NCBI RefSeq assembly: GCF_964212655.1
Contig: NZ_OZ156465.1
Span: forward strand, 2,976,001-3,040,000
DNA: 64,000 bases
Origin: Candidatus Thiodiazotropha sp. LNASS1
GTDB lineage: Bacteria; Pseudomonadota; Gammaproteobacteria; Chromatiales; Chromatiaceae
Reading direction: 5' to 3'
In this document: in pieces, positions 1 to 64,000 of the stretch
Position numbering within the stretch: position 1 is the first letter of the stretch
Layout: the number at the start of each line of letters is the position of its first letter
Notes under the pieces: model-generated
The model's database searches: none
What the model saw: only the letters and a program-made list of their open reading frames with translations
Told to the model about the DNA's origin: nothing
Position numbers and translations under genes: made by a program

Positions 1-1
1 A

Positions 2-169
2 AGTTTCTACGTCACCAAGATCGAGAATGGTAAGTTGACGGTTGACGGCAACCACCCTCTCGCAGGCAAGACACTGGTGGTTAAGGTCAAGATTCTCGAG
101 GTTAGGGAGGCGACCAAGGAAGATGCCATGTCAGTGGGTTTGCCGGGCCAATCCCATACACTGAATTGA
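2..169 (+). CDS. SlyD-like FKBP-type peptidyl-prolyl isomerase (3' end only)
   Basis: Only the last 55 codons are in the window; the reading frame is open from base 2 to a TGA at 167-169. The peptide contains VDGNHPLAGKTL followed by VVKVKILEVREATKED, which is the typical end of the FKBP fold in SlyD-type isomerases (compare VDGNHMLAGQNL and VREATEEE in E. coli SlyD). Such proteins catalyse cis-trans isomerisation of prolyl bonds and act as chaperones. The His-rich metal-binding tail of E. coli SlyD is absent. The gene ends about 135 bp before glmU on the same strand, and I see no clear terminator between them. Confidence 0.75.
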   Translation, partial: SFYVTKIENGKLTVDGNHPLAGKTLVVKVKILEVREATKEDAMSVGLPGQSHTLN

Positions 170-305
170 CACCTCCATACTTTCATCTCCCCGCAAGCGT
201 ATAAAGCTTACTCTGATCCGGCGTGTGATTTTTTTACCTGGAAGCTGGTACTGCCGAATGGTATTAAGCTATCCTCGGGATTGGTTACAGCATTGAGGTG
301 AGTTG

Positions 306-1676
306 ATGGATCTGGGGGCACTGATTTTGGCTGCGGGCGAAGGTACGCGAATGCGTTCCAGGCTTCCCAAGGTTCTGCACCAGTTGGCCGGCAAGGCGCT
401 GCTCGGTCATGTGATCGATACGGCACGCTCGGTCAATCCTGATGAGATCACTATTGTCTATGGCCACGGGGGTGAGTTGGTGCCTACTCAGCTCTCCGCC
501 CAGGATCTGACATGGGTGGAACAGACCGAACGCCTCGGTACCGGCCATGCGGTGATGCAGGCGTTGCCTTCCCTGCGAAAAGTCGACCAGGTGCTGATTC
601 TGTACGGTGATGTACCCTTGATCAGCAGTTCGACACTGACCGGTCTGCTGAGTTGCTTGAGACTGAGCGACCTGGCGCTGCTGACGGTCGATCTACCCGA
701 TCCCACTGGATATGGGCGGATCGTGCGTGACGGTATGGACCGGATCATCCGCATCGTCGAACAGAAGGACGCCAGTCAACGCGAGCAGGAGATTACCGAG
801 ATCAATACGGGGATCCTGGCGGTAAAACGGGAGAGACTCGAGAAGTGGCTTGCACAACTCGATAACAACAATGCGCAAAAAGAGTACTATCTGACCGACA
901 TCATCGCCATGGCGGTTGAGGACGGGGTCAATATCCAGGCGGTCCATCCGGACAGTGAAGAGGAGGTCATGGGGGTCAATGACCGCAAACAACTGGCCTA
1001 TCTCGAACGTTACCATCAACGCCAGTTGGCCGAGTGCTTGATGCACAACGGCGCCACCCTGGCGGATCCCTCGCGCATCGACATTCGCGGTCGCCTGACC
1101 ACCGGACAGGACGTTTTCCTTGATTGCAATGTCATCATCGAGGGTAACGTCAGCCTTGCGGACGGGGTCAGGGTCGGTCCGAACGTGGTGCTGAAAGATT
1201 GTTCAATCGGCGAGGGGACGGAGATCTTTGCCAACAGTGTATTGGAAGCCGCCGAGATCGGCAGCGAATGCCGTATTGGCCCCTTTGCCCGGATTCGGCC
1301 GGAGAGCAGTCTGGCCGATCATGTCCATATCGGTAATTTCGTCGAGATAAAGAAGAGCCTGGTGGCAGATGGAAGTAAAATAAATCACCTCAGCTACGTC
1401 GGTGACAGCGAGATCGGTGAACAGGTCAATATCGGCGCCGGCACCATCACCTGCAATTACGATGGCGCCAACAAGCACAAAACGGTCATCGGTGATCGCG
1501 CCTTCATCGGTTCGGACACCCAGTTGATCGCGCCGGTGGTGGTCGGTGAGGGTGCGACCATCGGTGCCGGTTCAACCATCAGCAAAGACGCACCATCGGA
1601 ACAGCTGACCCTGACACGGGCAAAACAGATCAGCATCGATGGCTGGCAGAGACCGGTCAAGAAGCCGAAAGCGTAA
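306..1676 (+). CDS. glmU: Bifunctional UDP-N-acetylglucosamine pyrophosphorylase / glucosamine-1-phosphate N-acetyltransferase
   Basis: GlmU makes UDP-GlcNAc, the precursor of peptidoglycan and lipopolysaccharide, in two cytoplasmic steps: acetylation of glucosamine-1-phosphate, then uridylyl transfer. The amino-terminal nucleotidyltransferase domain opens with the signature LILAAGEGTRMRS near residue 6. The carboxy-terminal half, from about residue 250, is a left-handed beta-helix of hexapeptide repeats and contains GAGTITCNYDG. The length of 456 residues equals that of the E. coli enzyme. I chose ATG 306 over the TTG three bases upstream because GAGG at 295-298 is well spaced from it. The gene is followed 20 bp later by glmS, the preceding enzyme of the same pathway, so the two probably form an operon. 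Confidence 0.97.
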   Translation: MDLGALILAAGEGTRMRSRLPKVLHQLAGKALLGHVIDTARSVNPDEITIVYGHGGELVPTQLSAQDLTWVEQTERLGTGHAVMQALPSLRKVDQVLILYGDVPLISSSTLTGLLSCLRLSDLALLTVDLPDPTGYGRIVRDGMDRIIRIVEQKDASQREQEITEINTGILAVKRERLEKWLAQLDNNNAQKEYYLTDIIAMAVEDGVNIQAVHPDSEEEVMGVNDRKQLAYLERYHQRQLAECLMHNGATLADPSRIDIRGRLTTGQDVFLDCNVIIEGNVSLADGVRVGPNVVLKDCSIGEGTEIFANSVLEAAEIGSECRIGPFARIRPESSLADHVHIGNFVEIKKSLVADGSKINHLSYVGDSEIGEQVNIGAGTITCNYDGANKHKTVIGDRAFIGSDTQLIAPVVVGEGATIGAGSTISKDAPSEQLTLTRAKQISIDGWQRPVKKPKA

Positions 1677-1696
1677 CATCCAGGGGGAGTTAGAGC

Positions 1697-3523
1697 ATGT
1701 GTGGCATTGTCGGTGGAATCGCACAACGGGATGTTGTTCCCATCCTGATGGAGGGTCTGAAACGCCTTGAATATCGGGGTTATGACTCGGCCGGTGTTGC
1801 GGTATTGGATGAGCGTCAGCACATTCAGCGAATTCGTTCCGTAGGCAAGGTCGCCGCGCTCAAGGACCTGATCGATGGCGCCGCACTTTCAAGCAGTCTG
1901 GGTATCGCCCATACCCGTTGGGCTACACACGGTATGCCGGCGGAGCGCAACGCCCACCCTCATATGAGCGGCGAGCGGGTGGCGATCGTACACAACGGTA
2001 TTATCGAAAACTATGCCGATCTGCGTCAGGACTTGAGTACCAAGGGTTTTACTTTTACCTCTGAGACCGATACCGAGGTCATCGCCCATCTGCTGGCGGA
2101 TGTGCTGGCATCGGAACCCGATTTCATCAAAGCCATACGAAAGGCGAGCAGTAAACTGGTCGGTGCCTATGCGCTGGCTGTTGTCAGCCCGGATGATCCC
2201 GATCAGATGGTGGTCATCAGGGCTGGCAGTCCTTTGGTCATCGGGCTTGGTGTGGGAGAGAACTTTATCGCTTCGGATGTGTTTGCCCTGTTGCCGGTAA
2301 CACAGCGTTTTATCTTCCTGGATGAGGGCGACCTGGCTCATGTCTCGAGGGATGAGGTGAAGATTTTCGATGACCAGGGCCGTCAGGTAGAGCGTGAGGT
2401 CCGCACCTCTCGGGTTTCCGCATCGAGCGCGGAAAAGGGACCCTACCGGCACTATATGCTGAAAGAGATCTTCGAACAGCCGGCAGTGATCGCAGAGACC
2501 CTGGAGGGACGGATTCATAAGGGCAAGTTGCTCGAAGATTCATTCGGTTTCGAAGCGAAACAGCTCCTGGACAAGACCCAAAACGTACACATCATCGCCT
2601 GTGGCACCAGTTACCACGCCGGCCTGGTTGCACGCTATTGGCTGGAAGAGGTCGGCGTTCACTGTAGCGTCGAGGTGGCGAGCGAGTTTCGCTATCGGCA
2701 GGTGGTGGTGCCCGACAACACCCTGTTTGTCACGATCTCCCAATCGGGCGAGACCGCGGATACCCTGGCCGCGTTGCGTGGCGCCGAGACCCAGGGCTAT
2801 CTGGGAAGCCTGACCATCTGCAACGTACCCGAAAGCTCGCTGGTGCGGGAATCCAATGTGGCCCTGATGACCCGGGCAGGTCCTGAGATCGGTGTGGCAT
2901 CCACCAAGGCCTTCACCACCCAGCTGGTAGCTCTGAGATTGCTGGTCCTTGCCTTGGCAAAGCGCCGCGGCATGAGCACCGAGAGAGAGCGCGAGCTGGT
3001 AGAGGAACTGCATGCACTGCCACGTCAGGTTGAAGTGATCCTGGAGCTGAACGACGCCATCAAAGAGATGGCGAATGCCTTTGCGGAAAAGAACCACGCC
3101 CTGTTTCTCGGCAGAGGCAGCTTCTACCCAATCGCCATGGAGGGTGCGTTGAAACTGAAAGAGATCTCCTACATCCACGCCGAGGCCTACCCTGCCGGCG
3201 AACTCAAACACGGCCCCCTGGCGCTGGTCGATGCTGAGATGCCGGTGATCTGCGCGTTACCCGACGATCCGCTTTTAGAAAAAGTCATATCGAATCTGCA
3301 GGAGGTACGCGCCCGTGGCGGTGAACTGTTCCTGTTCAGCGATCAGAAGGTAAAGATCGGCCTGGACCGATACCAGAACCTGACCCTATCCGACATCTAT
3401 CCTTCCACGGCGCCGATCGTCTATACCGTTCCGTTGCAGTTGCTTTCCTATCATGTTGCCATATTGAAGGGGACCGATGTGGATCAGCCGCGGAATCTGG
3501 CGAAATCGGTGACGGTAGAGTAG
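1697..3523 (+). CDS. glmS: Glutamine--fructose-6-phosphate aminotransferase (isomerizing)
   Basis: GlmS converts fructose-6-phosphate and glutamine to glucosamine-6-phosphate and glutamate, the first step of amino-sugar synthesis. It starts MCGIVGG, so Cys2 (Cys1 after Met removal) is the class II glutamine amidotransferase nucleophile. Two SIS sugar-isomerase domains follow, with the motifs TISQSGETADT and CGTSYHAG, and the protein ends LAKSVTVE as in other GlmS proteins. The length of 608 residues is standard. A strong ribosome-binding site (GGGGGAG) lies just upstream. It overlaps functionally with glmU 20 bp upstream. No glmS ribozyme is expected in this phylum and none was seen. Confidence 0.97.
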   Translation: MCGIVGGIAQRDVVPILMEGLKRLEYRGYDSAGVAVLDERQHIQRIRSVGKVAALKDLIDGAALSSSLGIAHTRWATHGMPAERNAHPHMSGERVAIVHNGIIENYADLRQDLSTKGFTFTSETDTEVIAHLLADVLASEPDFIKAIRKASSKLVGAYALAVVSPDDPDQMVVIRAGSPLVIGLGVGENFIASDVFALLPVTQRFIFLDEGDLAHVSRDEVKIFDDQGRQVEREVRTSRVSASSAEKGPYRHYMLKEIFEQPAVIAETLEGRIHKGKLLEDSFGFEAKQLLDKTQNVHIIACGTSYHAGLVARYWLEEVGVHCSVEVASEFRYRQVVVPDNTLFVTISQSGETADTLAALRGAETQGYLGSLTICNVPESSLVRESNVALMTRAGPEIGVASTKAFTTQLVALRLLVLALAKRRGMSTERERELVEELHALPRQVEVILELNDAIKEMANAFAEKNHALFLGRGSFYPIAMEGALKLKEISYIHAEAYPAGELKHGPLALVDAEMPVICALPDDPLLEKVISNLQEVRARGGELFLFSDQKVKIGLDRYQNLTLSDIYPSTAPIVYTVPLQLLSYHVAILKGTDVDQPRNLAKSVTVE

Positions 3524-3562
3524 GTGATGTAGATGGATGTAACTGTTGAACGGGAACAAAGT

Positions 3563-3602
3563 CCGTCACGGTAACCTGCGAGTAGCATGTTGCGGGTGAC
3601 GG
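3563..3602 (+). terminator. Possible stem-loop after glmS
   Basis: CCGTCAC at 3563-3569 pairs perfectly with GTGACGG at 3596-3602 around a 26-base loop. The downstream sequence is only moderately T-rich, so this is at best a weak terminator for the glmU-glmS unit. The remaining stretch to 3843 shows no gene. Confidence 0.3.
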
Positions 3603-3843
3603 TTAGGTTATTTGCCTCAGGCCAGTATCTTCATCAATTGTCATTCGACGCACGGTGTCTGCCACATCTCTATACATTGGTCCGTATTACCGCAAAGTGG
3701 AAGTTTTTATTTGACCGATTGTCTTATATAGTTCCCTATACCTAGTAGGCACCTGTTACTATGGTGAAAATGATGGATGCGAATGGAGAGGCTAACTTAG
3801 TAGACTCTCGATTCATCAAGGGATGTATTATATGGAGTATGAT

Positions 3844-4788
3844 ATGAGGACATTTCTCTTTTCTTTTTTTCTATTCTTTCTCCTTCCTGGTTGCGGCGGT
3901 GGCAGTGGCGGCGGCGCGGGTGATACTACTCCGGATATAACTACTGTTCCCTTTAACCAGCAGGCTAAAGTCAATTTCTCATCGGTAGGAAATTATTTAG
4001 TTGCCATTCGGCTGGATATTGCCCGCACCTTGATCATAGATGTGGTTGATTTCTTTACTTATAACACACTCACCTATCAGACTGGCGATGTCGATATTAT
4101 CATAGATAACCCATGCGGAGGCTCGGTTCAGATTTCCGGTTCTCTCGATGAAGCGCTTTCGTCAGGATTGCTTACCCTAGATTTTTCGAATTACCAAGAT
4201 TGTTCATCTCACTCTACATTAACTTTCACCGGCTCAATCGATCTGTCTATTTACAATACGGAAACCTATACGGGTAGCGGGAATATCACCATACCCTCTG
4301 GGTTTCTTTTTTCGACAAGTAACTTACAAATTACTTTAGGATCAGAGTCTGTAATAATGGATGGAACGATTGAATTCTATCATGATACTAGCGACCCAGA
4401 GTTCAACTGGCAGAATACCACAAAGAATTTCACCCTTTCTAATTCAACGGGCTCAGGTACTTTTACAAATTACATCCAAAAAGATTACACGCATAAGGGG
4501 GATCTTTACTTTTCGAAATATTATTACGGATCCAGCTATTCCGGCAGAATATATGACTCTGATTTTGGTTATGTAGACGTAACAACCGTCAACGCGGTTG
4601 CCACCTGTAATAGTATGAGCGATATCTGCCCTCTGGATCCGACAGAAGATGGAAGAATCAAGTTGAGCGGCGACTATAGTTCGGCTTTGATCCAGTTAGG
4701 CTCGGGTCTTGATACTATAAGTATGGACGCTAATGGAGATGGCTATTACGAAGAAGTCTTGGATTGTGATTACTATCGTTGCTATTAG
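3844..4788 (+). CDS. Putative surface lipoprotein of unknown function
   Basis: I do not recognise the family. The first 17 residues form a lipoprotein signal peptide: MR, a run of Phe and Leu, then the lipobox LPGC with Cys17 as the lipidation site, followed by a Gly/Ser linker. The mature part of about 300 residues is rich in Ser, Thr, Asn, Tyr and Gly and looks like repeated beta-strands, such as beta-helix or adhesin-like secreted proteins. Toward the end, DANGDGYYEE resembles a calcium-binding DxNxDG loop. ATG 3844 is preferred because GGAG at 3834-3837 is well placed; in-frame ATGs at 3823 and 3832 are alternatives. The gene is more AT-rich than its neighbours and opens the accessory segment. 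Confidence 0.7.
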   Translation: MRTFLFSFFLFFLLPGCGGGSGGGAGDTTPDITTVPFNQQAKVNFSSVGNYLVAIRLDIARTLIIDVVDFFTYNTLTYQTGDVDIIIDNPCGGSVQISGSLDEALSSGLLTLDFSNYQDCSSHSTLTFTGSIDLSIYNTETYTGSGNITIPSGFLFSTSNLQITLGSESVIMDGTIEFYHDTSDPEFNWQNTTKNFTLSNSTGSGTFTNYIQKDYTHKGDLYFSKYYYGSSYSGRIYDSDFGYVDVTTVNAVATCNSMSDICPLDPTEDGRIKLSGDYSSALIQLGSGLDTISMDANGDGYYEEVLDCDYYRCY

Positions 4789-4850
4789 CTCTTAAAAGAA
4801 AGTAAACAATACTGTACAAACAGCTCTGTCTCGTGTAGTTAGCCACCGAA

Positions 4851-5006
4851 GTGGAGAGCCTTGCTGATCATTTCGATCATCTATTACACAACGCGGAATG
4901 CGAGTGTTGTGGCAGGTTATCGATAGCAGCGAAACCAAAGTGCGTATTTTGCGATGTTGAGATTTTCGATTCGTATTTTCACTTCGTCGATCAATCGGTG
5001 GATTAA
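4851..5006 (+). CDS. Possible small zinc-ribbon-like protein (51 aa)
   Basis: A short frame from GTG 4851 to TAA 5004 encodes 51 residues with CECCGR and, 13 residues later, CVFC. This is two Cys knuckles spaced like a minimal zinc ribbon. There is no good ribosome-binding site, and the frame is closed upstream by a TAG at 4836. It could be a real microprotein, a fragment of a larger decayed gene, or chance. The rest of 4789-5222 shows no other gene. Confidence 0.2.
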   Translation: MESLADHFDHLLHNAECECCGRLSIAAKPKCVFCDVEIFDSYFHFVDQSVD

Positions 5007-5222
5007 GAATTTATAACCATAAGCTCCAGTGGAAATGGGGTAAAACCTGTATTGGAACTCTGAGGTGTTGATTTGCATTCATTACTGGGCCGGTAGTTGC
5101 ACTGAATATTACCCCAGCCTGAGTTGAATAAGTATCTGAATAAAGTGAATCTAGTTATCAATACATAGGATCTGTAATCCAATGTGAATCAATTAGTAAA
5201 GGATCAATATCATATGCTAATC

Positions 5223-5259
5223 AATATGCGTCCCTGAATCCCGCTCAGGGACGCATATT
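5223..5259 (-). terminator. Perfect 15-bp inverted repeat, probable terminator
   Basis: Bases 5223-5237 and 5245-5259 are exact reverse complements around a 7-base loop, with CGTCCCTGA as the core. The repeat lies 10 bp beyond the stop codon of the minus-strand gene ending at 5269, so it probably terminates that transcript. There is no long T-run on either side. Confidence 0.55.
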
Positions 5260-5268
5260 AAATCCGGC

Positions 5269-7374
5269 TCAAGCCCGGGTTGACTCACGGCCACTGCCAA
5301 AGCACGGTGCTAGCCGGGTAAAGCATATGATCAATACGGCAAGCAAGATCGCTGCGCCGATCACCAATAACAACCAGCCCAGCATCACATCGCATCGGGC
5401 CAGAATCAGCCATATCAACACAATGGTGACCAGTAAAGCGATAAGGAACGGCAGCGTGGCAGACTTAATGCCACAAAGCAAACGTGCCAACCACAACAAA
5501 GTGGCAATCACAGCAACCGCCAAGACCAACAATATCCAGCAACACCATAGCGGACCACCACAGAGTGTTGGCGGTACATCGACTGTACCAGTCGGTGCTG
5601 CCGCACCCTCGCGACAGTCGTCTTCCTCCAAGACCACCTCAGTCTCCCAACGTCCCGGTTCAGCGACACTGAGGGTGTCAACGTAACAACCATGCTCATC
5701 GGTTGTTACATAGTGGACTTGGGTGGTGCCGTCCGGTGCAGTGTACACCACCGCCACCTGAGTGTTGGGCAAGGCAGGATCCGTACAGCCCTGGGTATGT
5801 ATGACGCACTCTTGGATATACACTGGTCTGTACGTCAAAGCTTCGGTACTCTTCGGATCGGCTTGTCCGCACACCAGTCGTGATTCCGCCGTGATGCTGG
5901 CCGGATTCTTGAGACCGACCTGAAGCGTGATGGCGCCTAGTTGTTTCAAGGTGTCGACCCGTGGTGTGTAGGCAGCTACGGTAATCGCTTCGTTTGAGCA
6001 CAATGGTGCTGTCTCATGAGGTTGCAATGTGATCTGTGCGCTGCCGATGCCATTTGCCGGTATAGTCAGACGCTCGGGCGTCACAATGTAACTCCAACTC
6101 GACGGTAGTCCATCGAGCTTGAAGATCACCGTAATCGTCTCGGTATAGGGGTTTTCGACCTCGAAGCGCGTCGTTACCGGCTCGAATGGACTGCCCCTCG
6201 TGGTAGTGAACTGACTGATGTTCTCCTGGGTCCAGTTGTTAGCCAAATCTACGTCATTGGCCACACCTTCCACCGACAACCTGACACATGAGTGGATATC
6301 GCCCACGGGGTACCAATCAGCGCTGATCAGATGGTAGGCGGTATCATCGGTGTCTGTGCCCTGCAGTAGCGGTACGTTCTCAATTCTCAACGAGCGCCAC
6401 GGGCCCCCCGCCCCCAAAGGCTCACGAATCTCGAGATGGACCTCGAAGTTGGTCGCATCCGCGTGACCCTGGTTACGCACCCGGCCATAGACTTTATTCA
6501 GCTCACCGACCACAGGCTGTTCGTCTGTATCGATAACCGCTAAAGGATCGGCTTCAAAGTTACCACCGACATCGGGTGCATCGACACAAACATCTTCACT
6601 CTTCCAGCGCTCATTTATGTCCGAGACGTAGACGTCGTTTTCTGTCGGCGGCAGCGCATAGTTGAGTCGGATCTGTGCTTCATTGGCATCCATCGATGTC
6701 ACTTCGATGTTGACCCCGGAGCCGATGTCGTCAAAGAGGTTGCGCGGTGCGTTGATGGTAAACGGTGCATCATCCAGGTTACCCGCCGTCACATCCGACT
6801 CCTGCACGATCACCGGCCCCTCGCCCTGATTGATATGCTCGTTGGCTTTGGTGATCACCACGCCGGCATCGGGCAGATCCGTGTCCAAGTTGCTCTGCCG
6901 CCGATACTCGGCCGTGTAGTACGGCCGGTCGCCGACCTCGATTGCCACCAGCTTGACCGTATCGCTATCGGCATCCGTCGCACTGATGGTGTAGTCACTG
7001 TCGACAATCGGTGTCGCAACTGTCGGCTTGGTGACCCGAGTGAGGGTCTTACCGGTCGCATCACCCGTCTCATCCAACCAACCCACACGCCACTTCTCCC
7101 AACCGAGTACGTGTATAGCATTGTCCTTGTCGCTCATATGGCTCCACGGTCCGACGAAGGGTCGCGTCACCGTTACTTCGGGGTAGGCGAACAGGTCAAT
7201 AAAGAATAGATAAGACACCCAATCAAAAAAGATCAATAACATCTCAGTAATAAGAACAGACCAAATAATATTCGTTGTTGCTGAGTGACGACCAATCGTT
7301 AGAAATAGTGGGAAAAAAGCCGGTAATCGGGTTAAAGATAGAAATTCTATAGGGGAATGGCCAGCCACAGACAT
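5269..7374 (-). CDS. Truncated M6-type secreted protease remnant with C-terminal membrane segments
   Basis: From about residue 65 the protein reads PFVGPWSHMSDKDN, then LGWEKWRVGWLDE. This is the region just after the catalytic HExxH domain in immune-inhibitor-A-like M6 metalloproteases. The catalytic domain itself is missing. In its place are about 55 AT-rich codons (roughly 7205-7374) encoding a hydrophobic, unrelated peptide. The body carries beta-sandwich (CARDB/NEW3-like) domains of about 100 residues each, and the end holds roughly three hydrophobic helices with several Cys (LWCCWILL region). I infer a 5' deletion or insertion scar: a transposase remnant lies only 55 bp upstream. The product, if made, would lack protease activity. 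The start at 7374 is the first ATG of the fused frame and may not be used. Confidence 0.6.
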   Translation of the reverse strand: MSVAGHSPIEFLSLTRLPAFFPLFLTIGRHSATTNIIWSVLITEMLLIFFDWVSYLFFIDLFAYPEVTVTRPFVGPWSHMSDKDNAIHVLGWEKWRVGWLDETGDATGKTLTRVTKPTVATPIVDSDYTISATDADSDTVKLVAIEVGDRPYYTAEYRRQSNLDTDLPDAGVVITKANEHINQGEGPVIVQESDVTAGNLDDAPFTINAPRNLFDDIGSGVNIEVTSMDANEAQIRLNYALPPTENDVYVSDINERWKSEDVCVDAPDVGGNFEADPLAVIDTDEQPVVGELNKVYGRVRNQGHADATNFEVHLEIREPLGAGGPWRSLRIENVPLLQGTDTDDTAYHLISADWYPVGDIHSCVRLSVEGVANDVDLANNWTQENISQFTTTRGSPFEPVTTRFEVENPYTETITVIFKLDGLPSSWSYIVTPERLTIPANGIGSAQITLQPHETAPLCSNEAITVAAYTPRVDTLKQLGAITLQVGLKNPASITAESRLVCGQADPKSTEALTYRPVYIQECVIHTQGCTDPALPNTQVAVVYTAPDGTTQVHYVTTDEHGCYVDTLSVAEPGRWETEVVLEEDDCREGAAAPTGTVDVPPTLCGGPLWCCWILLVLAVAVIATLLWLARLLCGIKSATLPFLIALLVTIVLIWLILARCDVMLGWLLLVIGAAILLAVLIICFTRLAPCFGSGRESTRA

Positions 7375-7428
7375 ATCAACACCTCAGCCTGCGCTGATCC
7401 ATGGCCTGCTGGGGTTTTTACGATTTCG

Positions 7429-7821
7429 CTAGGCGAGCAACTGTAACACTGCACCCAGGTTCGGCGTTCGCTGATACTCAAGTTTTCGACAAACCGCTTT
7501 CAACATATAACTGGCACCGACCAGTCCTTTGAAGCGGCTTTCAAAATGCTGTGTCATGTAGAGCCAATACTTGGGTTCGATTTGTAAACGTTCAAGAATA
7601 GGTGGCTGATGCGCGGGTATATAACCATGCTTATTTTTCAGGATGGCGTGGGCTGTCCAGTCGAGCAGTTCGAGATAGTCTTTGAGTCGAAATGGCAGCC
7701 CCTTGGGCATATCCTGACGCGGGTAGCCAGCAAAAGGTAGCAGACCGGTGGGTGAATCGGATTCGCCTGCTTGAGTAGGGTTGTGTTTGAAGTGATGAGA
7801 TCGTTCCTTGATGGACGTATA
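7429..7821 (-). pseudogene. HUH/Y1-type transposase, C-terminal remnant
   Basis: Reading the minus strand, an open frame without an ATG at its beginning gives TSIKER, then LLPFAGYPRQ, then MPKGLPFRLKDYLELLDWT, PPILERLQIEPKYWLY and HFESRFKGLVG. This is the conserved tail of the large Y1 (IS200/REP-associated-like) transposase proteins common in gammaproteobacteria. The amino-terminal half with the HUH catalytic motif and Tyr is absent. Sequence beyond about 7821 no longer matches, so the break is near there. It sits against the truncated M6-type gene and is a plausible agent or scar of that damage. Confidence 0.7.
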
Positions 7822-7890
7822 TGTAGAATTGCATGCTAAATTGACCCATATTTCAAAGTATTTGCATCGAATACCTGGTCCATAGTTTTC

Positions 7891-8107
7891 TTACATGTTA
7901 ACGAGCTTCACAGAGAGATTATGGGTCACTATTCAATGCAAATCCCGGGTCTAATTTAAGTGCAAATCAACAAGCTAGTGGATTTTTGTGACGGACTTTA
8001 CAGTGAATATAGGTGTATCAATAATCAACCTGATTACTCATGAAGCTCAGCTATTGAGCCTGTGGTGCAAGCATAATGGAACCTACTGAATAAAAGAGGA
8101 TTTCATC
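7891..8107. other. Gap before the IS1595-type transposase, no gene seen
   Basis: About 215 AT-rich bases without a convincing frame. The left end of the IS1595-type element should lie here, but I could not identify a terminal inverted repeat. AAAGAGG at 8092-8098 may serve as ribosome-binding site for the transposase. Confidence 0.3.
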
Positions 8108-8653
8108 ATGCCGAGAAATACCATTCAATTTCAAAAAGGCCTTGGTTTGCACGATTTTCTTGAACAATACGGGACCGAGGATCAGTGTCGTCAGGCATTG
8201 TATGATCTGCGCTGGCCGACGGGCTATGTCTGCCCTGAGTGCGGCAACACAACAGGCTGTGAACTCAAAAAGCGTCAGATATATCAATGTCACAAGTGCC
8301 ATCATCAGACTTCCCTGACCGCCGGCAGCATCTTCCATGGCACCAAGCTGCCGCTGAGAACGTGGTTTCTTGCGATCTATCTGTTGACCCAACGCAAGAA
8401 AAGTATCTCGGCGCTGCAACTTTCCCGCAAAATCGGGGTGAACTACAACACTGCCTGGCGACTCAAGCATAAGTTGATGCAGGTGATGATGGAACGTGAG
8501 CGTGGAAAAAAACTGGCCGGTCGCATCGAATTGGATGATGCTTATCTGGGAGGCGAGCAAGCCGGTAAGCGTGGTCGTGGATCGCGCAACAAAATCCCTT
8601 TCGTGGCTGCTGTTGAGACGACGCGGGACGGCAGGCCCATGAAGATTTCTTAA
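8108..8653 (+). pseudogene. IS1595-family transposase, 3'-truncated
   Basis: The 181-residue product begins with a zinc-ribbon domain (CPECG about residue 38, CHKCHHQT about residue 61), then the GSIFHGTKLPL segment and the first part of the ISXO2-like DDE domain. The first catalytic Asp lies in IELDDAYLGGEQ. Full members have about 300 residues. Here similarity stops after DGRPMKI, and a stop codon follows within a few bases, so the remaining catalytic residues are missing. The junction at about 8648 abuts an S1 protease gene on the opposite strand that has lost its own 3' part. The element is therefore dead unless helped in trans. Confidence 0.85.
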
Positions 8654-9193
8654 TGGGACATCCGCCTGTAGCAGATTAAGCGACCCAGTTGCATCTTCAT
8701 CTTTGGTTGTAAGTCCCCAGCCGGTAACAAGCAGATTCGTACCATCAGCAAGCCCGTCATCAAATTGAATTGACGCTGTGTTGATCGGCCGTTTACTTGA
8801 AGGCGTTGCAAGTTGCAGCAGTGCGATATCGTGATCACCACCATATTCAGAATGTATATGGATATAACTGATATCATGTACTTCACCATTACTGCGATCG
8901 GTCAGGCTGGTTCCCCCGATATAGGCTTGAATGTCACCGGCGGATTCGGATTCAACACAATGCGCAGCTGTTAGCACCCATCGTTCTGCAATCAGGCTGC
9001 CACCGCAGAACTGTTCATTGTCAGTTTTGTTTATCAACGCAGTCATCCATGGGAATGTATCAGCCTGTGCGGGCTTTCCACCAATAATGCGGTGATTAAT
9101 TAAACCTTTCCGTTTGCCGTAATCAGCGGTTGCATGATTGATGCTGATGGCAGACAGAGCGATCATGAGAAATAGGATTTTTATAAATTTCAT
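8648..9193 (-). pseudogene. Trypsin-like (S1) serine protease, 3' part lost at the IS1595 junction
   Basis: The protein starts with a Sec signal peptide and a short propeptide, then RIIGGKPAQADTFPWM, the activation site and mature amino end of chymotrypsin-fold proteases. The catalytic His (LTAAHC) and Asp (HDIALLQL) are present, and GWGLTT follows. After QADVPL the protein similarity ends at about 8648. The third catalytic residue (GDSGG) is absent because the sequence continues antisense through the IS1595 transposase. An open frame runs on to 8051, but that tail is only antisense transposase. I chose ATG 9193, preceded by GGGG at 9200-9203, instead of 9205. Active S1 enzymes of this type are exported and degrade proteins outside the cell. 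Confidence 0.85.
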
Positions 9194-9205
9194 TGTATGC
9201 CCCAA

Positions 9206-9905
9206 TTTGAATATTGGAGTCTGTATTGAATTATTTAGGCATGTATCTATCTATTCACTTAATGTATCTTTCTGTATCAATCTGTTCTGGAAGTCGTTGA
9301 GATCAGGGATTGATGGGACAGATTCCATATACTGCCGACAAACGCCAGGACGTCTGTCGGAATACAGAGCGGGAATTGAGTAGGGTTGTTTATAGGAGTG
9401 ATGATGGACTTGGCCAGTCCCTTCAGCCTCCATCACTCCTTATCTGTCGACCGATTTTTCATGTAGTAGACAGGAAGATGGCTGCTTTCCACCGATCCCG
9501 TTTGCCTCAGTGTTTAAGCGTGCAGAAAAGGATGTAAGAATCCTATACTCGATTGTTGGTGTAATTGCACGGTAAATTTCACTTTGAAAGGTTTACATGG
9601 TCCTTCTACACTGGGATTTATATTCCTGTGTACGCTCTCCTAAGTCGTCGCAAGTTCGGCGCCCCTGGTGGCTCATAGGGAAAGGATTTCCGGCCTCAGT
9701 GTTTCGTAACCTCTGGGGTATCTTAGACCCGGCAAAGGAGTAAGCCAGTCAACATGTCATCAATCTCGGATAATCTCGAAATTTCATAGTTGTCTGAGGA
9801 CAAAGAAAACTGAGTATCAATAGTTTTTACGAGGGAAGTTGAAAGGGTGCTTATTTGTTCCGGGTGTTCAACAAGTTTGATTGTCCCGATACATGGAGGA
9901 GAGCG
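9206..9905. other. Long intergenic region before the putative metalloprotease gene
   Basis: About 700 bases with no gene I can support. A 10-bp inverted repeat (AGGAGTGATG at 9394-9403 and CATCACTCCT at 9431-9440) encloses 27 bases. Bases 9640-9740 are GC-richer and contain short complementary blocks, but they match no riboswitch consensus I know. The region holds the promoters of the divergent S1 protease and the gene starting at 9906. Confidence 0.4.
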
Positions 9906-12900
9906 ATGAAACACCGTCTCGAAGCAGATCTGAACGCCACGATTACCCGCGATGACAAGGGCGTCATAAGGGCAATCACTTTTGCGGATACCGGCTCGGC
10001 AACGCAGATCGCCGCTTCGGCGAAATCCCATGTCCGCCAACTCGCCGGCAAAATCGGCATTGACATCGCGGAGCTCAGCGAGCTTGACCGCAAAGCGACC
10101 CATGTGGAGCCCAAAAAATCAGGCCCCTCCTTTCATCTTGCCGATGAAAAGACCTTTTTCGATACCACCACCTACGTCTATGCCCAGACCTACCTCGATA
10201 CACCGGTCTGGGGCGCCGGGATCACGGCGACCAGAAATGATGAAAGCGGCCGCATCATCTCGATCGTCAACACAAGCATAGCGGGCATTGACGCCAAGCT
10301 CCCGCCTGCACGCGACATCAACCGCTACCGTAAACTTTTCTCCGCCGGCGAGTCAGGCCCCGGCGCTGAGGAAAGCGTATCTAAACAGGCGCTAGGCGCG
10401 GCAAAGGCGCAGCTCAGCGACATTCTCGGCTCATGCCTCGACAGCTACGGCAAGGGCAAAGACCGCTTGACGCCTGAACTCATCTCCGGGCGATTCTACA
10501 TCTACCAGCTCGACCGCGCACGGCGCCAGCACGACCACCCGGAGCCACCGGAAAAGCAGGAGAAGTATCCCGTAGAGCCGATCGAGGGAGAACACCTCCC
10601 AACCCTGCCCCTCGCAAAACTTCCCGATTCCCTCGAGGACGGAAGCTGGCATCTCGTGGCCGAACTCATCATCCGGCTTCCCTACGAGGGGCATCGGATG
10701 AACTGGCGGTTCCTGGTCAGCGTCGCGACGGGGGACATTCTCTATCTGCGGGCGCTCACCTCCCACGTGAACGGGCTCGTCTTCACCTACGACCCGATCA
10801 TTTCAACGGGTGACACGGCAAACGATGCCAGCCAAAGCAATGCGGTGCTCAATCCGTTGCGGGACGACGTAGAACTGCTCGGGCTGGATCCAGCCGTAGC
10901 CGGCACACAATCGCTTTCGGGTGAATACGTCCAAGTGATAAATGTGCACAATCCCAACATCTCGCCACCCACCCGGCCCGAGGGTGCGGATTTCGATTTC
11001 GACGTGCGCACCGACGAGTTCCTCGCCGTCAATGCCTACTATCATAACGACCGATTTTTCCGTCTGGTCGAGGATCTCGGTTTTCCCCTCAATACCTATT
11101 TCGATGGCACGAGCTTTCCGATCAGCGTTGACCACAGGGGGTTCGGCGGCAGCAACAACGGCCATTGCATCGGCGACGGGGACGGGATCGACCATACCTG
11201 CTACGGCCGGATCGACAACACCGGCGGGACGCCCACAGGCAATGCCTCGGACTGGTATCTGGTGCTGCACGAGCTTGGCGGGCACGGCATCCTCTATGAC
11301 CATGTGAACTCCGCGAATTTTGGCTTTGCGCACAGCGTCGGCGACAGCTTCGGCATGATTCTGAACGATCCCTATTCCGGGTGGCACAATGGCGGTAACA
11401 ACGACCGCTTCATGCTCTGGCCCTATTCCGCCCTGGGACGACGCTCAGACCGCGATCCCGCCGCCGGCTGGGGCTGGGGCGGTACCAATGATGTGGGCAG
11501 CTACTCGTCCGAGCAGATCCTGTCGACGACGCTGTTCCGCGCCTATCGCAGCATCGGCGGCGATTCCACGGCACTGACCCAACGCGAATTCTCGGCTCAT
11601 CTCATGGCCTATCTGATGCTCCGCGCTGTCGGCACCCTATCGCCTGCCACGAACCCAAACTCCCCGGCAGGTTTCCTCGACGCGCTGCTGACGGCCGATG
11701 CGGGCGACTGGACGGCCCGCGGCCTCTCGGGGGGCGCCTACGAGAAGGTCCTCGAATGGTCCTTCGAAAAACAGGACCTGAACGACGGCGATCCGCCCCT
11801 CGTCGATGTCTATATCGATGACGGTCGCGGCGGCGAATACGAGTATCTCGCCGACCACCGGGCCACTACAGCAATCTGGAACCGGCATCAGCCCGATAAC
11901 GGCGGTGCGCACCAGGATCCGGTGATCGGCACCAACTACGCCTATGTCCGGGTGAAAAACCGCGGCAGCTCGACCGCCAACCAGGTCAATGTCCGGGGCT
12001 TCCACTGCAAGCCGCTCGCGGGACATGTCTGGCCCACGGACTTCAAAACCATGGACACTTCTGAGATCGGCGCGCCCTCGATCCAGCCGAACGATGGAGA
12101 GGAGATCGTCGTCGGCCCCTTCGCATGGGTTCCGAACCCGAACGAAGATAGCGATGACAGCATGATGATGGTGGTCTCGGCCGAGGGCGATCCGGACAAT
12201 GCGGACAAATACCATGCGGTACGCACCATCGAAGACTGGCGGCTCGTACCCAACGACAACAACATCGCGATTCGCACTGTGCAACTCCGCCCGCGGCTTG
12301 TCACCGTGCTGCCCGACGCCGGGGCCTTCATGAATGTATGCGTCGGTACATCAAAGGATATGATACTGACGCTCTCCAATAGCGGATTTGGCTTGCTTTC
12401 GATCACCAACATTGTTTCGAATTCGGGCGAATTTGTTGCGCCCGGTGTCAACGCCTACCCGATCGTGATCGATTCGGGAGACAGCATCGACATCCCCATA
12501 CGTTTCCAACCCACCTCCTTCGGCAACAAGGCAGCGTTGATCAGAGTCTTCTCGAACGACCCCGGCGGGGTTCGCGTGCTCAACGTCTCTGGCAAAGCAG
12601 AACCGCCACGCCTAGTTTCGGTAATCGCGGACAATGGCGATTTCGGGAACACCTGCGTCGGGGACTTCACCGACAGGATGTTGACCCTTTCTAACAGTGC
12701 CCGCTGTCCGCTGACGATCCAGAGCATCGCTACTTCAAGTGCCGAATTTGTCCTGCCAAGCGTCCTGAGCTTCCCTATCGTGATCGGCCCAGGCGACAGC
12801 CTTCAACTCCCGATCCGGTTCCAGCCGTCCGGCTTCGGCGCCAAGGCGGGCACGCTCACGGTCAAGAGCGACGATCCGCAGGGACCAAAGACGATCCGTG

Positions 12901-13367
12901 TCAGTGGCACTGCGCCTCCGGGACGTCTCTCGATCACCGGCTCGACCTGCATTGGCGGCGTCAAGGCCTGCTGCGCAGGAGAGCGTACGCTCACCCTTGC
13001 GAACGTCGGTCCCTGCCCGCTTCACGTGGCGCATGTCGGCCTCGCACGGCCGAGTAAGTACTGGAAGCTGGTCAACAATCCCTTCCCTGCGACTCTCCAG
13101 CCGGGCGCAAGCCTCGATATCCTCATACGCTACAAAGCCGAGGAGAAATGCCCTCGCGCCCAGGGGCTCGTGATCAAGACCGACGATCCGGAGCACCCGA
13201 AAATAACCCTCGACCTTCTCGCCTACACCGTCTGGAAAAAGGCCCCGAGCAAGGATTGCGGCGAGTGCGGCTGCAGTGAGTGCTGCTGTGATCGAGGTTG
13301 TACCCCCCAAAGCCTCGATGCCTGTTGCTTCGACGAGGGTAGCACTGAGGAAGACGACGCTTGTTAA
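9906..13367 (+). CDS. Large putative zinc metalloprotease with ASH-type repeats and a Cys-rich tail
   Basis: Residues 1-110 resemble an FTP-type propeptide (YVYAQTYLDTPVWGAG). At about residue 456 the sequence reads VLHELGGHGILYDHVN, then FAHSVGDSFGMIL. This resembles the zinc-binding and second-ligand helices of thermolysin-like gluzincins, but the motif is HExxxH rather than HExxH; the same spacing occurs in dipeptidyl peptidase III (HELLGH). Residues about 810-1100 hold three ASH/choice-of-anchor-D-like beta domains with repeated LTLSNSG and SGDSIDIPIRFQP-type phrases, and the end is Cys-rich (CGECGCSECCCDRGC). No signal peptide is visible. ATG 9906 follows GGAGGA at 9895-9900; a TTG at 9855 is a weaker alternative. 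The gene is clearly GC-richer than its surroundings, suggesting transfer. Protease activity is inference. Confidence 0.7.
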   Translation: MKHRLEADLNATITRDDKGVIRAITFADTGSATQIAASAKSHVRQLAGKIGIDIAELSELDRKATHVEPKKSGPSFHLADEKTFFDTTTYVYAQTYLDTPVWGAGITATRNDESGRIISIVNTSIAGIDAKLPPARDINRYRKLFSAGESGPGAEESVSKQALGAAKAQLSDILGSCLDSYGKGKDRLTPELISGRFYIYQLDRARRQHDHPEPPEKQEKYPVEPIEGEHLPTLPLAKLPDSLEDGSWHLVAELIIRLPYEGHRMNWRFLVSVATGDILYLRALTSHVNGLVFTYDPIISTGDTANDASQSNAVLNPLRDDVELLGLDPAVAGTQSLSGEYVQVINVHNPNISPPTRPEGADFDFDVRTDEFLAVNAYYHNDRFFRLVEDLGFPLNTYFDGTSFPISVDHRGFGGSNNGHCIGDGDGIDHTCYGRIDNTGGTPTGNASDWYLVLHELGGHGILYDHVNSANFGFAHSVGDSFGMILNDPYSGWHNGGNNDRFMLWPYSALGRRSDRDPAAGWGWGGTNDVGSYSSEQILSTTLFRAYRSIGGDSTALTQREFSAHLMAYLMLRAVGTLSPATNPNSPAGFLDALLTADAGDWTARGLSGGAYEKVLEWSFEKQDLNDGDPPLVDVYIDDGRGGEYEYLADHRATTAIWNRHQPDNGGAHQDPVIGTNYAYVRVKNRGSSTANQVNVRGFHCKPLAGHVWPTDFKTMDTSEIGAPSIQPNDGEEIVVGPFAWVPNPNEDSDDSMMMVVSAEGDPDNADKYHAVRTIEDWRLVPNDNNIAIRTVQLRPRLVTVLPDAGAFMNVCVGTSKDMILTLSNSGFGLLSITNIVSNSGEFVAPGVNAYPIVIDSGDSIDIPIRFQPTSFGNKAALIRVFSNDPGGVRVLNVSGKAEPPRLVSVIADNGDFGNTCVGDFTDRMLTLSNSARCPLTIQSIATSSAEFVLPSVLSFPIVIGPGDSLQLPIRFQPSGFGAKAGTLTVKSDDPQGPKTIRVSGTAPPGRLSITGSTCIGGVKACCAGERTLTLANVGPCPLHVAHVGLARPSKYWKLVNNPFPATLQPGASLDILIRYKAEEKCPRAQGLVIKTDDPEHPKITLDLLAYTVWKKAPSKDCGECGCSECCCDRGCTPQSLDACCFDEGSTEEDDAC

Positions 13368-13375
13368 CCCGCACT

Positions 13376-13403
13376 GCGGGGACCGTGTCTACGCGGTCCC
13401 CGC
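13376..13403 (+). terminator. Strong hairpin after the metalloprotease gene
   Basis: GCGGGGACCG at 13376-13385 pairs perfectly with CGGTCCCCGC at 13394-13403 around an 8-base loop, 8 bp after the stop codon. It lacks a T-run. Confidence 0.65.
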
Positions 13404-13813
13404 TGCTCAGACATCATCAGGTACTCTCTACGGCTTCTACCACAGATTCAATCTAAGTCATCGCGATATCGCCAGGTGCTCGTACACAAGCTGTGTATAT
13501 CTGCTATTTTTTTTCTTCCGCAAACATGGTTCTAATTTGTATTGTGACAGGTTCCTCGCCGCCCTTAAGTATCCATTAAAAAACTTATGCTTGACTTGTC
13601 TGCTGCCAGCTGTCGGCTATCATTCTTTTGGTACCGAATCCGCGCAGCTATGGCGGTCAGAGGCGCTTGACGGGCCGGTCCGATGGCGGGTATAGATGCA
13701 CAGGGAGCAGATGGCCGTGCCAGAGGATGAGAAGGGAGTTAGGGTACTAATCATAAAGAGGTATTCTGTCAGCACTATGACATTACGCGGTATTTAGAGT
13801 GGAGTGATCGAAA
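13404..13813. other. Intergenic region, no gene seen
   Basis: Some 410 bases without a convincing coding frame. It should contain the promoter of the flavoprotein gene at 13814, but I could not assign one with confidence. A poly-T tract lies at about 13506-13514. Confidence 0.4.
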
Positions 13814-15745
13814 ATGAGCGAGAATGACCCAACCTATCGTCGCTATGAAGATGGCGATGATGAGCACTATGACTGGGATAGCGATGTGGTGATTCAAGGT
13901 GAGTCCTACATCTGCCCGACCTATATCCAGCGCACGCCCCCCTGTCAGAATGCCTGCCCGTCAGGTCACGATATCCGTGGCTGGTTGTCGATCGTGCGTG
14001 GTTTGGATAAACCACAAGGCGACAAGCCTTGGCAAGCACATGCCTTCGAGCGCATGACATTGGCAAATCCCTTTCCTGCAATCATGGGTCGCGTATGTCC
14101 GGCTCCCTGTCAGAAGGGTTGTAATCGTAACGGCCTTGATGGCTATGTCGGAATAAACTCCATTGAGCAGTACATTGGCGATTGGGCACGGGCGAACAAT
14201 CTCGCCTTTGCCAAACCTGAAACCGATAGCGGTAAGCGGGTCGCAATTATCGGGGGCGGGCCTGCCGGTCTGGCCGCAGCGCTGTTTCTGCGTCGCCTCG
14301 GTCATCGCTGTACCATCTTTGAGGAGCACAGCGCCCTTGGCGGCCAGATGGTATTCGGTATTCCCGGCTACCGCATACCCCGGGATGTGCTTGAACATGA
14401 GATCCAGCGTATCCTGGACGTGGGCGGTATCGATGCGAAACTGAACACGCGCGTGGGACGCGAGGTGAAGGTCGGGGTGTTGGAGAAAGCGTACGATGCC
14501 ATCTTCTGGAGTGTCGGCACTGTGGTCGGTAAGCCGCTGCGTGTCGAAGGCGGCGAGGCCCCGAACTGTGTGGATGGGATGACCTTTCTGAAGGCCTTCA
14601 ATGACGGTGCCCTGAAATACCTGGACGGACGTATCCTGGTAATCGGTGGTGGCGACACGGCGATGGATGTGGCCGCCGTGGCCAAGCGAATTGGCGAAGT
14701 GGCAAACCTCGAGGACTCGGAGCGCCCGGAAGCGGTGTTTGACGGTACCGGGAGCCAGAGTGACGACAAGACGGCCGAACGAACCGATTCCGCATGCTGG
14801 CTGGTCTATCGTCGTCCCATTGCCAAGGCCCCCTGCACCAAACACGAACTGGAGGCCTGCATTGCCGAGGGTGTGGAGATTCACGACGGTTTGGCGCCAC
14901 TTGAAGTGATGCTGGATGAGCAGGGCCATGCCTATGCCCTGAAAGTGCAACCGGTCGACTGGTCCTCAGGCAAGATGGAGGCCGATGGCGAGCCGTTCGA
15001 GATCGAGTGCAAACTGATTGTCGCCGCCACCGGCCAGACAGGTGACTACGAAGGGATCGATGGCATCGCCAATGACTGGAATCTGATCGATGCCGACCGG
15101 AGCATGCAGGTCAAAGGGAAAGCAGGAAATTTCGTGGGTGGGGATGCGGTAAACCCTCACCTGCTGACAACCGCTATCGGCCAGGCCTCGATTGCGGTAC
15201 AGAGCATCGATAATCACTTGCGTGGCCAAGCGGTCGATGAGCGCCCCAAAGTGGAAGGCCATCACTTTAATCTACTGCAGGAATTGTCTCAGAAAGATCT
15301 CTCACCGGAAGAGTACAATCATGGCCCGACCTGGGGTACCAACAGTGCCAAATGGTCTGTGCACAATTTTGAGAATCGTGCCGATGCGGATGTGGTCAAG
15401 AGTAATGCCATGTTCACGGGGCATTTTGCTTACGAGCCGTTGAACGCCCGGGATGAGATGGATGTGAATGCTTCCAACGTGCTGGGAAGCATGATCGAGC
15501 GCTTCACGGGCCTTTCCGAGGAGACAGCCGTCACTGAGGCAAAGCGCTGTATGAGCTGCGGTTTCTGCTTCGAATGCGACAACTGTGTCATCTACTGCCC
15601 GCAGGACGCCGTCTATCGCGTGAACAAGAATGAACGCGCCATGGGGCGCTATGTGGATACGGACTACGCCAAGTGTGTCGGCTGTCACATCTGCAAGGAG
15701 GTCTGCCCCACCGGCTACATCGAAATGGGTCTGGGTCAATACTAG
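13814..15745 (+). CDS. GltD/DsrL-like iron-sulfur flavoprotein (NAD(P)H oxidoreductase)
   Basis: This 643-residue protein has the GltD architecture extended by a ferredoxin-like tail. Near the amino end, PPCQNACPSGHDI and GRVCPAPCQKGC give Cys ligands for Fe-S clusters. GKRVAIIGGGPAGLAAA at about 140 binds FAD and GRILVIGGGDTAMDVAA at about 273 binds NAD(P). The end carries two [4Fe-4S] motifs, CMSCGFCFECDNC and CVGCHICKEVCP. DsrL of sulfur oxidisers and the AegA/GltD family share this layout. It is not next to dsr genes here, so I do not call it dsrL. Its place beside a sigma-54 regulator and a cyanate operon also fits electron transfer linked to ammonium assimilation. An unusually acidic amino terminus (DGDDEHYDWDSD) precedes the cluster domain. 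The gene is convergent with the regulator. Confidence 0.8.
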   Translation: MSENDPTYRRYEDGDDEHYDWDSDVVIQGESYICPTYIQRTPPCQNACPSGHDIRGWLSIVRGLDKPQGDKPWQAHAFERMTLANPFPAIMGRVCPAPCQKGCNRNGLDGYVGINSIEQYIGDWARANNLAFAKPETDSGKRVAIIGGGPAGLAAALFLRRLGHRCTIFEEHSALGGQMVFGIPGYRIPRDVLEHEIQRILDVGGIDAKLNTRVGREVKVGVLEKAYDAIFWSVGTVVGKPLRVEGGEAPNCVDGMTFLKAFNDGALKYLDGRILVIGGGDTAMDVAAVAKRIGEVANLEDSERPEAVFDGTGSQSDDKTAERTDSACWLVYRRPIAKAPCTKHELEACIAEGVEIHDGLAPLEVMLDEQGHAYALKVQPVDWSSGKMEADGEPFEIECKLIVAATGQTGDYEGIDGIANDWNLIDADRSMQVKGKAGNFVGGDAVNPHLLTTAIGQASIAVQSIDNHLRGQAVDERPKVEGHHFNLLQELSQKDLSPEEYNHGPTWGTNSAKWSVHNFENRADADVVKSNAMFTGHFAYEPLNARDEMDVNASNVLGSMIERFTGLSEETAVTEAKRCMSCGFCFECDNCVIYCPQDAVYRVNKNERAMGRYVDTDYAKCVGCHICKEVCPTGYIEMGLGQY

Positions 15746-15771
15746 GACCTGACGGTGACCGGTGTATTAAT

Positions 15772-15791
15772 GGCCTGGAGCATTCCAGGCC
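15772..15791. terminator. Bidirectional hairpin between convergent genes
   Basis: GGCCTGGA at 15772-15779 pairs perfectly with TCCAGGCC at 15784-15791 over a 4-base loop. It lies between the stop codons of the flavoprotein gene (plus strand) and the regulator (minus strand) and could serve both. Confidence 0.6.
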
Positions 15792-15825
15792 GTGACTCTG
15801 GTCTGTAGTTGGGCCGTGTGTTGCG

Positions 15826-17778
15826 TTACTGCTTTTTAGGCTTCTCGATGCCCAGACGCTTCATGCGTGATGCCAGCGTGGTAGGTTTCAGGCCCAGCAG
15901 GTCCGCCGCCCCATCTTTGCCGAATACCTTACCGCCGGCCTGATTCAGTGCTTGCATAATCATCAAACGGTCACGGGCCACACGCTCATTCTCTGTCATT
16001 AATACGTTGCCCACCGCCTCCGGTTCCTCGTCCGGCGTCAACGCCGTCTTGACGATGGTCTCAGGAACCGGCAGGTCCAGGTGGAGACGCCCTGTTTGGG
16101 TGACGATGACCGCCCGCTCGATGATGTTTTCCAGTTCGCGGACATTACCCGGCCAGCGATGGCTTTTAAGGCGTCTGACGTCACTTTGGCTGAGATGAAT
16201 ATCCCGCTTGTTGAGTTTACGGCATATGGTGTGCAGGAAATGGCTTGCCAACAAGGGAATATCCTCGGGACGTTCCCGCAGGGGAGCCAAGTGGATGGGG
16301 AACACCTGCAGGCGGAAATAGAGATCTTCGCGAAAGTTTTTTGCAGTCACCTCGGCTGCCAGGTCCTTATTGGTGGCGGTGATGATGCGCACGTCCACGC
16401 TACGGGTCTTCTCCTCGCCGATACGCTCGTACTGTCCCTCCTGCAACACCCGCAACAACTTGCCCTGTAACTCAAGAGGTATCTCGCCCACCTCGTCAAG
16501 AAACAGGGTGCCGCCGTCGGCCAGTTCGAACCGCCCTGCACGGTCCCGTGTGGCGCCGGTGAAGGCGCCCCGTATATGGCCGAAGAATTCGCTTTCGAAC
16601 AGATCGCGGGGTATGGCTGCGCAGTTGACCCGGATCAGAGGCCGATCGCTACGTTCGCTGCTGACATGTATGGCTCTGGCTATGAGTTCCTTGCCGGTGC
16701 CCGACTCGCCTGTGATCAGGGTGGTGGAATTTGTCGGTGCGACCAACTGAATCTTTTGGATAACCTGACGTATGGCTGAGCTGCTGCCGATTATCTCCCG
16801 GTAGTTGTGCTCGGTGCGGATTTCTTCCTGCAAATAGGCATTCTCTTCCTCCAGCCGCCGCTGCAGGGATTTGACCTGCTCGAGGGCGCTGCGCAGATTG
16901 TTTTCAGCCTCCTTGCGATCACTGATGTCGCGAAAGATGATCACCGCTCCGATGAGCATGCCATGTTCCACGATGGGTGTGCTGGTGTACTCCACGGGAA
17001 ATACGCTACCGTCCTTGCGCCAGAATACCTCATCGTCCACGTGGTGCACGGTACCATCATTGAAAGCGGCGTAGATAGGACAGTGTCTGACGGAGTAGTG
17101 GGAACCGTCAGGATGTCTGCAGTGCACCATCTGGTGCATATTCTTACCCACAAGCTCATCGGCATTGTAGCCAAGCAGGCGTTCGGCGGCTGGATTGATG
17201 AAGGTGGTGATACCATCCGCATTGACACCGTAGATACCGTCACCGGCTGCCTGCAGGAGTAGTTGGTTGCCCTGTTCGATCTCATGGAATAGCTGTTCGT
17301 ACTTGCGCCATTCCGCGAGGCCCCGGCGCACATAGTCGTTGGCGTCGGCTTGTTTACGCAGTCCCTCCACAACCTCTCGATCTTGCAGGGTGGCGCTCAG
17401 CAGTACCTGGTCATTGTGGGTCACAGATCGGGCGTTGCACTCTACCGGTATCACTCTGCCACTGCGGGTCCGGCAGCTGAGTTCATTGGTCCAACAAAAC
17501 CCTTGCACCATGACCGATTGGGTGAACACGACCAGTGCGCTCAACCCCCCGTTGAATAACCAGCTGGGTTTGCTTTGCAGCAGTGTTTCCATTGGAAATC
17601 CCAGTAGGTCCATAGCTGCTCGATTAGCATCGACCATACGATTCTCAACCGGATCGAATACAAGTGTTGCCGTGGGGTGCTGGTCAAAGAAGTTGTAAAA
17701 CATCGGCCATCCGGCATCTTTGGAATGCCTGGTATCCGGGAGGTTGTGGGTTTTAACCTCTGTATCCGATAGGTTCAT
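15826..17778 (-). CDS. Sigma-54-dependent enhancer-binding regulator with PAS domains
   Basis: The 650-residue protein has two amino-terminal PAS domains (about 25-135 and 170-290, the second with an HCRHPDG...RHC stretch), a short coiled coil, an AAA+ domain and a Fis-type helix-turn-helix end (KDGAADLLGLKPTTLASRMKR). The AAA+ domain has GESGTGKE (Walker A), GAFTGA (the sigma-54 contact loop) and GGTLFLDEVGE (Walker B). It should therefore activate RNA polymerase with sigma-54 from upstream sites. The PAS domains suggest a redox, gas or small-molecule signal. ATG 17778 is preferred, with GAGG 9 bases upstream. It is divergent from the cyanate operon, whose upstream region has a matching promoter and dyads, so it is the likely activator of that operon. 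It resembles NorR/FhlA-type regulators only in general layout. Confidence 0.93.
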   Translation of the reverse strand: MNLSDTEVKTHNLPDTRHSKDAGWPMFYNFFDQHPTATLVFDPVENRMVDANRAAMDLLGFPMETLLQSKPSWLFNGGLSALVVFTQSVMVQGFCWTNELSCRTRSGRVIPVECNARSVTHNDQVLLSATLQDREVVEGLRKQADANDYVRRGLAEWRKYEQLFHEIEQGNQLLLQAAGDGIYGVNADGITTFINPAAERLLGYNADELVGKNMHQMVHCRHPDGSHYSVRHCPIYAAFNDGTVHHVDDEVFWRKDGSVFPVEYTSTPIVEHGMLIGAVIIFRDISDRKEAENNLRSALEQVKSLQRRLEEENAYLQEEIRTEHNYREIIGSSSAIRQVIQKIQLVAPTNSTTLITGESGTGKELIARAIHVSSERSDRPLIRVNCAAIPRDLFESEFFGHIRGAFTGATRDRAGRFELADGGTLFLDEVGEIPLELQGKLLRVLQEGQYERIGEEKTRSVDVRIITATNKDLAAEVTAKNFREDLYFRLQVFPIHLAPLRERPEDIPLLASHFLHTICRKLNKRDIHLSQSDVRRLKSHRWPGNVRELENIIERAVIVTQTGRLHLDLPVPETIVKTALTPDEEPEAVGNVLMTENERVARDRLMIMQALNQAGGKVFGKDGAADLLGLKPTTLASRMKRLGIEKPKKQ

Positions 17779-17817
17779 ATGAACAGACCTCAATATTCAC
17801 TGAGATACTACAAAATC

Positions 17818-17860
17818 TCGTGTTTTCGATTACGTGTTTTCGTGATTTACGTATTTTCGT
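17818..17860. promoter_or_regulatory. Three dyads, probable upstream activator sites
   Basis: Three copies of a 12-bp dyad lie at 17818-17829 (TCGTGTTTTCGA), 17832-17843 (ACGTGTTTTCGT) and 17849-17860 (ACGTATTTTCGT). Each has 3-bp complementary arms around six bases, with centres 14 and 17 bp apart. They sit about 75-115 bp upstream of the -24 element of the sigma-54 promoter and just upstream of the divergent regulator start. This is the expected location of enhancer sites for a Fis-type activator. Confidence 0.6.
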
Positions 17861-17931
17861 AGTCCCGTAAGTCACCGCTATTTCTGATGTATTTCCCAAC
17901 TAAACAGCAGCTTACGTTTGAATTTTATAGT

Positions 17932-17947
17932 TGGCACGGTAGCTGCA
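17932..17947 (+). promoter_or_regulatory. Sigma-54 (-24/-12) promoter of the cyanate operon
   Basis: TGGCACGGTAGCTGCA fits the sigma-54 consensus TGGCACG-N4-TTGCA with one mismatch. The invariant GG (17933-17934) and GC (17945-17946) are separated by exactly 10 bp, the required spacing. Transcription would begin near 17958, giving an untranslated leader of about 225 bases before the first gene. Confidence 0.78.
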
Positions 17948-18008
17948 ATTCTCTTGTAAAGACGGGTGCGCTTCGGAATTGATTCAGCGCCGTCAGTCCG
18001 TCCAGGTA

Positions 18009-18025
18009 CGCACAAATTTTGTGCG
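18009..18025. promoter_or_regulatory. 17-bp palindrome in the cyanate-operon leader
   Basis: CGCACAAA and TTTGTGCG are perfect 8-bp arms around one base. The site is inside the predicted leader, roughly 50 bases after the sigma-54 start. A further short hairpin (GCGGGTT / AACCCGC) follows near 18083-18100. They could be a repressor operator or leader-RNA structures; the sequence does not say which. Confidence 0.4.
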
Positions 18026-18185
18026 GTTTTGGTAGAGGTTGTGCGTCCCTGCACCAGTATCGTCCCTGTTTCGCGTTCAACGGCGGGTTTGTGAACCCGC
18101 ACTTCGAAAAGGGCAGGAACCGTGCCATGCAGGTGGCTGACCGCATCGCCGACGTTTGAATCGAACAAGCTACAAGGGGTTTAAC

Positions 18186-19712
18186 ATGGCAAACAAAAGT
18201 CTCGGCAATCCGTTTGATGCGGATACCGATCTTCAGCACGGTCCTGCGTGCAACTGCCCCATCTGTGTTTTTCAGAAGGAGCAGATCCAGAGTAACTACG
18301 AATGCAGTGAAACCGAGTTGACCGAGCGATTGGAACGGGTGGTCTTTGAAGGCATCGCCACACCCGGGATGCATGAGTTGGCGGCTGCGGAACAGGCCGA
18401 GATCGCTGTCGACGAATCAGCGCAGACGGCAGTTGAGGATCCCAATCCTCTCGAGAGCTCCGAAGATGTCCTGGACCGGGTCGTCGAGAGTGCGGTGGTG
18501 CGTGGCATCTTCGGACACGACGATATGAGCCGCAGGGATTTTATGCGCCTGGTGGGTGGTGGCGCCTTCGCAGCCATGCTCGGCAGCATGCTGCCCATGG
18601 ATGAGGTCAAAGCGGCAATCAAGGACAATCTGGGCAAACCGGAAAAGTCGAAGCTGAAGGTCGGATTCGTGCCGATCACCTGCGCCACGCCTATCATCAT
18701 GGCTCATCCCATGGGCTTCTATGCCAAATACGGCCTGGATGTGGACGTCATCAAAACGGCTGGATGGGCGGTGGCCCGGGATAAATCCTTGGCCAAGGAG
18801 TATGACGCCAGCCACATGCTGACGCCGATGCCACTGGCCATCACCATGGGTTCCGGCTCCACGGCGGTACCATTCCGTATGCCTGCGGTAGAGAATATCA
18901 ACGGCCAGGCCATCGTGCTGCACGTCAAACACAAGGATAAACGCGATCCTAAGGATTGGAAGGGCTTCAAATTCGGTGTGCCGTTCGACTACTCCATGCA
19001 TAACTTCCTGTTGCGTTACTACGTGGCGGAACACGGCATCGATCCTGACAAGGATATACAGATCCGTGTGGTACCGCCGCCGGAAATGGTGGCTAACCTG
19101 CGGGCCGGCAATCTGGACGGTTACCTGTCGCCGGATCCATTCAACCAGCGGGCGGTATGGGAGAAGGTGGGATTCATTCACACCCTCACCAAGGATATCT
19201 GGCCGGGCCATCCGTGCTGCGCTTTTGCCTGCTCCGAGGAGTTCGCCACCACTCTGCCGAACACCTACGCGGCGTTGCTGAAGTCCATAGTGGATGCCAC
19301 CGCCTACTCCTCAAAGCATGAAAATCGCAAGGAGATATCTAAGGCCATCGCACCAAAGAACTATCTCAATCAGCCGGTGCCTGTTATCGAACAGGTGTTG
19401 ACCGGTAAATACGCAGATGGTTTGGGTAAGGTGCATAACGTCCCAGATCGAATCGATTTCGACCCCTTCCCATGGCACTCCATGGCGGTCTGGATCCTGA
19501 CCCAGATGAAGCGTTGGGGCTATGTGAAAGGGAATGTGGATTACAAGAAGATCGCGGAAGAGGTCTATCTGGCCTCCGATGCGGGACGCATGATGAAGGA
19601 GCTGGGTTATCCGGTACCGGATCATACCTATGAGTCCTACGAAATTATGGGTAAGGCGTTCGATCCGGCCAAACCCGACGCATATGTCCAGAGCTTCGCC
19701 ATTAAACGTTAG
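18186..19712 (+). CDS. Cyanate/nitrate-type ABC transporter substrate-binding protein (NrtA/CynA family), Tat signal
   Basis: The core from about residue 150 (LKVGFVPITCATPIIMAHPMG) is a NrtA/CmpA/CynA-family periplasmic binding protein, which captures small anions such as nitrate, bicarbonate or cyanate. Because cynS is in the same operon, cyanate is the likely ligand; the sequence alone does not prove this. A twin-arginine motif, SRRDFM, with a following hydrophobic stretch (GGGAFAAMLGSML) lies at about 115-135. It is preceded by an unusual 114-residue amino-terminal region containing HGPACNCPICVFQ near residue 20. ATG 18186 follows AAGGGG and is preferred over TTG 18156. The gene is the first of the operon. 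A stem-loop after it may favour high binding-protein levels. Confidence 0.85.
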   Translation: MANKSLGNPFDADTDLQHGPACNCPICVFQKEQIQSNYECSETELTERLERVVFEGIATPGMHELAAAEQAEIAVDESAQTAVEDPNPLESSEDVLDRVVESAVVRGIFGHDDMSRRDFMRLVGGGAFAAMLGSMLPMDEVKAAIKDNLGKPEKSKLKVGFVPITCATPIIMAHPMGFYAKYGLDVDVIKTAGWAVARDKSLAKEYDASHMLTPMPLAITMGSGSTAVPFRMPAVENINGQAIVLHVKHKDKRDPKDWKGFKFGVPFDYSMHNFLLRYYVAEHGIDPDKDIQIRVVPPPEMVANLRAGNLDGYLSPDPFNQRAVWEKVGFIHTLTKDIWPGHPCCAFACSEEFATTLPNTYAALLKSIVDATAYSSKHENRKEISKAIAPKNYLNQPVPVIEQVLTGKYADGLGKVHNVPDRIDFDPFPWHSMAVWILTQMKRWGYVKGNVDYKKIAEEVYLASDAGRMMKELGYPVPDHTYESYEIMGKAFDPAKPDAYVQSFAIKR

Positions 19713-19725
19713 ACCGTGAGTCGGC

Positions 19726-19755
19726 GGGGTCGGGGGGTCTCTTCCACCCGGCCCC
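19726..19755 (+). terminator. Intercistronic hairpin between binding-protein and permease genes
   Basis: GGGGTCGGG at 19726-19734 pairs with CCCGGCCCC at 19747-19755 (eight Watson-Crick pairs and one U-G). No T-run follows. It probably attenuates or stabilises the message so that the binding protein exceeds the membrane components, as in other ABC operons. Confidence 0.5.
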
Positions 19756-19783
19756 TTAACAAAACAGAGGGGAAACCGAAGTT

Positions 19784-20614
19784 ATGCTGCAGTCTCTAAA
19801 CATGCGAGCCACAGTGCTGGCCGTCACTTTCCTGGCCGTCATGCTCGGCCTCTGGGAAATGGCCAATCAAGCGCCGCAAGCGAAGAAGGCATTGACCGAA
19901 TATGAGATCCTCATGGGCGGTGCCGACCAGGAGGCGCGAGTACCGCCACCGTCCAAGGTCATTGGTCTGGCAGTGGATGAATTGTCCGATCCCTTCTACG
20001 ACAAGGGTCCCAATGACAAGGGTATCGGCATCCAGCTTGGCTACTCCATCTATCGGGTCCTGGCCGGTTACTTCATGGCGGCCGTTATCGCCATACCGGT
20101 CGGCTTCCTGATCGGCATGTCGCCGTTGATCCAAAAGGCATTGAATCCCTTCATTCAGGTGTTGCGTCCCATCTCACCGCTGGCCTGGATGCCGCTGGCC
20201 CTTTTTATCATCAAGGATTCGGAGGCCAGCTCTATCTTTGTTATTTTCATCTGTTCCATCTGGCCGATGTTGATCAACACGGCTTTCGGCGTGGCCAATG
20301 TGCGCAAGGACTGGCTGAATGTGGCCCGTACACATGAGCTGTCGCCCGTGCGTACCGCATTCACCGTGATCCTGCCGGCGGCGGCACCCACAATTCTCAC
20401 CGGCATGCGTATCTCCATCGGCATCGCCTGGTTGGTCATCGTCGCTGCCGAGATGCTGGTGGGTGGCACGGGGATCGGGTATTACGTGTGGAACGAGTGG
20501 AACAACCTCGATCTCACCAGCGTTATTTTCTCCATTCTGATGATCGGTATCGTAGGCATGCTGCTAGATATGGCGTTGTCCGGTGCCACCCGTCTGGTCA
20601 CCTATAAGGAATAA
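19784..20614 (+). CDS. ABC transporter permease, NrtB/CynB/SsuC family
   Basis: The 276-residue inner-membrane protein has about six hydrophobic segments. One of the first is MRATVLAVTFLAVMLGLWEMA; others lie near 85-110, 140-170, 205-230 and 240-265. The conserved ABC-permease (EAA) loop reads ARTHELSPVRTAFTVILPAA, about 90 residues from the end. It belongs to the nitrate/sulfonate/cyanate permease family and would form the channel for the preceding binding protein and the following ATPase. GAGGGG precedes ATG 19784. The stop codon is 7 bp before the ATPase start, consistent with one transcript. Confidence 0.9.
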   Translation: MLQSLNMRATVLAVTFLAVMLGLWEMANQAPQAKKALTEYEILMGGADQEARVPPPSKVIGLAVDELSDPFYDKGPNDKGIGIQLGYSIYRVLAGYFMAAVIAIPVGFLIGMSPLIQKALNPFIQVLRPISPLAWMPLALFIIKDSEASSIFVIFICSIWPMLINTAFGVANVRKDWLNVARTHELSPVRTAFTVILPAAAPTILTGMRISIGIAWLVIVAAEMLVGGTGIGYYVWNEWNNLDLTSVIFSILMIGIVGMLLDMALSGATRLVTYKE

Positions 20615-20621
20615 CGAACCT

Positions 20622-21578
20622 ATGACAACAAAACATTTTTTTGTCGAGGCGGAAAACCTTTCCAAACGATTCAAGACCAAGGATGGGGAGTTAACGGTAT
20701 TCGAGAATGCCAATTTCGGCATTCATAAGGGTGAGTTCGTCTGCATAATCGGCCACTCCGGGTGCGGTAAGTCCACCATCATGAATATCCTGGCCGGCCT
20801 TGACGGCGCCAGCGACGGCGTCCTGTTCATGGACAGCAAAGAGGTGGGAGGTCCGGCCTTGGAACGGGGTGTTGTATTCCAGAACTATAGCCTGCTGCCC
20901 TGGCTGAGCGCCCTCAAAAACGTCACATTCGGGGTACGCGCCCGCTGGCCCCAGTGGAGCCGCGAGCAGGTGCGGGAACATGCCTATAAATATCTGCAGA
21001 TGGTGGGCCTGGGGGATGGCGCTGAGGAACGCAAACCGTACGAACTCTCCGGTGGTATGCGCCAGCGGGTCTCCATCGCCCGCGCCTTTGCCATAGAGCC
21101 CAAACTGTTGCTGCTGGATGAGCCTTTTGGGGCGCTGGATGCGCTGACACGCGGCAATATCCAGGATGAGCTGCTGAAGATCTGGAACGAGACCCATCAA
21201 ACGGTGTTCATGATTACTCATGACGTAGACGAGGCGATCCTGCTGGCCGATCGCATATTGCTGATGACCAACGGTCCCTATGCGCGTATCGCCGAATCGG
21301 TGAAGGTGGCTATCCCGAGACCCCGGGACCGCACCTCGATCATCCACGACCCGGCTTACTACCCGATTCGCAATCATTTGGTGGATTTCCTGGTCATGCG
21401 ATCCAAGGAGCTTGCAGGTGCTCCTGTCGCTGAGCGGAAGACACAGGACGAGAGTGGTAAGCCGGATGGTTATATCAGGGTGTTTCCGGAAGAGGTCAAC
21501 CCGGCCCGGGGAATTTGTACCGTGCAGGACGCACAGACAGTGAATCGGTATGCAGACAAGGAGCGCGTAACAGTATGA
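20622..21578 (+). CDS. ABC transporter ATP-binding protein, NrtD/CynD family
   Basis: The 318-residue ATPase has Walker [10 protein letters not shown] (about residue 46), a Q-loop with FQNYSLLPW, the signature [10 protein letters not shown], Walker [13 protein letters not shown] and the switch His in MITHDVDEA. It would power uptake by the adjoining permease. About 60 residues follow the usual end of the ATPase domain; their role is unknown. ATG 20622 is preferred to an upstream in-frame ATG inside the permease gene because AAGGA lies just ahead. The stop codon overlaps the next start as ATGA, indicating translational coupling to the GTPase. Confidence 0.93.
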
Positions 21579-22966
21579 CAGCTTGTCTCCAGGAAACCTG
21601 TAACGAACACAGCAACGGCACAACGTCGGTTGAACGCGATGGGCGTGTGCCGGTAACGGTGTTGACCGGATTTCTCGGTTCAGGAAAGACTACCCTGTTG
21701 AACCGGATTCTCACGGAGCAACATGGAAAACGTATCGCGGTCATCGAGAACGAATACGGCGAGATCGGTATTGACCATGAGCTGGTGGTTCAGTCCGACG
21801 AAGAGATCTTCGAGATGAACAACGGTTGCATCTGCTGCACGGTGCGGGGTGACCTGATCCGCATCCTGGGCCGTCTGATGCGCCGCAAGCACAAGTTCGA
21901 CCACATCCTTATCGAGACCACCGGTATGGCTGACCCAGGTCCGGTGGCCCAGACCTTCTTCATGGACGAGGAGATGAAGGAGAAACTGCGCCTGGATGCC
22001 ATCGTCACCCTGGTGGATGCCAAGCATGTGGCGCAGCATCTGGACGAGTCTGACGAGTGCGAGGCGCAACTGGCTTTTGCCGATGTGGTCCTCGTTAATA
22101 AAACGGACCTGGTTAGTGCCGAGGCGTTGAGCACGCTCACTGAGGCCATACAGGGTCGTAACCGCCTGGCGCGAATCTATCAGACACAACATGGTGTTAT
22201 CGATCTGGATCGGATTATGGGTATCCGCGCCTTTGATCTGGAGGCCAAGCTCGAGGAGATCCCCTCTTTCCTGCAAGAGGAACTCCCCTTCGAGTGGTCC
22301 GGCATCTTCTCTTTGCAGGTGGGTGATTACGAATTGAGTTTCCAGCCGGGTCCCGATCCCGCCATCGATGTTGTGTTGGGGGCGATTGAAGATGGGCAAA
22401 GTTTCGAAGATTGGAAGCACAGCAGTATCCTGCTCTATTCCGATGACACGGCGCCACTGACCGAAACCGGTCTCACCCCGGCTAAAGCCCTCTATCGACT
22501 GCAGGTGGACTCAGTGTCAGGCAGTCGGTATCGGATTTGCATACCCAGGCCTGGTCGTTATGTGCTGTTCACCCAACATCTACCCCAAGAGTTCTCCATG
22601 GCTCTGTCTCTGAACGGTCAACCGGTCTTGGCCGAAATCCAACAGGAGCATGCGAGCCCCCACAGTCACGATGAGACAGTGGGTTCGGTGGGCCTGCACC
22701 TGGCGGGGGATCTGGATCAGGAAAGGTTCGAACGTTGGGTGGTCTCCCTGTTGCGACGCAAGGGTCCCGACATCTTTCGTTTCAAGGGAATCCTGGCCCT
22801 GGCGGGTAAGCCTGAGCGCTTCGTGTTCCAGGGGGTTCATATGTTGTTCGATGGAAAGTTCGGTCGGCCATGGAGCAGTGAAATGCGTCAAAGCCAGATG
22901 ATCTTCATCGGACGGCAGCTGGATCGCGCGGAGCTCGAAACGGGATTGGCCTCATGCAAGGCTTGA
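21575..22966 (+). CDS. COG0523 (CobW/HypB-like) GTPase, probable metallochaperone
   Basis: G3E-family GTPases of this group load or traffic metals such as Zn, Co or Fe, often for a neighbouring enzyme. Here the P-loop is [11 protein letters not shown] (about residue 32), followed by [10 protein letters not shown], the diagnostic CxCC metal site in NGCICCTV (about residue 88), TTGMADPGP and the base-recognition motif NKTD. The carboxy-terminal CobW_C domain ends near FDGKFGRPW, and HASPHSHDE offers possible His ligands. At 464 residues it is longer than the usual 320-400 because of extra sequence between GTPase and C domains. The start overlaps the ATPase stop (ATGA). Similar GTPases accompany nitrile hydratase genes. 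Cyanase needs no metal, so the client here is unclear. Confidence 0.9.
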
Positions 22967-22968
22967 GC

Positions 22969-23994
22969 ATGGCAACTCCTGTGGCGAATAGCGCTGAGCT
23001 GGCCTGGGCTACAGTCCTGGGTGAAAGCGTTGCCGATATCGCCTGGTTGCCCTCTGGTGAAAGGCTGTTTGCCGGTACCGCGGAGGGTGAACTGTGCGGT
23101 TACCAGGCAGACGCGGATTGCAGATTCCGCATCCAAGCCCACCAACGAGGTCTTACACGGATCTCTCCTTGTCCCCTGGGTAAGACAATCGCGACCACCG
23201 GTGAGGATGGTGGGGTGCTGCTTTGGTGGGCAGATACTGGTGAACGCATGCAGATCCTGGCGCGAGATCATGATTGGGCCGAGCATCTGGCCTGGTCTCC
23301 TGATGGCAAGACATTGGCCGGTGCGGCCGGTTCACGGCTCTATCTTCGCGATGCGGACGGCCGTACCAGCGAACTGGATGGGCATCCGGGGAATGTGGCG
23401 GCCATGGCCTGGGCGCCCAAGGGTCGCAAGTTGGCGACCGCCACCAACAAAGGGGTCTATCTATGGAATGTCGGCAGCCGGCAGCCGATACAGGTGTTGA
23501 GTTTTCCCGGCGCTGCTGTCTCCCTTGACTGGAGCCACAACGGTCGCGCCCTGGCGGTGGGGACCCAGGATGGTTTCCTCTACATCAGACTGCAGTTAGC
23601 CGGTTCCATACCGCGCCAACTCAGCATGAGTGGATATTCCGGCAAGGTCACTGGGCTTAGCTGGCACCCCAAACGTCTTCGTGTCGCCACCTGTGGCGGC
23701 AGTGATGTGGTGTTATGGGAACTGGATGCCACCAAGGGTAAACGACACGCGACCCTGTTACGGCGTCACTGTCATACCGTAACCATCCTCACTTACAGTC
23801 CTGACGGAAACCTGCTTGCCAGCGCGGATCGCCACGGCAGGCTCTGTATTTGGGATGAGGATGGCCTGGTGGCATTCGAGATGGAACTGGATACTGAGAT
23901 TACTTCAATGGCCTGGCATCCCGGCGCCCAGCGGTTGGCCGTGGGAAGCGTCGATGGTGTGCTGCGCCTGTTTATCCTGGGGGAGCAGCGATGA
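22969..23994 (+). CDS. WD40-repeat protein coupled to the COG0523 GTPase
   Basis: The 341-residue protein consists of about seven WD40-type repeats. Typical blade phrases are AWSPDGKTLAGA, AWAPKGRKLATA, SWHPKRLRVATCGG, YSPDGNLLASA and AWHPGAQRLAVG. It should fold as one beta-propeller and act as a protein-protein scaffold in the cytoplasm; no signal peptide is present. I chose ATG 22969, with AAGG 8 bases upstream. ATG 22954, which overlaps the GTPase stop, is an alternative. WD40 proteins recur next to COG0523 GTPases in cyanate and nitrile gene clusters, so it probably works with the GTPase. Its exact role is unknown to me. Confidence 0.88.
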   Translation: MATPVANSAELAWATVLGESVADIAWLPSGERLFAGTAEGELCGYQADADCRFRIQAHQRGLTRISPCPLGKTIATTGEDGGVLLWWADTGERMQILARDHDWAEHLAWSPDGKTLAGAAGSRLYLRDADGRTSELDGHPGNVAAMAWAPKGRKLATATNKGVYLWNVGSRQPIQVLSFPGAAVSLDWSHNGRALAVGTQDGFLYIRLQLAGSIPRQLSMSGYSGKVTGLSWHPKRLRVATCGGSDVVLWELDATKGKRHATLLRRHCHTVTILTYSPDGNLLASADRHGRLCIWDEDGLVAFEMELDTEITSMAWHPGAQRLAVGSVDGVLRLFILGEQR

Positions 23995-24032
23995 GCCCCC
24001 TGCCTATTTACTGCTAATCGAGAGAGGAAACC

Positions 24033-24473
24033 ATGAACAAGATCGAGATGACGGAAGCCATCATGACCGCCAAGAGCAAGTCAGGGCTTGGTTGGGAGGC
24101 CATAGCGGGGAAGGTTGGATTGGACCCCGTATTCGTGACGTCCGCCTGCCTGGGTATGAACTCGTTGAAATCGGAATACGCCGACAAGCTTTGTGAGGCA
24201 CTGCAATTGCCGGGTGAGGTATCCACCGCCTTACAGGCCTTTCCCAACAAGAAATGGGATCAGATCGTGCCGACCGACCCGGTTATCTATCGTTGGTACG
24301 AAATCGTCGGTGTTTACGGCGAGACCATCAAGGAGATCATCCATGAGAAGTTCGGAGACGGCATCATGTCCGCCATCGATTTCTCCATGAGCATCGATAA
24401 GGAGGAGAACCCCGCGGGTGACCGGGTTTTGGTCGCCATGAGCGGTAAATTTCTGCCTTACAAGAGCTGGTAA
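24033..24473 (+). CDS. cynS: Cyanase (cyanate hydratase)
   Basis: Cyanase converts cyanate and bicarbonate to carbamate and CO2; carbamate then falls apart to ammonia and CO2. The 146-residue protein has the helical amino-terminal domain and the family-specific core YRWYEIVGVYGETIKEI. The catalytic triad is present: Arg87, Glu90 and Ser113 correspond to E. coli Arg96, Glu99 and Ser122 with a constant offset of nine. The active form is a decamer. A good ribosome-binding site (GAGAGGAAA) precedes ATG 24033, 38 bp after the WD40 gene. It identifies the upstream ABC transporter as a likely cyanate importer and gives the operon its metabolic meaning: a source of nitrogen, and of CO2 for an autotroph. 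Confidence 0.97.
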   Translation: MNKIEMTEAIMTAKSKSGLGWEAIAGKVGLDPVFVTSACLGMNSLKSEYADKLCEALQLPGEVSTALQAFPNKKWDQIVPTDPVIYRWYEIVGVYGETIKEIIHEKFGDGIMSAIDFSMSIDKEENPAGDRVLVAMSGKFLPYKSW

Positions 24474-24575
24474 TGCGATTTTTACCGTGTGTGGAATACC
24501 TGCACCAGCTGATTTGCAGTGTCGCCGAGCCTCGGTTGGGCGACCCTTGAGAGACATGACTAAGAGGTAATAGAT

Positions 24576-25274
24576 ATGCACATCGAACCAGGCGTCGTTC
24601 TCGGCGCAAAAATGGCACTTGGCTATGTGACCGCCGCAGGGGCATTCCTGTATGCGGCAAAGCGTTCCCTGAAAACGATTGAAAAGGACGGGCTCGTTGC
24701 GCTCGCTATCCGGACGTTCATGGCGACGGTGCTGGTGTTCGGCTTTTTCGAGCTTCTGCCGCACTATCCGGTAGGCGTCTCCGAAGTGCACTTCATCCTT
24801 GGTTCGACCCTGTTTCTGATGTTCGGCGCCGCCCCCGCTGCAATTGGTTTGGCCATGGCCCTGATGTTGCAGGGGGTCCTGTTTGCTCCAGCCGACCTGC
24901 CGCAATACGGCATGAATGTCACCACCCTGTTGGTGCCGCTTTTCATGATCGATGTGCTGGCACGCCGTATCATTCCAGCGGAGACCGCATATATGGACAT
25001 TGAATATATGCAGGCGTTCAAGCTATCCATGGTCTATCAAGCGGGTGTCGTGGCTTGGGTGGGATTCTGGGCGGTCTATGGTCAAGGGTTTGGGGCAGAG
25101 AATATAGCGCAGATTGCATCATTCAGCGCCGCGTACATATTGGTTGTGTTGTTTGAGCCGTTGGTTGATCTGGCCGTGCTTGCGGCGGCCAAGTCGATGT
25201 ATCAATTCAAGGACAGCATGCTTTTTCAGTCGCGCCTGTATAAGGCTGCGTGCACGGCGAGCGCAGGATCTTAG
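24576..25274 (+). CDS. CbiM/NikM-like ECF-type membrane protein
   Basis: The 232-residue integral membrane protein starts MHIEPG. In CbiM/NikM metal-specificity components, His2 next to the amino end helps bind Co or Ni, so this start is functionally informative. Six or seven hydrophobic helices follow, and QGVLFAPADLPQYGMNV resembles the CbiM LLxGHGGITTLGANV segment. Such proteins normally work with CbiQ/CbiO partners, which are not present here. AAGAGGTAATAG lies just upstream of the ATG. It follows cynS by about 100 bp on the same strand and probably closes the operon, where it could supply a metal for the COG0523 GTPase or its client. Substrate and partners are unknown. Confidence 0.7.
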   Translation: MHIEPGVVLGAKMALGYVTAAGAFLYAAKRSLKTIEKDGLVALAIRTFMATVLVFGFFELLPHYPVGVSEVHFILGSTLFLMFGAAPAAIGLAMALMLQGVLFAPADLPQYGMNVTTLLVPLFMIDVLARRIIPAETAYMDIEYMQAFKLSMVYQAGVVAWVGFWAVYGQGFGAENIAQIASFSAAYILVVLFEPLVDLAVLAAAKSMYQFKDSMLFQSRLYKAACTASAGS

Positions 25275-25294
25275 ACTGCCCCACCCGGGACTGG

Positions 25295-25320
25295 CGGCGG
25301 CATCTTTTATGTTGCCGCCG
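25295..25320 (+). terminator. Hairpin at the end of the cyanate operon
   Basis: CGGCGGCA at 25295-25302 pairs with TGCCGCCG at 25313-25320 around a 10-base loop containing TTTTA, 21 bp after the last stop codon. No T-run follows. Confidence 0.55.
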
Positions 25321-25424
25321 TCAGCGGGGGTTGTGCTCGATATTTGTCGCTTAAATCCTTATTTGCCTCTGGTTGAGAGTATTGTTAGTGTATGGGGTGT
25401 TGACTACCAAATGACTGACTCATC

Positions 25425-26462
25425 ATGGAATCCAGGTATAGGGAAACGCCTGTAAGGGAATCGCTTCATTCTTACAGCCCGCATCGCTTTTTTGATACTA
25501 ATCATGTATTTGCCAAGTCGGCCAAACGCCGGTTGGCGGTAATTCTACCCTGCTACAACGAACAAGCGGCGATCGCAAGGGTCGTCACGGATTTCCGTCA
25601 GGCCCTGCCCGAGGCCGTCATATATGTCTTCGATAACAGTTCGACCGACGGGACGGCGGATAAGGCGCGAAAAGCGGGTGCAATCGTTCGGCAGGTCAAC
25701 CTGCCCGGCAAGGGCAATGTGGTAAGGCGCATGTTCGCTGATGTGGACGCCGATATTTACATCATGGCGGACGGTGATGCCACCTACCATGCTGCGAGTG
25801 CGCCATCGATGATACGGAAACTGTTGCACGATAACCTGGACATGGTCGTCGGCGTTCGCACTCACCAATCCAGTGAGGCGTACAGAAGAGGCCACAAATC
25901 AGGTAACCGCTTGCTGACCAGCACGACTACCAGCATATTCGGCAGCGGATTCACCGATATGCTGTCGGGGTATCGGGTATTTTCACGCCGTTTCGTCAAA
26001 TCCTTTCCCGCCATGTCCCAGGGCTTCGAAATTGAGACTGAGCTTGCCATTCATGCACTCGAGTTGCGTATGCCATGCGGTGAAGTGAGTACACCCTATG
26101 GTACCAGGCCGGAAGAGTCGGAAAGCAAGCTACGAACCTATTCCGATGGATTTCGTATTCTCAAAACGATTATCAAATTATTCGCCATGGAACGTCCGTT
26201 ACGCTTTTACGGTTTGATTGCGCTTGGTTTTATCGTGTCTGCGATTATCCTGGCTGTGCCGATTGTGGTCACCTATTTGGAAACCGGGATGGTACCGAGG
26301 TTTCCGACAGCGATTCTGAGCACAGGTTTGGTTATTACGGGAGCAATCGGTTTTATTACCGGGCTCATCCTGGAGACGGTCACCGTGGGCAGGCGGGAGA
26401 TAAAGCAGCTGCACTATCTGTCCATGCCGCCTGTTTCCAGCATGAGTATGAATGAAGACTAG
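25425..26462 (+). CDS. Family 2 glycosyltransferase, GtrB/DPM1-like, with membrane tail
   Basis: The cytoplasmic catalytic domain begins RLAVILPCYNEQAAI (about residue 36) and has the nucleotide-sugar Asp in VFDNSSTDGT and the DxD-like ADGDATY. LSGYRVFSRRF fits the polyprenyl-phosphate glycosyltransferase group. Two membrane helices at about 260-285 and 300-325 anchor it. It probably transfers a sugar from a nucleotide to undecaprenyl phosphate. GtrA follows 3 bp downstream and a polytopic transferase comes next, so the three resemble O-antigen-modifying gtr sets. The start lacks a clear ribosome-binding site, but no other Met exists before the catalytic domain. Confidence 0.88.
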   Translation: MESRYRETPVRESLHSYSPHRFFDTNHVFAKSAKRRLAVILPCYNEQAAIARVVTDFRQALPEAVIYVFDNSSTDGTADKARKAGAIVRQVNLPGKGNVVRRMFADVDADIYIMADGDATYHAASAPSMIRKLLHDNLDMVVGVRTHQSSEAYRRGHKSGNRLLTSTTTSIFGSGFTDMLSGYRVFSRRFVKSFPAMSQGFEIETELAIHALELRMPCGEVSTPYGTRPEESESKLRTYSDGFRILKTIIKLFAMERPLRFYGLIALGFIVSAIILAVPIVVTYLETGMVPRFPTAILSTGLVITGAIGFITGLILETVTVGRREIKQLHYLSMPPVSSMSMNED

Positions 26463-26465
26463 GCC

Positions 26466-26849
26466 ATGAAACAGTTCGGTATGTTCGCGGTAGCCGGGAC
26501 CATCGGCTATCTTGTCGATGTCGCTGTGCTATTACTGTGCAACCTGGTTATGGGGCCGCATATTGGGCGCCTTGTTTCATTCAGTGCCGCTGTCGTGACA
26601 ACCTGGCTCATTAATAGAAAGCATACATTTTCAAATTCTGGGGATGCGCCATTGCGGCGTGAGTTTTCCCGCTATTTCACGACATCGATAGGTGGCGGTG
26701 CGGTAAATCTCTTAAGCTATTCGGCGGTAGTGAATGCATTGGATCTTTCGTCGGTCTGGTTGCCACTTGCGGTCGCGTTCGGTTCCCTGTCAGGTATGAC
26801 GGTAAACTTTCTGCTTGCCAAGCACTTTGTATTTACTTATCCCAAGTAA
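26466..26849 (+). CDS. GtrA family membrane protein (putative lipid-linked sugar flippase)
   Basis: This 127-residue protein has four predicted membrane helices (near 5-25, 35-55, 70-90 and 100-122) and the GtrA hallmarks AVAGTIGYLVDV, TWLINRKHTF and LSGMTVNFLLAKHFVF. GtrA proteins are thought to move polyprenyl-phosphate sugars across the inner membrane. It starts 3 bp after the GT2 gene stops, in the order GT2, GtrA, transferase, consistent with one transcript and one pathway. Confidence 0.9.
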   Translation: MKQFGMFAVAGTIGYLVDVAVLLLCNLVMGPHIGRLVSFSAAVVTTWLINRKHTFSNSGDAPLRREFSRYFTTSIGGGAVNLLSYSAVVNALDLSSVWLPLAVAFGSLSGMTVNFLLAKHFVFTYPK

Positions 26850-26856
26850 GTTATGT

Positions 26857-28770
26857 ATGCAAAACTTCAAGAACTTGAGTAGTACAAAGCGCCATATTTT
26901 TGTTATCAATTTTACAGGTTTTGTGGTAGCGGTTATCGCCGCTCTGTTTGTTCTCAATGCAAGTTATCCTGGATACCTGAATCCTGATTCCGTCAATCAG
27001 CTTACTCAAATCATTACCGGCAAGTTTAATGACTGGCAATCGCCATTCTCAACATTGGCATGGGCGGCGCTGGATACCATAATACCCGGGCCGTTTGGCT
27101 TTGTAATATTGGTAAATATGTTGGTATGGGGAAGCATCGCCATATTGACCTATCTTTTTAGTCGACGCATTGGTGCTTGGTCGCTGCTTTTTCTCGCCAT
27201 CCCCTTTTTGCCCGGGGCGTTCAATCTGTTAGGTAATGTACACAAGGATGTGTTGTTGGCGGGATGGCTATTGTCTGCCAGTGTGTTCGGTTATATGGCA
27301 CACCAGGATGGTGTGTCGAAGCGTAAAATCATAGTATTTCAGGTGATATCCAATCTTCTCCTGACTGCAGCGTTTCTGACGCGGTTAAACGCGGTTTTTG
27401 CCATTCTACCCCTCTTGCTTTACGTTAACCACGGCCTGGGTTGGCGCAGAAATATTCTGCTTGGCTTGTTCCTGTTGTTGATGATGCCTGTGCTGCATGG
27501 TGTGCTGCTGAAGCTGACACAAGCGGAGACTTTGCAACCGGGAGACAGTATCAAGACGTTTCACCTACTTGGCCTCTCATATGTTGAAGGCAATAATCTT
27601 TTTCCAGGCAAATGGAGTGATGAGCAATCCCAGAAAATAGTCGAGGCGTGTTATACGCCGGTACAGTGGGACACCGCCGCTTTTTGGGGTAAGTGTGGAT
27701 TTATACATGAGGAACTGAGGCGCCAGAAGATTTGGGGCACTGACAAGTTGACCCACAAGTGGATCAAAGAGATCCTGCGGAATCCAGCAGGGTTTTTTAC
27801 CGTCATGTCCGCCACCTTTCATAAAAGCCTGTATGATCCCAATTCCCGATCGATGTTTTACAAGCCGGGTAAGAACAAATTGTTCGATTGGGAAGTGAAG
27901 ACAGACCCGCCGGGAATCACAACCAAATTGGTTCAATATTATGTGACCTCGTCATTGAATGACCGCCTGGGCAGGCCAATCGTATTTGCCATAGCCGCAA
28001 TACTCGGACTGGGACTATTGACCTGCTTCCGGGGCGTAATTGATGAACATGAACTGTTTGCCATTGCAGTCATGTGCTCCGGGCTGATCAATCTTTTGAG
28101 TTATCTTTTGGTGACGGTATCAGCCGAATATCGATACTTCTATTGGTCCGGTTATTCGATATATATTGGTTTTGCGATTGCCGTAATCTCGATTGTTTCA
28201 AAAAACAATGATCGACAAGGCTATCTATTTTCCTATCGTATGAAACTGATTGTATTTGCATTGATAGGAATTGCTGTCGGTATGGTGGCTACTGCAGAGA
28301 GGCTGCCTGCCATCAAACGTCAAGTCAGTGTGACGCCTATTGATACTAAGCTTGTTACGGTTAAAAACATACGTCGAGCATCTACCCCCAATTGGATGGG
28401 TCATCGCATAGATGGTGTCGTGTCAAACCACAATTGGAATATTGACAGGGATGGGTTTTACAATGGGACTATCAGCGATGGTGTTCTTATAACCACGGTG
28501 CCCACCCACGGATTGGCAATTGAAATCGAATTCGGAACGGGACGGGAGATGGGAAGAGTACTCGTCGAATCAGGGCAGTTTGAAAAGGTTGTCGATCTAT
28601 CCTCACCCCCTGCCGGGAGTAAAACTATCTATATCAGACCCTTATCGATGCATGGCATCGAGCAGCACGGTTCGCTATGGATGGGTCCGGCGTCGGCTGT
28701 TATATACAGTCTTGCCTCATTTCTTTTCTTGGCTTGGATCGGCAGACAGTTCAAAACGAATCGCCCTTGA
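26857..28770 (+). CDS. Polytopic membrane glycosyltransferase-like protein (GT-C type)
   Basis: The 637-residue protein has about ten to twelve membrane segments and a soluble tail of about 150 residues. YPGYLNPDSVNQL after the first helix, in the first outer loop, has the Asp position expected for GT-C enzymes that use lipid-linked sugars. It probably transfers the sugar supplied by the two preceding genes to a surface polymer, like Gtr(type)/GtrC proteins, which are highly variable. I chose ATG 26857, just after the GtrA stop; an upstream TTG in frame is less likely. The acceptor cannot be told from the sequence. A perfect hairpin follows at 28822-28846. Confidence 0.72.
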   Translation: MQNFKNLSSTKRHIFVINFTGFVVAVIAALFVLNASYPGYLNPDSVNQLTQIITGKFNDWQSPFSTLAWAALDTIIPGPFGFVILVNMLVWGSIAILTYLFSRRIGAWSLLFLAIPFLPGAFNLLGNVHKDVLLAGWLLSASVFGYMAHQDGVSKRKIIVFQVISNLLLTAAFLTRLNAVFAILPLLLYVNHGLGWRRNILLGLFLLLMMPVLHGVLLKLTQAETLQPGDSIKTFHLLGLSYVEGNNLFPGKWSDEQSQKIVEACYTPVQWDTAAFWGKCGFIHEELRRQKIWGTDKLTHKWIKEILRNPAGFFTVMSATFHKSLYDPNSRSMFYKPGKNKLFDWEVKTDPPGITTKLVQYYVTSSLNDRLGRPIVFAIAAILGLGLLTCFRGVIDEHELFAIAVMCSGLINLLSYLLVTVSAEYRYFYWSGYSIYIGFAIAVISIVSKNNDRQGYLFSYRMKLIVFALIGIAVGMVATAERLPAIKRQVSVTPIDTKLVTVKNIRRASTPNWMGHRIDGVVSNHNWNIDRDGFYNGTISDGVLITTVPTHGLAIEIEFGTGREMGRVLVESGQFEKVVDLSSPPAGSKTIYIRPLSMHGIEQHGSLWMGPASAVIYSLASFLFLAWIGRQFKTNRP

Positions 28771-28821
28771 GATTCTATTTCACGAGTGGCGAGATGGTGT
28801 TTGTGACTGATTCAGATAAAA

Positions 28822-28846
28822 AAGGGTGCGGCTGAGCCGCACCCTT
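28822..28846. terminator. Perfect 11-bp hairpin after the glycosylation genes
   Basis: AAGGGTGCGGC at 28822-28832 pairs with GCCGCACCCTT at 28836-28846 around a TGA loop. An A-run on the left would give a U-run on the minus strand, and moderately T-rich sequence follows on the plus strand. It probably terminates the gtr-like operon and sits just outside the IS110-like element. Confidence 0.75.
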
Positions 28847-28857
28847 GTATCTCTTCT

Positions 28858-29000
28858 GATGAATTGTTTAGCTAGCAATTCATCACACGGTGATAAGACC
28901 TGCACCGCACCCTGAGACCACGAGTCTGTTTTGTAGATACAGGCTATCACCGATTCTCTATAAACTGAATGGTATCGGAGTCCCTCCGGCATTACGGAGA
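28858..29000 (+). ncRNA. Candidate bridge RNA in the IS110 leader
   Basis: The non-coding sequence before the IS110 transposase is strongly folded. GATGAATTG (28858-28866) pairs with CAATTCATC (28876-28884) as a 9-bp stem-loop. CGGTGATA (28888-28895) then pairs with TATCACCG (28945-28952) around an internal region of 49 bases. A third hairpin, CTCCG / CGGAG, lies at about 28983-28998. A leading stem-loop followed by larger internal loops, upstream of the recombinase, is the layout described for IS110-group bridge RNAs such as that of IS621. Ends and loops are inferred. Confidence 0.45.
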
Positions 29001-29030
29001 GAGGCTGCATGAACAAGGTGAGTGAAGAGA

Positions 29031-30017
29031 ATGAAAGCGATAATTGGCATTGATGTGAGTAAAAATAAGCTGGATTGTCTGTGGTTACGCAGTATCGAAC
29101 CACGCAAGGTCAAGTCGAAGGTCTTTCCTAATACACCAGCCGGCCATGACCACCTACTCGATTGGTCACAAAAACAGACTGGTCAGCCACTGAGTGGGTT
29201 ACGCTTTGTCATGGAGGCGACTGGCATCTACCACGAGCGTCTAGCCTACGGTCTGCATGAGCAAGGTGGTGAAGTCGCGGTGCTTAACCCGGCCCAGGTG
29301 AGAGATTACGCCAAGGGTATCGCGGTGCACACCAAGACCGACAGAAAGGACTCGCTGGTGTTAGCCTTGTATGGCGCCAAAGAACCCCTGCATCTGTGGA
29401 GACCGGAACCGGCAGAGATACGTAAACTCAAAGAGTTACTGTCACGGCTGGAGGCATTGCAAGGCGATATCCAGCGTGAACGCAACCGCCTGGAGAAGGC
29501 TTTGTCAGGGATCAGTCATCCAGAGGTTGGGCACTCCATCTCGACCGTGCTCAAAGGCCTGGAGCAAGAACAAAAGCGTCTGGAAGCGATGATCGATGAG
29601 CATATCGACACCCACCCCCAGCTGAAAAACGACCAGCAGCTGCTAGAAAGTATCCCAGGCATTGGCCGGACCCTCAGTCGAATCATGATGAGTGTCTACC
29701 GTGCCCGGGATTTTGAGCATGCTAGTCAAATGGCCGCCTATCTGGGAGTGGTGCCCATCGAGCATCAATCCGGATCCAGCATCAACAAGCGACCACGACT
29801 GTCGAAAGCAGGCAGCGCGAGGATCAGGGCCAAACTCTACATGCCTGCTATCGTGGCCAGTCTACACAACCCGACGGCCAAGGCCTTATACGAGCGGTTG
29901 CTCGCGAGAGGAAAATGCAAAATGTCCGCATTAGGAGCCGTTATGCGCAAATTAGTACATCTGTGCTTTGGGGTACTCAAGCACCAGCAAGTTTACTCCC
30001 CACAAGCCGCTTTATAG
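29031..30017 (+). CDS. IS110-family transposase (DEDD recombinase), intact
   Basis: The protein of about 328 residues has both expected domains. The RuvC-like DEDD half has IGIDVSKNKLD, the Glu in MEATGIYHE and the Asp pair in TKTDRKDS. The Tnp half has SIPGIGRTL, then AAYLGVVPIEHQSGSS with the candidate catalytic Ser, and ends near SALGAVMRKLVHLCFGVLK. The length is normal and no stop or frameshift is seen, so it is probably active. I prefer ATG 29031 with GGTGAG about 8 bases upstream; GTG 29022 is also possible. These enzymes use a bridge RNA encoded by the same element to choose donor and target. Confidence 0.92.
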   Translation: MKAIIGIDVSKNKLDCLWLRSIEPRKVKSKVFPNTPAGHDHLLDWSQKQTGQPLSGLRFVMEATGIYHERLAYGLHEQGGEVAVLNPAQVRDYAKGIAVHTKTDRKDSLVLALYGAKEPLHLWRPEPAEIRKLKELLSRLEALQGDIQRERNRLEKALSGISHPEVGHSISTVLKGLEQEQKRLEAMIDEHIDTHPQLKNDQQLLESIPGIGRTLSRIMMSVYRARDFEHASQMAAYLGVVPIEHQSGSSINKRPRLSKAGSARIRAKLYMPAIVASLHNPTAKALYERLLARGKCKMSALGAVMRKLVHLCFGVLKHQQVYSPQAAL

Positions 30018-30119
30018 CTACTTGTGGGAGTAAGGGAGAGATGGTATCTACCCATAGCCAAACCTGAACTTGTTAACCAGCCGGCGGGATTGCCCGGTTA
30101 AGTCACGGCGGTGGTGTTG

Positions 30120-30953
30120 TCAGTCCCGAATGACGATCTCCACCCGCCGATTCTTCAATCGCCCGGCGCTGGTGCTGTTGTCGGTGATGGGTTGCGTTTC
30201 ACCGAGCCCGATCGTGTCGATACGCGATCCATCGACACCGGCCTGCATCAAGGCGTTTTTGACCGAGTTCGCGCGTCGTTCGGATAGATCCTGGTTGAAG
30301 GCATCGCTCCCTACATTGTCGGTATGGCCCTCGACGAGCAGGGTCTTGTCCGGATACTCGGCAAGGAAGGAGGCGAGCTTATCGATCGTCGTCATAGCCC
30401 CGGGTAGGAGCTCAGTCTTGCCGGTGGAAAAAAGTACATCGCCAAGGGTCAGGACGATGCCGCGTTCGGTCTTCATCGCCTGCAGATCAGCAAGTTCCTG
30501 CCGCAACGCCTCCGCTTTGGCAAGCGCGTTTTCCCGCTCCATTAGAGCGGCCTCTTTCTCCCGCAGTGCTTCTGTCTTTGCCTGTTGTTCGAGTTGAACC
30601 TCGATCTCCCTTGCCCGCAGCCTCTCCTTGTCTTTGATTTCACCCAGCTCGGTGAGTCTGGCGGAAGCGGCCTTGCGCGCGGCGACCGATTTGGCGATTT
30701 CGACGCGGGTCTTCCCGACATAGGCCAGCGAGGTCATATCCTCTTCGGTTTCGGCTTCTGCGGCGCGGCTAATCGCCTGGTTGGCCCGCTCCAGTTCGGT
30801 GGGCGCGTAACGCAGCAATTGCTCCTCCTGTTTGGCTTCGGCGTAGGTCTGCTCGGCATCGAGCAGTGCCTGGTTCTTCTGCAGGGTGCCGCAGGCGGTG
30901 ACGAGTAGCGCCAGGAATGTGGCGGTGATCCAGTTGATCATTGTTCGAGACAT
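30120..30953 (-). CDS. OmpA-family outer-membrane lipoprotein with DUF4398 domain
   Basis: The 277-residue protein begins with a lipoprotein signal ending LVTACG (Cys21). A long helical, coiled-coil-prone region rich in Ala, Glu and Arg follows (about 25-150, DUF4398-like). The carboxy-terminal OmpA domain (about 155-275) has LFSTGKTELLPGA, VEGHTDNVGSD and LSERRANSVKNAL, which bind peptidoglycan. It therefore tethers the outer membrane to the cell wall. ATG 30953 follows GGGGAG. It lies 36 bp downstream of another DUF4398 lipoprotein gene and is probably cotranscribed with it. Confidence 0.93.
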   Translation of the reverse strand: MSRTMINWITATFLALLVTACGTLQKNQALLDAEQTYAEAKQEEQLLRYAPTELERANQAISRAAEAETEEDMTSLAYVGKTRVEIAKSVAARKAASARLTELGEIKDKERLRAREIEVQLEQQAKTEALREKEAALMERENALAKAEALRQELADLQAMKTERGIVLTLGDVLFSTGKTELLPGAMTTIDKLASFLAEYPDKTLLVEGHTDNVGSDAFNQDLSERRANSVKNALMQAGVDGSRIDTIGLGETQPITDNSTSAGRLKNRRVEIVIRD

Positions 30954-30989
30954 TGTAGATCTCCCCTAATCATTGGGTTTGCTTATGGT

Positions 30990-31385
30990 TTACCTGCTCC
31001 TGGCCCGCATGATCTCTTCACGCAACACCTGAATGCTGTTTTCCAATTCATTGACGGCCTTTTCCGCCTCGGCCTTCGAGGCGATGGCCTGCGCCAACTC
31101 CGCATCGGCCTGGGCCTCTTCCGCAAGCCTTTTCGCCTCCTCATACTCCTCTTTGGCAATCGCGGTTTCGGCGCGCTTCAGTTTCTGTTTGGCGCGATCG
31201 ATAGCCACGGGGGCATGCCTCGTCGTCTCTTCGTTTTCAGCGGCCACCAGGGATGTTTTGGCGGCCGCCATCTCCGCAACCGGTTCAGGCGTGGAACTGC
31301 AGCCTAGGAGTGCGGTGAAAAAAAGAGCACTGAAAACGGGTAGTGTATGTGAACGCCATAGTCGGGAGGTGTGATCGATCATCAT
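30990..31385 (-). CDS. DUF4398-domain lipoprotein
   Basis: This short protein of about 131 residues has a lipoprotein signal ending LLGCSSTP, then an almost entirely helical, charged mature part (EEYEEAKRLAEEAQADAELAQ) likely to form a coiled coil. It is related to the amino-terminal region of the OmpA-like protein encoded just downstream, so the two may interact in the periplasm. I chose ATG 31385 (AAGGA upstream) over 31436, which would add an unlikely extension. The function is unknown. Confidence 0.8.
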   Translation of the reverse strand: MMIDHTSRLWRSHTLPVFSALFFTALLGCSSTPEPVAEMAAAKTSLVAAENEETTRHAPVAIDRAKQKLKRAETAIAKEEYEEAKRLAEEAQADAELAQAIASKAEAEKAVNELENSIQVLREEIMRARSR

Positions 31386-31450
31386 GACAATGTTCCTTTC
31401 TTGGTATATGTGGCTGTCCAGCGTGCATATATACATGTTGGATAGGTTCG

Positions 31451-31479
31451 ATTATTAAAGTGAAAGGCTGCTTCGTCAA
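31451..31479 (-). promoter_or_regulatory. Sigma-70-type promoter of the lipoprotein pair
   Basis: On the minus strand TTGACG (31474-31479) and AATAAT (31451-31456) are separated by 17 bp, a close match to -35/-10. Transcription would start near 31444, giving a 60-base leader. The rest of 31480-31765 shows no gene. Confidence 0.5.
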
Positions 31480-31765
31480 CCTGTCATGTCTGTAACTTTA
31501 ACTGATGTGCTGGAGTAGTGCATGACAAGCAGGGGGCGCAAGTCTTGGATCAATGTGGGATTCAGCCTGATCAGCACAGCAGCTGGTTGAGGAATCCGCC
31601 GGTGATGACGGTGTTTCGTCGCTCTCCGGCCGATAGGGTTTGAGGGCCCTTCGGCTATAATATTTAACGATTTTTAACGATGCGGAGAGAGTGCGACCAC
31701 CATGCCGGGGTGTTGAGCGGCACCCTGACACGTGGTTTGCAGACGCTGATCACATTCCGATTGCG

Positions 31766-32350
31766 TCAGTGAAGATCTTTAATCAATGACTCACGGACGC
31801 TGGACTCAAGGTCGTCTACCGTATAATCATAGTTTGTATGATCAATACCCGCCGATAGGGCTGCCCCGCCTTTCAAGGCATCAATCATCGGCTGGGTCAG
31901 TTCAAAACGGAGAAAATGGACTGCTGAGGTTTTTTCCTCGGTGCTGCGTTCCAGGTCCTCGTTAGCGATAGGTCTGACCTTGTCGAAACCAGTGACCTGT
32001 ACCCAGATGGCTTTCTCGATGCCGATCAGCCCGGCCAGTGCCTTCTTGCGCTCATCCACATCGTGATACTCCATCATAAATGTCGCCTTCCAATTCATCC
32101 CGTCCGGTATCAGCGGATTGTAGACGTCGAGTTCATCCTGAATGCCCTGTTGCTCGAATATCCGTTCGATCCGCAGCATCTCCTGAATCTGGTACTGCAT
32201 GGTCAGTTCATCCTCGAAATAGAGCGCGGCGTGCGGACCGATGGGAAGGCGGCGACTCTTCTTATGGTCTATCACCTTGGCCCTGAATTGCTGACGAATT
32301 CGGGCATACTCCTCGAGGCTGTAGAGGTCGCTGTGTGAAAGATGGGTCAT
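31766..32350 (-). CDS. DUF3501 family protein
   Basis: The 194-residue protein matches DUF3501 in length and in phrases such as RRLPIGPHAALYFEDELTM and MLRIERIF near the amino end. No signal peptide or membrane segment is present. The family has no settled function. Its genes usually travel with rubrerythrin and a GlpC-like Fe-S protein, exactly as here, where all lie on the minus strand within 3 kb. That points to peroxide or iron-sulfur protection. ATG 32350 follows AGGAGAG. Confidence 0.85.
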   Translation of the reverse strand: MTHLSHSDLYSLEEYARIRQQFRAKVIDHKKSRRLPIGPHAALYFEDELTMQYQIQEMLRIERIFEQQGIQDELDVYNPLIPDGMNWKATFMMEYHDVDERKKALAGLIGIEKAIWVQVTGFDKVRPIANEDLERSTEEKTSAVHFLRFELTQPMIDALKGGAALSAGIDHTNYDYTVDDLESSVRESLIKDLH

Positions 32351-32465
32351 TAATCTCTCCTGTGTAATTTCTCATTTTTACAACCGGCCTTCATTTCCAT
32401 GCGGCCGGGTTTTGATCGGTTTTGCTGTTGGATCTTGTCGGGTGGCATAAGGCGTCATGGCTACC

Positions 32466-32491
32466 GATTAGATTATTGTTAACAGGCACTA
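32466..32491 (-). repeat. Dispersed 3'-flanking repeat, copy C
   Basis: On the minus strand the sequence TAGTGCCTGTTAACAATAAT lies about 30 bp after the ferritin-like gene stops. It matches copies near 35419 and 50620 over more than 20 bases. Confidence 0.6.
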
Positions 32492-32520
32492 ATGGGCTAT
32501 ATTTCATGAATGCCGGTCCT

Positions 32521-32808
32521 CTATTCGTGAGCAATGGTCTTGTCAGTGAAGAGGTAGTCTTTCAGCTCCTTGTCGAAACTGGGATCTTGCCGTCTGATCC
32601 ACTCCAGCACCATGGCGGCATGCTCTTTCTCTTCATCCCTGTTATGGGCAAGGATGGCTCTCAAGCTCTCGTCGCTGCAGGCGTCCACGCGTTGGTTATA
32701 CCAGTCGACGGCTTCCAGCTCCTCCATCAAGGAGACAATCGCCCTATGCATGTCACGGGTTTCGTCACTGAGTTGTTCCAGGGGTTCATGATAGCCTTCG
32801 TTTGACAT
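32521..32808 (-). CDS. Encapsulin-type ferritin-like protein (EncFtn)
   Basis: The 95-residue protein matches the EncFtn family from start to end: HEPLEQLSDETRDMHRAI, EELEAVDWYNQR, HNRDEEKEHAAMVLEWIRR and DYLFTDK. EncFtn monomers form a two-helix half-ferritin. Glu34-region and ExxH (EEKEH) residues build the ferroxidase site between subunits of a decamer that oxidises Fe(II). In characterised systems it is packaged in an encapsulin shell through a carboxy-terminal tag. Here the protein ends at TIAHE with no tag, and no encapsulin gene is in the window. It lies 18 bp downstream of the GlpC-like gene, with a good ribosome-binding site (AAGGAG). Confidence 0.92.
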   Translation of the reverse strand: MSNEGYHEPLEQLSDETRDMHRAIVSLMEELEAVDWYNQRVDACSDESLRAILAHNRDEEKEHAAMVLEWIRRQDPSFDKELKDYLFTDKTIAHE

Positions 32809-32826
32809 GATTGACTCCTTGATTGA

Positions 32827-34173
32827 TTAAACACCGTATGCGGTTCGCAACAGGGTAATGGGATGCTCCGAAGCAGTGCCGTCACGCAGGCCGTTTTCGA
32901 TATGGCGGCCGGCCATCGGGCAGTCGCTGCCGTAGTGGTCGGCCTCAGCCTGTTTGACCCGGTTGACCACGGGTTTGCCGATCTTCATGGCATGCTGATG
33001 GAATTCGCTTTTGACAGCATAGGTGCCGTCATGGCCCGAGCAGCGTTCGATGGCGGTGACCTCTGTGTCGGGGATCAGGCTGAGCAGCTCCTTGGTCTTG
33101 GCGCCGATATTCTGCACTCGTTGATGGCAGGCGGCATGATAGGCGACCCTGCCAAGCCCCTGTTTGAAGTCGGTCTTCAGAAAGCCGTGCTTGTGACGAA
33201 TCATCAGATATTCGAAGATATCGAATATCGCCTCTGCAACCTTTTTCACCTCGGGATCATCCGGGAATAACAGCGGCAGCTCCTGTTTGAACATCAATGC
33301 GCAGGAGGGGACTGGCGCAACGATGTCCCAGCCGGCATCGACCAGTTTGGCCAGTACCGGGATATTCGCATCTTTAGCGGTTTCCACGGCGTCGAGATTG
33401 CCCAGTTCCAGTTTTGGCATGCCGCAACACTGCTCTTTGTCAGCAATGGTGACCGGTATGTCATTATGTTCGAAGACGGCAACCAGGTCCTCACCGACCT
33501 GGGGCTCGTTGTGGTTGCCGTAGCATGTGCTGAACAGGGCGACCTTGCCTTTGGTGGTCCCGGCGGGTGTTCCCTCAGCGGCGCTGTTGATTTTTTCAGA
33601 CAGCCGTTTTCGAAGCGGCTTGGCATGAAATTCGGGTAACTTCGCTTCGGGATGAACACCAAGCGCGTGATCGAGGATCTCGCGAAAGTTCTTTGCTTTG
33701 TTAAAACGATTGACGACGCCGGCAACCACCGGGATACCTGCCAGCTTGCCAAGATTGTCGGTACTGGTGAGGACCCGGTCGCGCAGTTTGACTTCGCCAT
33801 TCTTATATTTGACGGCCTTGCCTCGCAACATCAGATGGGGAAAGTCGATGTTCCAATCATGAGGCGGTACGTAGGGACACTTGGTCATGTAGCAGAGGTC
33901 GCAGAGATAGCAGTGATCGACCACCTGCCAATAGTCTTTTTTATCAACACCATCGATCTCCATGGTTTCCGATTCATCCACCAGGTCGAACAGGGTCGGG
34001 AAACTGTGGCAGAGACTGACGCAGCGTCTACAGCCATGGCAAAGATCGAACACCCTCTCCAGCTCTGTCATGAGCTTCTCTTCGTCGTAATAGTCAGGAT
34101 TTTTCCAATCGACCGGATGCCGTGTTGGGGCCTCCAGATTGCCTTCTCTCTGGTTGCTGGGTGCTGCTGCCAT
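32827..34173 (-). CDS. GlpC/HdrD-like iron-sulfur oxidoreductase
   Basis: The 448-residue soluble protein carries two [4Fe-4S] ferredoxin motifs (CHGCRRCVSLCHSFP and CYLCDLCYMTKCP, about residues 45-100). Two cysteine-rich CCG-type domains follow, with QCCGMP and, later, AACHQR and the Cys of ERCSGHDG. These features define the GlpC/HdrD family, which passes electrons between quinones, flavins or thiols and metal clusters. With rubrerythrin next door, it may supply electrons for peroxide reduction, which is inference. ATG 34173 (GGAG upstream) is preferred to 34236, which would add a Trp/Pro-rich, unlikely extension. It lies 86 bp downstream of rubrerythrin. Confidence 0.9.
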   Translation of the reverse strand: MAAAPSNQREGNLEAPTRHPVDWKNPDYYDEEKLMTELERVFDLCHGCRRCVSLCHSFPTLFDLVDESETMEIDGVDKKDYWQVVDHCYLCDLCYMTKCPYVPPHDWNIDFPHLMLRGKAVKYKNGEVKLRDRVLTSTDNLGKLAGIPVVAGVVNRFNKAKNFREILDHALGVHPEAKLPEFHAKPLRKRLSEKINSAAEGTPAGTTKGKVALFSTCYGNHNEPQVGEDLVAVFEHNDIPVTIADKEQCCGMPKLELGNLDAVETAKDANIPVLAKLVDAGWDIVAPVPSCALMFKQELPLLFPDDPEVKKVAEAIFDIFEYLMIRHKHGFLKTDFKQGLGRVAYHAACHQRVQNIGAKTKELLSLIPDTEVTAIERCSGHDGTYAVKSEFHQHAMKIGKPVVNRVKQAEADHYGSDCPMAGRHIENGLRDGTASEHPITLLRTAYGV

Positions 34174-34259
34174 TAGTCTGCTCCTGATTGTGACAAAGGG
34201 CGGCCCTGAGGCCGCCCATGGGTCATCCCGAACCATGGGCTCAGAATGATGATTGGATA

Positions 34260-34676
34260 TCAGTCCATTTCGTCCAATGCCTTCTGGTAACGGTTTGCGT
34301 GGGAACGCTCCGCCTTCGCCAGGGTCTCGAACCAGTCGGCCACCTCGTCGAAACCCTCATCACGGGCGGTCTTGGCCATGCCGGGATACATATCGGTATA
34401 TTCATGGGTTTCACCGGCGACCGCTGCCTTGAGATTATCGCCGGTCGGGCCGATGGGCATTCCGGTGGCGGGGTCCCCACACTGCTCGAGATACTCCAGA
34501 TGACCGTGAGCGTGGCCGGTTTCACCCTCTGCAGTGGAGCGGAAAAGAGCGGCAACATCGTTATATCCTTCGACGTCCGCCTTGGCGGCAAAGTAGAGAT
34601 AACGGCGGTTGGCTTGGGATTCTCCGGCGAAAGCGTCTTTCAGGTTTTGCTCAGTTTGACTACCTTTGAGTTCCAT
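34260..34676 (-). CDS. Rubrerythrin (diiron domain only)
   Basis: Rubrerythrins reduce hydrogen peroxide at a diiron site. This 138-residue form has the ferritin-like four-helix bundle with the ligands in [33 protein letters not shown] and [10 protein letters not shown], but lacks the carboxy-terminal rubredoxin domain of the classical protein, so it needs an external electron donor. The GlpC-like protein encoded just downstream is a candidate. GAGAACC precedes the ATG. It is divergent from the Irr-like regulator gene at 34990. Confidence 0.95.
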
Positions 34677-34743
34677 ATCTGGTTCTCCGAAATGATGGTT
34701 TATTGTGGATAAGTACGTCGAGCCGTACGGCCCTTCGCTGATG

Positions 34744-34820
34744 ACTAGAATAGAGTTAAAATTGATTGGAATCGAGCGGTCTTTTCAATGATATTGATAG
34801 ATAATGCCTAATAATTTAGG
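34744..34820. promoter_or_regulatory. Possible Fur/Irr-type sites between rubrerythrin and regulator
   Basis: CCTAA (34807-34811) and TTAGG (34816-34820) form a perfect dyad around TAAT. At 34744-34760, ACTAGAATAGAGTTAAA is a degenerate version of the ICE motif. Both lie in the shared upstream region of rubrerythrin and the Irr-like gene. The evidence is suggestive only. Confidence 0.3.
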
Positions 34821-34953
34821 ATCAAAATCAGGGGTCGTGGTCAAGTTTGTCCGCCAGGTAGCATAAGGAGCAAGCCCTTGATGCACGCAGGTCAAATCGA
34901 GCCTGACGATAACAGGGTGCTCTACTCGGCCTATTCTTTTTTTGTTCAAAGGC

Positions 34954-34983
34954 TTGGCAATTTGTGGGGTGTGTATTTATACT
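34954..34983 (+). promoter_or_regulatory. Sigma-70-type promoter of the Irr-like gene
   Basis: TTGGCA (34954-34959) and TATACT (34978-34983) are separated by 18 bp. The -10 box ends 6 bases before ATG 34990, so transcription would begin at or next to that codon. Confidence 0.5.
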
Positions 34984-34989
34984 TTGGCG

Positions 34990-35421
34990 ATGGACTCAAA
35001 AAGCAACAGCCCAATGGTGGATCGAGCACGTATCGACAAACTTCTCGATGACCACAACATCAATTTGACGAGGCAACGCCGTCTTATCGCCGACACGCTG
35101 TTCGCTCGTCATCAGCATGTTACCGCAGAGCAGTTGTTTGAAGCGGTGAAAAACACAGGCGCCAGGGTTTCTAAGGCCACCGTCTACAATACCCTTGGGT
35201 TGTTTGTCAGGAAGGGATTGGTACGCGAGGTCTTTATCGATTCGAGTCGTACCTTCTACGACTCCAATACCAGCCATCATCACCATTTCTATAATGTGGA
35301 CACAGGCGATCTGATCGACATCAAGGAGCGCCTGGCGCCCCACTTCGTCGACAGTGATCTGCCGGCGGGCACAGCCATGGAGATTGTCGATCTCGTCGTA
35401 CGGGTAAGAAACAGCTCCTAG
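34990..35421 (+). CDS. Fur-family regulator of the Irr type
   Basis: The 143-residue protein has the Fur winged-helix (LTRQRRLIADTLF, HVTAEQLFEAV, VSKATVYNTLGLFV) and the dimerisation domain with TSHHHHFYNVDTGDLIDI. It has no CxxC structural zinc sites, and the TFYDSNTSHHHHF phrase is close to the heme/metal-responsive Irr of alphaproteobacteria (compare YFDTNTSDHHHF). This suggests iron- or heme-status sensing instead of classical Fur or PerR. Neighbours are rubrerythrin, EncFtn and a cytochrome c peroxidase with an ICE-like operator. ATG 34990 is chosen from the promoter position; ATG 35014 is an alternative with equally weak ribosome-binding site. A Zn-less PerR variant is the main alternative. 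Confidence 0.82.
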   Translation: MDSKSNSPMVDRARIDKLLDDHNINLTRQRRLIADTLFARHQHVTAEQLFEAVKNTGARVSKATVYNTLGLFVRKGLVREVFIDSSRTFYDSNTSHHHHFYNVDTGDLIDIKERLAPHFVDSDLPAGTAMEIVDLVVRVRNSS

Positions 35422-35460
35422 GGCCTGTTAACACTAATCCAATACGCCCTGCTGGGGCTA
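35419..35460 (+). repeat. Dispersed 3'-flanking repeat, copy A
   Basis: GGGCCTGTTAACACTAATCC begins at the stop codon of the Irr-like gene (TAG 35419-35421) and is followed by CCCTGCTGG. It is the best-preserved of four to five copies in the window. Confidence 0.6.
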
Positions 35461-35542
35461 TTTTACCGCCACGGAACAAATCCTATCCATCACAGTTGAG
35501 ACTGCGGACTGATCCGGCAAAACTGTTGATCTGCATCATTGT

Positions 35543-35559
35543 TTTAGAATTATTCTAAT
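35543..35559. promoter_or_regulatory. ICE-like operator upstream of the cytochrome c peroxidase gene
   Basis: TTTAGAATTATTCTAAT matches the Irr iron-control element TTTAGAA-N3-TTCTAAA at every fixed position except the last. It lies about 195 bp before the peroxidase start and about 120 bp after the Irr-like gene. The remaining intergenic sequence to 35753 has no gene I can support. Confidence 0.6.
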
Positions 35560-35753
35560 TCTAGTATAAACCCGCCTTTGTTTAGGGTTTTTGGTGTGGC
35601 GCAGGAAGCCTATGTCTACAAGTGCCTATAATAATTGAAAAAACCGGAACAATTACCCTATCGATGGAGAGTCAGGTCCGGTGAATGAAGCGGCAAAGGC
35701 TTTTCACGGCAGAGGATGGTTACATAAGTATTTCAACTATTGGGTAAAAAGCT

Positions 35754-36743
35754 ATGATAAGCAAACAAATCGTTACGTTTTCACTTATGCTCGGATTTTC
35801 GACCTCGATTTTGGCTATGGATGAACCGATACAGCCCATCAAGCCGGTTCAGAATATCAATCTGGGTCAGGTTGAATTGGGTAAAAAGCTCTATTTCGAT
35901 CCCCGTCTCTCTAAATCAGGATTTATTTCCTGCAACTCCTGCCACAACCTCAGTATGGGCGGCACGGATAATCTTAAGACATCTATTGGACACAATTGGC
36001 AGCAGGGTCCCATCAATGCACCGACAGTGCTCAATTCCAGCCTGAATGTGGCCCAATTTTGGGACGGCCGGGCGGCCGATCTCAAGGCACAGGCGGGTGG
36101 GCCTATCGCAAATCCCGGTGAGATGGCTTTTACCCATACTTTGGCGATCGACGTACTGACCTCGATCCCTGAATATGTCATGGAATTCAAGCAGGCCTTT
36201 GGTAGCGACAAGATCACGATCGACGAAGTCACACAAGCCATTGCGGAGTTCGAGAAAACCCTGGTAACACCGAACTCCCGTTTCGATCAGTGGCTATTGG
36301 GTGACAAACAAGTCCTCTCTCAGGATGAAAGGGCTGGTTATAAACTGTTTAAAGAGAGTGGTTGTGTCAGCTGTCATAACGGTGAGGCCGTTGGCGGCAA
36401 CTCATTCCAGAAGATGGGTGTTGTGGAACCCTACAAGGCCAAGAGTCCGGCAGAAGGATTGAGCGCCGTTACAGGCAAGGATGCGGACCGCTTCAAGTTC
36501 AAGGTACCGACCCTGCGCAACGTGGAGATGACCTATCCCTATTTCCACGACGGTGAGGCCGAGACTCTGACCGAGGCAGTAGATGTGATGGGCCGCCTGC
36601 AATTGGGCAAGAAGTTCTCCGACAATGAGAACGCCCAGATCGTTGCCTTTCTTAAGACCCTGACAGGTGATCAACCTGCCTTCTTGATGCCGATCCTGCC
36701 ACCTTCCACCGACATGACTCCGGCGCCTAAGCCTTTTGAGTAA
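35754..36743 (+). CDS. Periplasmic diheme cytochrome c peroxidase
   Basis: The enzyme reduces hydrogen peroxide to water with electrons from cytochrome c in the periplasm. A Sec signal peptide (to about residue 21, ILAMD) precedes two heme-attachment sites, CNSCH (60-64) and CVSCH (about 206-210). Family motifs FDPRLS, NAPTVLNSS and VPTLRNVEMTYPYFHDG are present, and the length of 329 is normal. It stands alone with its own upstream ICE-like site and belongs with the neighbouring rubrerythrin/EncFtn genes as peroxide defence. A poly-C/poly-G hairpin follows. Confidence 0.95.
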   Translation: MISKQIVTFSLMLGFSTSILAMDEPIQPIKPVQNINLGQVELGKKLYFDPRLSKSGFISCNSCHNLSMGGTDNLKTSIGHNWQQGPINAPTVLNSSLNVAQFWDGRAADLKAQAGGPIANPGEMAFTHTLAIDVLTSIPEYVMEFKQAFGSDKITIDEVTQAIAEFEKTLVTPNSRFDQWLLGDKQVLSQDERAGYKLFKESGCVSCHNGEAVGGNSFQKMGVVEPYKAKSPAEGLSAVTGKDADRFKFKVPTLRNVEMTYPYFHDGEAETLTEAVDVMGRLQLGKKFSDNENAQIVAFLKTLTGDQPAFLMPILPPSTDMTPAPKPFE

Positions 36744-36809
36744 CCTGGGATCCGATCAATGCAGTTGACAGGGTTCCTCATAGCCTCAATGGTCTGATTT
36801 CATTTGACA

Positions 36810-36830
36810 CCCCCCCTTAGGCAGGGGGGG
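36810..36830. terminator. C7/G7 hairpin between peroxidase and glk
   Basis: Seven C (36810-36816) and seven G (36824-36830) are separated by TTAGGCA. It lies between the convergent stop codons of the peroxidase and glucokinase genes and may terminate both. Homopolymers of this kind also tend to slip. Confidence 0.5.
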
Positions 36831-36886
36831 AATCCATTCGCGTCGATTCTCCTGATTCACTATGTTCGCCACTCAACAGGATGATC

Positions 36887-37888
36887 TCATTGCTTGGGTA
36901 TGGCCTGTATCCTGGTGGCGTAGTTTGCTGCTCCGTAGAGGGCGGTTTTGTCATTTAGAATCACCTTCACGGGCATCGACTGCATGATCTTTCGCATGGG
37001 TCCCTTGTCGAGGAAGGCCTCCATGAAAATGTTTTCCTGCAGCATGGGCAGGATCCGAGGTGCGATTCCTCCACCCAGGTAGACACCGCCTGTAGCCATG
37101 ATTTTCAAGGCGTGGTTGCCCGCTTCCCGGGCATAGAGCCGGGTAAATAGTTCCAATGATTTTCGGCACAACGGGTCTGTCGAGTCGAGTGCTGCGTCGG
37201 AGATGGCGGGGGCCTTGCCGATTTTCTCCATTTGCTCATATAGCCATGAGGGTGTTGATATATCCTGCTGGTCGAGCAGATAGTCGTAGATGCTCTCCAG
37301 GCCCGGTCCGGAGACCAGACGTTCCCAGCTGACATGCCCGTATCTCTTCTGCAAGACCTGGAACAGCCCGAATTCCAACGGCGTGGTTGGACTGAAATCA
37401 CTATGTCCGCCTTCCGAGGGAAAGGGATGGTATCGCTCTCCGCTCCAATACAGACCCGCTTCACCAAGACCAGTGCCGGCAGCGATGATGGAACGATTGC
37501 CAGTGGCCTTGTCAGCTCCGTGACTGAGGGTGAAGAAATCCTGCTCTTCGAGTGTCTCTATACCCCAGGCATTGGCTTCCAGGTCATTGATCAGTCGGGT
37601 CTGTTTGAAGTTGAATCGGTCGTTGATCCGGTTTGCGGATACTCGCCATGGCAGATTGGTCGTTTCACACACCTGATTGATCACCGGCCCGGCAATGCCA
37701 AAGCAGGCACGATCGACCTCCCCGGTGGATGTGTGTGTCAAAAAACGATGCAGCACGGCCTCGATGGAGTCGTAGGACCGGCTGGGATAGGTCTCTTGCA
37801 GAAGCAGGTTTAAAGGTGACTCAGAACTCGACTGATAGAGTGCGAGTCGTGTGTTGGTGCCGCCTATATCGCCTGCCAGTATCTGCAT
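36887..37888 (-). CDS. glk: Glucokinase
   Basis: Glucokinase phosphorylates glucose to glucose-6-phosphate with ATP. The 333-residue protein opens MQILAGDIGGTNTRLAL (phosphate-binding loop), has FGIAGPV, LINDLEANAWGI with the sugar-binding Asp, AAGTGLGEAGL, EGGHSDFSP and GVYLGGGIAPRI, all typical of the bacterial ROK-independent Glk family. The length is close to the 321 residues of the E. coli enzyme. AGAGG precedes the start. It is divergent from uvrD, 128 bp away. Confidence 0.95.
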   Translation of the reverse strand: MQILAGDIGGTNTRLALYQSSSESPLNLLLQETYPSRSYDSIEAVLHRFLTHTSTGEVDRACFGIAGPVINQVCETTNLPWRVSANRINDRFNFKQTRLINDLEANAWGIETLEEQDFFTLSHGADKATGNRSIIAAGTGLGEAGLYWSGERYHPFPSEGGHSDFSPTTPLEFGLFQVLQKRYGHVSWERLVSGPGLESIYDYLLDQQDISTPSWLYEQMEKIGKAPAISDAALDSTDPLCRKSLELFTRLYAREAGNHALKIMATGGVYLGGGIAPRILPMLQENIFMEAFLDKGPMRKIMQSMPVKVILNDKTALYGAANYATRIQAIPKQ

Positions 37889-38016
37889 CTACTACCTCTT
37901 GTGTCATTACGCAGGGGCAAGAGAATACCCTGCTCCGGCTCAATTCTATACAAATTGGTTGAAATTCGCCCCTTAACGGTGGCTTTTGCCGCCACCGGGT
38001 GAGTAAACTAGTCACC

Positions 38017-40179
38017 ATGGATGTTTCACCCATACTCGACCCCCTGAACGATGCGCAACGCGAGGCGGTAACCGCACCTGTAGGCAATCTGTTGGTGCTG
38101 GCCGGGGCCGGCAGTGGAAAGACCCGGGTGTTGGTGCATCGGATTGCCTGGCTGCTGGCGGCTGAGGCAGTATCGACCTGGTCGATCCTGGCGGTCACCT
38201 TTACCAACAAGGCCGCAAAGGAGATGCGCTATCGTATCGAAGAGCTGCTCGGTCAGCCATTGGGTGGTATGTGGGTCGGTACCTTTCACGGCTTGGCGCA
38301 TCGCCTGTTGCGCGCGCACTGGAAGGAAGCGGGACTGCCGCAGAGTTTTCAGATCCTCGATTCCGACGACCAGTTTCGCCTAATCAAGCGCCTGCTGAAA
38401 AACCTGGATCTGGATGAGGCCCGCTGGCCACCGAGACAGATCCAGTGGTTCATCAATGGCCGCAAGGATGAGGGGTTGCGGCCCCAGCACCTGGATGATG
38501 GCGGCGATCCCTATCAACAGCAGATGATCCGTTTCTACAGTGAATATCAGGATGCCTGTGAACGGGGCGGGCAGGTCGATTTCGCGGAGCTGCTGCTGCG
38601 CGCCCATGAGCTGTGGCGGGAGAGACCGGATATCCTGCAGCACTATCAACAGCGTTTTCAGCATGTATTGGTGGATGAGTTTCAGGATACCAATTCGATC
38701 CAGTATGCCTGGCTCAGAATGCTTGCGGGACCGCGAAACAACCTCTTTGTAGTGGGTGACGATGACCAGTCGATTTACGGTTGGCGCGGTGCCCGGGTTG
38801 AGAATATCCAGAGCTTTCAGTCCCATTACGAAACAGTCAGGTTGGTACGCCTGGAGCAGAATTACCGTTCCACCGGCAATATCCTGAATGCCGCCAACGC
38901 CCTGATCAACAACAATCCTTCACGTCTGGGTAAGCAATTATGGACGCAGGATGGCGAAGGAGAACCGATCAAACTTTATGCCGCCTTCAATGAGATCGAC
39001 GAGGCGCGTTTTGTCGTAGAGAGGATCCGGCGGTTTATCGATGAGGGCAACAGCCAATCGGAGGCGGCCATACTCTATCGCACCACCGCCCAGTCCCGTC
39101 TGTTCGAAGAGGCGCTGTTGCAGGCGGCTATTCCCTATCGCGTCTATGGCGGTTTACGCTTTTTCGAGCGGGCGGAGATCAAAGATGCCCTTGCCTATCT
39201 GAGATTGATCAATAACCCACAGGATGACGGAGCGTTCGAGCGGGCGGTGAATATGCCGCCGAGGGGAATCGGACCCAAGACAATGGATGCCGTACGTGCC
39301 CATGCCAGGGATTTTGATTGTCCCCTTTGGCAGGCTGCCTCGGAGCTGTTGCAGGGGGGCGCGATGGCAAAGCGGGCGGCAACTGCATTACAGGGTTTCC
39401 TCGACCTGACCGAAGAGCTTCGGGTGAATTGTGCGAACCTTTCACTGCCGGAAACGGTTGAGCAGGTACTGCTGGCCAGTGGACTGCCAAGCCATTTCGA
39501 CAAGAGCCGCGATGGCAAGGGTATTGACCGCAAGGAGAACCTGGAGGAGCTGGTTAACGCTACCCGCCAGTTTGGCTACGAGGTGGATGATGCCGATGAA
39601 ATGGATGAGCTGTCCACCTTTCTCTCCCACGCCGCATTGGAGGCGGGCGAGGCCCAGGGGGATCCCTCCGAACCCTGTGTTCAGCTGATGACCCTGCACG
39701 CGGCGAAAGGCCTTGAGTTTCCACTGGTTTTCCTGGTGGGTATGGAGGAGGGACTGTTTCCTCACAGCATGTCGGCGGATGATCCGTCACGCCTGGAGGA
39801 GGAGCGGCGACTCTGTTACGTGGGGGTAACCCGCGCGATGCGCCAACTCTACCTTTGTCACGCAGAGAGTCGGCGCTTGCACGGCAGTGACAGCTATCCC
39901 CTCCCCTCACGCTTTATTCGGGAAATGCCGTCGGAATTAATGTCGGAGGTACGAGCCGGCCCCGCAATCAGCCAACCGATATATGGCAGTCCACCCCACC
40001 TGGAGGTTGGCGAGCTGAGCGGATTCAGTCTGGGACAGCGGGTGCGCCACACCAAATTTGGCGAGGGTGTGGTATTGAATGCGGAAGGTCAGGGTCGCAG
40101 TGCCCGGGTACAGGTCAATTTCGAGGAGGTGGGAAGTAAGTGGCTGGTAGTGGCCTATGCCAATCTTTCTCCCTGTTGA
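38017..40179 (+). CDS. uvrD: DNA helicase II (UvrD, superfamily 1A)
   Basis: UvrD unwinds DNA 3'-5' in nucleotide-excision and mismatch repair and removes RecA filaments. All SF1 motifs are present: AGAGSGKTRVL (Walker A), FTNKAAKEM, VGTFHGLAHR, VLVDEFQDTN (Walker B), VVGDDDQSIYGWRGA, LEQNYRST, TLHAAKGLEF and YVGVTRAM. The Tudor-like end has GQRVRHTKFGEGVV. From ATG 38017 the protein is 720 residues, the same as E. coli UvrD, and starts MDVSPILDPLNDAQREAV like it (MDVSYLLDSLNDKQREAV). For that reason I prefer it to GTG 37999. Confidence 0.97.
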   Translation: MDVSPILDPLNDAQREAVTAPVGNLLVLAGAGSGKTRVLVHRIAWLLAAEAVSTWSILAVTFTNKAAKEMRYRIEELLGQPLGGMWVGTFHGLAHRLLRAHWKEAGLPQSFQILDSDDQFRLIKRLLKNLDLDEARWPPRQIQWFINGRKDEGLRPQHLDDGGDPYQQQMIRFYSEYQDACERGGQVDFAELLLRAHELWRERPDILQHYQQRFQHVLVDEFQDTNSIQYAWLRMLAGPRNNLFVVGDDDQSIYGWRGARVENIQSFQSHYETVRLVRLEQNYRSTGNILNAANALINNNPSRLGKQLWTQDGEGEPIKLYAAFNEIDEARFVVERIRRFIDEGNSQSEAAILYRTTAQSRLFEEALLQAAIPYRVYGGLRFFERAEIKDALAYLRLINNPQDDGAFERAVNMPPRGIGPKTMDAVRAHARDFDCPLWQAASELLQGGAMAKRAATALQGFLDLTEELRVNCANLSLPETVEQVLLASGLPSHFDKSRDGKGIDRKENLEELVNATRQFGYEVDDADEMDELSTFLSHAALEAGEAQGDPSEPCVQLMTLHAAKGLEFPLVFLVGMEEGLFPHSMSADDPSRLEEERRLCYVGVTRAMRQLYLCHAESRRLHGSDSYPLPSRFIREMPSELMSEVRAGPAISQPIYGSPPHLEVGELSGFSLGQRVRHTKFGEGVVLNAEGQGRSARVQVNFEEVGSKWLVVAYANLSPC

Positions 40180-40448
40180 GATCTGTCTTGTTCGGTAGAA
40201 GGGCTAAACTACCCCTTTGTACTTGTCTATAAATGAGGACTGTTTTGACAATTTCCGGCATTGCCGGGGCCGGTCACAGCGCCACCGGGTTATCGCGGGG
40301 CACTCTTGTCTGCGACGTCTGAAACGGAACAATGGATGTCATCGGTGATGGCGTTGAATCGTGCGATACCTGGAATCAGCCGGGATATGGTTGTTCATTT
40401 TGAATGTTCGATGCTCGATAAATAACATAAATGGAACAGGAGAGAGGT

Positions 40449-41534
40449 ATGAAACGTCGTGAATTTATTAAGCGTGCAGGTAGCGGAACCCTGGCCGTAG
40501 GTGCCGGTATGGCAGGTCTCCGGGTCACTGAGGCGAAACCGCAGATCAAATGGAAGATGGTCACCACCTGGCCGAAAAACTTTCCAGGGCTGGGCACCGG
40601 CGCCAACAAGCTGGCTGAGGTGATCAATGAAATGAGTGGCGGTCGCATGCATGTCAAGGTATACGGCGCGAAAGAGCTGGTGCCGGCCTTTGAGGTGTTC
40701 GACGCGGTTTCGAGAGGTACCGCTGAGATTGGTCATGGCGCCGCCTACTACTGGAAAGGGAAAAGCGAGACCGCCCAGTTCTTTTCCACTGTGCCATTTG
40801 GCATGACGGCTCAGGAGATGAATGGCTGGCTCTACTTTGGCGGTGGCCTGGAGCTGTGGCAGGAGCTGTATAAACCGTTCGGCCTGATTCCCGCGCCAGG
40901 CGGCAATACAGGTATGCAGATGGGTGGCTGGTTCAACAAAGAGATCAACAGCGTCGGTGATCTGAAAGGCCTCAAGATGCGTATACCCGGACTCGGTGGT
41001 GAAGTGCTCAAGCGTGCCGGCGGGACACCGGTCAATCTGCCTGGGGGGGAGCTGTTTACCTCGCTGCAATCGGGTGCGATCGATGCTACTGAGTGGGTCA
41101 ACCCTTACAACGATTTGGCCTTTGGTCTGTTCAAAGCGGCCAAATATTATTACTACCCCGGCTTTCACGAGCCAGGCACGACCCTTGAGGCAATCATCAA
41201 TCAAAAGGCCTATGATGCACTACCCAAAGATCTGCAGTCGATCGTCATCAATGCCTGTAAAATAGCCAACCAGGAGATGCTGGCGGAGTATACGGCACGT
41301 AATCCGGCAGCCTTGAAGACGCTGGTCGAGAAGCATAAGGTGGATATTCGCGTCTATCCCGGTGACGTACTGGAAACGCTGCGCAAATATTCAAACGAGG
41401 TAGTGGAGGAGCTGGCTGCCAAGGATGCCTTTGCCAAGAAGGTGTATGACTCCTACATGAGTTTCCTCAAAGGCTCGCGTGAATGGGGGTCTATTTCCGA
41501 TTTTGCCTACCTGCAGGCACGCGACAAGGCATAG
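40449..41534 (+). CDS. TRAP-type solute-binding protein (DctP family) with Tat signal
   Basis: The 361-residue periplasmic receptor begins MKRREFIKRAG, a twin-arginine signal, with cleavage expected near VTEAKPQ. The mature protein has the DctP/TakP features WKMVTTWPKNFPGLGTGANKLAEVI, PFGMTAQEMNGWLYFGGG and ATEWVNPYNDLAFGLFKAAKYYYYPG. This is close to TakP-like receptors for 2-oxo or aromatic-type carboxylates bound with a metal ion. No DctQ/DctM membrane genes adjoin it, so it is an orphan receptor here. GGAGAGAGGT directly precedes ATG 40449, which favours this start over 40431. A perfect hairpin follows. Confidence 0.93.
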   Translation: MKRREFIKRAGSGTLAVGAGMAGLRVTEAKPQIKWKMVTTWPKNFPGLGTGANKLAEVINEMSGGRMHVKVYGAKELVPAFEVFDAVSRGTAEIGHGAAYYWKGKSETAQFFSTVPFGMTAQEMNGWLYFGGGLELWQELYKPFGLIPAPGGNTGMQMGGWFNKEINSVGDLKGLKMRIPGLGGEVLKRAGGTPVNLPGGELFTSLQSGAIDATEWVNPYNDLAFGLFKAAKYYYYPGFHEPGTTLEAIINQKAYDALPKDLQSIVINACKIANQEMLAEYTARNPAALKTLVEKHKVDIRVYPGDVLETLRKYSNEVVEELAAKDAFAKKVYDSYMSFLKGSREWGSISDFAYLQARDKA

Positions 41535-41572
41535 TGCGACTATCGCAACCAGATTCACACATTAATCTTAAT

Positions 41573-41597
41573 CCCGGCGGCACATCCTGCCGCCGGG
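41573..41597 (+). terminator. Perfect 10-bp hairpin after the TRAP receptor gene
   Basis: CCCGGCGGCA (41573-41582) pairs with TGCCGCCGGG (41588-41597) around a 5-base loop. No T-run follows. Confidence 0.65.
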
Positions 41598-41638
41598 GAG
41601 GTTGGAAGCAGGCCTGTCGCAATGGAGCGGTCTGAAGC

Positions 41639-42835
41639 ATGTCATCGGATTCTCCGGCGCTTCCAGTCAGTGGTATGTTGAAACTGCCTCCGCTCTCTCT
41701 CTATGTCCATATACCGTGGTGCGCTCGAAAGTGCCCCTATTGTGATTTCAACTCGCATCCACAAAAAGGGACACTGCAGGAGAAGGCCTATGTGGATGCC
41801 CTGCTACAGGATCTTCGTACGGAACAGGTATCGGTTTCAGAACGACTCGTGCAGAGTGTCTTCATAGGGGGCGGCACGCCGAGCCTGTTTTCAGCGGAAA
41901 GTATCAGGCGGTTATTGTCAGGCATGGCAGGGTGTATTTCTTTGGCTGAAGATGTGGAGATAACCCTGGAAGCCAATCCCGGTGCGTTGGAGTCCGAACG
42001 TTTGCCCGGTTACCGGGAAGCGGGTGTCAATCGTCTCTCTCTTGGGGTACAGAGCCTGAATCATGAATCGTTGCAGGCCCTCGGTCGTATCCACGGTTCG
42101 GATGAGGCCTTTGCGGCTGTGGACAGGGCGGTCCGATGCGGATTCGAGCGAATCAACCTTGATCTGATGTTCGGCCTGCCGTCGCAGACTCCGGAGATGG
42201 CTCAGGCGGATCTGACGGCGGCCATCGGATTGGCTCCGGGACATCTCTCATACTATCAGTTGACGCTGGAGCCCAATACACCATTCTACCAATCACCACC
42301 CGAACTGCCGGATGAGGATAGTCTTTGGCAGATGCAACAGCAGGGGCATGAGAGGTTGCTGAAAGCGGGATTCGAACAGTATGAGGTTTCGGCATTCTCA
42401 CGTCCGGGGGAGCGTTGCAGACACAATCTCAACTATTGGCGCTTCGGTGACTATATCGGTATTGGCGCAGGGGCGCACAGTAAAATCACTACCCGGGACG
42501 GCGTCATCATGCGGCGTTGGAAAAGACGCCATCCCAATGATTATCTGGCCGCCGGGGCAGGAGCACTGCCGTTCCTTCTGGGCGAGCGGGTATTACGGCC
42601 GCAAGACCTGACGGTCGAATTCATGATGAATGCGCTTCGTTTGAAAGATGGCGTGGAGGAGGAGCTGTTCAGCGCAACCACTGGCCTGGCTCTCGATTTC
42701 ATACGGGAGTCATTGGAAACTGCGATCAAAAAAGGGCTGCTCCACTCCATTAACGGGCGGCTCTGCCCTACACCTTTGGGATTCAGGTTCCTAAATGAAC
42801 TGGTCCCGATTTTTGAAGTTACCGACGCAACTTAA
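41639..42835 (+). CDS. hemW: HemW (radical SAM, heme chaperone; coproporphyrinogen oxidase-like)
   Basis: HemW proteins carry a radical SAM [4Fe-4S] cluster and insert heme into target proteins; older annotation calls them oxygen-independent coproporphyrinogen III oxidase. The motif is CARKCPYCDF (about residues 28-37), followed by FIGGGTPSLFS, LEANPG, RLSLGVQSL and INLDLMFGLPSQT. The 398-residue length fits HemW, and the amino-terminal extension of true HemN is missing. A second candidate start is Met13. It is about 100 bp after the TRAP receptor gene, beyond a terminator. Confidence 0.93.
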   Translation: MSSDSPALPVSGMLKLPPLSLYVHIPWCARKCPYCDFNSHPQKGTLQEKAYVDALLQDLRTEQVSVSERLVQSVFIGGGTPSLFSAESIRRLLSGMAGCISLAEDVEITLEANPGALESERLPGYREAGVNRLSLGVQSLNHESLQALGRIHGSDEAFAAVDRAVRCGFERINLDLMFGLPSQTPEMAQADLTAAIGLAPGHLSYYQLTLEPNTPFYQSPPELPDEDSLWQMQQQGHERLLKAGFEQYEVSAFSRPGERCRHNLNYWRFGDYIGIGAGAHSKITTRDGVIMRRWKRRHPNDYLAAGAGALPFLLGERVLRPQDLTVEFMMNALRLKDGVEEELFSATTGLALDFIRESLETAIKKGLLHSINGRLCPTPLGFRFLNELVPIFEVTDAT

Positions 42836-42987
42836 ATTTATCTTTACATACCGGGTGTAAGGTATTAATTTAAGCGGACATCACAAAAATAAGAACTGAT
42901 TCGGCTAAGGAGTTTTAGCGACCCCTCGTCTAATCTGGATACGCGAGCTGTTACGCAGGGAGCGCATCGGACCCAAAGATCCGATCT

Positions 42988-43019
42988 GATCACTAAGTCG
43001 GAGAAGCGGATTAGTGGTC
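42988..43019 (+). promoter_or_regulatory. Hairpin overlapping the start of the GGDEF/EAL gene
   Basis: GATCACTAA (42988-42996) pairs with TTAGTGGTC (43011-43019), with one G-U pair. The loop contains the AGGAGA-like ribosome-binding region (CGGAGAAGCGG), and the right arm contains GTG 43014. It could limit translation if that start is used. Confidence 0.3.
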
Positions 43020-45818
43020 TTTAGATTCCAGTCCAACTTGAGTATATGGGGGATCCGGCGCTTTCAGCGCCACGACGATGATATGCAACTGAATGGCAAA
43101 GTTGCTGCCACTATGGCGGTACTATTTCTATGCCTATTCACAGTGGACGTGTATCTGAATTATCGCCCGATCAGTGTTGGCGGAAATCCCGCAGCGGAAT
43201 CGGTGGCGATCTCGCCTGCCGATCTACAACTCAATCTCCCACAACAGCAATCCAATGCCGATGAAGTCCCTTCTGCTGGCGTGGGGTCTGGTCCGCAGAT
43301 AGAAAGCCATGCCAATAAAAACCTGATAGCCATCGTAAAGCAACGCTCCACCTTCTACGCACTGGGCTTTTTGCTTGGCTTGATCCTGTTTTCATGGTTA
43401 TTGAACAAGAAGTTGCTGTTTCCCATATCACATCTCAAGCAGGTTGCGATGGAGCTTGCCCGAGGCAACTATCTGGCGGCAGCCAATCTGCCGGAGCATG
43501 ACCAATTATCGCATGTCTCTCAAGCCTTCAAATCCATGGCTGAAGAGATTGCAAAACGCGAAGAGTTGGTGAATCGACAGAAAGCACTCTATGCTGCGCT
43601 TTCACAAACCAGTAAGATGATTCTGCGCAATCGATCGCCGCAGGTGCTTTTTGAACGTGTATGCGACATTGCCGTGACATTTGGCGGTTTCAATGCCGCA
43701 TGGATTGGTGAGGTCAATGAAATAGGTAAAAATATCATGCCTATTGCCAGTGCCGGGATCAATCTGGAGAGTCTCAAGGCCTGCACATTCGATCTAGACC
43801 TGACGAATCCACAGGCAGACAGTCCGCTGGCTATCTCAGCGTATGGAAAGTGTCCGTCGGTAATTGATGAAATCGAAGTCGACCCTGGGAAAACGCCCTG
43901 GCATCGTTTAGCGCAGCTCAGCGGCAGCCGTTCGGCGGCGGTATTTCCCATCGTCACTAACCAACAGGTGGTTGCGACGCTTACTGTCTACGCCCAGGAG
44001 CGCCACTACTTCACCCTCACGATCCATGATCTGTTGGATGAAATGGTGAAGGATCTGGCCTTTGCGATAGAGAATTATGAGCGTACCCAAGCGCATAAGG
44101 TGGCACATAAGTCCCTCGAGAAATCCTCCGGCCAGCTTGAAGCGGTAAATAAAAAGATGTCGCTGATACTGGAGTCAACAGGGGAAGGCATATTCGGAAT
44201 CGATGAGCGGGATGCCTGTACCTTCATCAATAAGGCGGCGGCGGAGATGCTGGGTTATCCCCAGGATGAATTATTGAATCAACAGATTCATAAACGGGTT
44301 CGAATGTTCGACGAGGCCGGGAAATCCTTCAATAGCGCAGTACTGCAGCGAGGCGAATCGGTTCGGGTCAAAGATGAATCTTTCTTAAGAAAAAACGAGA
44401 CGCTTTTTCCGGTTGAGTATTCAACTTACCCGATTAAGGAGGAGGGCCGGTTCAAAGGTTCGGTGACGGTGTTCAGGGATGTTACTTCCACCCGTTCGAT
44501 GATGCGGGAAATGCGTTTTCTTGCAACCCATGACTCCTTGACCCATCTGTTGAATCGCCATGCCTTCGATCAACGTCTGCGACAGGCATTCGCCAACTGC
44601 AGGGATCATGGAATGCAGCATGTATTGCTGTACATGGATCTGGATCAGTTCAAACTGGTAAACGATACATGTGGCCATGTGGCGGGGGATATGATGTTAC
44701 GCCAGCTCTCTCACCGGCTGCAGCGCACCATCGGAGGCGATGATGTGTTGGCCCGTCTGGGTGGGGATGAGTTTGGTTTATTGATGGAGAATTGCCAGCT
44801 TGATCGGGCGCAACGCCTCGCGACCAAGATCTGCAGCGTGGTCAAGGATTTTCGGTTCACATGGGAAGGTAGAACCTTCTCTACCGGAGTGAGCATCGGT
44901 ATCGTTGCGATAGGACCTAATACGGAAAGTCCCCACAGTGCGCTCAGTTCGGCCGATGCCGCCTGTTATGTGGCCAAGGATATGGGAAGAAACAGGATTC
45001 ATGTCTTTCAGCCCTACGATGAGGAGATCAAGCGGCAGCAGGGAGAGATGCGTTGGGTGGGCAGAATCGAAAGCGCCATGGATCAACAGCGATTCTCTTT
45101 GTTGCAACAACCGATTATGTCCCTGCGCAGCTCGGCGATCGGCGATGAGCATATTGAGGTGCTGCTGCGTATGCAGGATGAGCGGGGCAAACAGATCATG
45201 CCGGGTGCGTTTATCCCTGCCGCGGAACGCTACAATATCATGGGAAGCCTTGACCGCTGGGTAATCAGTCATGCCTTCAGGTGGCTGTCGGAAAATCCCC
45301 AGCGTTTGGATGAGCTGGGACTCTGTGCCATCAACCTTTCCGGCCAGTCCCTGGGTGACGGCAGTTTGCACGAACATATCTTGGAGCAGTTGCGTAAATT
45401 CAACCTGCCTGCGGAGAAGATCTCGTTTGAAATTACAGAAACCGCGGTTGTCAGCCGGCTTGATCAGGCGGCTCGATTTATCAGTCTGTTGAAGCGCCGG
45501 GGATTTCGTTTTGCACTGGATGATTTCGGTACCGGTATGTCCTCTTTCTCCTACCTAAAGCGCCTGCCCGTTGATTACCTGAAGATCGACGGTAGTTTTG
45601 TTTCAAACATGGTGAATGATCCGGTCGACAAGGCGATGGTGGAGTCGATCAATGAAATCGGTCACCTGATGGGGCTACAGACCATCGCCGAGTACGTGGA
45701 GGATGATCAGACCCTGGAGCAACTGATCGATATTGGGGTGGATTATGCCCAGGGTTTCGGGGTTGTGCGTCCGATGCCTTTGCAGATGGCCGGCTCAGGT
45801 CCGCTCAATGCAGCCTAG
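43014..45818 (+). CDS. Membrane GGDEF-EAL protein with HAMP-like, GAF and PAS domains
   Basis: This 934-residue protein makes or breaks cyclic di-GMP. Order: a membrane helix (about 30-50), a variable loop of about 55 residues, a second helix, a HAMP-like linker, GAF (about 200-360), PAS (about 380-490), GGDEF and EAL. RLGGDEFGLL is an intact diguanylate cyclase site. In the phosphodiesterase domain the EAL signature reads EVLLR, but DDFGTGMSSFSYLKRL, KIDGSFV and the ETAVV Glu are intact, so phosphodiesterase activity is likely. GTG 43014 has a ribosome-binding site; ATG 43083, at MQLNGKVAATMAV, is the alternative. No partner gene adjoins. Confidence 0.92.
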   Translation: MVFRFQSNLSIWGIRRFQRHDDDMQLNGKVAATMAVLFLCLFTVDVYLNYRPISVGGNPAAESVAISPADLQLNLPQQQSNADEVPSAGVGSGPQIESHANKNLIAIVKQRSTFYALGFLLGLILFSWLLNKKLLFPISHLKQVAMELARGNYLAAANLPEHDQLSHVSQAFKSMAEEIAKREELVNRQKALYAALSQTSKMILRNRSPQVLFERVCDIAVTFGGFNAAWIGEVNEIGKNIMPIASAGINLESLKACTFDLDLTNPQADSPLAISAYGKCPSVIDEIEVDPGKTPWHRLAQLSGSRSAAVFPIVTNQQVVATLTVYAQERHYFTLTIHDLLDEMVKDLAFAIENYERTQAHKVAHKSLEKSSGQLEAVNKKMSLILESTGEGIFGIDERDACTFINKAAAEMLGYPQDELLNQQIHKRVRMFDEAGKSFNSAVLQRGESVRVKDESFLRKNETLFPVEYSTYPIKEEGRFKGSVTVFRDVTSTRSMMREMRFLATHDSLTHLLNRHAFDQRLRQAFANCRDHGMQHVLLYMDLDQFKLVNDTCGHVAGDMMLRQLSHRLQRTIGGDDVLARLGGDEFGLLMENCQLDRAQRLATKICSVVKDFRFTWEGRTFSTGVSIGIVAIGPNTESPHSALSSADAACYVAKDMGRNRIHVFQPYDEEIKRQQGEMRWVGRIESAMDQQRFSLLQQPIMSLRSSAIGDEHIEVLLRMQDERGKQIMPGAFIPAAERYNIMGSLDRWVISHAFRWLSENPQRLDELGLCAINLSGQSLGDGSLHEHILEQLRKFNLPAEKISFEITETAVVSRLDQAARFISLLKRRGFRFALDDFGTGMSSFSYLKRLPVDYLKIDGSFVSNMVNDPVDKAMVESINEIGHLMGLQTIAEYVEDDQTLEQLIDIGVDYAQGFGVVRPMPLQMAGSGPLNAA

Positions 45819-45850
45819 CGCCTGTTCACACTGATCATTTCGGTGCCAGC
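45816..45850 (+). repeat. Dispersed 3'-flanking repeat, copy B
   Basis: TAGCGCCTGTTCACACTGAT begins at the stop codon of the GGDEF/EAL gene. CCAGCAGGG follows, which is the reverse complement of the CCCTGCTGG block found in copy A. Confidence 0.5.
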
Positions 45851-45903
45851 AGGGTCTCTATCGAACTTATAAAAGTCTCTTTAATTCGCCCGTAGGTCGG
45901 TCA

Positions 45904-46356
45904 TCAGTCGATTCGGCACTGATTCATAAAGGCTTCCAATCCTATCTCCTCTGCATAGCCCTTAAGCAATTTGGGTCTTGGTCCCTTTTCCTTGACTTCG
46001 AAAACCCGGTCGGGATTGTTCGGTAAGTTACCGTATTTCCCGGCCGGTATCTTTATGGTTGCAGCCGTTTTAGGGATTCGTTGACCCCGGCGTGTGGATC
46101 TCTTCTGCGTCGAGGGCTTTGTTTTGGCTTTTGTTTTGTCGGATTTACCCTCGATTTTCTGAATTATGCGGCTGACCCTCTTATAGTTGTGTCGTATATA
46201 GGCCTCGAAATTTATACCGTTATCTTTCAGTATCTTATCGATCTGGGTATTGGCGCTGGCAAGCGCCTTCTCGACTATTTCGGCCTTTTTTTGCTCATTT
46301 TCCAAGCGTGCAATCTTTGCTCTAAGGCTCTCGATCTCTTTCTTTATGTTCGACAT
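45904..46356 (-). CDS. H-NS-like nucleoid protein
   Basis: The 150-residue basic protein has a coiled-coil amino end (KEIESLRAKIARLENEQKKAE), a long Lys/Thr/Arg linker (KTKAKTKPSTQKRSTRRGQR), and a carboxy-terminal block KYGNLPNNPDRVFEVKEKGPRPKLLKGY. The last part follows the layout of H-NS DNA-binding domains (Y-x-N-P-x-x-P...W-x-G-R-G-R-x-P-x-W) but lacks the aromatic and RGR core. H-NS proteins silence AT-rich foreign DNA. I give this as the best match, not a certainty; a phage- or plasmid-type DNA-binding protein is possible. It is convergent with the GGDEF/EAL gene. Confidence 0.55.
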   Translation of the reverse strand: MSNIKKEIESLRAKIARLENEQKKAEIVEKALASANTQIDKILKDNGINFEAYIRHNYKRVSRIIQKIEGKSDKTKAKTKPSTQKRSTRRGQRIPKTAATIKIPAGKYGNLPNNPDRVFEVKEKGPRPKLLKGYAEEIGLEAFMNQCRID

Positions 46357-46469
46357 ACTTCCAAGCCCTTATAGTGATTTCCAGAAATTCGCGGTCAAAG
46401 GCCACATCAACGCAGTGATTCTAAGGTGGCTTTGGGATCAATAGCAAATGCGGCAATGGGGATAGATGC

Positions 46470-46733
46470 GTGAACGAGAACTATGAACCTGTGGCATGCG
46501 CCCACCACGAGACTTATCAGTATGCTGTCATGAGAAAGTTGATGTTGGATCTCAGCTGGCATGATGGGGCGGGTGTGAAGCATCGGGCGAGGGTGTTGCC
46601 GATCGATGTTGTGACTCGTGACAGGGCTGAGTTTTTAGTGTTGAAGCAGAAAGATGGGTCGATTGAGTCTGTTAGGCTGGATCGAATTGTAGGGGCATAT
46701 AGTGTCGAAAGCGGTGAGAGCCTGCTGGTTTGA
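46470..46733 (+). CDS. rof: Rof family Rho-binding antiterminator
   Basis: The 87-residue protein aligns along its length with E. coli Rof, an Sm-like fold that binds Rho and inhibits Rho-dependent termination: YEPVACAHHETYQYAVM, then KLMLDLSWHDG, AEFLVLKQKDGSIESVRLDRI. It starts at GTG 46470 with GGGGAT upstream; no in-frame ATG is better placed. It is divergent from the H-NS-like gene. Confidence 0.85.
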   Translation: MNENYEPVACAHHETYQYAVMRKLMLDLSWHDGAGVKHRARVLPIDVVTRDRAEFLVLKQKDGSIESVRLDRIVGAYSVESGESLLV

Positions 46734-46907
46734 CAGTGTATAGTCAAAATATTGTCATTTACATGGGTATTTCAATATGTCTATGAATTTATTGGAAAAA
46801 CCCACTTAATTAGTTGCAATATCACGCTATTTCAGGAATTTCCATCGGGGACATAGTCGAGTTGCTGTGATAGCTTTTCCTACATAAGGAAGGATCAGGA
46901 TTGATTG
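46734..46907. other. AT-rich intergenic stretch, no gene seen
   Basis: A short AT-rich gap between rof and the DUF3135 gene with no frame or hairpin worth calling. AGGAAGGATCAGG at its end is the ribosome-binding region of the next gene. Confidence 0.4.
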
Positions 46908-47258
46908 ATGACGCAGCTAAGTAACCGAAACTTGGATTTCGATCGCCTCCTCAAGTTGGCAGAGAGGGATCCGATGCGTTTCGAGAACATGCGCCAAGCA
47001 GCCATCGATGATTTTATCTCCACACTGCCGGTAGAGAGGCAGAAACGGATGCGACAGCTGCAATGGCGGATAGACCAGGAACGCAGGAACCGGTCCCCTC
47101 TCAGTGCGTGTGTAAAGATCTCCAATATGATGTGGGATCACATGATCGGTCCAAAGGGCTTGTTGGGCTACTTACAGGGAGATGTCAAACTCAGAACCGG
47201 TGTAACCAAGAAGGGGTGTAAAATTCTGGATTTTCCGGTCAAGCCATCGCGCCAGTAA
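46908..47258 (+). CDS. DUF3135 family protein
   Basis: The 116-residue protein matches DUF3135: FDRLLKLAERDPMRFENMRQ at the amino end, RQKRMRQLQWRIDQERRNR and PLSACVKISNMMWD. It is cytoplasmic, basic and largely helical, and the family has no known function. ATG 46908 is preferred to the TTG three bases upstream. It is about 100 bp upstream of rpmE. Confidence 0.8.
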   Translation: MTQLSNRNLDFDRLLKLAERDPMRFENMRQAAIDDFISTLPVERQKRMRQLQWRIDQERRNRSPLSACVKISNMMWDHMIGPKGLLGYLQGDVKLRTGVTKKGCKILDFPVKPSRQ

Positions 47259-47357
47259 CGAGACTTGCCTTGGCGAACGACTTGGCATATCATTCCGCTC
47301 TTTCCTGCCCCGGGAGGGCAGATCGTCAACGATGTCCTTCTCAATAGAGAGTCAGTC

Positions 47358-47561
47358 ATGAAGCCGGATATTCATCCTCGTTACGAGGAGATCAAAGTCG
47401 TATGTAGCTGTGGTAATGAGATCCTGACGCGTTCCACGCTGGGTCAGGAGGAGCTCCATGTAGAGGTATGCTCATCCTGTCATCCATTCTATACAGGTAA
47501 GCAAAAGATCGTCGACACCGCTGGGCGTGTGGACAAATTCCGCAGGAAGTACAGCCGCTGA
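47358..47561 (+). CDS. rpmE: 50S ribosomal protein L31 (zinc-binding form)
   Basis: The 67-residue protein [20 protein letters not shown] is the type I L31. Cys16, Cys18, Cys37 and Cys40 (CSC and CSSC) form the zinc site, and [20 protein letters not shown] is the conserved end. The start was set by homology; an upstream extension of the frame to 47265 is non-coding leader. The zinc-binding paralogue is the one expressed when zinc is sufficient. Confidence 0.96.
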
Positions 47562-47588
47562 TCCAGTACAGTGCCGCTATGTAGTTGC

Positions 47589-48374
47589 ATGGCGTTCCTG
47601 ATCGATATTTTAAGAAGGGCTCCGCTTTGCGGGGCCTTTTTCCTGTCCACGCTTATCGTCCCCTCCTTTTCCCATGCAGTAAGCTGCTCACCCTGTAGTG
47701 CCGGCCTGCTCGAAGTCTCCTCCATCTATGATGGTGATACCTTGCGTCTTGAGGATGGAACAAGGATTCGATTGATTGGCGTGAACACACCGGAACTTGG
47801 ACAGGGGACAGCTGATGAGCCGAATGCTGAAGAGGCCAAACATCTGCTTGAAATATTGGTAAAGCGGAGCGGCGGTTCCGTCAGGATCTGTATGGATGCC
47901 GAACGACGGGACAGATATGGCCGTCTGCTGGCTCACCTGTACGATCATCGCGGCGATAGCATCAATCGTCAGATGTTAAAGCAAGGGGCCGGATATCTGG
48001 TCGCTGTCCCGCCTAACCTGAGAAACCATGAGTGCTACAAACATGCGGAAACAGAGGCTCGCAAGGGTGAGAAAGGCGTTTGGCGCTTCCCCATCGGTGA
48101 TGCATCGAAACTGAATGGGAATGAGACCGGTTTTCATATTCTCAACGGATATATCAAGCGTGTAGGCCAGAGTCGCAGTGGTGTTTGGCTGAATCTTGAT
48201 GGTGGATTGGCTTTACGCATAACCTGGAACGATTGGGAGGGATTTGGGATCGATGATCCGGAATCTCTCCTCTACACACCTCTCGAGGTGCGTGGATGGA
48301 TCTATCATCGAAACGGCAACCAGCGGATACGGGTGAGGCATACCTCATCCATTCATTGGCTGGAGCGTGAATGA
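47589..48374 (+). CDS. Secreted staphylococcal-nuclease-like (SNase) protein
   Basis: A Sec signal peptide (about residues 10-30) precedes an SNase OB-fold: VSSIYDGDTLRLEDGTRIRLIGVNTPELG, DRYGRLLAHLY and ARKGEKGVWRF. The family cleaves DNA and RNA with calcium. The Asp of DGDT and the Arg of RIRLIG and DRYGR are present, but the residue equivalent to nuclease Asp40 is Asn (GVNTPE), as in many homologues. About 80 residues follow the SNase domain (NGYIKRVGQSRSGVWLNLDG), probably a second OB-like domain. The start is uncertain: GTG 47571 is the alternative. Its position directly after rpmE is common in gammaproteobacteria. Confidence 0.88.
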   Translation: MAFLIDILRRAPLCGAFFLSTLIVPSFSHAVSCSPCSAGLLEVSSIYDGDTLRLEDGTRIRLIGVNTPELGQGTADEPNAEEAKHLLEILVKRSGGSVRICMDAERRDRYGRLLAHLYDHRGDSINRQMLKQGAGYLVAVPPNLRNHECYKHAETEARKGEKGVWRFPIGDASKLNGNETGFHILNGYIKRVGQSRSGVWLNLDGGLALRITWNDWEGFGIDDPESLLYTPLEVRGWIYHRNGNQRIRVRHTSSIHWLERE

Positions 48375-48519
48375 ATCCTTCTCCGGAGCCCGTTATGGGC
48401 CACTCCAGCCAGTTGTTTGAGTGGTGTATCATACCGCAATCTCTGAGCGCGTCATGGAAGGCTTGATTGCGGCTGATGATTTCAGCATCTAAGTTAACAA
48501 TTCTGGCAAGGGAGCATCC

Positions 48520-49644
48520 ATGGCCATACATATCGGAATATTGACCTCTGGCGGTGACAGCCCGGGCCTCAATGCGGCAATCAGGGGTGTCGGCAAGTCG
48601 GCCACCAATTTCTACGATATGCAGGTGATTGGTATACGTGATGGATTTCGCGGCCTGGTCGAAAACCGCATCATGCAATTGGACGGCAACACGCTGTCGG
48701 GCATTCTCACCCGCGGCGGCACTATTCTGGGTACCAGCCGGGAAAAGCCTCACCGTATGAATTTCAACGGTAAACGTCAGGATATGACCGATGTTATCGT
48801 CAAGAATTACCAGGCCCACCACCTCGATGCGCTGGTCTGCATCGGGGGTGGCGGGACGCAGAAAAACGCCTTGCAGTTGATGGAAAAGGGACTCAACATC
48901 ATCACGCTGCCCAAGACCATCGATAACGATGTGGCACACACGGATACAACTTTCGGCTTCGATACGGCATTGGGTATCGCCACAGACGCCATTGATCGTC
49001 TGCATAGTACCGCACACAGTCATCACCGCATCATAGTCGTCGAAATCATGGGGCACCGTGCCGGTTGGCTGGCCCTGGGGTCGGGCCTGGCAGGCGGCGC
49101 GGATGTCATTCTGTTGCCTGAGATCGCCTACGATATCGAAAGTGTTGCTGAATCGATCAGGGCTCGAGCTGTTGGCGGCAAGCCATTCAGTATCGTCGCA
49201 GTGGCGGAAGGTGCGTTGCCGAAAGGCGAGTCCGAGCAATATCGGATGCTCAGAAAACGGAAAAGTGAAGCCGGCAACAAGCGGGATCGCAAGAACGCGA
49301 AAGCGGAGCTGGCCGCGTTTGAGGCTGCCCACGCGAACCATACGGTTACCTTGTCCCGTCAACTTGAAGAGTTGACCGGGCTTGAATCGAGGGTGACCAT
49401 CCTCGGTTATCTTCAACGTGGCGGCACACCCTCCGCCGCGGACAGGCTACTCGCTACCCGATTGGGAACTGCCTGCACCGATCTGATCTCGGAAGGTGTT
49501 TTCGGTGTCATGGTGGCGTCAAAAGGTGAAGTGGCCGTACCCGTTCCCCTGGCAGAAGTAGCGGGCAATAAGAAACTCGTGCCCACTGACCACCCTTGGG
49601 TGGTCAGTGCAAAACGGATTGGAATCAATTTTGGGGATAGCTAG
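48520..49644 (+). CDS. 6-phosphofructokinase family protein, atypical phosphate-donor loop
   Basis: The 374-residue protein is a [35 protein letters not shown] with the catalytic Asp, and [18 protein letters not shown]. The donor loop is GGGGTQKNA where E. coli has GGDGSYMGA, so the Mg-binding Asp103 is replaced by Gly. The residue equal to Gly104 is Gly (ATP type), whereas Gly124 is Lys (the clade III/pyrophosphate feature). Arg171 of MGR is His here (MGHRAGW). Donor preference, ATP or pyrophosphate, therefore cannot be read from sequence. About 60 extra residues ([19 protein letters not shown] region) are inserted before the sugar-binding end. It stands alone in its transcription unit. Confidence 0.9.
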
Positions 49645-49705
49645 AGTCTGTTGGCGCTTTATCAGGTACAACAGACCGGATCGTGTTGCTGTCAACAGGC
49701 CCTTG
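49642..49705. repeat. Inverted pair of degraded 3'-flanking repeats
   Basis: AGTCTGTTGGCGCT follows the stop codon of the phosphofructokinase gene, and the reverse complement GGGCCTGTTGACAGC ends near 49703. Both resemble the GCCTGTTAACACT core of copies A-D and together form an imperfect inverted pair. Confidence 0.35.
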
Positions 49706-49737
49706 CCGCGGCACTTGTCACTCCAGCATGGAGGAGG

Positions 49738-50505
49738 CTAAAAGAGCGGTATGAATTTCCGCATCCCATTCATGACCGGACTGACAGTATGTGACATGGC
49801 GCCTACGTCATTCGTCATTACACCCACGTTTCGGGTGAGGTGATTCATATTGCCGTTCATACCCTGCACCTGGGTGGTAATGGCTTTCATGTTCTTGTTT
49901 GTCTGTGCCATCTGCTGATTCATTTCGGTAACGCCACCTGACATGGCATGGGTATCGTTGCCAATCGATGCAATATGGTGCCTTATCTGATTCATATCGG
50001 CGGACATGCTGGTCATGGAGCGTTCCATGATGTGAACCACGTAGAAGAGATAGATCAGGGCGGCGATTGCGATCAAAGTACCCGGCAAGGAAAAGAGCTT
50101 TATTCGCTGAATCCTGTACGTCTGCTCCTTCTCTATGGCTTCCAGTCTCTCCAGCAGTAGTTTCTCCTTCTCTTCCGTCTCTGAATGGCTCTGCTCGAAG
50201 GCCTGGGTCAGCCGCTCGCTGAACTCCTCGATGATCTTTTCCTGGTGATCTTCACGTTTACGGCTGTCCTTGTGGATCTTATCGAATACCGATTGCAATC
50301 CTTGCAGCAAGCCAGGCAGGACACGACTCTCGTTTGATGGCTTGGTTGACTCGACAGTCTGATCCTTCACATTTTTCACAGATACAGCCGACTTTTTTTT
50401 AACCGGCTGCTTTTTGGCAGCCGATTTCTTACGGGTGGTTGTAGCACTGGCGCCTTGCTTGGTTTTGGCGGGTGCGGCCTTTTTCTTACTGGATTGACTA
50501 GCCAT
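49738..50505 (-). CDS. Membrane-anchored coiled-coil protein with Lys/Ala-rich amino end
   Basis: I do not recognise a named family. Residues 1-55 are Lys/Ala/Thr-rich (KKKAAPAKTKQ), like histone-H1-type tails. A helical, charged stretch (about 65-125) follows, then one membrane helix (FSLPGTLIAIAALIYLFYVVHI) and a periplasmic coiled coil of about 100 residues with repeated MNQQM/NMNHL/GAMS heptads. The layout suggests a protein that links nucleoid, or another polyanion such as polyphosphate or RNA, to the inner membrane. That idea is inference. It lies alone, convergent with the phosphofructokinase gene. Confidence 0.7.
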   Translation of the reverse strand: MASQSSKKKAAPAKTKQGASATTTRKKSAAKKQPVKKKSAVSVKNVKDQTVESTKPSNESRVLPGLLQGLQSVFDKIHKDSRKREDHQEKIIEEFSERLTQAFEQSHSETEEKEKLLLERLEAIEKEQTYRIQRIKLFSLPGTLIAIAALIYLFYVVHIMERSMTSMSADMNQIRHHIASIGNDTHAMSGGVTEMNQQMAQTNKNMKAITTQVQGMNGNMNHLTRNVGVMTNDVGAMSHTVSPVMNGMRKFIPLF

Positions 50506-50585
50506 TAGACTCTTCCGGATTTCACGCGAGTAAATTAGTTTATAATAAATATCTAATTTAATCTTGGATTCCCATCACGCTTTTT

Positions 50586-50620
50586 CCAGGGCCGGTTGGA
50601 CCAGAGTTAACAGGCTCTAG
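50586..50620 (-). repeat. Dispersed 3'-flanking repeat, copy D
   Basis: On the minus strand, CTAGAGCCTGTTAACTCTGG starts 7 bp after the stop of the TlpA-domain gene and continues as TCCAACCGGCCCTGG. It matches copy A in spacing and most bases. Confidence 0.6.
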
Positions 50621-50626
50621 AGTCAC

Positions 50627-51871
50627 TCATGGCTCCGCCAGCAACCCATCGAGGACTTCGATTACTTCTTTGCTGTCCCAGTTGATGGCTCTGTTCGCGG
50701 TATAGCGTATCCGCCCATGCCGATCGATGATGAATGAGCTGGGAAAGCTGAACACCCGCCAGGCCAGGGATGTCAGCCCATTCCTGTCCATCAAAACCGG
50801 AAAGTCGACGGGCCTCTCCTCGAGAAATGCCTCTATCTCCTCTGCCGACTCGCGAAAATCGACCGACACTATACTGACATCCTGATTTTTGTAATGGGCC
50901 TGAAGTCGGTTCAATGAAGGGATCTCCTCGACACAGGGAGGACACCAGGTCGCCCAGAAATTGACCAGTCTAACCCTGTTGTCTAACCCTTCGATATCGA
51001 GGTAAATATCGTGGCTGTCTGCCAGTCGCAAGGGGGGTGCAGGTTTAAGTTGATCTACGGCCGTCAGGGTGTATAGGTTGCCGGTGGGTATCCGTGTCGG
51101 TTGCAGTGGTGTCTGTGTCGCGGATTTGGGGTGGCTATCCAGCAGTCTGGCCAGGCTGGGCAGTTGCCCGGGTATTCTGGCAACCATCTTTGCTTCCTGC
51201 TCGTCAGGTTCGCCTTCGCCCATGATGAACCAATCCCTTGCCTTTGGCACCAGGTAGACATAGGTGGGTGAACCTGCTTGCCAAAGGGCAGTGACCATTT
51301 GCTTCAATCGCCAGCGCTGACTGCCAAGTTCAGGTTGATAGATCACCAATGGCAGATTGGTGACGTTGAGTATTGGGTCCAGTTCCGGTATCTCTCCAGC
51401 CATCGGGGCAGCGCCGAACAGGTTGGGATAGAAGAGTATTGCGCCCAACAGTCGTGATGCTTTGCGGGTGCTTTGCCAACGGTTGACGCCCCGTAACAGT
51501 GGCAGTGGCATGCGATCGTAGCTGGCGAGCAAGATCTTTTTTGTGGTCTTGCTATGGGCGGCTTGAATGACTGCGGCAACACCCTCTCCATCGAGTGTGC
51601 GTACGTTCTCGCTCGAGCGGGGCAGAAAATAGGATTCCAGCAGATCCACGCGCCATATCTCAATTCCGGAATCTGTCAGCTGCTGCAGCAGACTATCGAA
51701 GAGAGGGCGAGGCTCGTCATGATCGAGCAGCCAGATCATAACCATATCCCCCGTCGCCTGGTTGATGTCGATAGAGATTTCATTCCCGTGACGATCGGTC
51801 ACGGAATGTTCGAGGGCGATGATCGTCTGGCTGTTCAATAACAGCAGGAAAAGTATTATCAGGACTCGCAT
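50627..51871 (-). CDS. Two-domain secreted protein with C-terminal TlpA-like thioredoxin
   Basis: A signal peptide (MRVLIILFLLLLNSQTIIA) precedes a domain of about 225 residues with an alpha/beta-hydrolase-like pattern (DMVMIWLLDHDEP, KKILLASYDRMPLPLLRG). No clear Ser-His-Asp triad is seen, so this domain may be inactive or unrelated. From about residue 270, a TlpA/ResA-type thioredoxin domain follows with FWATWCPPCVEEIPSL and SFPSSFIIDRHGRI. The WCPPC motif indicates a membrane-side disulfide reductase, as used in cytochrome c maturation. GTG 51889 is an alternative start. It is divergent from the dienelactone hydrolase gene. Confidence 0.85.
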   Translation of the reverse strand: MRVLIILFLLLLNSQTIIALEHSVTDRHGNEISIDINQATGDMVMIWLLDHDEPRPLFDSLLQQLTDSGIEIWRVDLLESYFLPRSSENVRTLDGEGVAAVIQAAHSKTTKKILLASYDRMPLPLLRGVNRWQSTRKASRLLGAILFYPNLFGAAPMAGEIPELDPILNVTNLPLVIYQPELGSQRWRLKQMVTALWQAGSPTYVYLVPKARDWFIMGEGEPDEQEAKMVARIPGQLPSLARLLDSHPKSATQTPLQPTRIPTGNLYTLTAVDQLKPAPPLRLADSHDIYLDIEGLDNRVRLVNFWATWCPPCVEEIPSLNRLQAHYKNQDVSIVSVDFRESAEEIEAFLEERPVDFPVLMDRNGLTSLAWRVFSFPSSFIIDRHGRIRYTANRAINWDSKEVIEVLDGLLAEP

Positions 51872-51959
51872 TATGGTGATGTTACCCACGGATTTGTGCT
51901 ATGTGTAGTCTGTATAAGCATCCGAATGTGTGGTTTTTATGTTGAGGAGGAGAGAACAG

Positions 51960-52748
51960 ATGAACAGGTTTGCAATGGCAGGGTTGCTGTGCTGTATTCC
52001 TTTTGCCGCCCTGAGTGCGGTTGTCGGAGAGGAGGTTGTGTACCATCACGGTGATACCCGGATGAACGGCTATCTTGCCTATGATGATGCGATCGGGAAA
52101 AAGCGTCCCGGTATTCTGGTAGTACATGAATGGTGGGGTCACAATGCTTATGCGCGTAGCCGCGCAGAACAGCTGGCTGCCATGGGGTACACGGCCTTGG
52201 CGGTGGATATGTATGGTGAGGGCAAACAGGCGGACCACCCCAAGGATGCGGGACGGTTTGCCGGTGAGGTGAAAAAGAACATGGAGACGGCGGGTGCCCG
52301 TTTCCAGGCAGCGACAGAACTGTTACAGAACCATAAAACGGTAGCCCGGAATGAGATCTCCGCGATCGGCTACTGTTTTGGAGGCGGCATGGTTTTGGAG
52401 ATGGCAAGGCGTGGTCACGATCTCGATCTGGTGGCCAGTTTTCATGGCAGTCTGCCGACATCCGCACCAGCGGCGAAAGGTGCGGTAAAGGCAGAGGTTA
52501 TGGTCTTCAACGGCGCGGACGACCCCTTTGTAAAGCCGGAGCATATAGAGGCCTTCATGGCGGAGATGGATCGGGCCGAAGTGAAATACAGCTTTACAAA
52601 TTATCCTGGTGCCAGGCACTCATTTACCAACCCGGAGGCCGATGATTTTGGTAAGAAATTCGATTTGCCGCTGCAGTACGATGCAATGGCCGACAAACAA
52701 TCCTGGGGTGCCTTGTCGAAGGCATTGGATGCGATATATGCGAAGTGA
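51960..52748 (+). CDS. Secreted dienelactone hydrolase family protein
   Basis: The 262-residue protein has a signal peptide (FAMAGLLCCIPFAALSA) and an alpha/beta-hydrolase fold with the dienelactone hydrolase triad: Cys in GYCFGGGM, Asp in NGADDPFV and His in GARHSF. VVHEWWGHN is also typical. Classical cytoplasmic members open the dienelactone ring in chlorocatechol breakdown; exported homologues have unknown substrates. ATG 51960 is preceded by GAGGAGGAGAG, an excellent ribosome-binding site, which decides the start. It is divergent from the TlpA-domain gene. Confidence 0.9.
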   Translation: MNRFAMAGLLCCIPFAALSAVVGEEVVYHHGDTRMNGYLAYDDAIGKKRPGILVVHEWWGHNAYARSRAEQLAAMGYTALAVDMYGEGKQADHPKDAGRFAGEVKKNMETAGARFQAATELLQNHKTVARNEISAIGYCFGGGMVLEMARRGHDLDLVASFHGSLPTSAPAAKGAVKAEVMVFNGADDPFVKPEHIEAFMAEMDRAEVKYSFTNYPGARHSFTNPEADDFGKKFDLPLQYDAMADKQSWGALSKALDAIYAK

Positions 52749-52760
52749 GCGCTGACCGTA

Positions 52761-53537
52761 TCAATCCTTTACACACCTTACCCGGCGGCAGATGCTTTCG
52801 GCCCTGTTGTTCGCGTGAGTTTCCATATAAATCGCAAAGTGGATTTTTTCCGTGTCGATGGGTTCGCCGCGCTCCAGTGCTGTTAGCACCTCTTCGGGTA
52901 AGTGGCGCAACCAGGTCTGGACAAACCGGTTTTGTCCACCCTGAATTTCACAGCGTTCAGCATGGGCAAGCTGGTGCAGTAGTCTGATCGTCAAAACCGG
53001 GGCATGAGGGTTGGTCCAGACGTCGACTTGATCCTTGTTGGCACAAAAAATCATTCGACAATCGGTGAAACAACCATTTGTGAGGGCTTTGCTGTGCGCC
53101 AATCGGATGTTGCTGAGGTCGATGCCGGAGAAGAATACCGCCAGCTTATCCTGTGAGGCCTGCGGCAGGTGTGCAGGTGCGCCGGTCTGATGTCTTTCAA
53201 CCTCACCGATGAGTCGTTTAAATTGATCCAGCAATTGTTGATTTTTGGAATTGAACAGTCTGCTTGATGACCTGTTGTGTCTGGGGCGTTCATGCCGCTT
53301 GTCGCGGCAGGCTGAAAAGCTTGGGCCGGTGCTGTGGGCAAAGCGTTCAATAACCTCGAATCCCCCGGGACACTCTTTGCGCGAAACGAAACAGGGTAGG
53401 CGGTTGGTTTCCCGATAGTCGTTGCAGACAGTAACCGCCATCTGGCGATTGCTGCGCTGTGCGGGCTCTATCTCCGCTTGGCTATTGCCAAAGATAAAGA
53501 GGGTCAGGCAGATTGTTGTGATATTCCGGAGGCGCAT
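52761..53537 (-). CDS. Exported protein of unknown function with an HQLAH motif
   Basis: A signal peptide (MRLRNITTICLTLFIFGNSQA) precedes about 235 residues with an even number of Cys (CNDYRE, CFVSRKECPGG, CFTDCRMIFC). This suggests disulfides in the periplasm. Near the middle, LLHQLAHAERCEIQGGQNRF looks like the helix of DUF4157-like or minigluzincin domains (HELAHxxQ), but the catalytic Glu is replaced by Gln. It may thus be a protease-like fold without activity. I do not recognise the family. ATG 53537 is chosen over 53642 for the signal peptide. It is convergent with the dienelactone hydrolase gene. Confidence 0.65.
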   Translation of the reverse strand: MRLRNITTICLTLFIFGNSQAEIEPAQRSNRQMAVTVCNDYRETNRLPCFVSRKECPGGFEVIERFAHSTGPSFSACRDKRHERPRHNRSSSRLFNSKNQQLLDQFKRLIGEVERHQTGAPAHLPQASQDKLAVFFSGIDLSNIRLAHSKALTNGCFTDCRMIFCANKDQVDVWTNPHAPVLTIRLLHQLAHAERCEIQGGQNRFVQTWLRHLPEEVLTALERGEPIDTEKIHFAIYMETHANNRAESICRRVRCVKD

Positions 53538-53701
53538 GGTTCGAATACCGGGTCTGCAAACTGCTAGGACCAAATCCTCAATCGTGAAGCCGGGACAATA
53601 CACTTTACCCTTCAGCATAGACGCCAAAGGGTGAGATTTCATCTTATGTTCTGGAGGATCGGATAAAAGCCATAAAACGGCTTAGTGATGCATAACCGTC
53701 A

Positions 53702-54574
53702 TCATGGTTCGTTGTTCAGTAGCTGACGCATTTCTGCAAAACGCTTGGCTTCATCCTGGTCGGCCTGGGGATAGCGCGGCTCCATCCCCTCCAGCGTTTT
53801 GCGGATAATGCGTGCAACCTGCCAGCGCATATAGGGCTTGTCGTCAGCGGGTATGGCATACCAGGGCGCCCAAGGCCTGGAAGTTGCTTCCAGGGTCTGG
53901 CGATAGGCATGCATATAGCTGTCCCAATGCTGACGCTCCTCCACATCTTTGATTGAGAACTTCCAGTTTTTTCGCGCCTCATCCAGTCGGGAAAGAAATC
54001 GATTGCGTTGTTCATCCTTGCTGACATTGAGCCAGAATTTCAGGATCACGGTGCCGTTCTCCGACAGGTGCCTCTCATATTGGCGTATGGATTCAAATCG
54101 TTGCTGCCATAGTTGATCGAGTCCATCCGGAATGTCGATACGCTGTGCTTCCAGGTACTCGGGATGCACCCTGACCACCAGGGTTTCCTCATAATAGCTG
54201 CGGTTGAATATACCGATGCGCCCTCGCTCGGGAAGGGCCTGTGTGGTTCGCCATAGAAAGTCGTGGTCCAGCTCCTCTTTGGAGGGCTGTTTAAATGAGA
54301 ATACCTGGCAGCCACTGGGGTCGACGCCTGTCATTACGGCGCGGATGGTGCTGTCCTTGCCGGCAGCATCCATGGCTTGGAAGAGAATCAGAAGTGAACG
54401 TCGATCCTCTGCGTAGAGTCTGCGCTGGAGTTCGTCCAGTCGGTCGATCTCTTTTCCCAGGGCTTTCTTGCAGCCCTTTTTGCCTGGTGCGTCTTCCGGT
54501 GGTTCGGTCGTCAGGGTGCTCGGCTTCAGTTGGCCTTTGAACGGAACGAGATAAGGACTCATTACTGGCTTCAT
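53702..54574 (-). CDS. ppk2: Polyphosphate kinase 2 family protein
   Basis: PPK2 enzymes use polyphosphate to phosphorylate nucleoside mono- or diphosphates. The 290-residue protein has Walker A in MDAAGKDSTIR, SFKQPSKEELDHDFLWR, RIGIFNRSYYEE with the lid Arg/Glu, RQYERHLSENGT and KFWLNVSKDEQ. One PPK2 domain is present. The subclass, I or III, which decides between ADP/GDP and AMP as acceptor, needs an alignment. Polyphosphate storage is common in sulfur oxidisers. It stands alone on the minus strand upstream of the unknown exported protein. Confidence 0.93.
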   Translation of the reverse strand: MKPVMSPYLVPFKGQLKPSTLTTEPPEDAPGKKGCKKALGKEIDRLDELQRRLYAEDRRSLLILFQAMDAAGKDSTIRAVMTGVDPSGCQVFSFKQPSKEELDHDFLWRTTQALPERGRIGIFNRSYYEETLVVRVHPEYLEAQRIDIPDGLDQLWQQRFESIRQYERHLSENGTVILKFWLNVSKDEQRNRFLSRLDEARKNWKFSIKDVEERQHWDSYMHAYRQTLEATSRPWAPWYAIPADDKPYMRWQVARIIRKTLEGMEPRYPQADQDEAKRFAEMRQLLNNEP

Positions 54575-54707
54575 TTCTTATCAATCCTGTCGAGTTCTAT
54601 AAGCAGCGCATAGCGACAACTTGGCTCGGTGCTGCTATAGGCAGTGTGTTTGTGGTGGCTGAGCAGCTATCAAGGTGCAACTTAACGGTCCGCTCGCTGA
54701 GCAGCAC

Positions 54708-55577
54708 TCAAGTTAGCAATTCTGCCATAAGGCTTCCCATTTCTGCAGGTGATCTTACCACCTGAGCACCGGCATTTTCCAAGGCCTGGAACTTGGCTTC
54801 CGCAGTGCCCTTGCCGCCACTGATGATTGCTCCAGCATGACCCATTCGCTTTCCCGGTGGTGCGGTAACGCCGGCAATGTAGGCAACAACGGGTTTATTG
54901 ATATGGTTTTTAATATACTCTGCCGCCTCTTCCTCGGCTGAGCCGCCGATCTCGCCGACCATGATGATACCTTCAGTCTGCCCGTCCTCTTGGAACAGCT
55001 TCAGGCAATCGATGAAACTTGTCCCGTTTATCGGATCTCCGCCAAGACCGACACAGGTGCTTTGACCGAGTCCGGCGAGTGTTGTCTGATGGACGGCTTC
55101 GTAAGTGAGTGTGCCGGAACGTGACATGACACCGACCCTGCCCGGCTGATGGATCGAACCCGGCATGATGCCGATTTTGCAGGCGCCTGGTGTAATGACA
55201 CCGGGGCAGTTTGGACCGATGAGACGTGCATCATAGGATTTTAGGGCCTCCTTCACCTTCAGCATATCGAGGATAGGTATGCCTTCGGTGATGCAGGCTA
55301 TTACCCGAATTCCAGCATCCGCCGCTTCAATGATCGCGTCGGCAGCGAAAGGAGGCGGTACATAGATCATCGTGGCATCGGCACCGGTGGTGGCGACCGC
55401 ATCATGCACAGTGTCAAAGACCGGTCTGTCGAGGTGTGTCTGTCCCCCCTTGCCAGGGGTTACGCCGCCCACCAGCTGGGTGCCATAGGCAATAGCCTGT
55501 TCAGAGTGGAAGGTGCCCTGCTTGCCGGTGAAGCCCTGGCAGATAACACGGGTGTTCTTGTCGACGAGAATGCTCAT
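54708..55577 (-). CDS. sucD: Succinyl-CoA synthetase, alpha subunit
   Basis: SucD binds CoA and carries the phosphohistidine of succinyl-CoA synthetase, which links succinyl-CoA cleavage to ATP or GTP synthesis in the TCA cycle. The 289-residue protein has [33 protein letters not shown], the [11 protein letters not shown] segment and the phosphorylated His in RMGHAGAII. It is 26 bp downstream of sucC. Confidence 0.97.
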
Positions 55578-55603
55578 TGTTTTGTTTATTCCTTGCTGAT
55601 TGA

Positions 55604-56764
55604 TCAGGCTGCTGCGGATACGGCTTTTTTCGCGGCTTCGGTAAAGTCATTGGCAGTGAGAAAATCGAGGCCGCTGGCTTCCAGCATTTCGAGTCCTTGT
55701 TGGGCATTGGTGCCTTCCAGCCGCACTACCACAGGCGCCGTGACGCCAATGGTGCGAGCGGCAGTGATAATACCTTCCGCGATCAGGTCGCAGCGGACGA
55801 TGCCGCCGAAGATATTGACCAGCACCGTTTTGACCTTGGCGTCGGATAGGATCAGCTTGAATGCCTCTGTTACCCTTTCCGCGGTTGTCCCTCCTCCGAC
55901 GTCGAGGAAGTTGGCGGGTTCGCCACCATGCAGCTTTACCATATCCATGGTCGCCATCGCGAGACCGGCGCCATTTACCATACAGCCGATATTGCCGTCC
56001 AGGGTAATGTAATTCAGGTCGTGTATAGCGGCGGCGGCCTCCTTTTCATCCTCCTGTGTGATATCGCGCAATGCCGCCAGCTCCTGGTGGCGGTACAGGG
56101 CATTGCTGTCCAGGTTGATCTTTGCGTCCAGGGCCACAAGATCGCCGGATGAAGTGACGATCAGCGGATTTATTTCGATCAGGCTGACATCCTTGTCCAA
56201 ATAGAGCTGATACAGAGCCATCATTATTTTTGAAAACTGTTTGATCTGGCCGCCTGTCAGGCCGAGGCCGAATGCGAGCTTGCGGCATTGGAAGGGTAGC
56301 ATTCCGGTTGAAGGATTGACCGTCGTTGTAAGGATCTTCTCCGGAGTTTCCGCGGCGACCTCCTCGATATTCATTCCGCCAGCGGCCGAGGCCATGAAAG
56401 TGATGCGTGAACGAGACCGATCCAGCAGGGCGCCCAGATAGAGTTCCCTGGCAATGTCACTCCCCTCCTCCACCAATATCGAATTCACAGGCAGTCCCTG
56501 CGGGCCCGTCTGCTTGGTGACCAGGGTCATTCCCAGAATCTCACGGGCGGCCTCTTCCACCTCATCCAGAGAGCGCACCAACTTCACTCCGCCCGCTTTG
56601 CCGCGACCACCGGTATGGGCTTGGGCCTTTACGACCCAGATGTCGCCGCCAAGTCCCTGTGCTGCGGTTCGGGCGTCGTTTGGGCTTGAGACGGACTGAC
56701 CTTGCGGTACAGGAATGCCGTAACTGGCAAAGAGCGATTTTGCTTGGTATTCGTGTAGGTTCAT
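55604..56764 (-). CDS. sucC: Succinyl-CoA synthetase, beta subunit
   Basis: SucC holds the ATP-grasp nucleotide site of succinyl-CoA synthetase. The 386-residue protein begins [20 protein letters not shown] and has [36 protein letters not shown] and [14 protein letters not shown]. Its length is standard (E. coli 388). AAAGGG precedes the start. sucC-sucD form a two-gene unit separate from sucAB, and citrate synthase is encoded 2 kb away in the opposite direction, so the TCA genes are locally grouped. Confidence 0.97.
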
Positions 56765-57261
56765 GATGGTCCCTTTGGTGTTTTTTTACTTTTGCTGCCC
56801 TCTTATTAGGTTTATGGGCATATAAATCATATTATGAATGGAGAAGTCGGTTTTTTATAGTGCTTTGCACAAAAAATCCAGTTGGTATACGGCTTGGCAG
56901 TCAGTTGGTGCAATGAGGGTCAGTGGATTTGTGGCGCAAAATCGTGAATTAACAATCTTGATTTCGAGAATCATTACATTTTCAAATGTAACCATAATAA
57001 GGCGATAAATGCTTTTAAGTTCCGATAAATGACAGCAAAAGCTGCCATATTCTGTCTTCGTGCATAATGCCGCCTTAAGCTTTTTTTGAAGCAATAGCCA
57101 TTGTTTGTTAGGGTACGCCTCCTTATGCCCGATTCTCTGGTTGTTTGTGAGGTGTCTGATAAGCAAATCGAGTCACTGTCGACTGCCGGTGGTTATGGGC
57201 TGCATTTTCCAACCATATGAGGGGTCTTGGATCGTGTTATTGATCTCTTGAGGAGACGACT
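56765..57261. other. AT-rich intergenic region between sucC and the radical SAM gene
   Basis: About 500 bases containing the divergent promoters of sucCD and the gene at 57262. A minus-strand frame at 56855-57166 exists but has unbiased composition, no ribosome-binding site and no recognisable motif. I do not call it. GAGGAG just before 57262 is the next gene's ribosome-binding site. Confidence 0.5.
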
Positions 57262-58614
57262 ATGCTGCTTAATTCCCAATCAACCAGATCATTGTTGCGC
57301 GCGGTAGATTTTGAGTATGCACCACAGCGCTTCACTGTCTACACAGCCCGTGACCTTGGCCGTATCGGTCAGCTGGAGCGCCTCCCCGCTGAGTTGCGTT
57401 ACGAGATGAAGGTTGTCTCTTCTGTATTGCCGTTTAGGGTCAACGAGTATGTGTTGCGTGAGCTGATCGATTGGGAGCGTGCGCCCGAAGATCCGATGTT
57501 TCAGCTGACCTTTCCCCAGCGTGGCATGTTGTCGGATGCGCATTTCAACCGTATGGCGATGGCGTTAGACTCCGGATTGGAAAAGAAGGAGCTGCAGGTG
57601 GTGGCCAATGAGATCCGTGCTGAGCTCAACCCCCACCCGGCGGGACAGCTGGAGAATAATCTACCGCGGGACGAATATGGTGAGCCAATCAACGGCCTGC
57701 AGCATAAGTATAAGGAGACCGTGCTGTTTTTTCCCAGTCAGGGACAAACGTGCCACAGTTACTGCACTTTCTGTTTCAGATGGGCGCAATTCATCGGCGA
57801 CAAGTCCCTACGTATTGCAACCACCGAGGCGGAAAAGCTCTACAGCTATCTGCGACACCATCCGGAGGTGACGGACCTGCTGGTGACCGGAGGTGATCCG
57901 ATGGTGATGAAAAGCAAGCAGTTAAAGGCCTACCTGGAGCCGCTGCTCCACCCCGAGTTCAGTCATATCCAGACGATTCGTATCGGAACCAAGGCGTTGA
58001 CATTCTGGCCTCATCGCTTCATTTTTGATGACGATGCCGACGAGTTGATTGAATTGCTTCATCATTTGGTATTGGCGGGCAAACATGTCGCCATCATGGC
58101 CCATTACAATCACTGGCGCGAACTGGATACTGACGTTGCCCGGGCCGCCATTCGCAGGGTACGGGCTACTGGGGCTGAAATCCGCAGTCAGGGCCCATTG
58201 TTAGCTCACATCAATGACAATTCGGACGATTGGGCAAAGCTATGGAATGAACAGGTAAAATTGGGAGTTAACCCTTACTATATGTTTGTGGAACGGGATA
58301 CCGGCGCTCGTCGCTATTTCGAGGTCCCCCTCTACAGGGCATGGCAGATCTATCGTGATGCGATGAAGCAGGTTTCCGGATTGGGACGCACCGCCCGTGG
58401 ACCTAGTATGAGTGCCGGCCCCGGTAAGGTAGAGATTCAGGGTGTCACTGAGATCAATGGAGAGAAGGTGTTTGTTTTACGCTTTATTCAGGCGAGGGAT
58501 CACGATCTTGTGCAGCGGCCCTTTTTTGCTCAATATGATGAAAAAGTCACCTGGTATGATCAGTTGCGACCAGTTCAGGGACAGGCACTACCCTTTCTTG
58601 AGGCTGCGCGGTAA
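57262..58614 (+). CDS. Radical SAM protein of the lysine 2,3-aminomutase family
   Basis: The 450-residue protein has the radical SAM motif CHSYCTFCFRW (about residues 168-178), VTDLLVTGGDPMVMKS and RIGTKALTFWPHRF, all LAM-family features. Members use PLP and SAM to move amino groups (lysine 2,3-aminomutase, EpmB) or do related chemistry. At 450 residues it is longer than EpmB (about 340) and carries an extended carboxy end (GLGRTARGPSMSAGPGKVEI). It lacks the context of lysine fermentation. EpmB-like or osmolyte (beta-lysine) roles are both conceivable, and I cannot decide. GAGGAG precedes the ATG. Confidence 0.85.
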   Translation: MLLNSQSTRSLLRAVDFEYAPQRFTVYTARDLGRIGQLERLPAELRYEMKVVSSVLPFRVNEYVLRELIDWERAPEDPMFQLTFPQRGMLSDAHFNRMAMALDSGLEKKELQVVANEIRAELNPHPAGQLENNLPRDEYGEPINGLQHKYKETVLFFPSQGQTCHSYCTFCFRWAQFIGDKSLRIATTEAEKLYSYLRHHPEVTDLLVTGGDPMVMKSKQLKAYLEPLLHPEFSHIQTIRIGTKALTFWPHRFIFDDDADELIELLHHLVLAGKHVAIMAHYNHWRELDTDVARAAIRRVRATGAEIRSQGPLLAHINDNSDDWAKLWNEQVKLGVNPYYMFVERDTGARRYFEVPLYRAWQIYRDAMKQVSGLGRTARGPSMSAGPGKVEIQGVTEINGEKVFVLRFIQARDHDLVQRPFFAQYDEKVTWYDQLRPVQGQALPFLEAAR

Positions 58615-58719
58615 ACCTGCATAATCACTTCCCCATGGTATTACGGCCATACATTGTCAGGGTGGCCGGTTGTGGATTGGGTTTGTTAAAAAGCAATAGT
58701 TATCATTAACATAATCTTG

Positions 58720-58750
58720 TTGATGAACCCCGTTGGCCTCGGGCTATAAT
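58720..58750 (+). promoter_or_regulatory. Probable promoter upstream of gltA
   Basis: A perfect -10 TATAAT lies at 58745-58750, with TTGATG at 58720-58725 (19-bp spacing) as a weak -35. The distance to the gltA start gives a leader of about 125 bases. Confidence 0.4.
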
Positions 58751-58881
58751 TTTGTCACTTATAAAAATTAGTTATATTTATTTGACTGTTAATTTATACC
58801 ACATGCGTTGTAGGGTATTGTCGGTTGTTAATGCAATGCACCGATCCTACGCAAGCCTTGAAGTAACTCACGGAGCACAAC

Positions 58882-60183
58882 ATGGCGGATAATCGAAAGA
58901 CCTATACCTTGACGAATGACGAAACCGGGGTGTCGGTAAAGCTACCTGTTCGTGAATCGATCCAGGGTCCCCCGGCAATCGACGTTTCGGCGCTCTACAA
59001 AGAGGCCGGGGTCTTCACCTATGATCCTGGATTTATGTCCACGGCGAGTTGCCAAAGCAAGATTACCTTTATTCAGGGTGAGGTGGGTATTCTGGAATAT
59101 CGTGGCTACCCCATTGAGCAATTGGCCGCTAACGGTGATTTCCTGGAGACCGCTTATCTGCTGTTGAACGGCGAGTTGCCGAACGAAGGTCAGCTGCGGG
59201 ATTTCAATCAACTGATTAACCGCCACACTATGTTGAATGAGACCCTGACCCACTTCTTCGATGGCTTTCACTACAATGCGCATCCCATGGCAATCATGGT
59301 CGGTGTGGTTGGCTCACTCTCCGCTTTTTATCACGATTCGCTGGATATCAATGATCCAGAGTTACGCCGGGTTGCGGCTCACAGGCTGATCGCCAAAATG
59401 CCGACCATTGCGGCTGCCAGTTACAAGCATAACGTGGGCGAGCCCTTCATGTACCCACGCAATGAACTCTCTTACTGCGCCAACCTGCTTCACATGATGT
59501 TCGCTACCCCCTGTGAAGAGTATGAAGTGGATCCGGTTGCGGAAAAGGCGTTGAATCTGCTTTTTATCTTGCATGCGGATCACGAGCAGAATGCCAGTAC
59601 CTCCACGGTAAGGCTTGCCGGCAGTTCGTTGGCAAATCCCTTCGCCTGTATCGCTGCGGGTATCGCATCACTGTGGGGCCCCGCTCATGGTGGCGCCAAT
59701 GAGGCGGTTCTGGATATGCTGAGCGAGATTGGGGATGTTTCGCAAATCGACAAGTATATCGCCAAGGCCAAGGATAAGGATGATGGATTCCGCCTGATGG
59801 GATTTGGGCATAGGGTCTACAAGAAGTATGATCCACGTGCCGGCATAATTCGTGAGGTTTGCCATGAGGTATTGGAGAAACTGGCGGATGCGAACAATCC
59901 GATGTTCGAGCTGGCTCAGCGCCTGGAAGAGATCGCGCTGAATGATGAGTATTTCATCGAACGCAAGCTCTATCCCAATGTGGATTTCTACTCCGGTATT
60001 ATCTATCGGGCACTGGGTATACCCAACAATATGTTCACTGTAATGTTCGCCATAGCCCGCACAGTCGGTTGGGTGGCGCATTGGCTGGAGATGATGGACG
60101 ACCCGAGGCAGAAGATTGGGCGTCCGCGTCAGATCTACAAGGGTTACGCCAGGCGTGATTACGTGCCGCTAAGCGATCGATGA
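58882..60183 (+). CDS. gltA: Citrate synthase (type II)
   Basis: Citrate synthase condenses acetyl-CoA and oxaloacetate, the entry step of the TCA cycle. The 433-residue protein is of the hexameric, NADH-sensitive gram-negative type. It has [45 protein letters not shown] with the active His, [15 protein letters not shown] with the second His, and NVDFYSG with the catalytic Asp. CGGAGCACAAC precedes the start. It is followed by a convergent minus-strand gene. Confidence 0.97.
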
Positions 60184-60221
60184 TGTAAACAACGCATACT
60201 TAGGGCCGGGAGAAGTGTGGT

Positions 60222-60824
60222 TCAACCGGGAGTATCGACCAGTTGCTGCAGTTGTTTTATGCTCGCGCCCTGAATGGGCTGATTGTCCAGGGGATCCAAT
60301 GGGTGATTGTGTGGGTTTTGTGCCGGCAGTACGACAAGCTCGAAACCGACGCCATCTGCATTGAAGATAAAACAGGGTACCGATTCCTTTCTGCCGTTAC
60401 TGAACTGCAACCGGTGCTGCTTTTCCTGCCAGGGTATATGCAGATCACTCAAAGTGAAGAGCAGGTCTTCCGGGGTGTCGGCAAATAAGTGCAGTTTCAC
60501 ACTGCTGTTGCTATCGGCCGTGCCATCAAAAACAGCTCCCACTAACTTGGGATTAAATTGTATCAATGCCTGCATGGCGTTGAGTGCACTGAGGCGAAGT
60601 ACACGCAGGGTATCAGTCTGCCTTTCACCACGAACCAGACGCTGCTGTTCCCTGAGGGCACTCTCCACCTCCTCGCGGGTAGGTAAAAGCTGGCGTTTAG
60701 TGATGCCGTACTTCGCCGCCGCCTTTTGGCAGGCATAAGTGACGTTGTCAGAGCGCAGCTCTGTCAGAATGCGTGCCGCCTCGTATGCGATTAGCCGTTG
60801 TAACTCACGTTTTCCTGTCCGCAT
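60222..60824 (-). CDS. Conserved nucleotidyltransferase-like hypothetical protein
   Basis: The 200-residue cytoplasmic protein starts MRTGKRELQRLIAYEAARIL and has a helical amino half (QKAAAKYGITKRQLLPTREEVESAL). A mixed alpha/beta half follows, with FNPKLVGAVFDGTADSNSSVKLHLFAD. The GAVFDGTADSNSSVKLHLFAD block (G...S/D...LHLF) recalls the core of nucleotidyltransferase-fold proteins annotated in gammaproteobacteria. No activity is known. Its start is 7 bp downstream of the PBP1A gene stop, so the two are probably cotranscribed. Confidence 0.7.
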   Translation of the reverse strand: MRTGKRELQRLIAYEAARILTELRSDNVTYACQKAAAKYGITKRQLLPTREEVESALREQQRLVRGERQTDTLRVLRLSALNAMQALIQFNPKLVGAVFDGTADSNSSVKLHLFADTPEDLLFTLSDLHIPWQEKQHRLQFSNGRKESVPCFIFNADGVGFELVVLPAQNPHNHPLDPLDNQPIQGASIKQLQQLVDTPG

Positions 60825-60830
60825 TGCCGG

Positions 60831-63302
60831 TTAAAATGGGTCTTCAATAGGGGTTATGTTTGAAGGTGAGACGCTCCCTTCGTTTTGCCCGGTACGGCCC
60901 GTATCCGGCAATTTGGGGGCATTGTCTATTTCGAATACCTCGAAAATCGCGTTCGCGTTGCCGACACCCACAGGTTGGCCGGTGTCGACGTCAATCCGCA
61001 TGGTAACCATCTTTGGCGGCATGTCCGGTATGACCTCTTTGATACCGTTTAGTGCCACTCGCATGTAGTCTATCCAGGCGGGAAGTGCTGCCCGGCCCCC
61101 TACTTCTCCACGGCCCAGTGGTTCTACATTATCGAAGCCGAGCCATGTGGTTGTGACCAGGTAGTGGTTGAAGCCATTGAACCAGGCATCACGCTGATCG
61201 TTGGTAGTGCCGGTCTTTCCCGCAATATCCATTCTACCAAGGGAGCGGGCCTTGCGGGCTGTGCCTTGCTGAATTACATCGCGCAGCATCGAATGCATCA
61301 GATATTGGTTTTGTTCGGTTATGGCGCGTTTGGCACAGCGTGGTATCACGCTTGCCGTCTCTCCATCTGCATTCTCTGTTTCCAATGGTGTTGCTTCCTC
61401 GGCGTGTTGGGAAGCTTTCTCGGCCAGTTGTCGCATCGACTCATCGCACACCTGGATCGGGTTTGCCTGATAGAGGACATTTCCCTGATCGTCGCGGATC
61501 GAGTCGATGACGTGTGGAGGTACATAAAAACCACCATTCGCCAGTACGCTATAGCCGCCAGCCATGGCGAGCGGTGTAACAGAACCGCTGCCTAATGCCA
61601 GTGAGAGGTCGTGAGGCAGATCATTTTTATCGAAACCGAAGCGGGTGGCGTATGTGATGGCATGCTTAATCCCTATCTTGCGCAACAGTCGTATGGAAAC
61701 CAGGTTGCGTGAGTGCGTTAAAGCATAACGGAGTCGTGTGGGACCAAAAAATTTACCGCTATAGTTTTCCGGACGCCATACGGCCTCTAGGCCGTCATCT
61801 TCGAAAACCACCGGGGCATCGTTGATCAGGGTGGCAGGCGTAAAGTCTGCTTCCAGTGCGGCGGAATAGATGAAGGGCTTGAAACCTGATCCAGGTTGAC
61901 GTTTGGCCTGAGTCACCCGGTTGAATTTGCTGAGATAAAAATCATAGCCTCCGACTAGAGCCATTATCGAGCCGTTGTATGGGGAGACGGAGATTAGTGC
62001 GCCTGCTGCGGCTGGAATCTGTGCCAAACGCCAATAGGGATCACCCTCTTCTGGGGTCTCATGGTAGAGGTAGATCAGGTCGCCGACCGAAAGGACTTCA
62101 TGGGTTTGCTTGGGCGCCTTCTTTTTTATGTCGTGATCGACATAGGCACTTGCCCAGGATAGCCCCGGCCATTCGAGTGTTAACCGCTCGCCCTGAGCGG
62201 TTAGGGCCTCTGCGCTCTGCTCGCCAATGGCTGTAACGATGGCCTTCTTCATACTTGTGACTTCCGGCAGCTCCTCAAGCAGGGCGATCAGTTCGATATC
62301 TTCCTCGATGTCAGCGATATCGTAATGACCGGCAACTCCGCGATAACCGTGGCGCTTGTCATAGGATTGGATAGCTTGCCGAAGGGCGTGATTGGCTGCA
62401 GATTGTAGGTGGCTGTCGATAGTTGTGGTGATACTATAACCGCTGGTGTAAGCATCCTGGCCAAAGCGGCTGACCGCCTCCGCTCGGGCCATTTCCGCAA
62501 CGTAAGGGGCCTCAACTTCGCTCGGGGTGGTATGGAGCTTGGCGGTTATCGGTGCGGCTTTTGCTGTGTCATACTCGAATTGACTGATATAGTTGAGTTC
62601 CCGCATGCGGCCCAGAACGTAATTTCGGCGCACCAATGCCCGTGCCGGGTCGGAAATGGGATTGTAGCGGGATGGGGCTTTGGGGAGCCCTGCGATCATG
62701 GCGATTTCAGAAAGCTCAAGTTTTTCTACAGGCCGGCCGTAATAGACTAAGGCAGCTGCACCGACGCCGTATGAACGGTGGCCGAGGTAGATCTTGTTAA
62801 GGTAGAGTTTGAGTATCTCCTCTTTGGAGAGCATCCGTTCTATCTTCAGTGCGAGAAATATCTCGTTGAGTTTTCGGGTGTAGGTTTTTTTGCTGCTGAG
62901 GAAGAAGTTCCTGGCGACTTGCATGGTGATGGTACTTCCGCCCTGTCTTCGCTCACCCGTGAGCAGAAGCTGTATGGCGGCACGGAGAATGCCTTGGTAG
63001 TCTACGCCGGGATGTTGGAAAAAACGGTCGTCCTCGGCGGCGAGGAAGGCGTTGATCATGATCGGCGGGATTTGATCGAAATCGAGTGGTTCTCGACGTT
63101 TCTCGCCAAACTCAGCAATGAGTAGGTGGTCGTTACTGTAGATTCGTAGGGGGACCTGTAGGCGGACATCTTTGAGTGTTTCAATGGATGGCAGCTTGGG
63201 TTCAAGGTAAAGATAGGCGCCAAAAAGGGTAACGGCACCTATCAATGACAGGCCGAATAAGAAGTAAACGAGGTATCTTAAGAGTCTGTAAAACGACTTC
63301 AT
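60831..63302 (-). CDS. mrcA: Penicillin-binding protein 1A (bifunctional peptidoglycan synthase)
   Basis: Class A PBPs polymerise and crosslink peptidoglycan in the periplasm. After one amino-terminal membrane helix (YLVYFLFGLSLIGAVTLFGAYLYL) comes the GT51 domain with EDDRFFQHPGVD and RQGGSTITMQVARN. The transpeptidase domain follows with the active-site Ser in PGSGFKPF, SRN in THSRNLVS and KTGTTND. Residues 823 onward end in a Pro/Ser-rich tail. GTG 63314 is an alternative start; neither has a strong ribosome-binding site. It is divergent from pilM, the ponA/pilM arrangement conserved in many gammaproteobacteria. Confidence 0.95.
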   Translation of the reverse strand: MKSFYRLLRYLVYFLFGLSLIGAVTLFGAYLYLEPKLPSIETLKDVRLQVPLRIYSNDHLLIAEFGEKRREPLDFDQIPPIMINAFLAAEDDRFFQHPGVDYQGILRAAIQLLLTGERRQGGSTITMQVARNFFLSSKKTYTRKLNEIFLALKIERMLSKEEILKLYLNKIYLGHRSYGVGAAALVYYGRPVEKLELSEIAMIAGLPKAPSRYNPISDPARALVRRNYVLGRMRELNYISQFEYDTAKAAPITAKLHTTPSEVEAPYVAEMARAEAVSRFGQDAYTSGYSITTTIDSHLQSAANHALRQAIQSYDKRHGYRGVAGHYDIADIEEDIELIALLEELPEVTSMKKAIVTAIGEQSAEALTAQGERLTLEWPGLSWASAYVDHDIKKKAPKQTHEVLSVGDLIYLYHETPEEGDPYWRLAQIPAAAGALISVSPYNGSIMALVGGYDFYLSKFNRVTQAKRQPGSGFKPFIYSAALEADFTPATLINDAPVVFEDDGLEAVWRPENYSGKFFGPTRLRYALTHSRNLVSIRLLRKIGIKHAITYATRFGFDKNDLPHDLSLALGSGSVTPLAMAGGYSVLANGGFYVPPHVIDSIRDDQGNVLYQANPIQVCDESMRQLAEKASQHAEEATPLETENADGETASVIPRCAKRAITEQNQYLMHSMLRDVIQQGTARKARSLGRMDIAGKTGTTNDQRDAWFNGFNHYLVTTTWLGFDNVEPLGRGEVGGRAALPAWIDYMRVALNGIKEVIPDMPPKMVTMRIDVDTGQPVGVGNANAIFEVFEIDNAPKLPDTGRTGQNEGSVSPSNITPIEDPF

Positions 63303-64000
<698 letters not shown>

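Follow-up and report, generated by a model that had tools for sequence, protein, structure and literature searches.

Gene Content and Profile Assignments

The 64,000-nt window analyzed here comes from a bacterial relative of marine clam symbionts. Seven open genes on its plus strand (18186–25274) were all placed by Pfam and NCBIfam profiles (Table 1), bearing out the initial annotation, which had read seven genes on one strand here. The genes for an NrtA-like binding protein, a permease, an ATPase, and cyanase form one same-strand run, as in a cynFABDS-type operon, with the GTPase and WD40 genes sitting between the ATPase gene and cynS. Successive intergenic gaps measure 71, 7, −4, −13, 38, and 102 nt; the overlaps suggest co-transcription, and the gap sizes fit a predicted single transcript.

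Table 1. Genes and candidate control elements of the locus (window coordinates)
Feature	Position	Strand	Assignment or remark
CynF-like regulator (PAS, sigma-54 activator, HTH_8/Fis C-terminus)	15826–17779	−	divergent; Sigma54_activat 240.9 bits, PAS_9; HTH_8 22.6 bits (cut-off 22)
Three 14-nt direct repeats	17816–17860		two are TACG-N6-CGT sites (17831–17860)
Sigma-54 −24/−12 site, TGGCACGGTAGCTGC	17932–17946	+	254 nt upstream of binding-protein start
Second sigma-54-like site (candidate), TGGCACGGTTCCTGC	18113–18127	−	opposite strand, inside leader
NrtA/CynA-like binding protein (NMT1_2)	18186–19712	+	PF13379, 300 bits
Transporter permease, NtrB/CynB type	19784–20614	+	TIGR01183, 226.7 bits (cut-off 209.05)
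Transporter ATPase, NtrCD/CynD type	20622–21578	+	TIGR01184, 304.2 bits (cut-off 291.8)
Long-form COG0523 (CobW-like) GTPase	21575–22966	+	PF02492, 207.8 bits; PF07683, 83.7 bits
WD40 beta-propeller protein	22954–23994	+	PF00400, 128.8 bits; 13-nt overlap with GTPase gene
Cyanase CynS	24033–24473	+	NF002773 above cut-off; TIGR00673, 160.5 bits (cut-off 113.3)
Solitary CbiM-like permease	24576–25274	+	PF01891, 58 bits (cut-off 23.1)

The binding protein opens with a Cys-rich leader (HGPACNCPIC, residues 18–27) followed by a Tat-like motif (SRRDFM, residues 115–120). Its nearest solved structures are the NrtC C-terminal domain, NrtA, and CmpA, and specificity for cyanate is suggested by synteny with cynS. 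CynS is the sole cyanase (PF02560) match in the genome and carries the triad Arg87, Glu90, and Ser113 exactly as first read. Cyanase is not known to require a metal.

The GTPase combines cobW and CobW_C domains with a CXCC motif (as GCICC in the alignment), placing it among COG0523 GTPases, and also displays HxHD; it is the single CobW_C (PF07683) match in its genome. Assignment as CobW of aerobic B12 synthesis was rejected (TIGR02475, 218.1 bits, cut-off 332.1), and no cobN-like gene was found among the seven genes. The PRK11537 (YjiA-like; NF008578, 247.6 bits, cut-off 361) and ZigA zinc metallochaperone (NF038288, 188.8 bits, cut-off 600) assignments likewise fell short. For many COG0523 GTPases, we know of no established client. 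The CbiM-like permease misses the NCBIfam CbiM equivalog level (NF004905, 30.2 bits, cut-off 173), and a CbiQ partner was not detected in the genome (0 PF02361 matches). It displays the N-terminal Met-His, a metal ligand in CbiM proteins, and the conserved E-[VL]-H in a 20-row alignment.

Control Region and Relation to cynFABDS

The proposed sigma-54 control is backed, at the level of sequence, by a −24/−12 site and a divergent PAS/sigma-54 activator, whose start was set by eye at the ATG at 17779 over the mechanically chosen TTG at 17793. Scored against the sigma-54 consensus TGGCACN5TTGC, the site TGGCACGGTAGCTGC has one mismatch, a score met in 1% of 200 mononucleotide shuffles. Sites with at most one mismatch occur in 24 of 36 related loci, and homologues of the divergent activator (at least 100 bits) in 16 of the 36, window included. 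The second, opposite-strand sigma-54-like site is shared by seven of eight module-bearing leaders versus none of the four non-module leaders examined out of 23.

The two TACG-N6-CGT repeats are possible binding sites for the activator. Searched as an exact pattern, this tandem pair is present once in the window, in none of 100 shuffles, and once in the 4.75-Mb genome, where a reversed control pattern is found four times, so that the control is not clean. Among relatives, the tandem pattern lies at the cyn operon in G370, G374, and G124; three other contigs of G184 carry matches, and the sole match in G247 is away from its transporter operon. A generic scan for sigma-70 promoters and terminators gave 2 and 8 sites versus 5.1 and 6.5 in shuffles, and no known RNA family reached its gathering score in the window.

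The cynFABDS system of Pseudomonas pseudoalcaligenes CECT5344 is cyanate-induced and ammonium-repressed, and shares with the window a divergent sigma-54 regulator (CynF), a putative sigma-54 promoter before cynA, and a cynABD–cynS unit (PMC6627978). In the part of that report available to us, cynS is followed by hemE and a transposase, and no COG0523 protein, WD40 protein, or metal permease is named. The window differs in its three extra operon genes and in the second, opposite sigma-54-like site within the leader. By its gene order and predicted control sites, the base of the locus is a sigma-54-type cyn operon of the cynFABDS kind. For the variant with a GTPase–WD40–permease module, a search of the available literature retrieved no published description.

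Distribution of the Module

In gammaproteobacterial relatives, the GTPase is repeatedly accompanied by a WD40 protein and a Ni/Co-type permease. Phylogenetically, nine cyn-linked GTPases form one clade, all nine members of which are linked to a cyn-type transporter (L032 via the ATPase end only), and in each of the nine module genomes the GTPase is the one CobW_C match. These long-form proteins span 449–474 residues, versus 319–378 in the remaining rows of the tree, and those of three lineages outside the clam-symbiont group are 60–66% identical to the GTPase of the window. L115 keeps the module in an altered gene order.

The permease slot is occupied by CbiM in the clam symbionts and by the unrelated HupE/UreJ, a different Pfam family, in three other genomes. 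Among complete transporter operons, a permease follows in seven of the eight with GTPase–WD40 and in none of the 23 without (Fisher 3e-6, with kinship ignored and L037 a near copy of the window). These 31 operons derive from the 36 loci after removal of duplicates (L076, L134) and truncated entries (L074, L092, L138). L032 (ATPase end, GTPase, WD40, cynS, CbiM) stands outside the count as its contig begins within the ATPase gene, and L063, with cynS 3 kb upstream of the transporter, was kept among the 23. The permeases sought in the 23 were CbiM and HupE/UreJ, and several of these loci stop 4–5 kb past the transporter start. In G247, GTPase–WD40 follows the transporter with neither cynS nor a CbiM/HupE match adjacent.

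Co-occurrence with cynS depends on the side from which it is viewed. From the GTPase side the link to the cyn-type transporter is close, as noted above; from the cynS side it is rare, GTPase–WD40 adjoining only 2 of 54 cynS matches (51 of 369 genomes in a class sample), although a few neighbors could be missed since some contigs are short. The initial annotation had named infrequent association with cynS as a refuting condition, and by that yardstick the variant is rare rather than common. This rarity would be expected if the extra genes were cargo, that is, unrelated nitrogen- or metal-stress genes co-transcribed with cyn, spread once, and functionally untied to cyanate. The single GTPase clade makes one origin possible, and CynS proteins of module operons take up several positions in a tree of poor resolution. 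We nonetheless regard cargo as quite unlikely, given that four lineages in the GTPase tree have retained the module, with one change of order and two permease families in the same role, and given the coupling of permease to GTPase. The metal-handling genes are supported as a genuine, conserved addition to the known sigma-54 cyn operon.

A client inside the operon was also weighed, in which GTPase and WD40 protein would metallate either the Tat-type binding protein, the long leader of which has the motif H-x3-C-x-C-x2-C, before its export, or a metal site of the transporter. Tat substrates typically fold before export. In L114, GTPase–WD40 stays with the transporter though cynS and permease are not adjacent; seven of eight module binding proteins form one clade, and the leader HGPxCxCPICVF is common to all module rows. 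The CxCxxC leader is, however, present in 30 of 36 binding-protein rows, including 21 of the 27 lacking the module; it lies upstream of the signal sequence and so probably does not reach the periplasm, and the binding protein accompanying the module in G184 falls outside the module clade. On balance, this possibility seems very unlikely.

Cobalt or Zinc

Pairing of a COG0523 GTPase with WD40 has been known since 2009, when subfamily 5 was tied to WD40 genes, znuABC, and Zur sites (Haas 2009, PMC2770081). As far as the available description of subfamily 5 goes, the likeness to the window lies in a CXCC-containing CobW/CobW_C GTPase adjoining a WD40 gene. The window differs from these zinc-limitation contexts in its cyanate operon, sigma-54 site, Ni/Co permease, and long-form GTPase.

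In a zinc-based explanation, GTPase and WD40 protein would act as a ZNG1-like zinc chaperone, serving a need for carbonic anhydrase or zinc sites damaged by cyanate, while the permease would import cobalt in place of zinc, or some other divalent metal. Cyanase uses bicarbonate, and carbonic anhydrase is a zinc enzyme inhibited by cyanate. Long-form GTPases do occur near zinc genes: L116 groups one with ZnuA, ABC-3, Fur, HisI, and ZrgA genes, with no WD40 found there, and L117 groups one with WD40, HisI, and additional CobW genes. Two plasmid zinc clusters (L193, L229) carry shorter GTPases with annotated WD40, and CobW2/CobW3 have been tied to both zinc and cobalt in the part available of a 2024 Cupriavidus paper. 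WD40 pairs are nevertheless found outside zinc clusters too (L195, L230). The plasmid WD40 search returned generic repeats, and only its Paraburkholderia row (H18/H37) was used. Neither Zur nor ZnuABC was found among nine genes scanned (the seven, the regulator, and the gene at 13814), carbonic anhydrase is absent from the seven, the operon has a sigma-54-type control site, and the permeases belong to Ni/Co families with near relatives beside cobalt enzymes. The zinc explanation is accordingly doubtful in our assessment, though the pairs in L193, L229, and L117 (beside hisI) were counted against a cobalt assignment.

Gene context indicates that the metal is probably cobalt. On Picosynechococcus pAQ4 (L192) and Pseudanabaena pPg_02 (L225), a related GTPase lies with HupE/UreJ and nitrile hydratase in an apparent operon, and the one alpha subunit read (L192) bears the cobalt-type motif CTLCSC. 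There the metalloenzyme is inside the operon and WD40 is not annotated, whereas the operon enzyme of the window is cyanase. The window's permease resembles CbiMNQO/ECF cobalt transporters in CbiM family membership, N-terminal Met-His, and relatives in B12 operons: in L122 and L123, CbiM relatives (about 61%) are flanked by CbiA on one side and by a precorrin methylase and then CbiX on the other. Unlike those transporters, it is solitary, with no CbiQ match in the genome, and below the NCBIfam CbiM cut-offs. This solitary state was counted against cobalt, as were the relatives in L124 and L125 (57% and 56%), which had no cobalt gene among the scanned neighbors.

Thiocyanate Hydrolase as Candidate Client

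Thiocyanate hydrolase is a cobalt enzyme (PMC6504805, consulted in part). The window's genome encodes a cobalt-type thiocyanate hydrolase about 390 kb from the cyn operon, comprising its only NHase_alpha match (3.388 Mb; CTLCSC motif), with none of the operon's seven genes encoding NHase-type subunits. About 6 kb from the hydrolase subunits lies the genome's second CbiM, 68% identical to that of the operon, and the cluster also contains LysR and ABC-transporter genes. Thiocyanate-hydrolase clusters elsewhere may enclose cynS together with CbiM (L040, CbiM-cynS-methyltransferase-...-hydrolase) or HupE (L154, HupE-cynS-methyltransferase-hydrolase), the same permease swap as in the cyn variant. 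They differ from the window operon in that the hydrolase, frequently along with a LysR gene, lies within them, and the GTPase–WD40 pair was absent from those examined (L040, L055/L166, L120, L121, L154, L235, and, in part, L144 and L158).

In a scan of 40 genomes, in which G290 and G394 represent one place twice, NHase_alpha was detected in six of nine module genomes, five of the six being close kin, versus 2 of 23 with the transporter but without the module. G393, G394, and G290, picked for a hydrolase already seen, are outside these counts. In the class sample, cynS is present in 7 of 10 genomes with thiocyanate-hydrolase-type NHase_alpha versus 44 of 359 others, under a post hoc split by score (about 230–241 bits, versus >260 bits for the classical type). 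The link is 7 of 25 over all NHase_alpha genomes (p = 0.06), 7 of 20 over full-length matches (p = 0.012), and 0 of 10 over the classical type.

Several other thiocyanate markers were rejected. The large neighbors of sbp2/cynS in L236, L237, and L057, considered as thiocyanate dehydrogenases, are sigma-54 activators, those of L236 and L237 being of the GAF type; OsmC and acyl-CoA-dehydrogenase-like genes are present in L236 and L057. Two further dehydrogenase candidates (L120, L040) had no solved relative, and sbp2 itself is also found in genomes without NHase_alpha.

Proposed Role of the Module

The initial annotation had offered either a metal step in cyanate use or a client enzyme elsewhere. 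A client elsewhere fits the window's own genome better because its cobalt-type thiocyanate hydrolase clusters with a second CbiM; it fits less well across the clade, NHase_alpha not being detected in three of nine module genomes (G184, G247, G373), so that a metal step within cyanate use keeps some probability. We tentatively favor, at somewhat less than even confidence, a cyn operon with a built-in cobalt-type metal-provision module whose likeliest client here is thiocyanate hydrolase. When nitrogen is short and cyanate present, the divergent activator would turn on the entire transcript; the sites and gene order are seen, and induction is presumed. CynABD would then take up cyanate for degradation by CynS, as their families suggest, while CbiM, or HupE/UreJ elsewhere, would import Co(II). 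The GTPase may bind the metal at CXCC and, with WD40 as adaptor, pass it to a client apo-enzyme, in this genome most likely the hydrolase. If so, a single operon would ready the cell for the cyanate/thiocyanate pair; module genomes without the hydrolase would require a different client.

The hydrolase cluster's own CbiM and LysR gene, and its lack of the activator tandem site, were counted against this proposal. Coordinate control of that cluster by the same activator was rejected, as no second tandem site exists genome-wide by exact pattern.

An undescribed metal-dependent step, or a cost in cobalt, in cyanate/thiocyanate use, met by the GTPase clade, WD40, and CbiM/HupE supplying cobalt on a cyanate signal and serving another client where the hydrolase is missing, is unlikely in our estimate. 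More generally, retention of the package in several relatives suggests that cyanate/thiocyanate use is accompanied by a dedicated metal supply. Growth on cyanate or thiocyanate can be selected for; with the GTPase clade linked to this trait, and no second CobW_C match in any of the nine genomes, the client question is testable by genetics and by growth under metal limitation. If the proposed role is correct, it would connect cobalt supply with how sulfur-oxidizing bacteria, clam symbionts included, use small cyano compounds. In clam symbionts, according to the part available of one report, cyanate hydratase and thiocyanate hydrolase are moderately transcribed (PMC11171427).

Cyanate Operon and Its Predicted Control

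The initial annotation described seven plus-strand genes around the cyanase CynS; their positions, open reading frames and order were confirmed, the claimed cyanase triad is matched exactly in CynS, and the genome, a single 4.75-Mb contig, holds one cyanase match. The base operon is of an already known kind, sharing the cynFABDS arrangement of P. pseudoalcaligenes, in which cynABD and cynS go with a sigma-54 promoter and a divergently oriented sigma-54 activator, and which has been studied with mutants (PMC6627978). Sequence supports the proposed sigma-54 control: 24 of 36 related binding-protein rows are preceded by a -24/-12 site that departs from consensus at no more than one position. Two TACG-N6-CGT sites lie upstream of the window's promoter; as a tandem they make up a pattern with a single match in the window versus 0 in 100 shuffles, and a single match in the genome versus four for the backwards control. 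The binding protein begins with a leader of ~110 residues bearing a cysteine motif followed by a Tat-like motif, and the CxCxxC leader recurs in 30/36 related rows, both with and without the metal module. Within the operon leader, another sigma-54-like site lies opposite the -24/-12 site and is directed toward the regulator gene. Of the module-bearing leaders, 7/8 have it (L115, a locus in genome G184, does not), against 0/4 other leaders examined; it would yield overlapping, complementary leaders of operon and regulator.

Coordinates of the features discussed
Feature	Locus	Position	Strand
Divergent PAS/sigma-54 activator (CynF-like)	window	15826-17779	-
-24/-12 site ahead of operon	window	17932-17946	+
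Second sigma-54-like site, inside operon leader	window	18113-18127	-
Seven-gene operon	window	18186-25274	+
H-x3-C-x-C-x2-C of binding-protein leader	window	18237-18266	
Second CbiM, methyltransferase, iron-sulfur CCG protein, LysR regulator, thiocyanate-hydrolase-type subunits, ABC transporter	L120 (own genome, 3.38-3.39 Mb)	8971-19731	
COG0523 GTPase, nitrile hydratase, HupE/UreJ in one apparent operon (cyanobacterial plasmid)	L192	5995-10039	
Same gene set (cyanobacterial plasmid)	L225	5986-9568	
Long-form COG0523 and WD40-like gene adjoining FecCD-type chelate-uptake genes	L191	3028-8351	
Same association	L231	7986-11710	
Cyn regulator between ABC transporter and GAF-sigma54 activator	L237 (genome G373)	1015-7870	

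Recurrence of the Metal Module

The addition of a metal module to the cyn operon is real. Every locus in the sampled collection with a transporter binding protein of at least 300 bits was tabulated, and the 36 rows, minus two duplicates and three incomplete rows, gave 31 operons. The GTPase-WD40 pair occurs in 8/31 transporter operons (window, L024, L027, L037, L042, L050, L114 and L115), with a metal permease in 7/8. It adjoins cynS in 2 of 54 cyanase matches among 369 sampled Gammaproteobacteria. The permease is CbiM in four operons and HupE/UreJ in three (assigned by Pfam for L042 and L076/L115, and by similarity plus an HPxxGxDH motif for L050); neither was matched in the 23 operons lacking the pair. 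L115 departs from this order, with cynS preceding GTPase-WD40-HupE. Behind the transporter of L114 come GTPase and WD40, with no cynS or permease match, and that genome's cynS match lies on a different contig. The stable core is therefore the transporter together with GTPase-WD40; the place of the cyanase and the family of the permease differ between operons.

The nearest locus, L037, counted among the eight as a near copy of the window, comes from a gammaproteobacterium that lives in symbiosis with the clam Ctena orbiculata (cyanase 99% identical). Three further C. orbiculata symbiont loci (L024, L027, L032; cyanase 83-86%) carry the seven-gene set or the part covered; L032, whose contig begins within the ATPase gene, would be a ninth and stands outside the count. 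The window itself therefore probably belongs to this symbiont group, for which the genus name would be Thiodiazotropha.

The variant is rare. The 54 cyanase matches fall in 51 of the 369 genomes, and all 54 neighborhoods were viewed (52 from their flanking regions, G184 and the window's own genome via L115 and the window), some on contigs of just 4-9 kb. Across a phylum-wide sample of 398 genomes, full-length GTPase matches occur only in the window's genome and G673. A congener (G350) has the thiocyanate hydrolase and the CbiM paralogue, but neither a cyanase nor, at 1e-60, the cyn GTPase was matched there.

Established in gene content, order, motifs and kinship, this operon is a genuine variant of cynFABDS with a predicted metal-provision module; among the matches listed in searches of open-licence PMC papers, none described a cyn operon with GTPase-WD40-permease. 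Cyanate hydratase and thiocyanate hydrolase transcripts are reported from lucinid symbionts, and the portions of that report cited here name no metal genes (PMC11171427).

Phylogeny

The nine cyn-linked GTPases group together in a single clade (support 100/96). Close to it stand long forms encoded in zinc clusters (L116, L117) and in FecCD-type uptake clusters (L191, L231); the latter two suggest a metallophore-linked branch within the same group. The next group comprises four cyanobacterial GTPases, two from zinc/other metal-transport clusters and two from nitrile-hydratase operons. Binding proteins of the module fall into one clade in 7/8 cases, with L115 outside, and module-operon cyanases scatter over several places in a weak tree.

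Candidate Metals

In favor of cobalt, the genome's second CbiM (68%) sits in the cluster of an NHase-type enzyme that carries the cobalt-type motif CTLCSC in its alpha-type subunit. NHase-type clusters begin with CbiM-cynS-methyltransferase in L040 and HupE-cynS-methyltransferase in L154, the same permease swap as among cyn operons. cynS occurs in 7/10 genomes with the thiocyanate-hydrolase type versus 44/359 others, the type split being post hoc. CbiM relatives at ~61% reside in B12 operons (L122, L123); those at 56-57% (L124, L125) have no cobalt gene among scanned neighbors. As far as the cited parts of a review extend, CbiMNQO serves cobalt and nickel, one HupE serves cobalt, and many HupE/UreJ occur in nickel contexts (PMC7689651).

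Zinc is the alternative for the GTPase-WD40 pair: such pairs have been published with znuABC and Zur sites (PMC2770081, in the part drawn on) and were observed here in zinc clusters (L193, L229, L117), yet they also occur outside them (L195, L230). Taken together, the cobalt and zinc gene contexts therefore favor cobalt for the permease and leave either metal for the GTPase; the metal that the module would transport is probably cobalt.

On two cyanobacterial plasmids, a COG0523 GTPase accompanies nitrile hydratase. The L192 alpha subunit has CTLCSC, in contrast to the link of COG0523 activators with iron-type nitrile hydratase in the 2009 COG0523 paper, as far as its cited part goes (PMC2770081).

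Candidate Clients

The cyn-linked GTPase is the sole CobW_C match in each of nine module genomes searched by that domain, and the client to which the module would deliver metal is probably located elsewhere in the cell. A thiocyanate-hydrolase-type gene is found in 6/9 module genomes, five of the six closely related, and in 2/23 genomes with the cyn transporter lacking the module (G311, G124). It was not detected in G184 and G247, both listed as 98% complete, or in G373, a metagenome-assembled genome. The correlation is suggestive but can be no more than a partial answer.

Locus L237 of G373 has an ABC transporter and a GAF-sigma54 activator flanking the cyn regulator; a comparable set in L236 lies next to OsmC and acyl-CoA-dehydrogenase-like genes.
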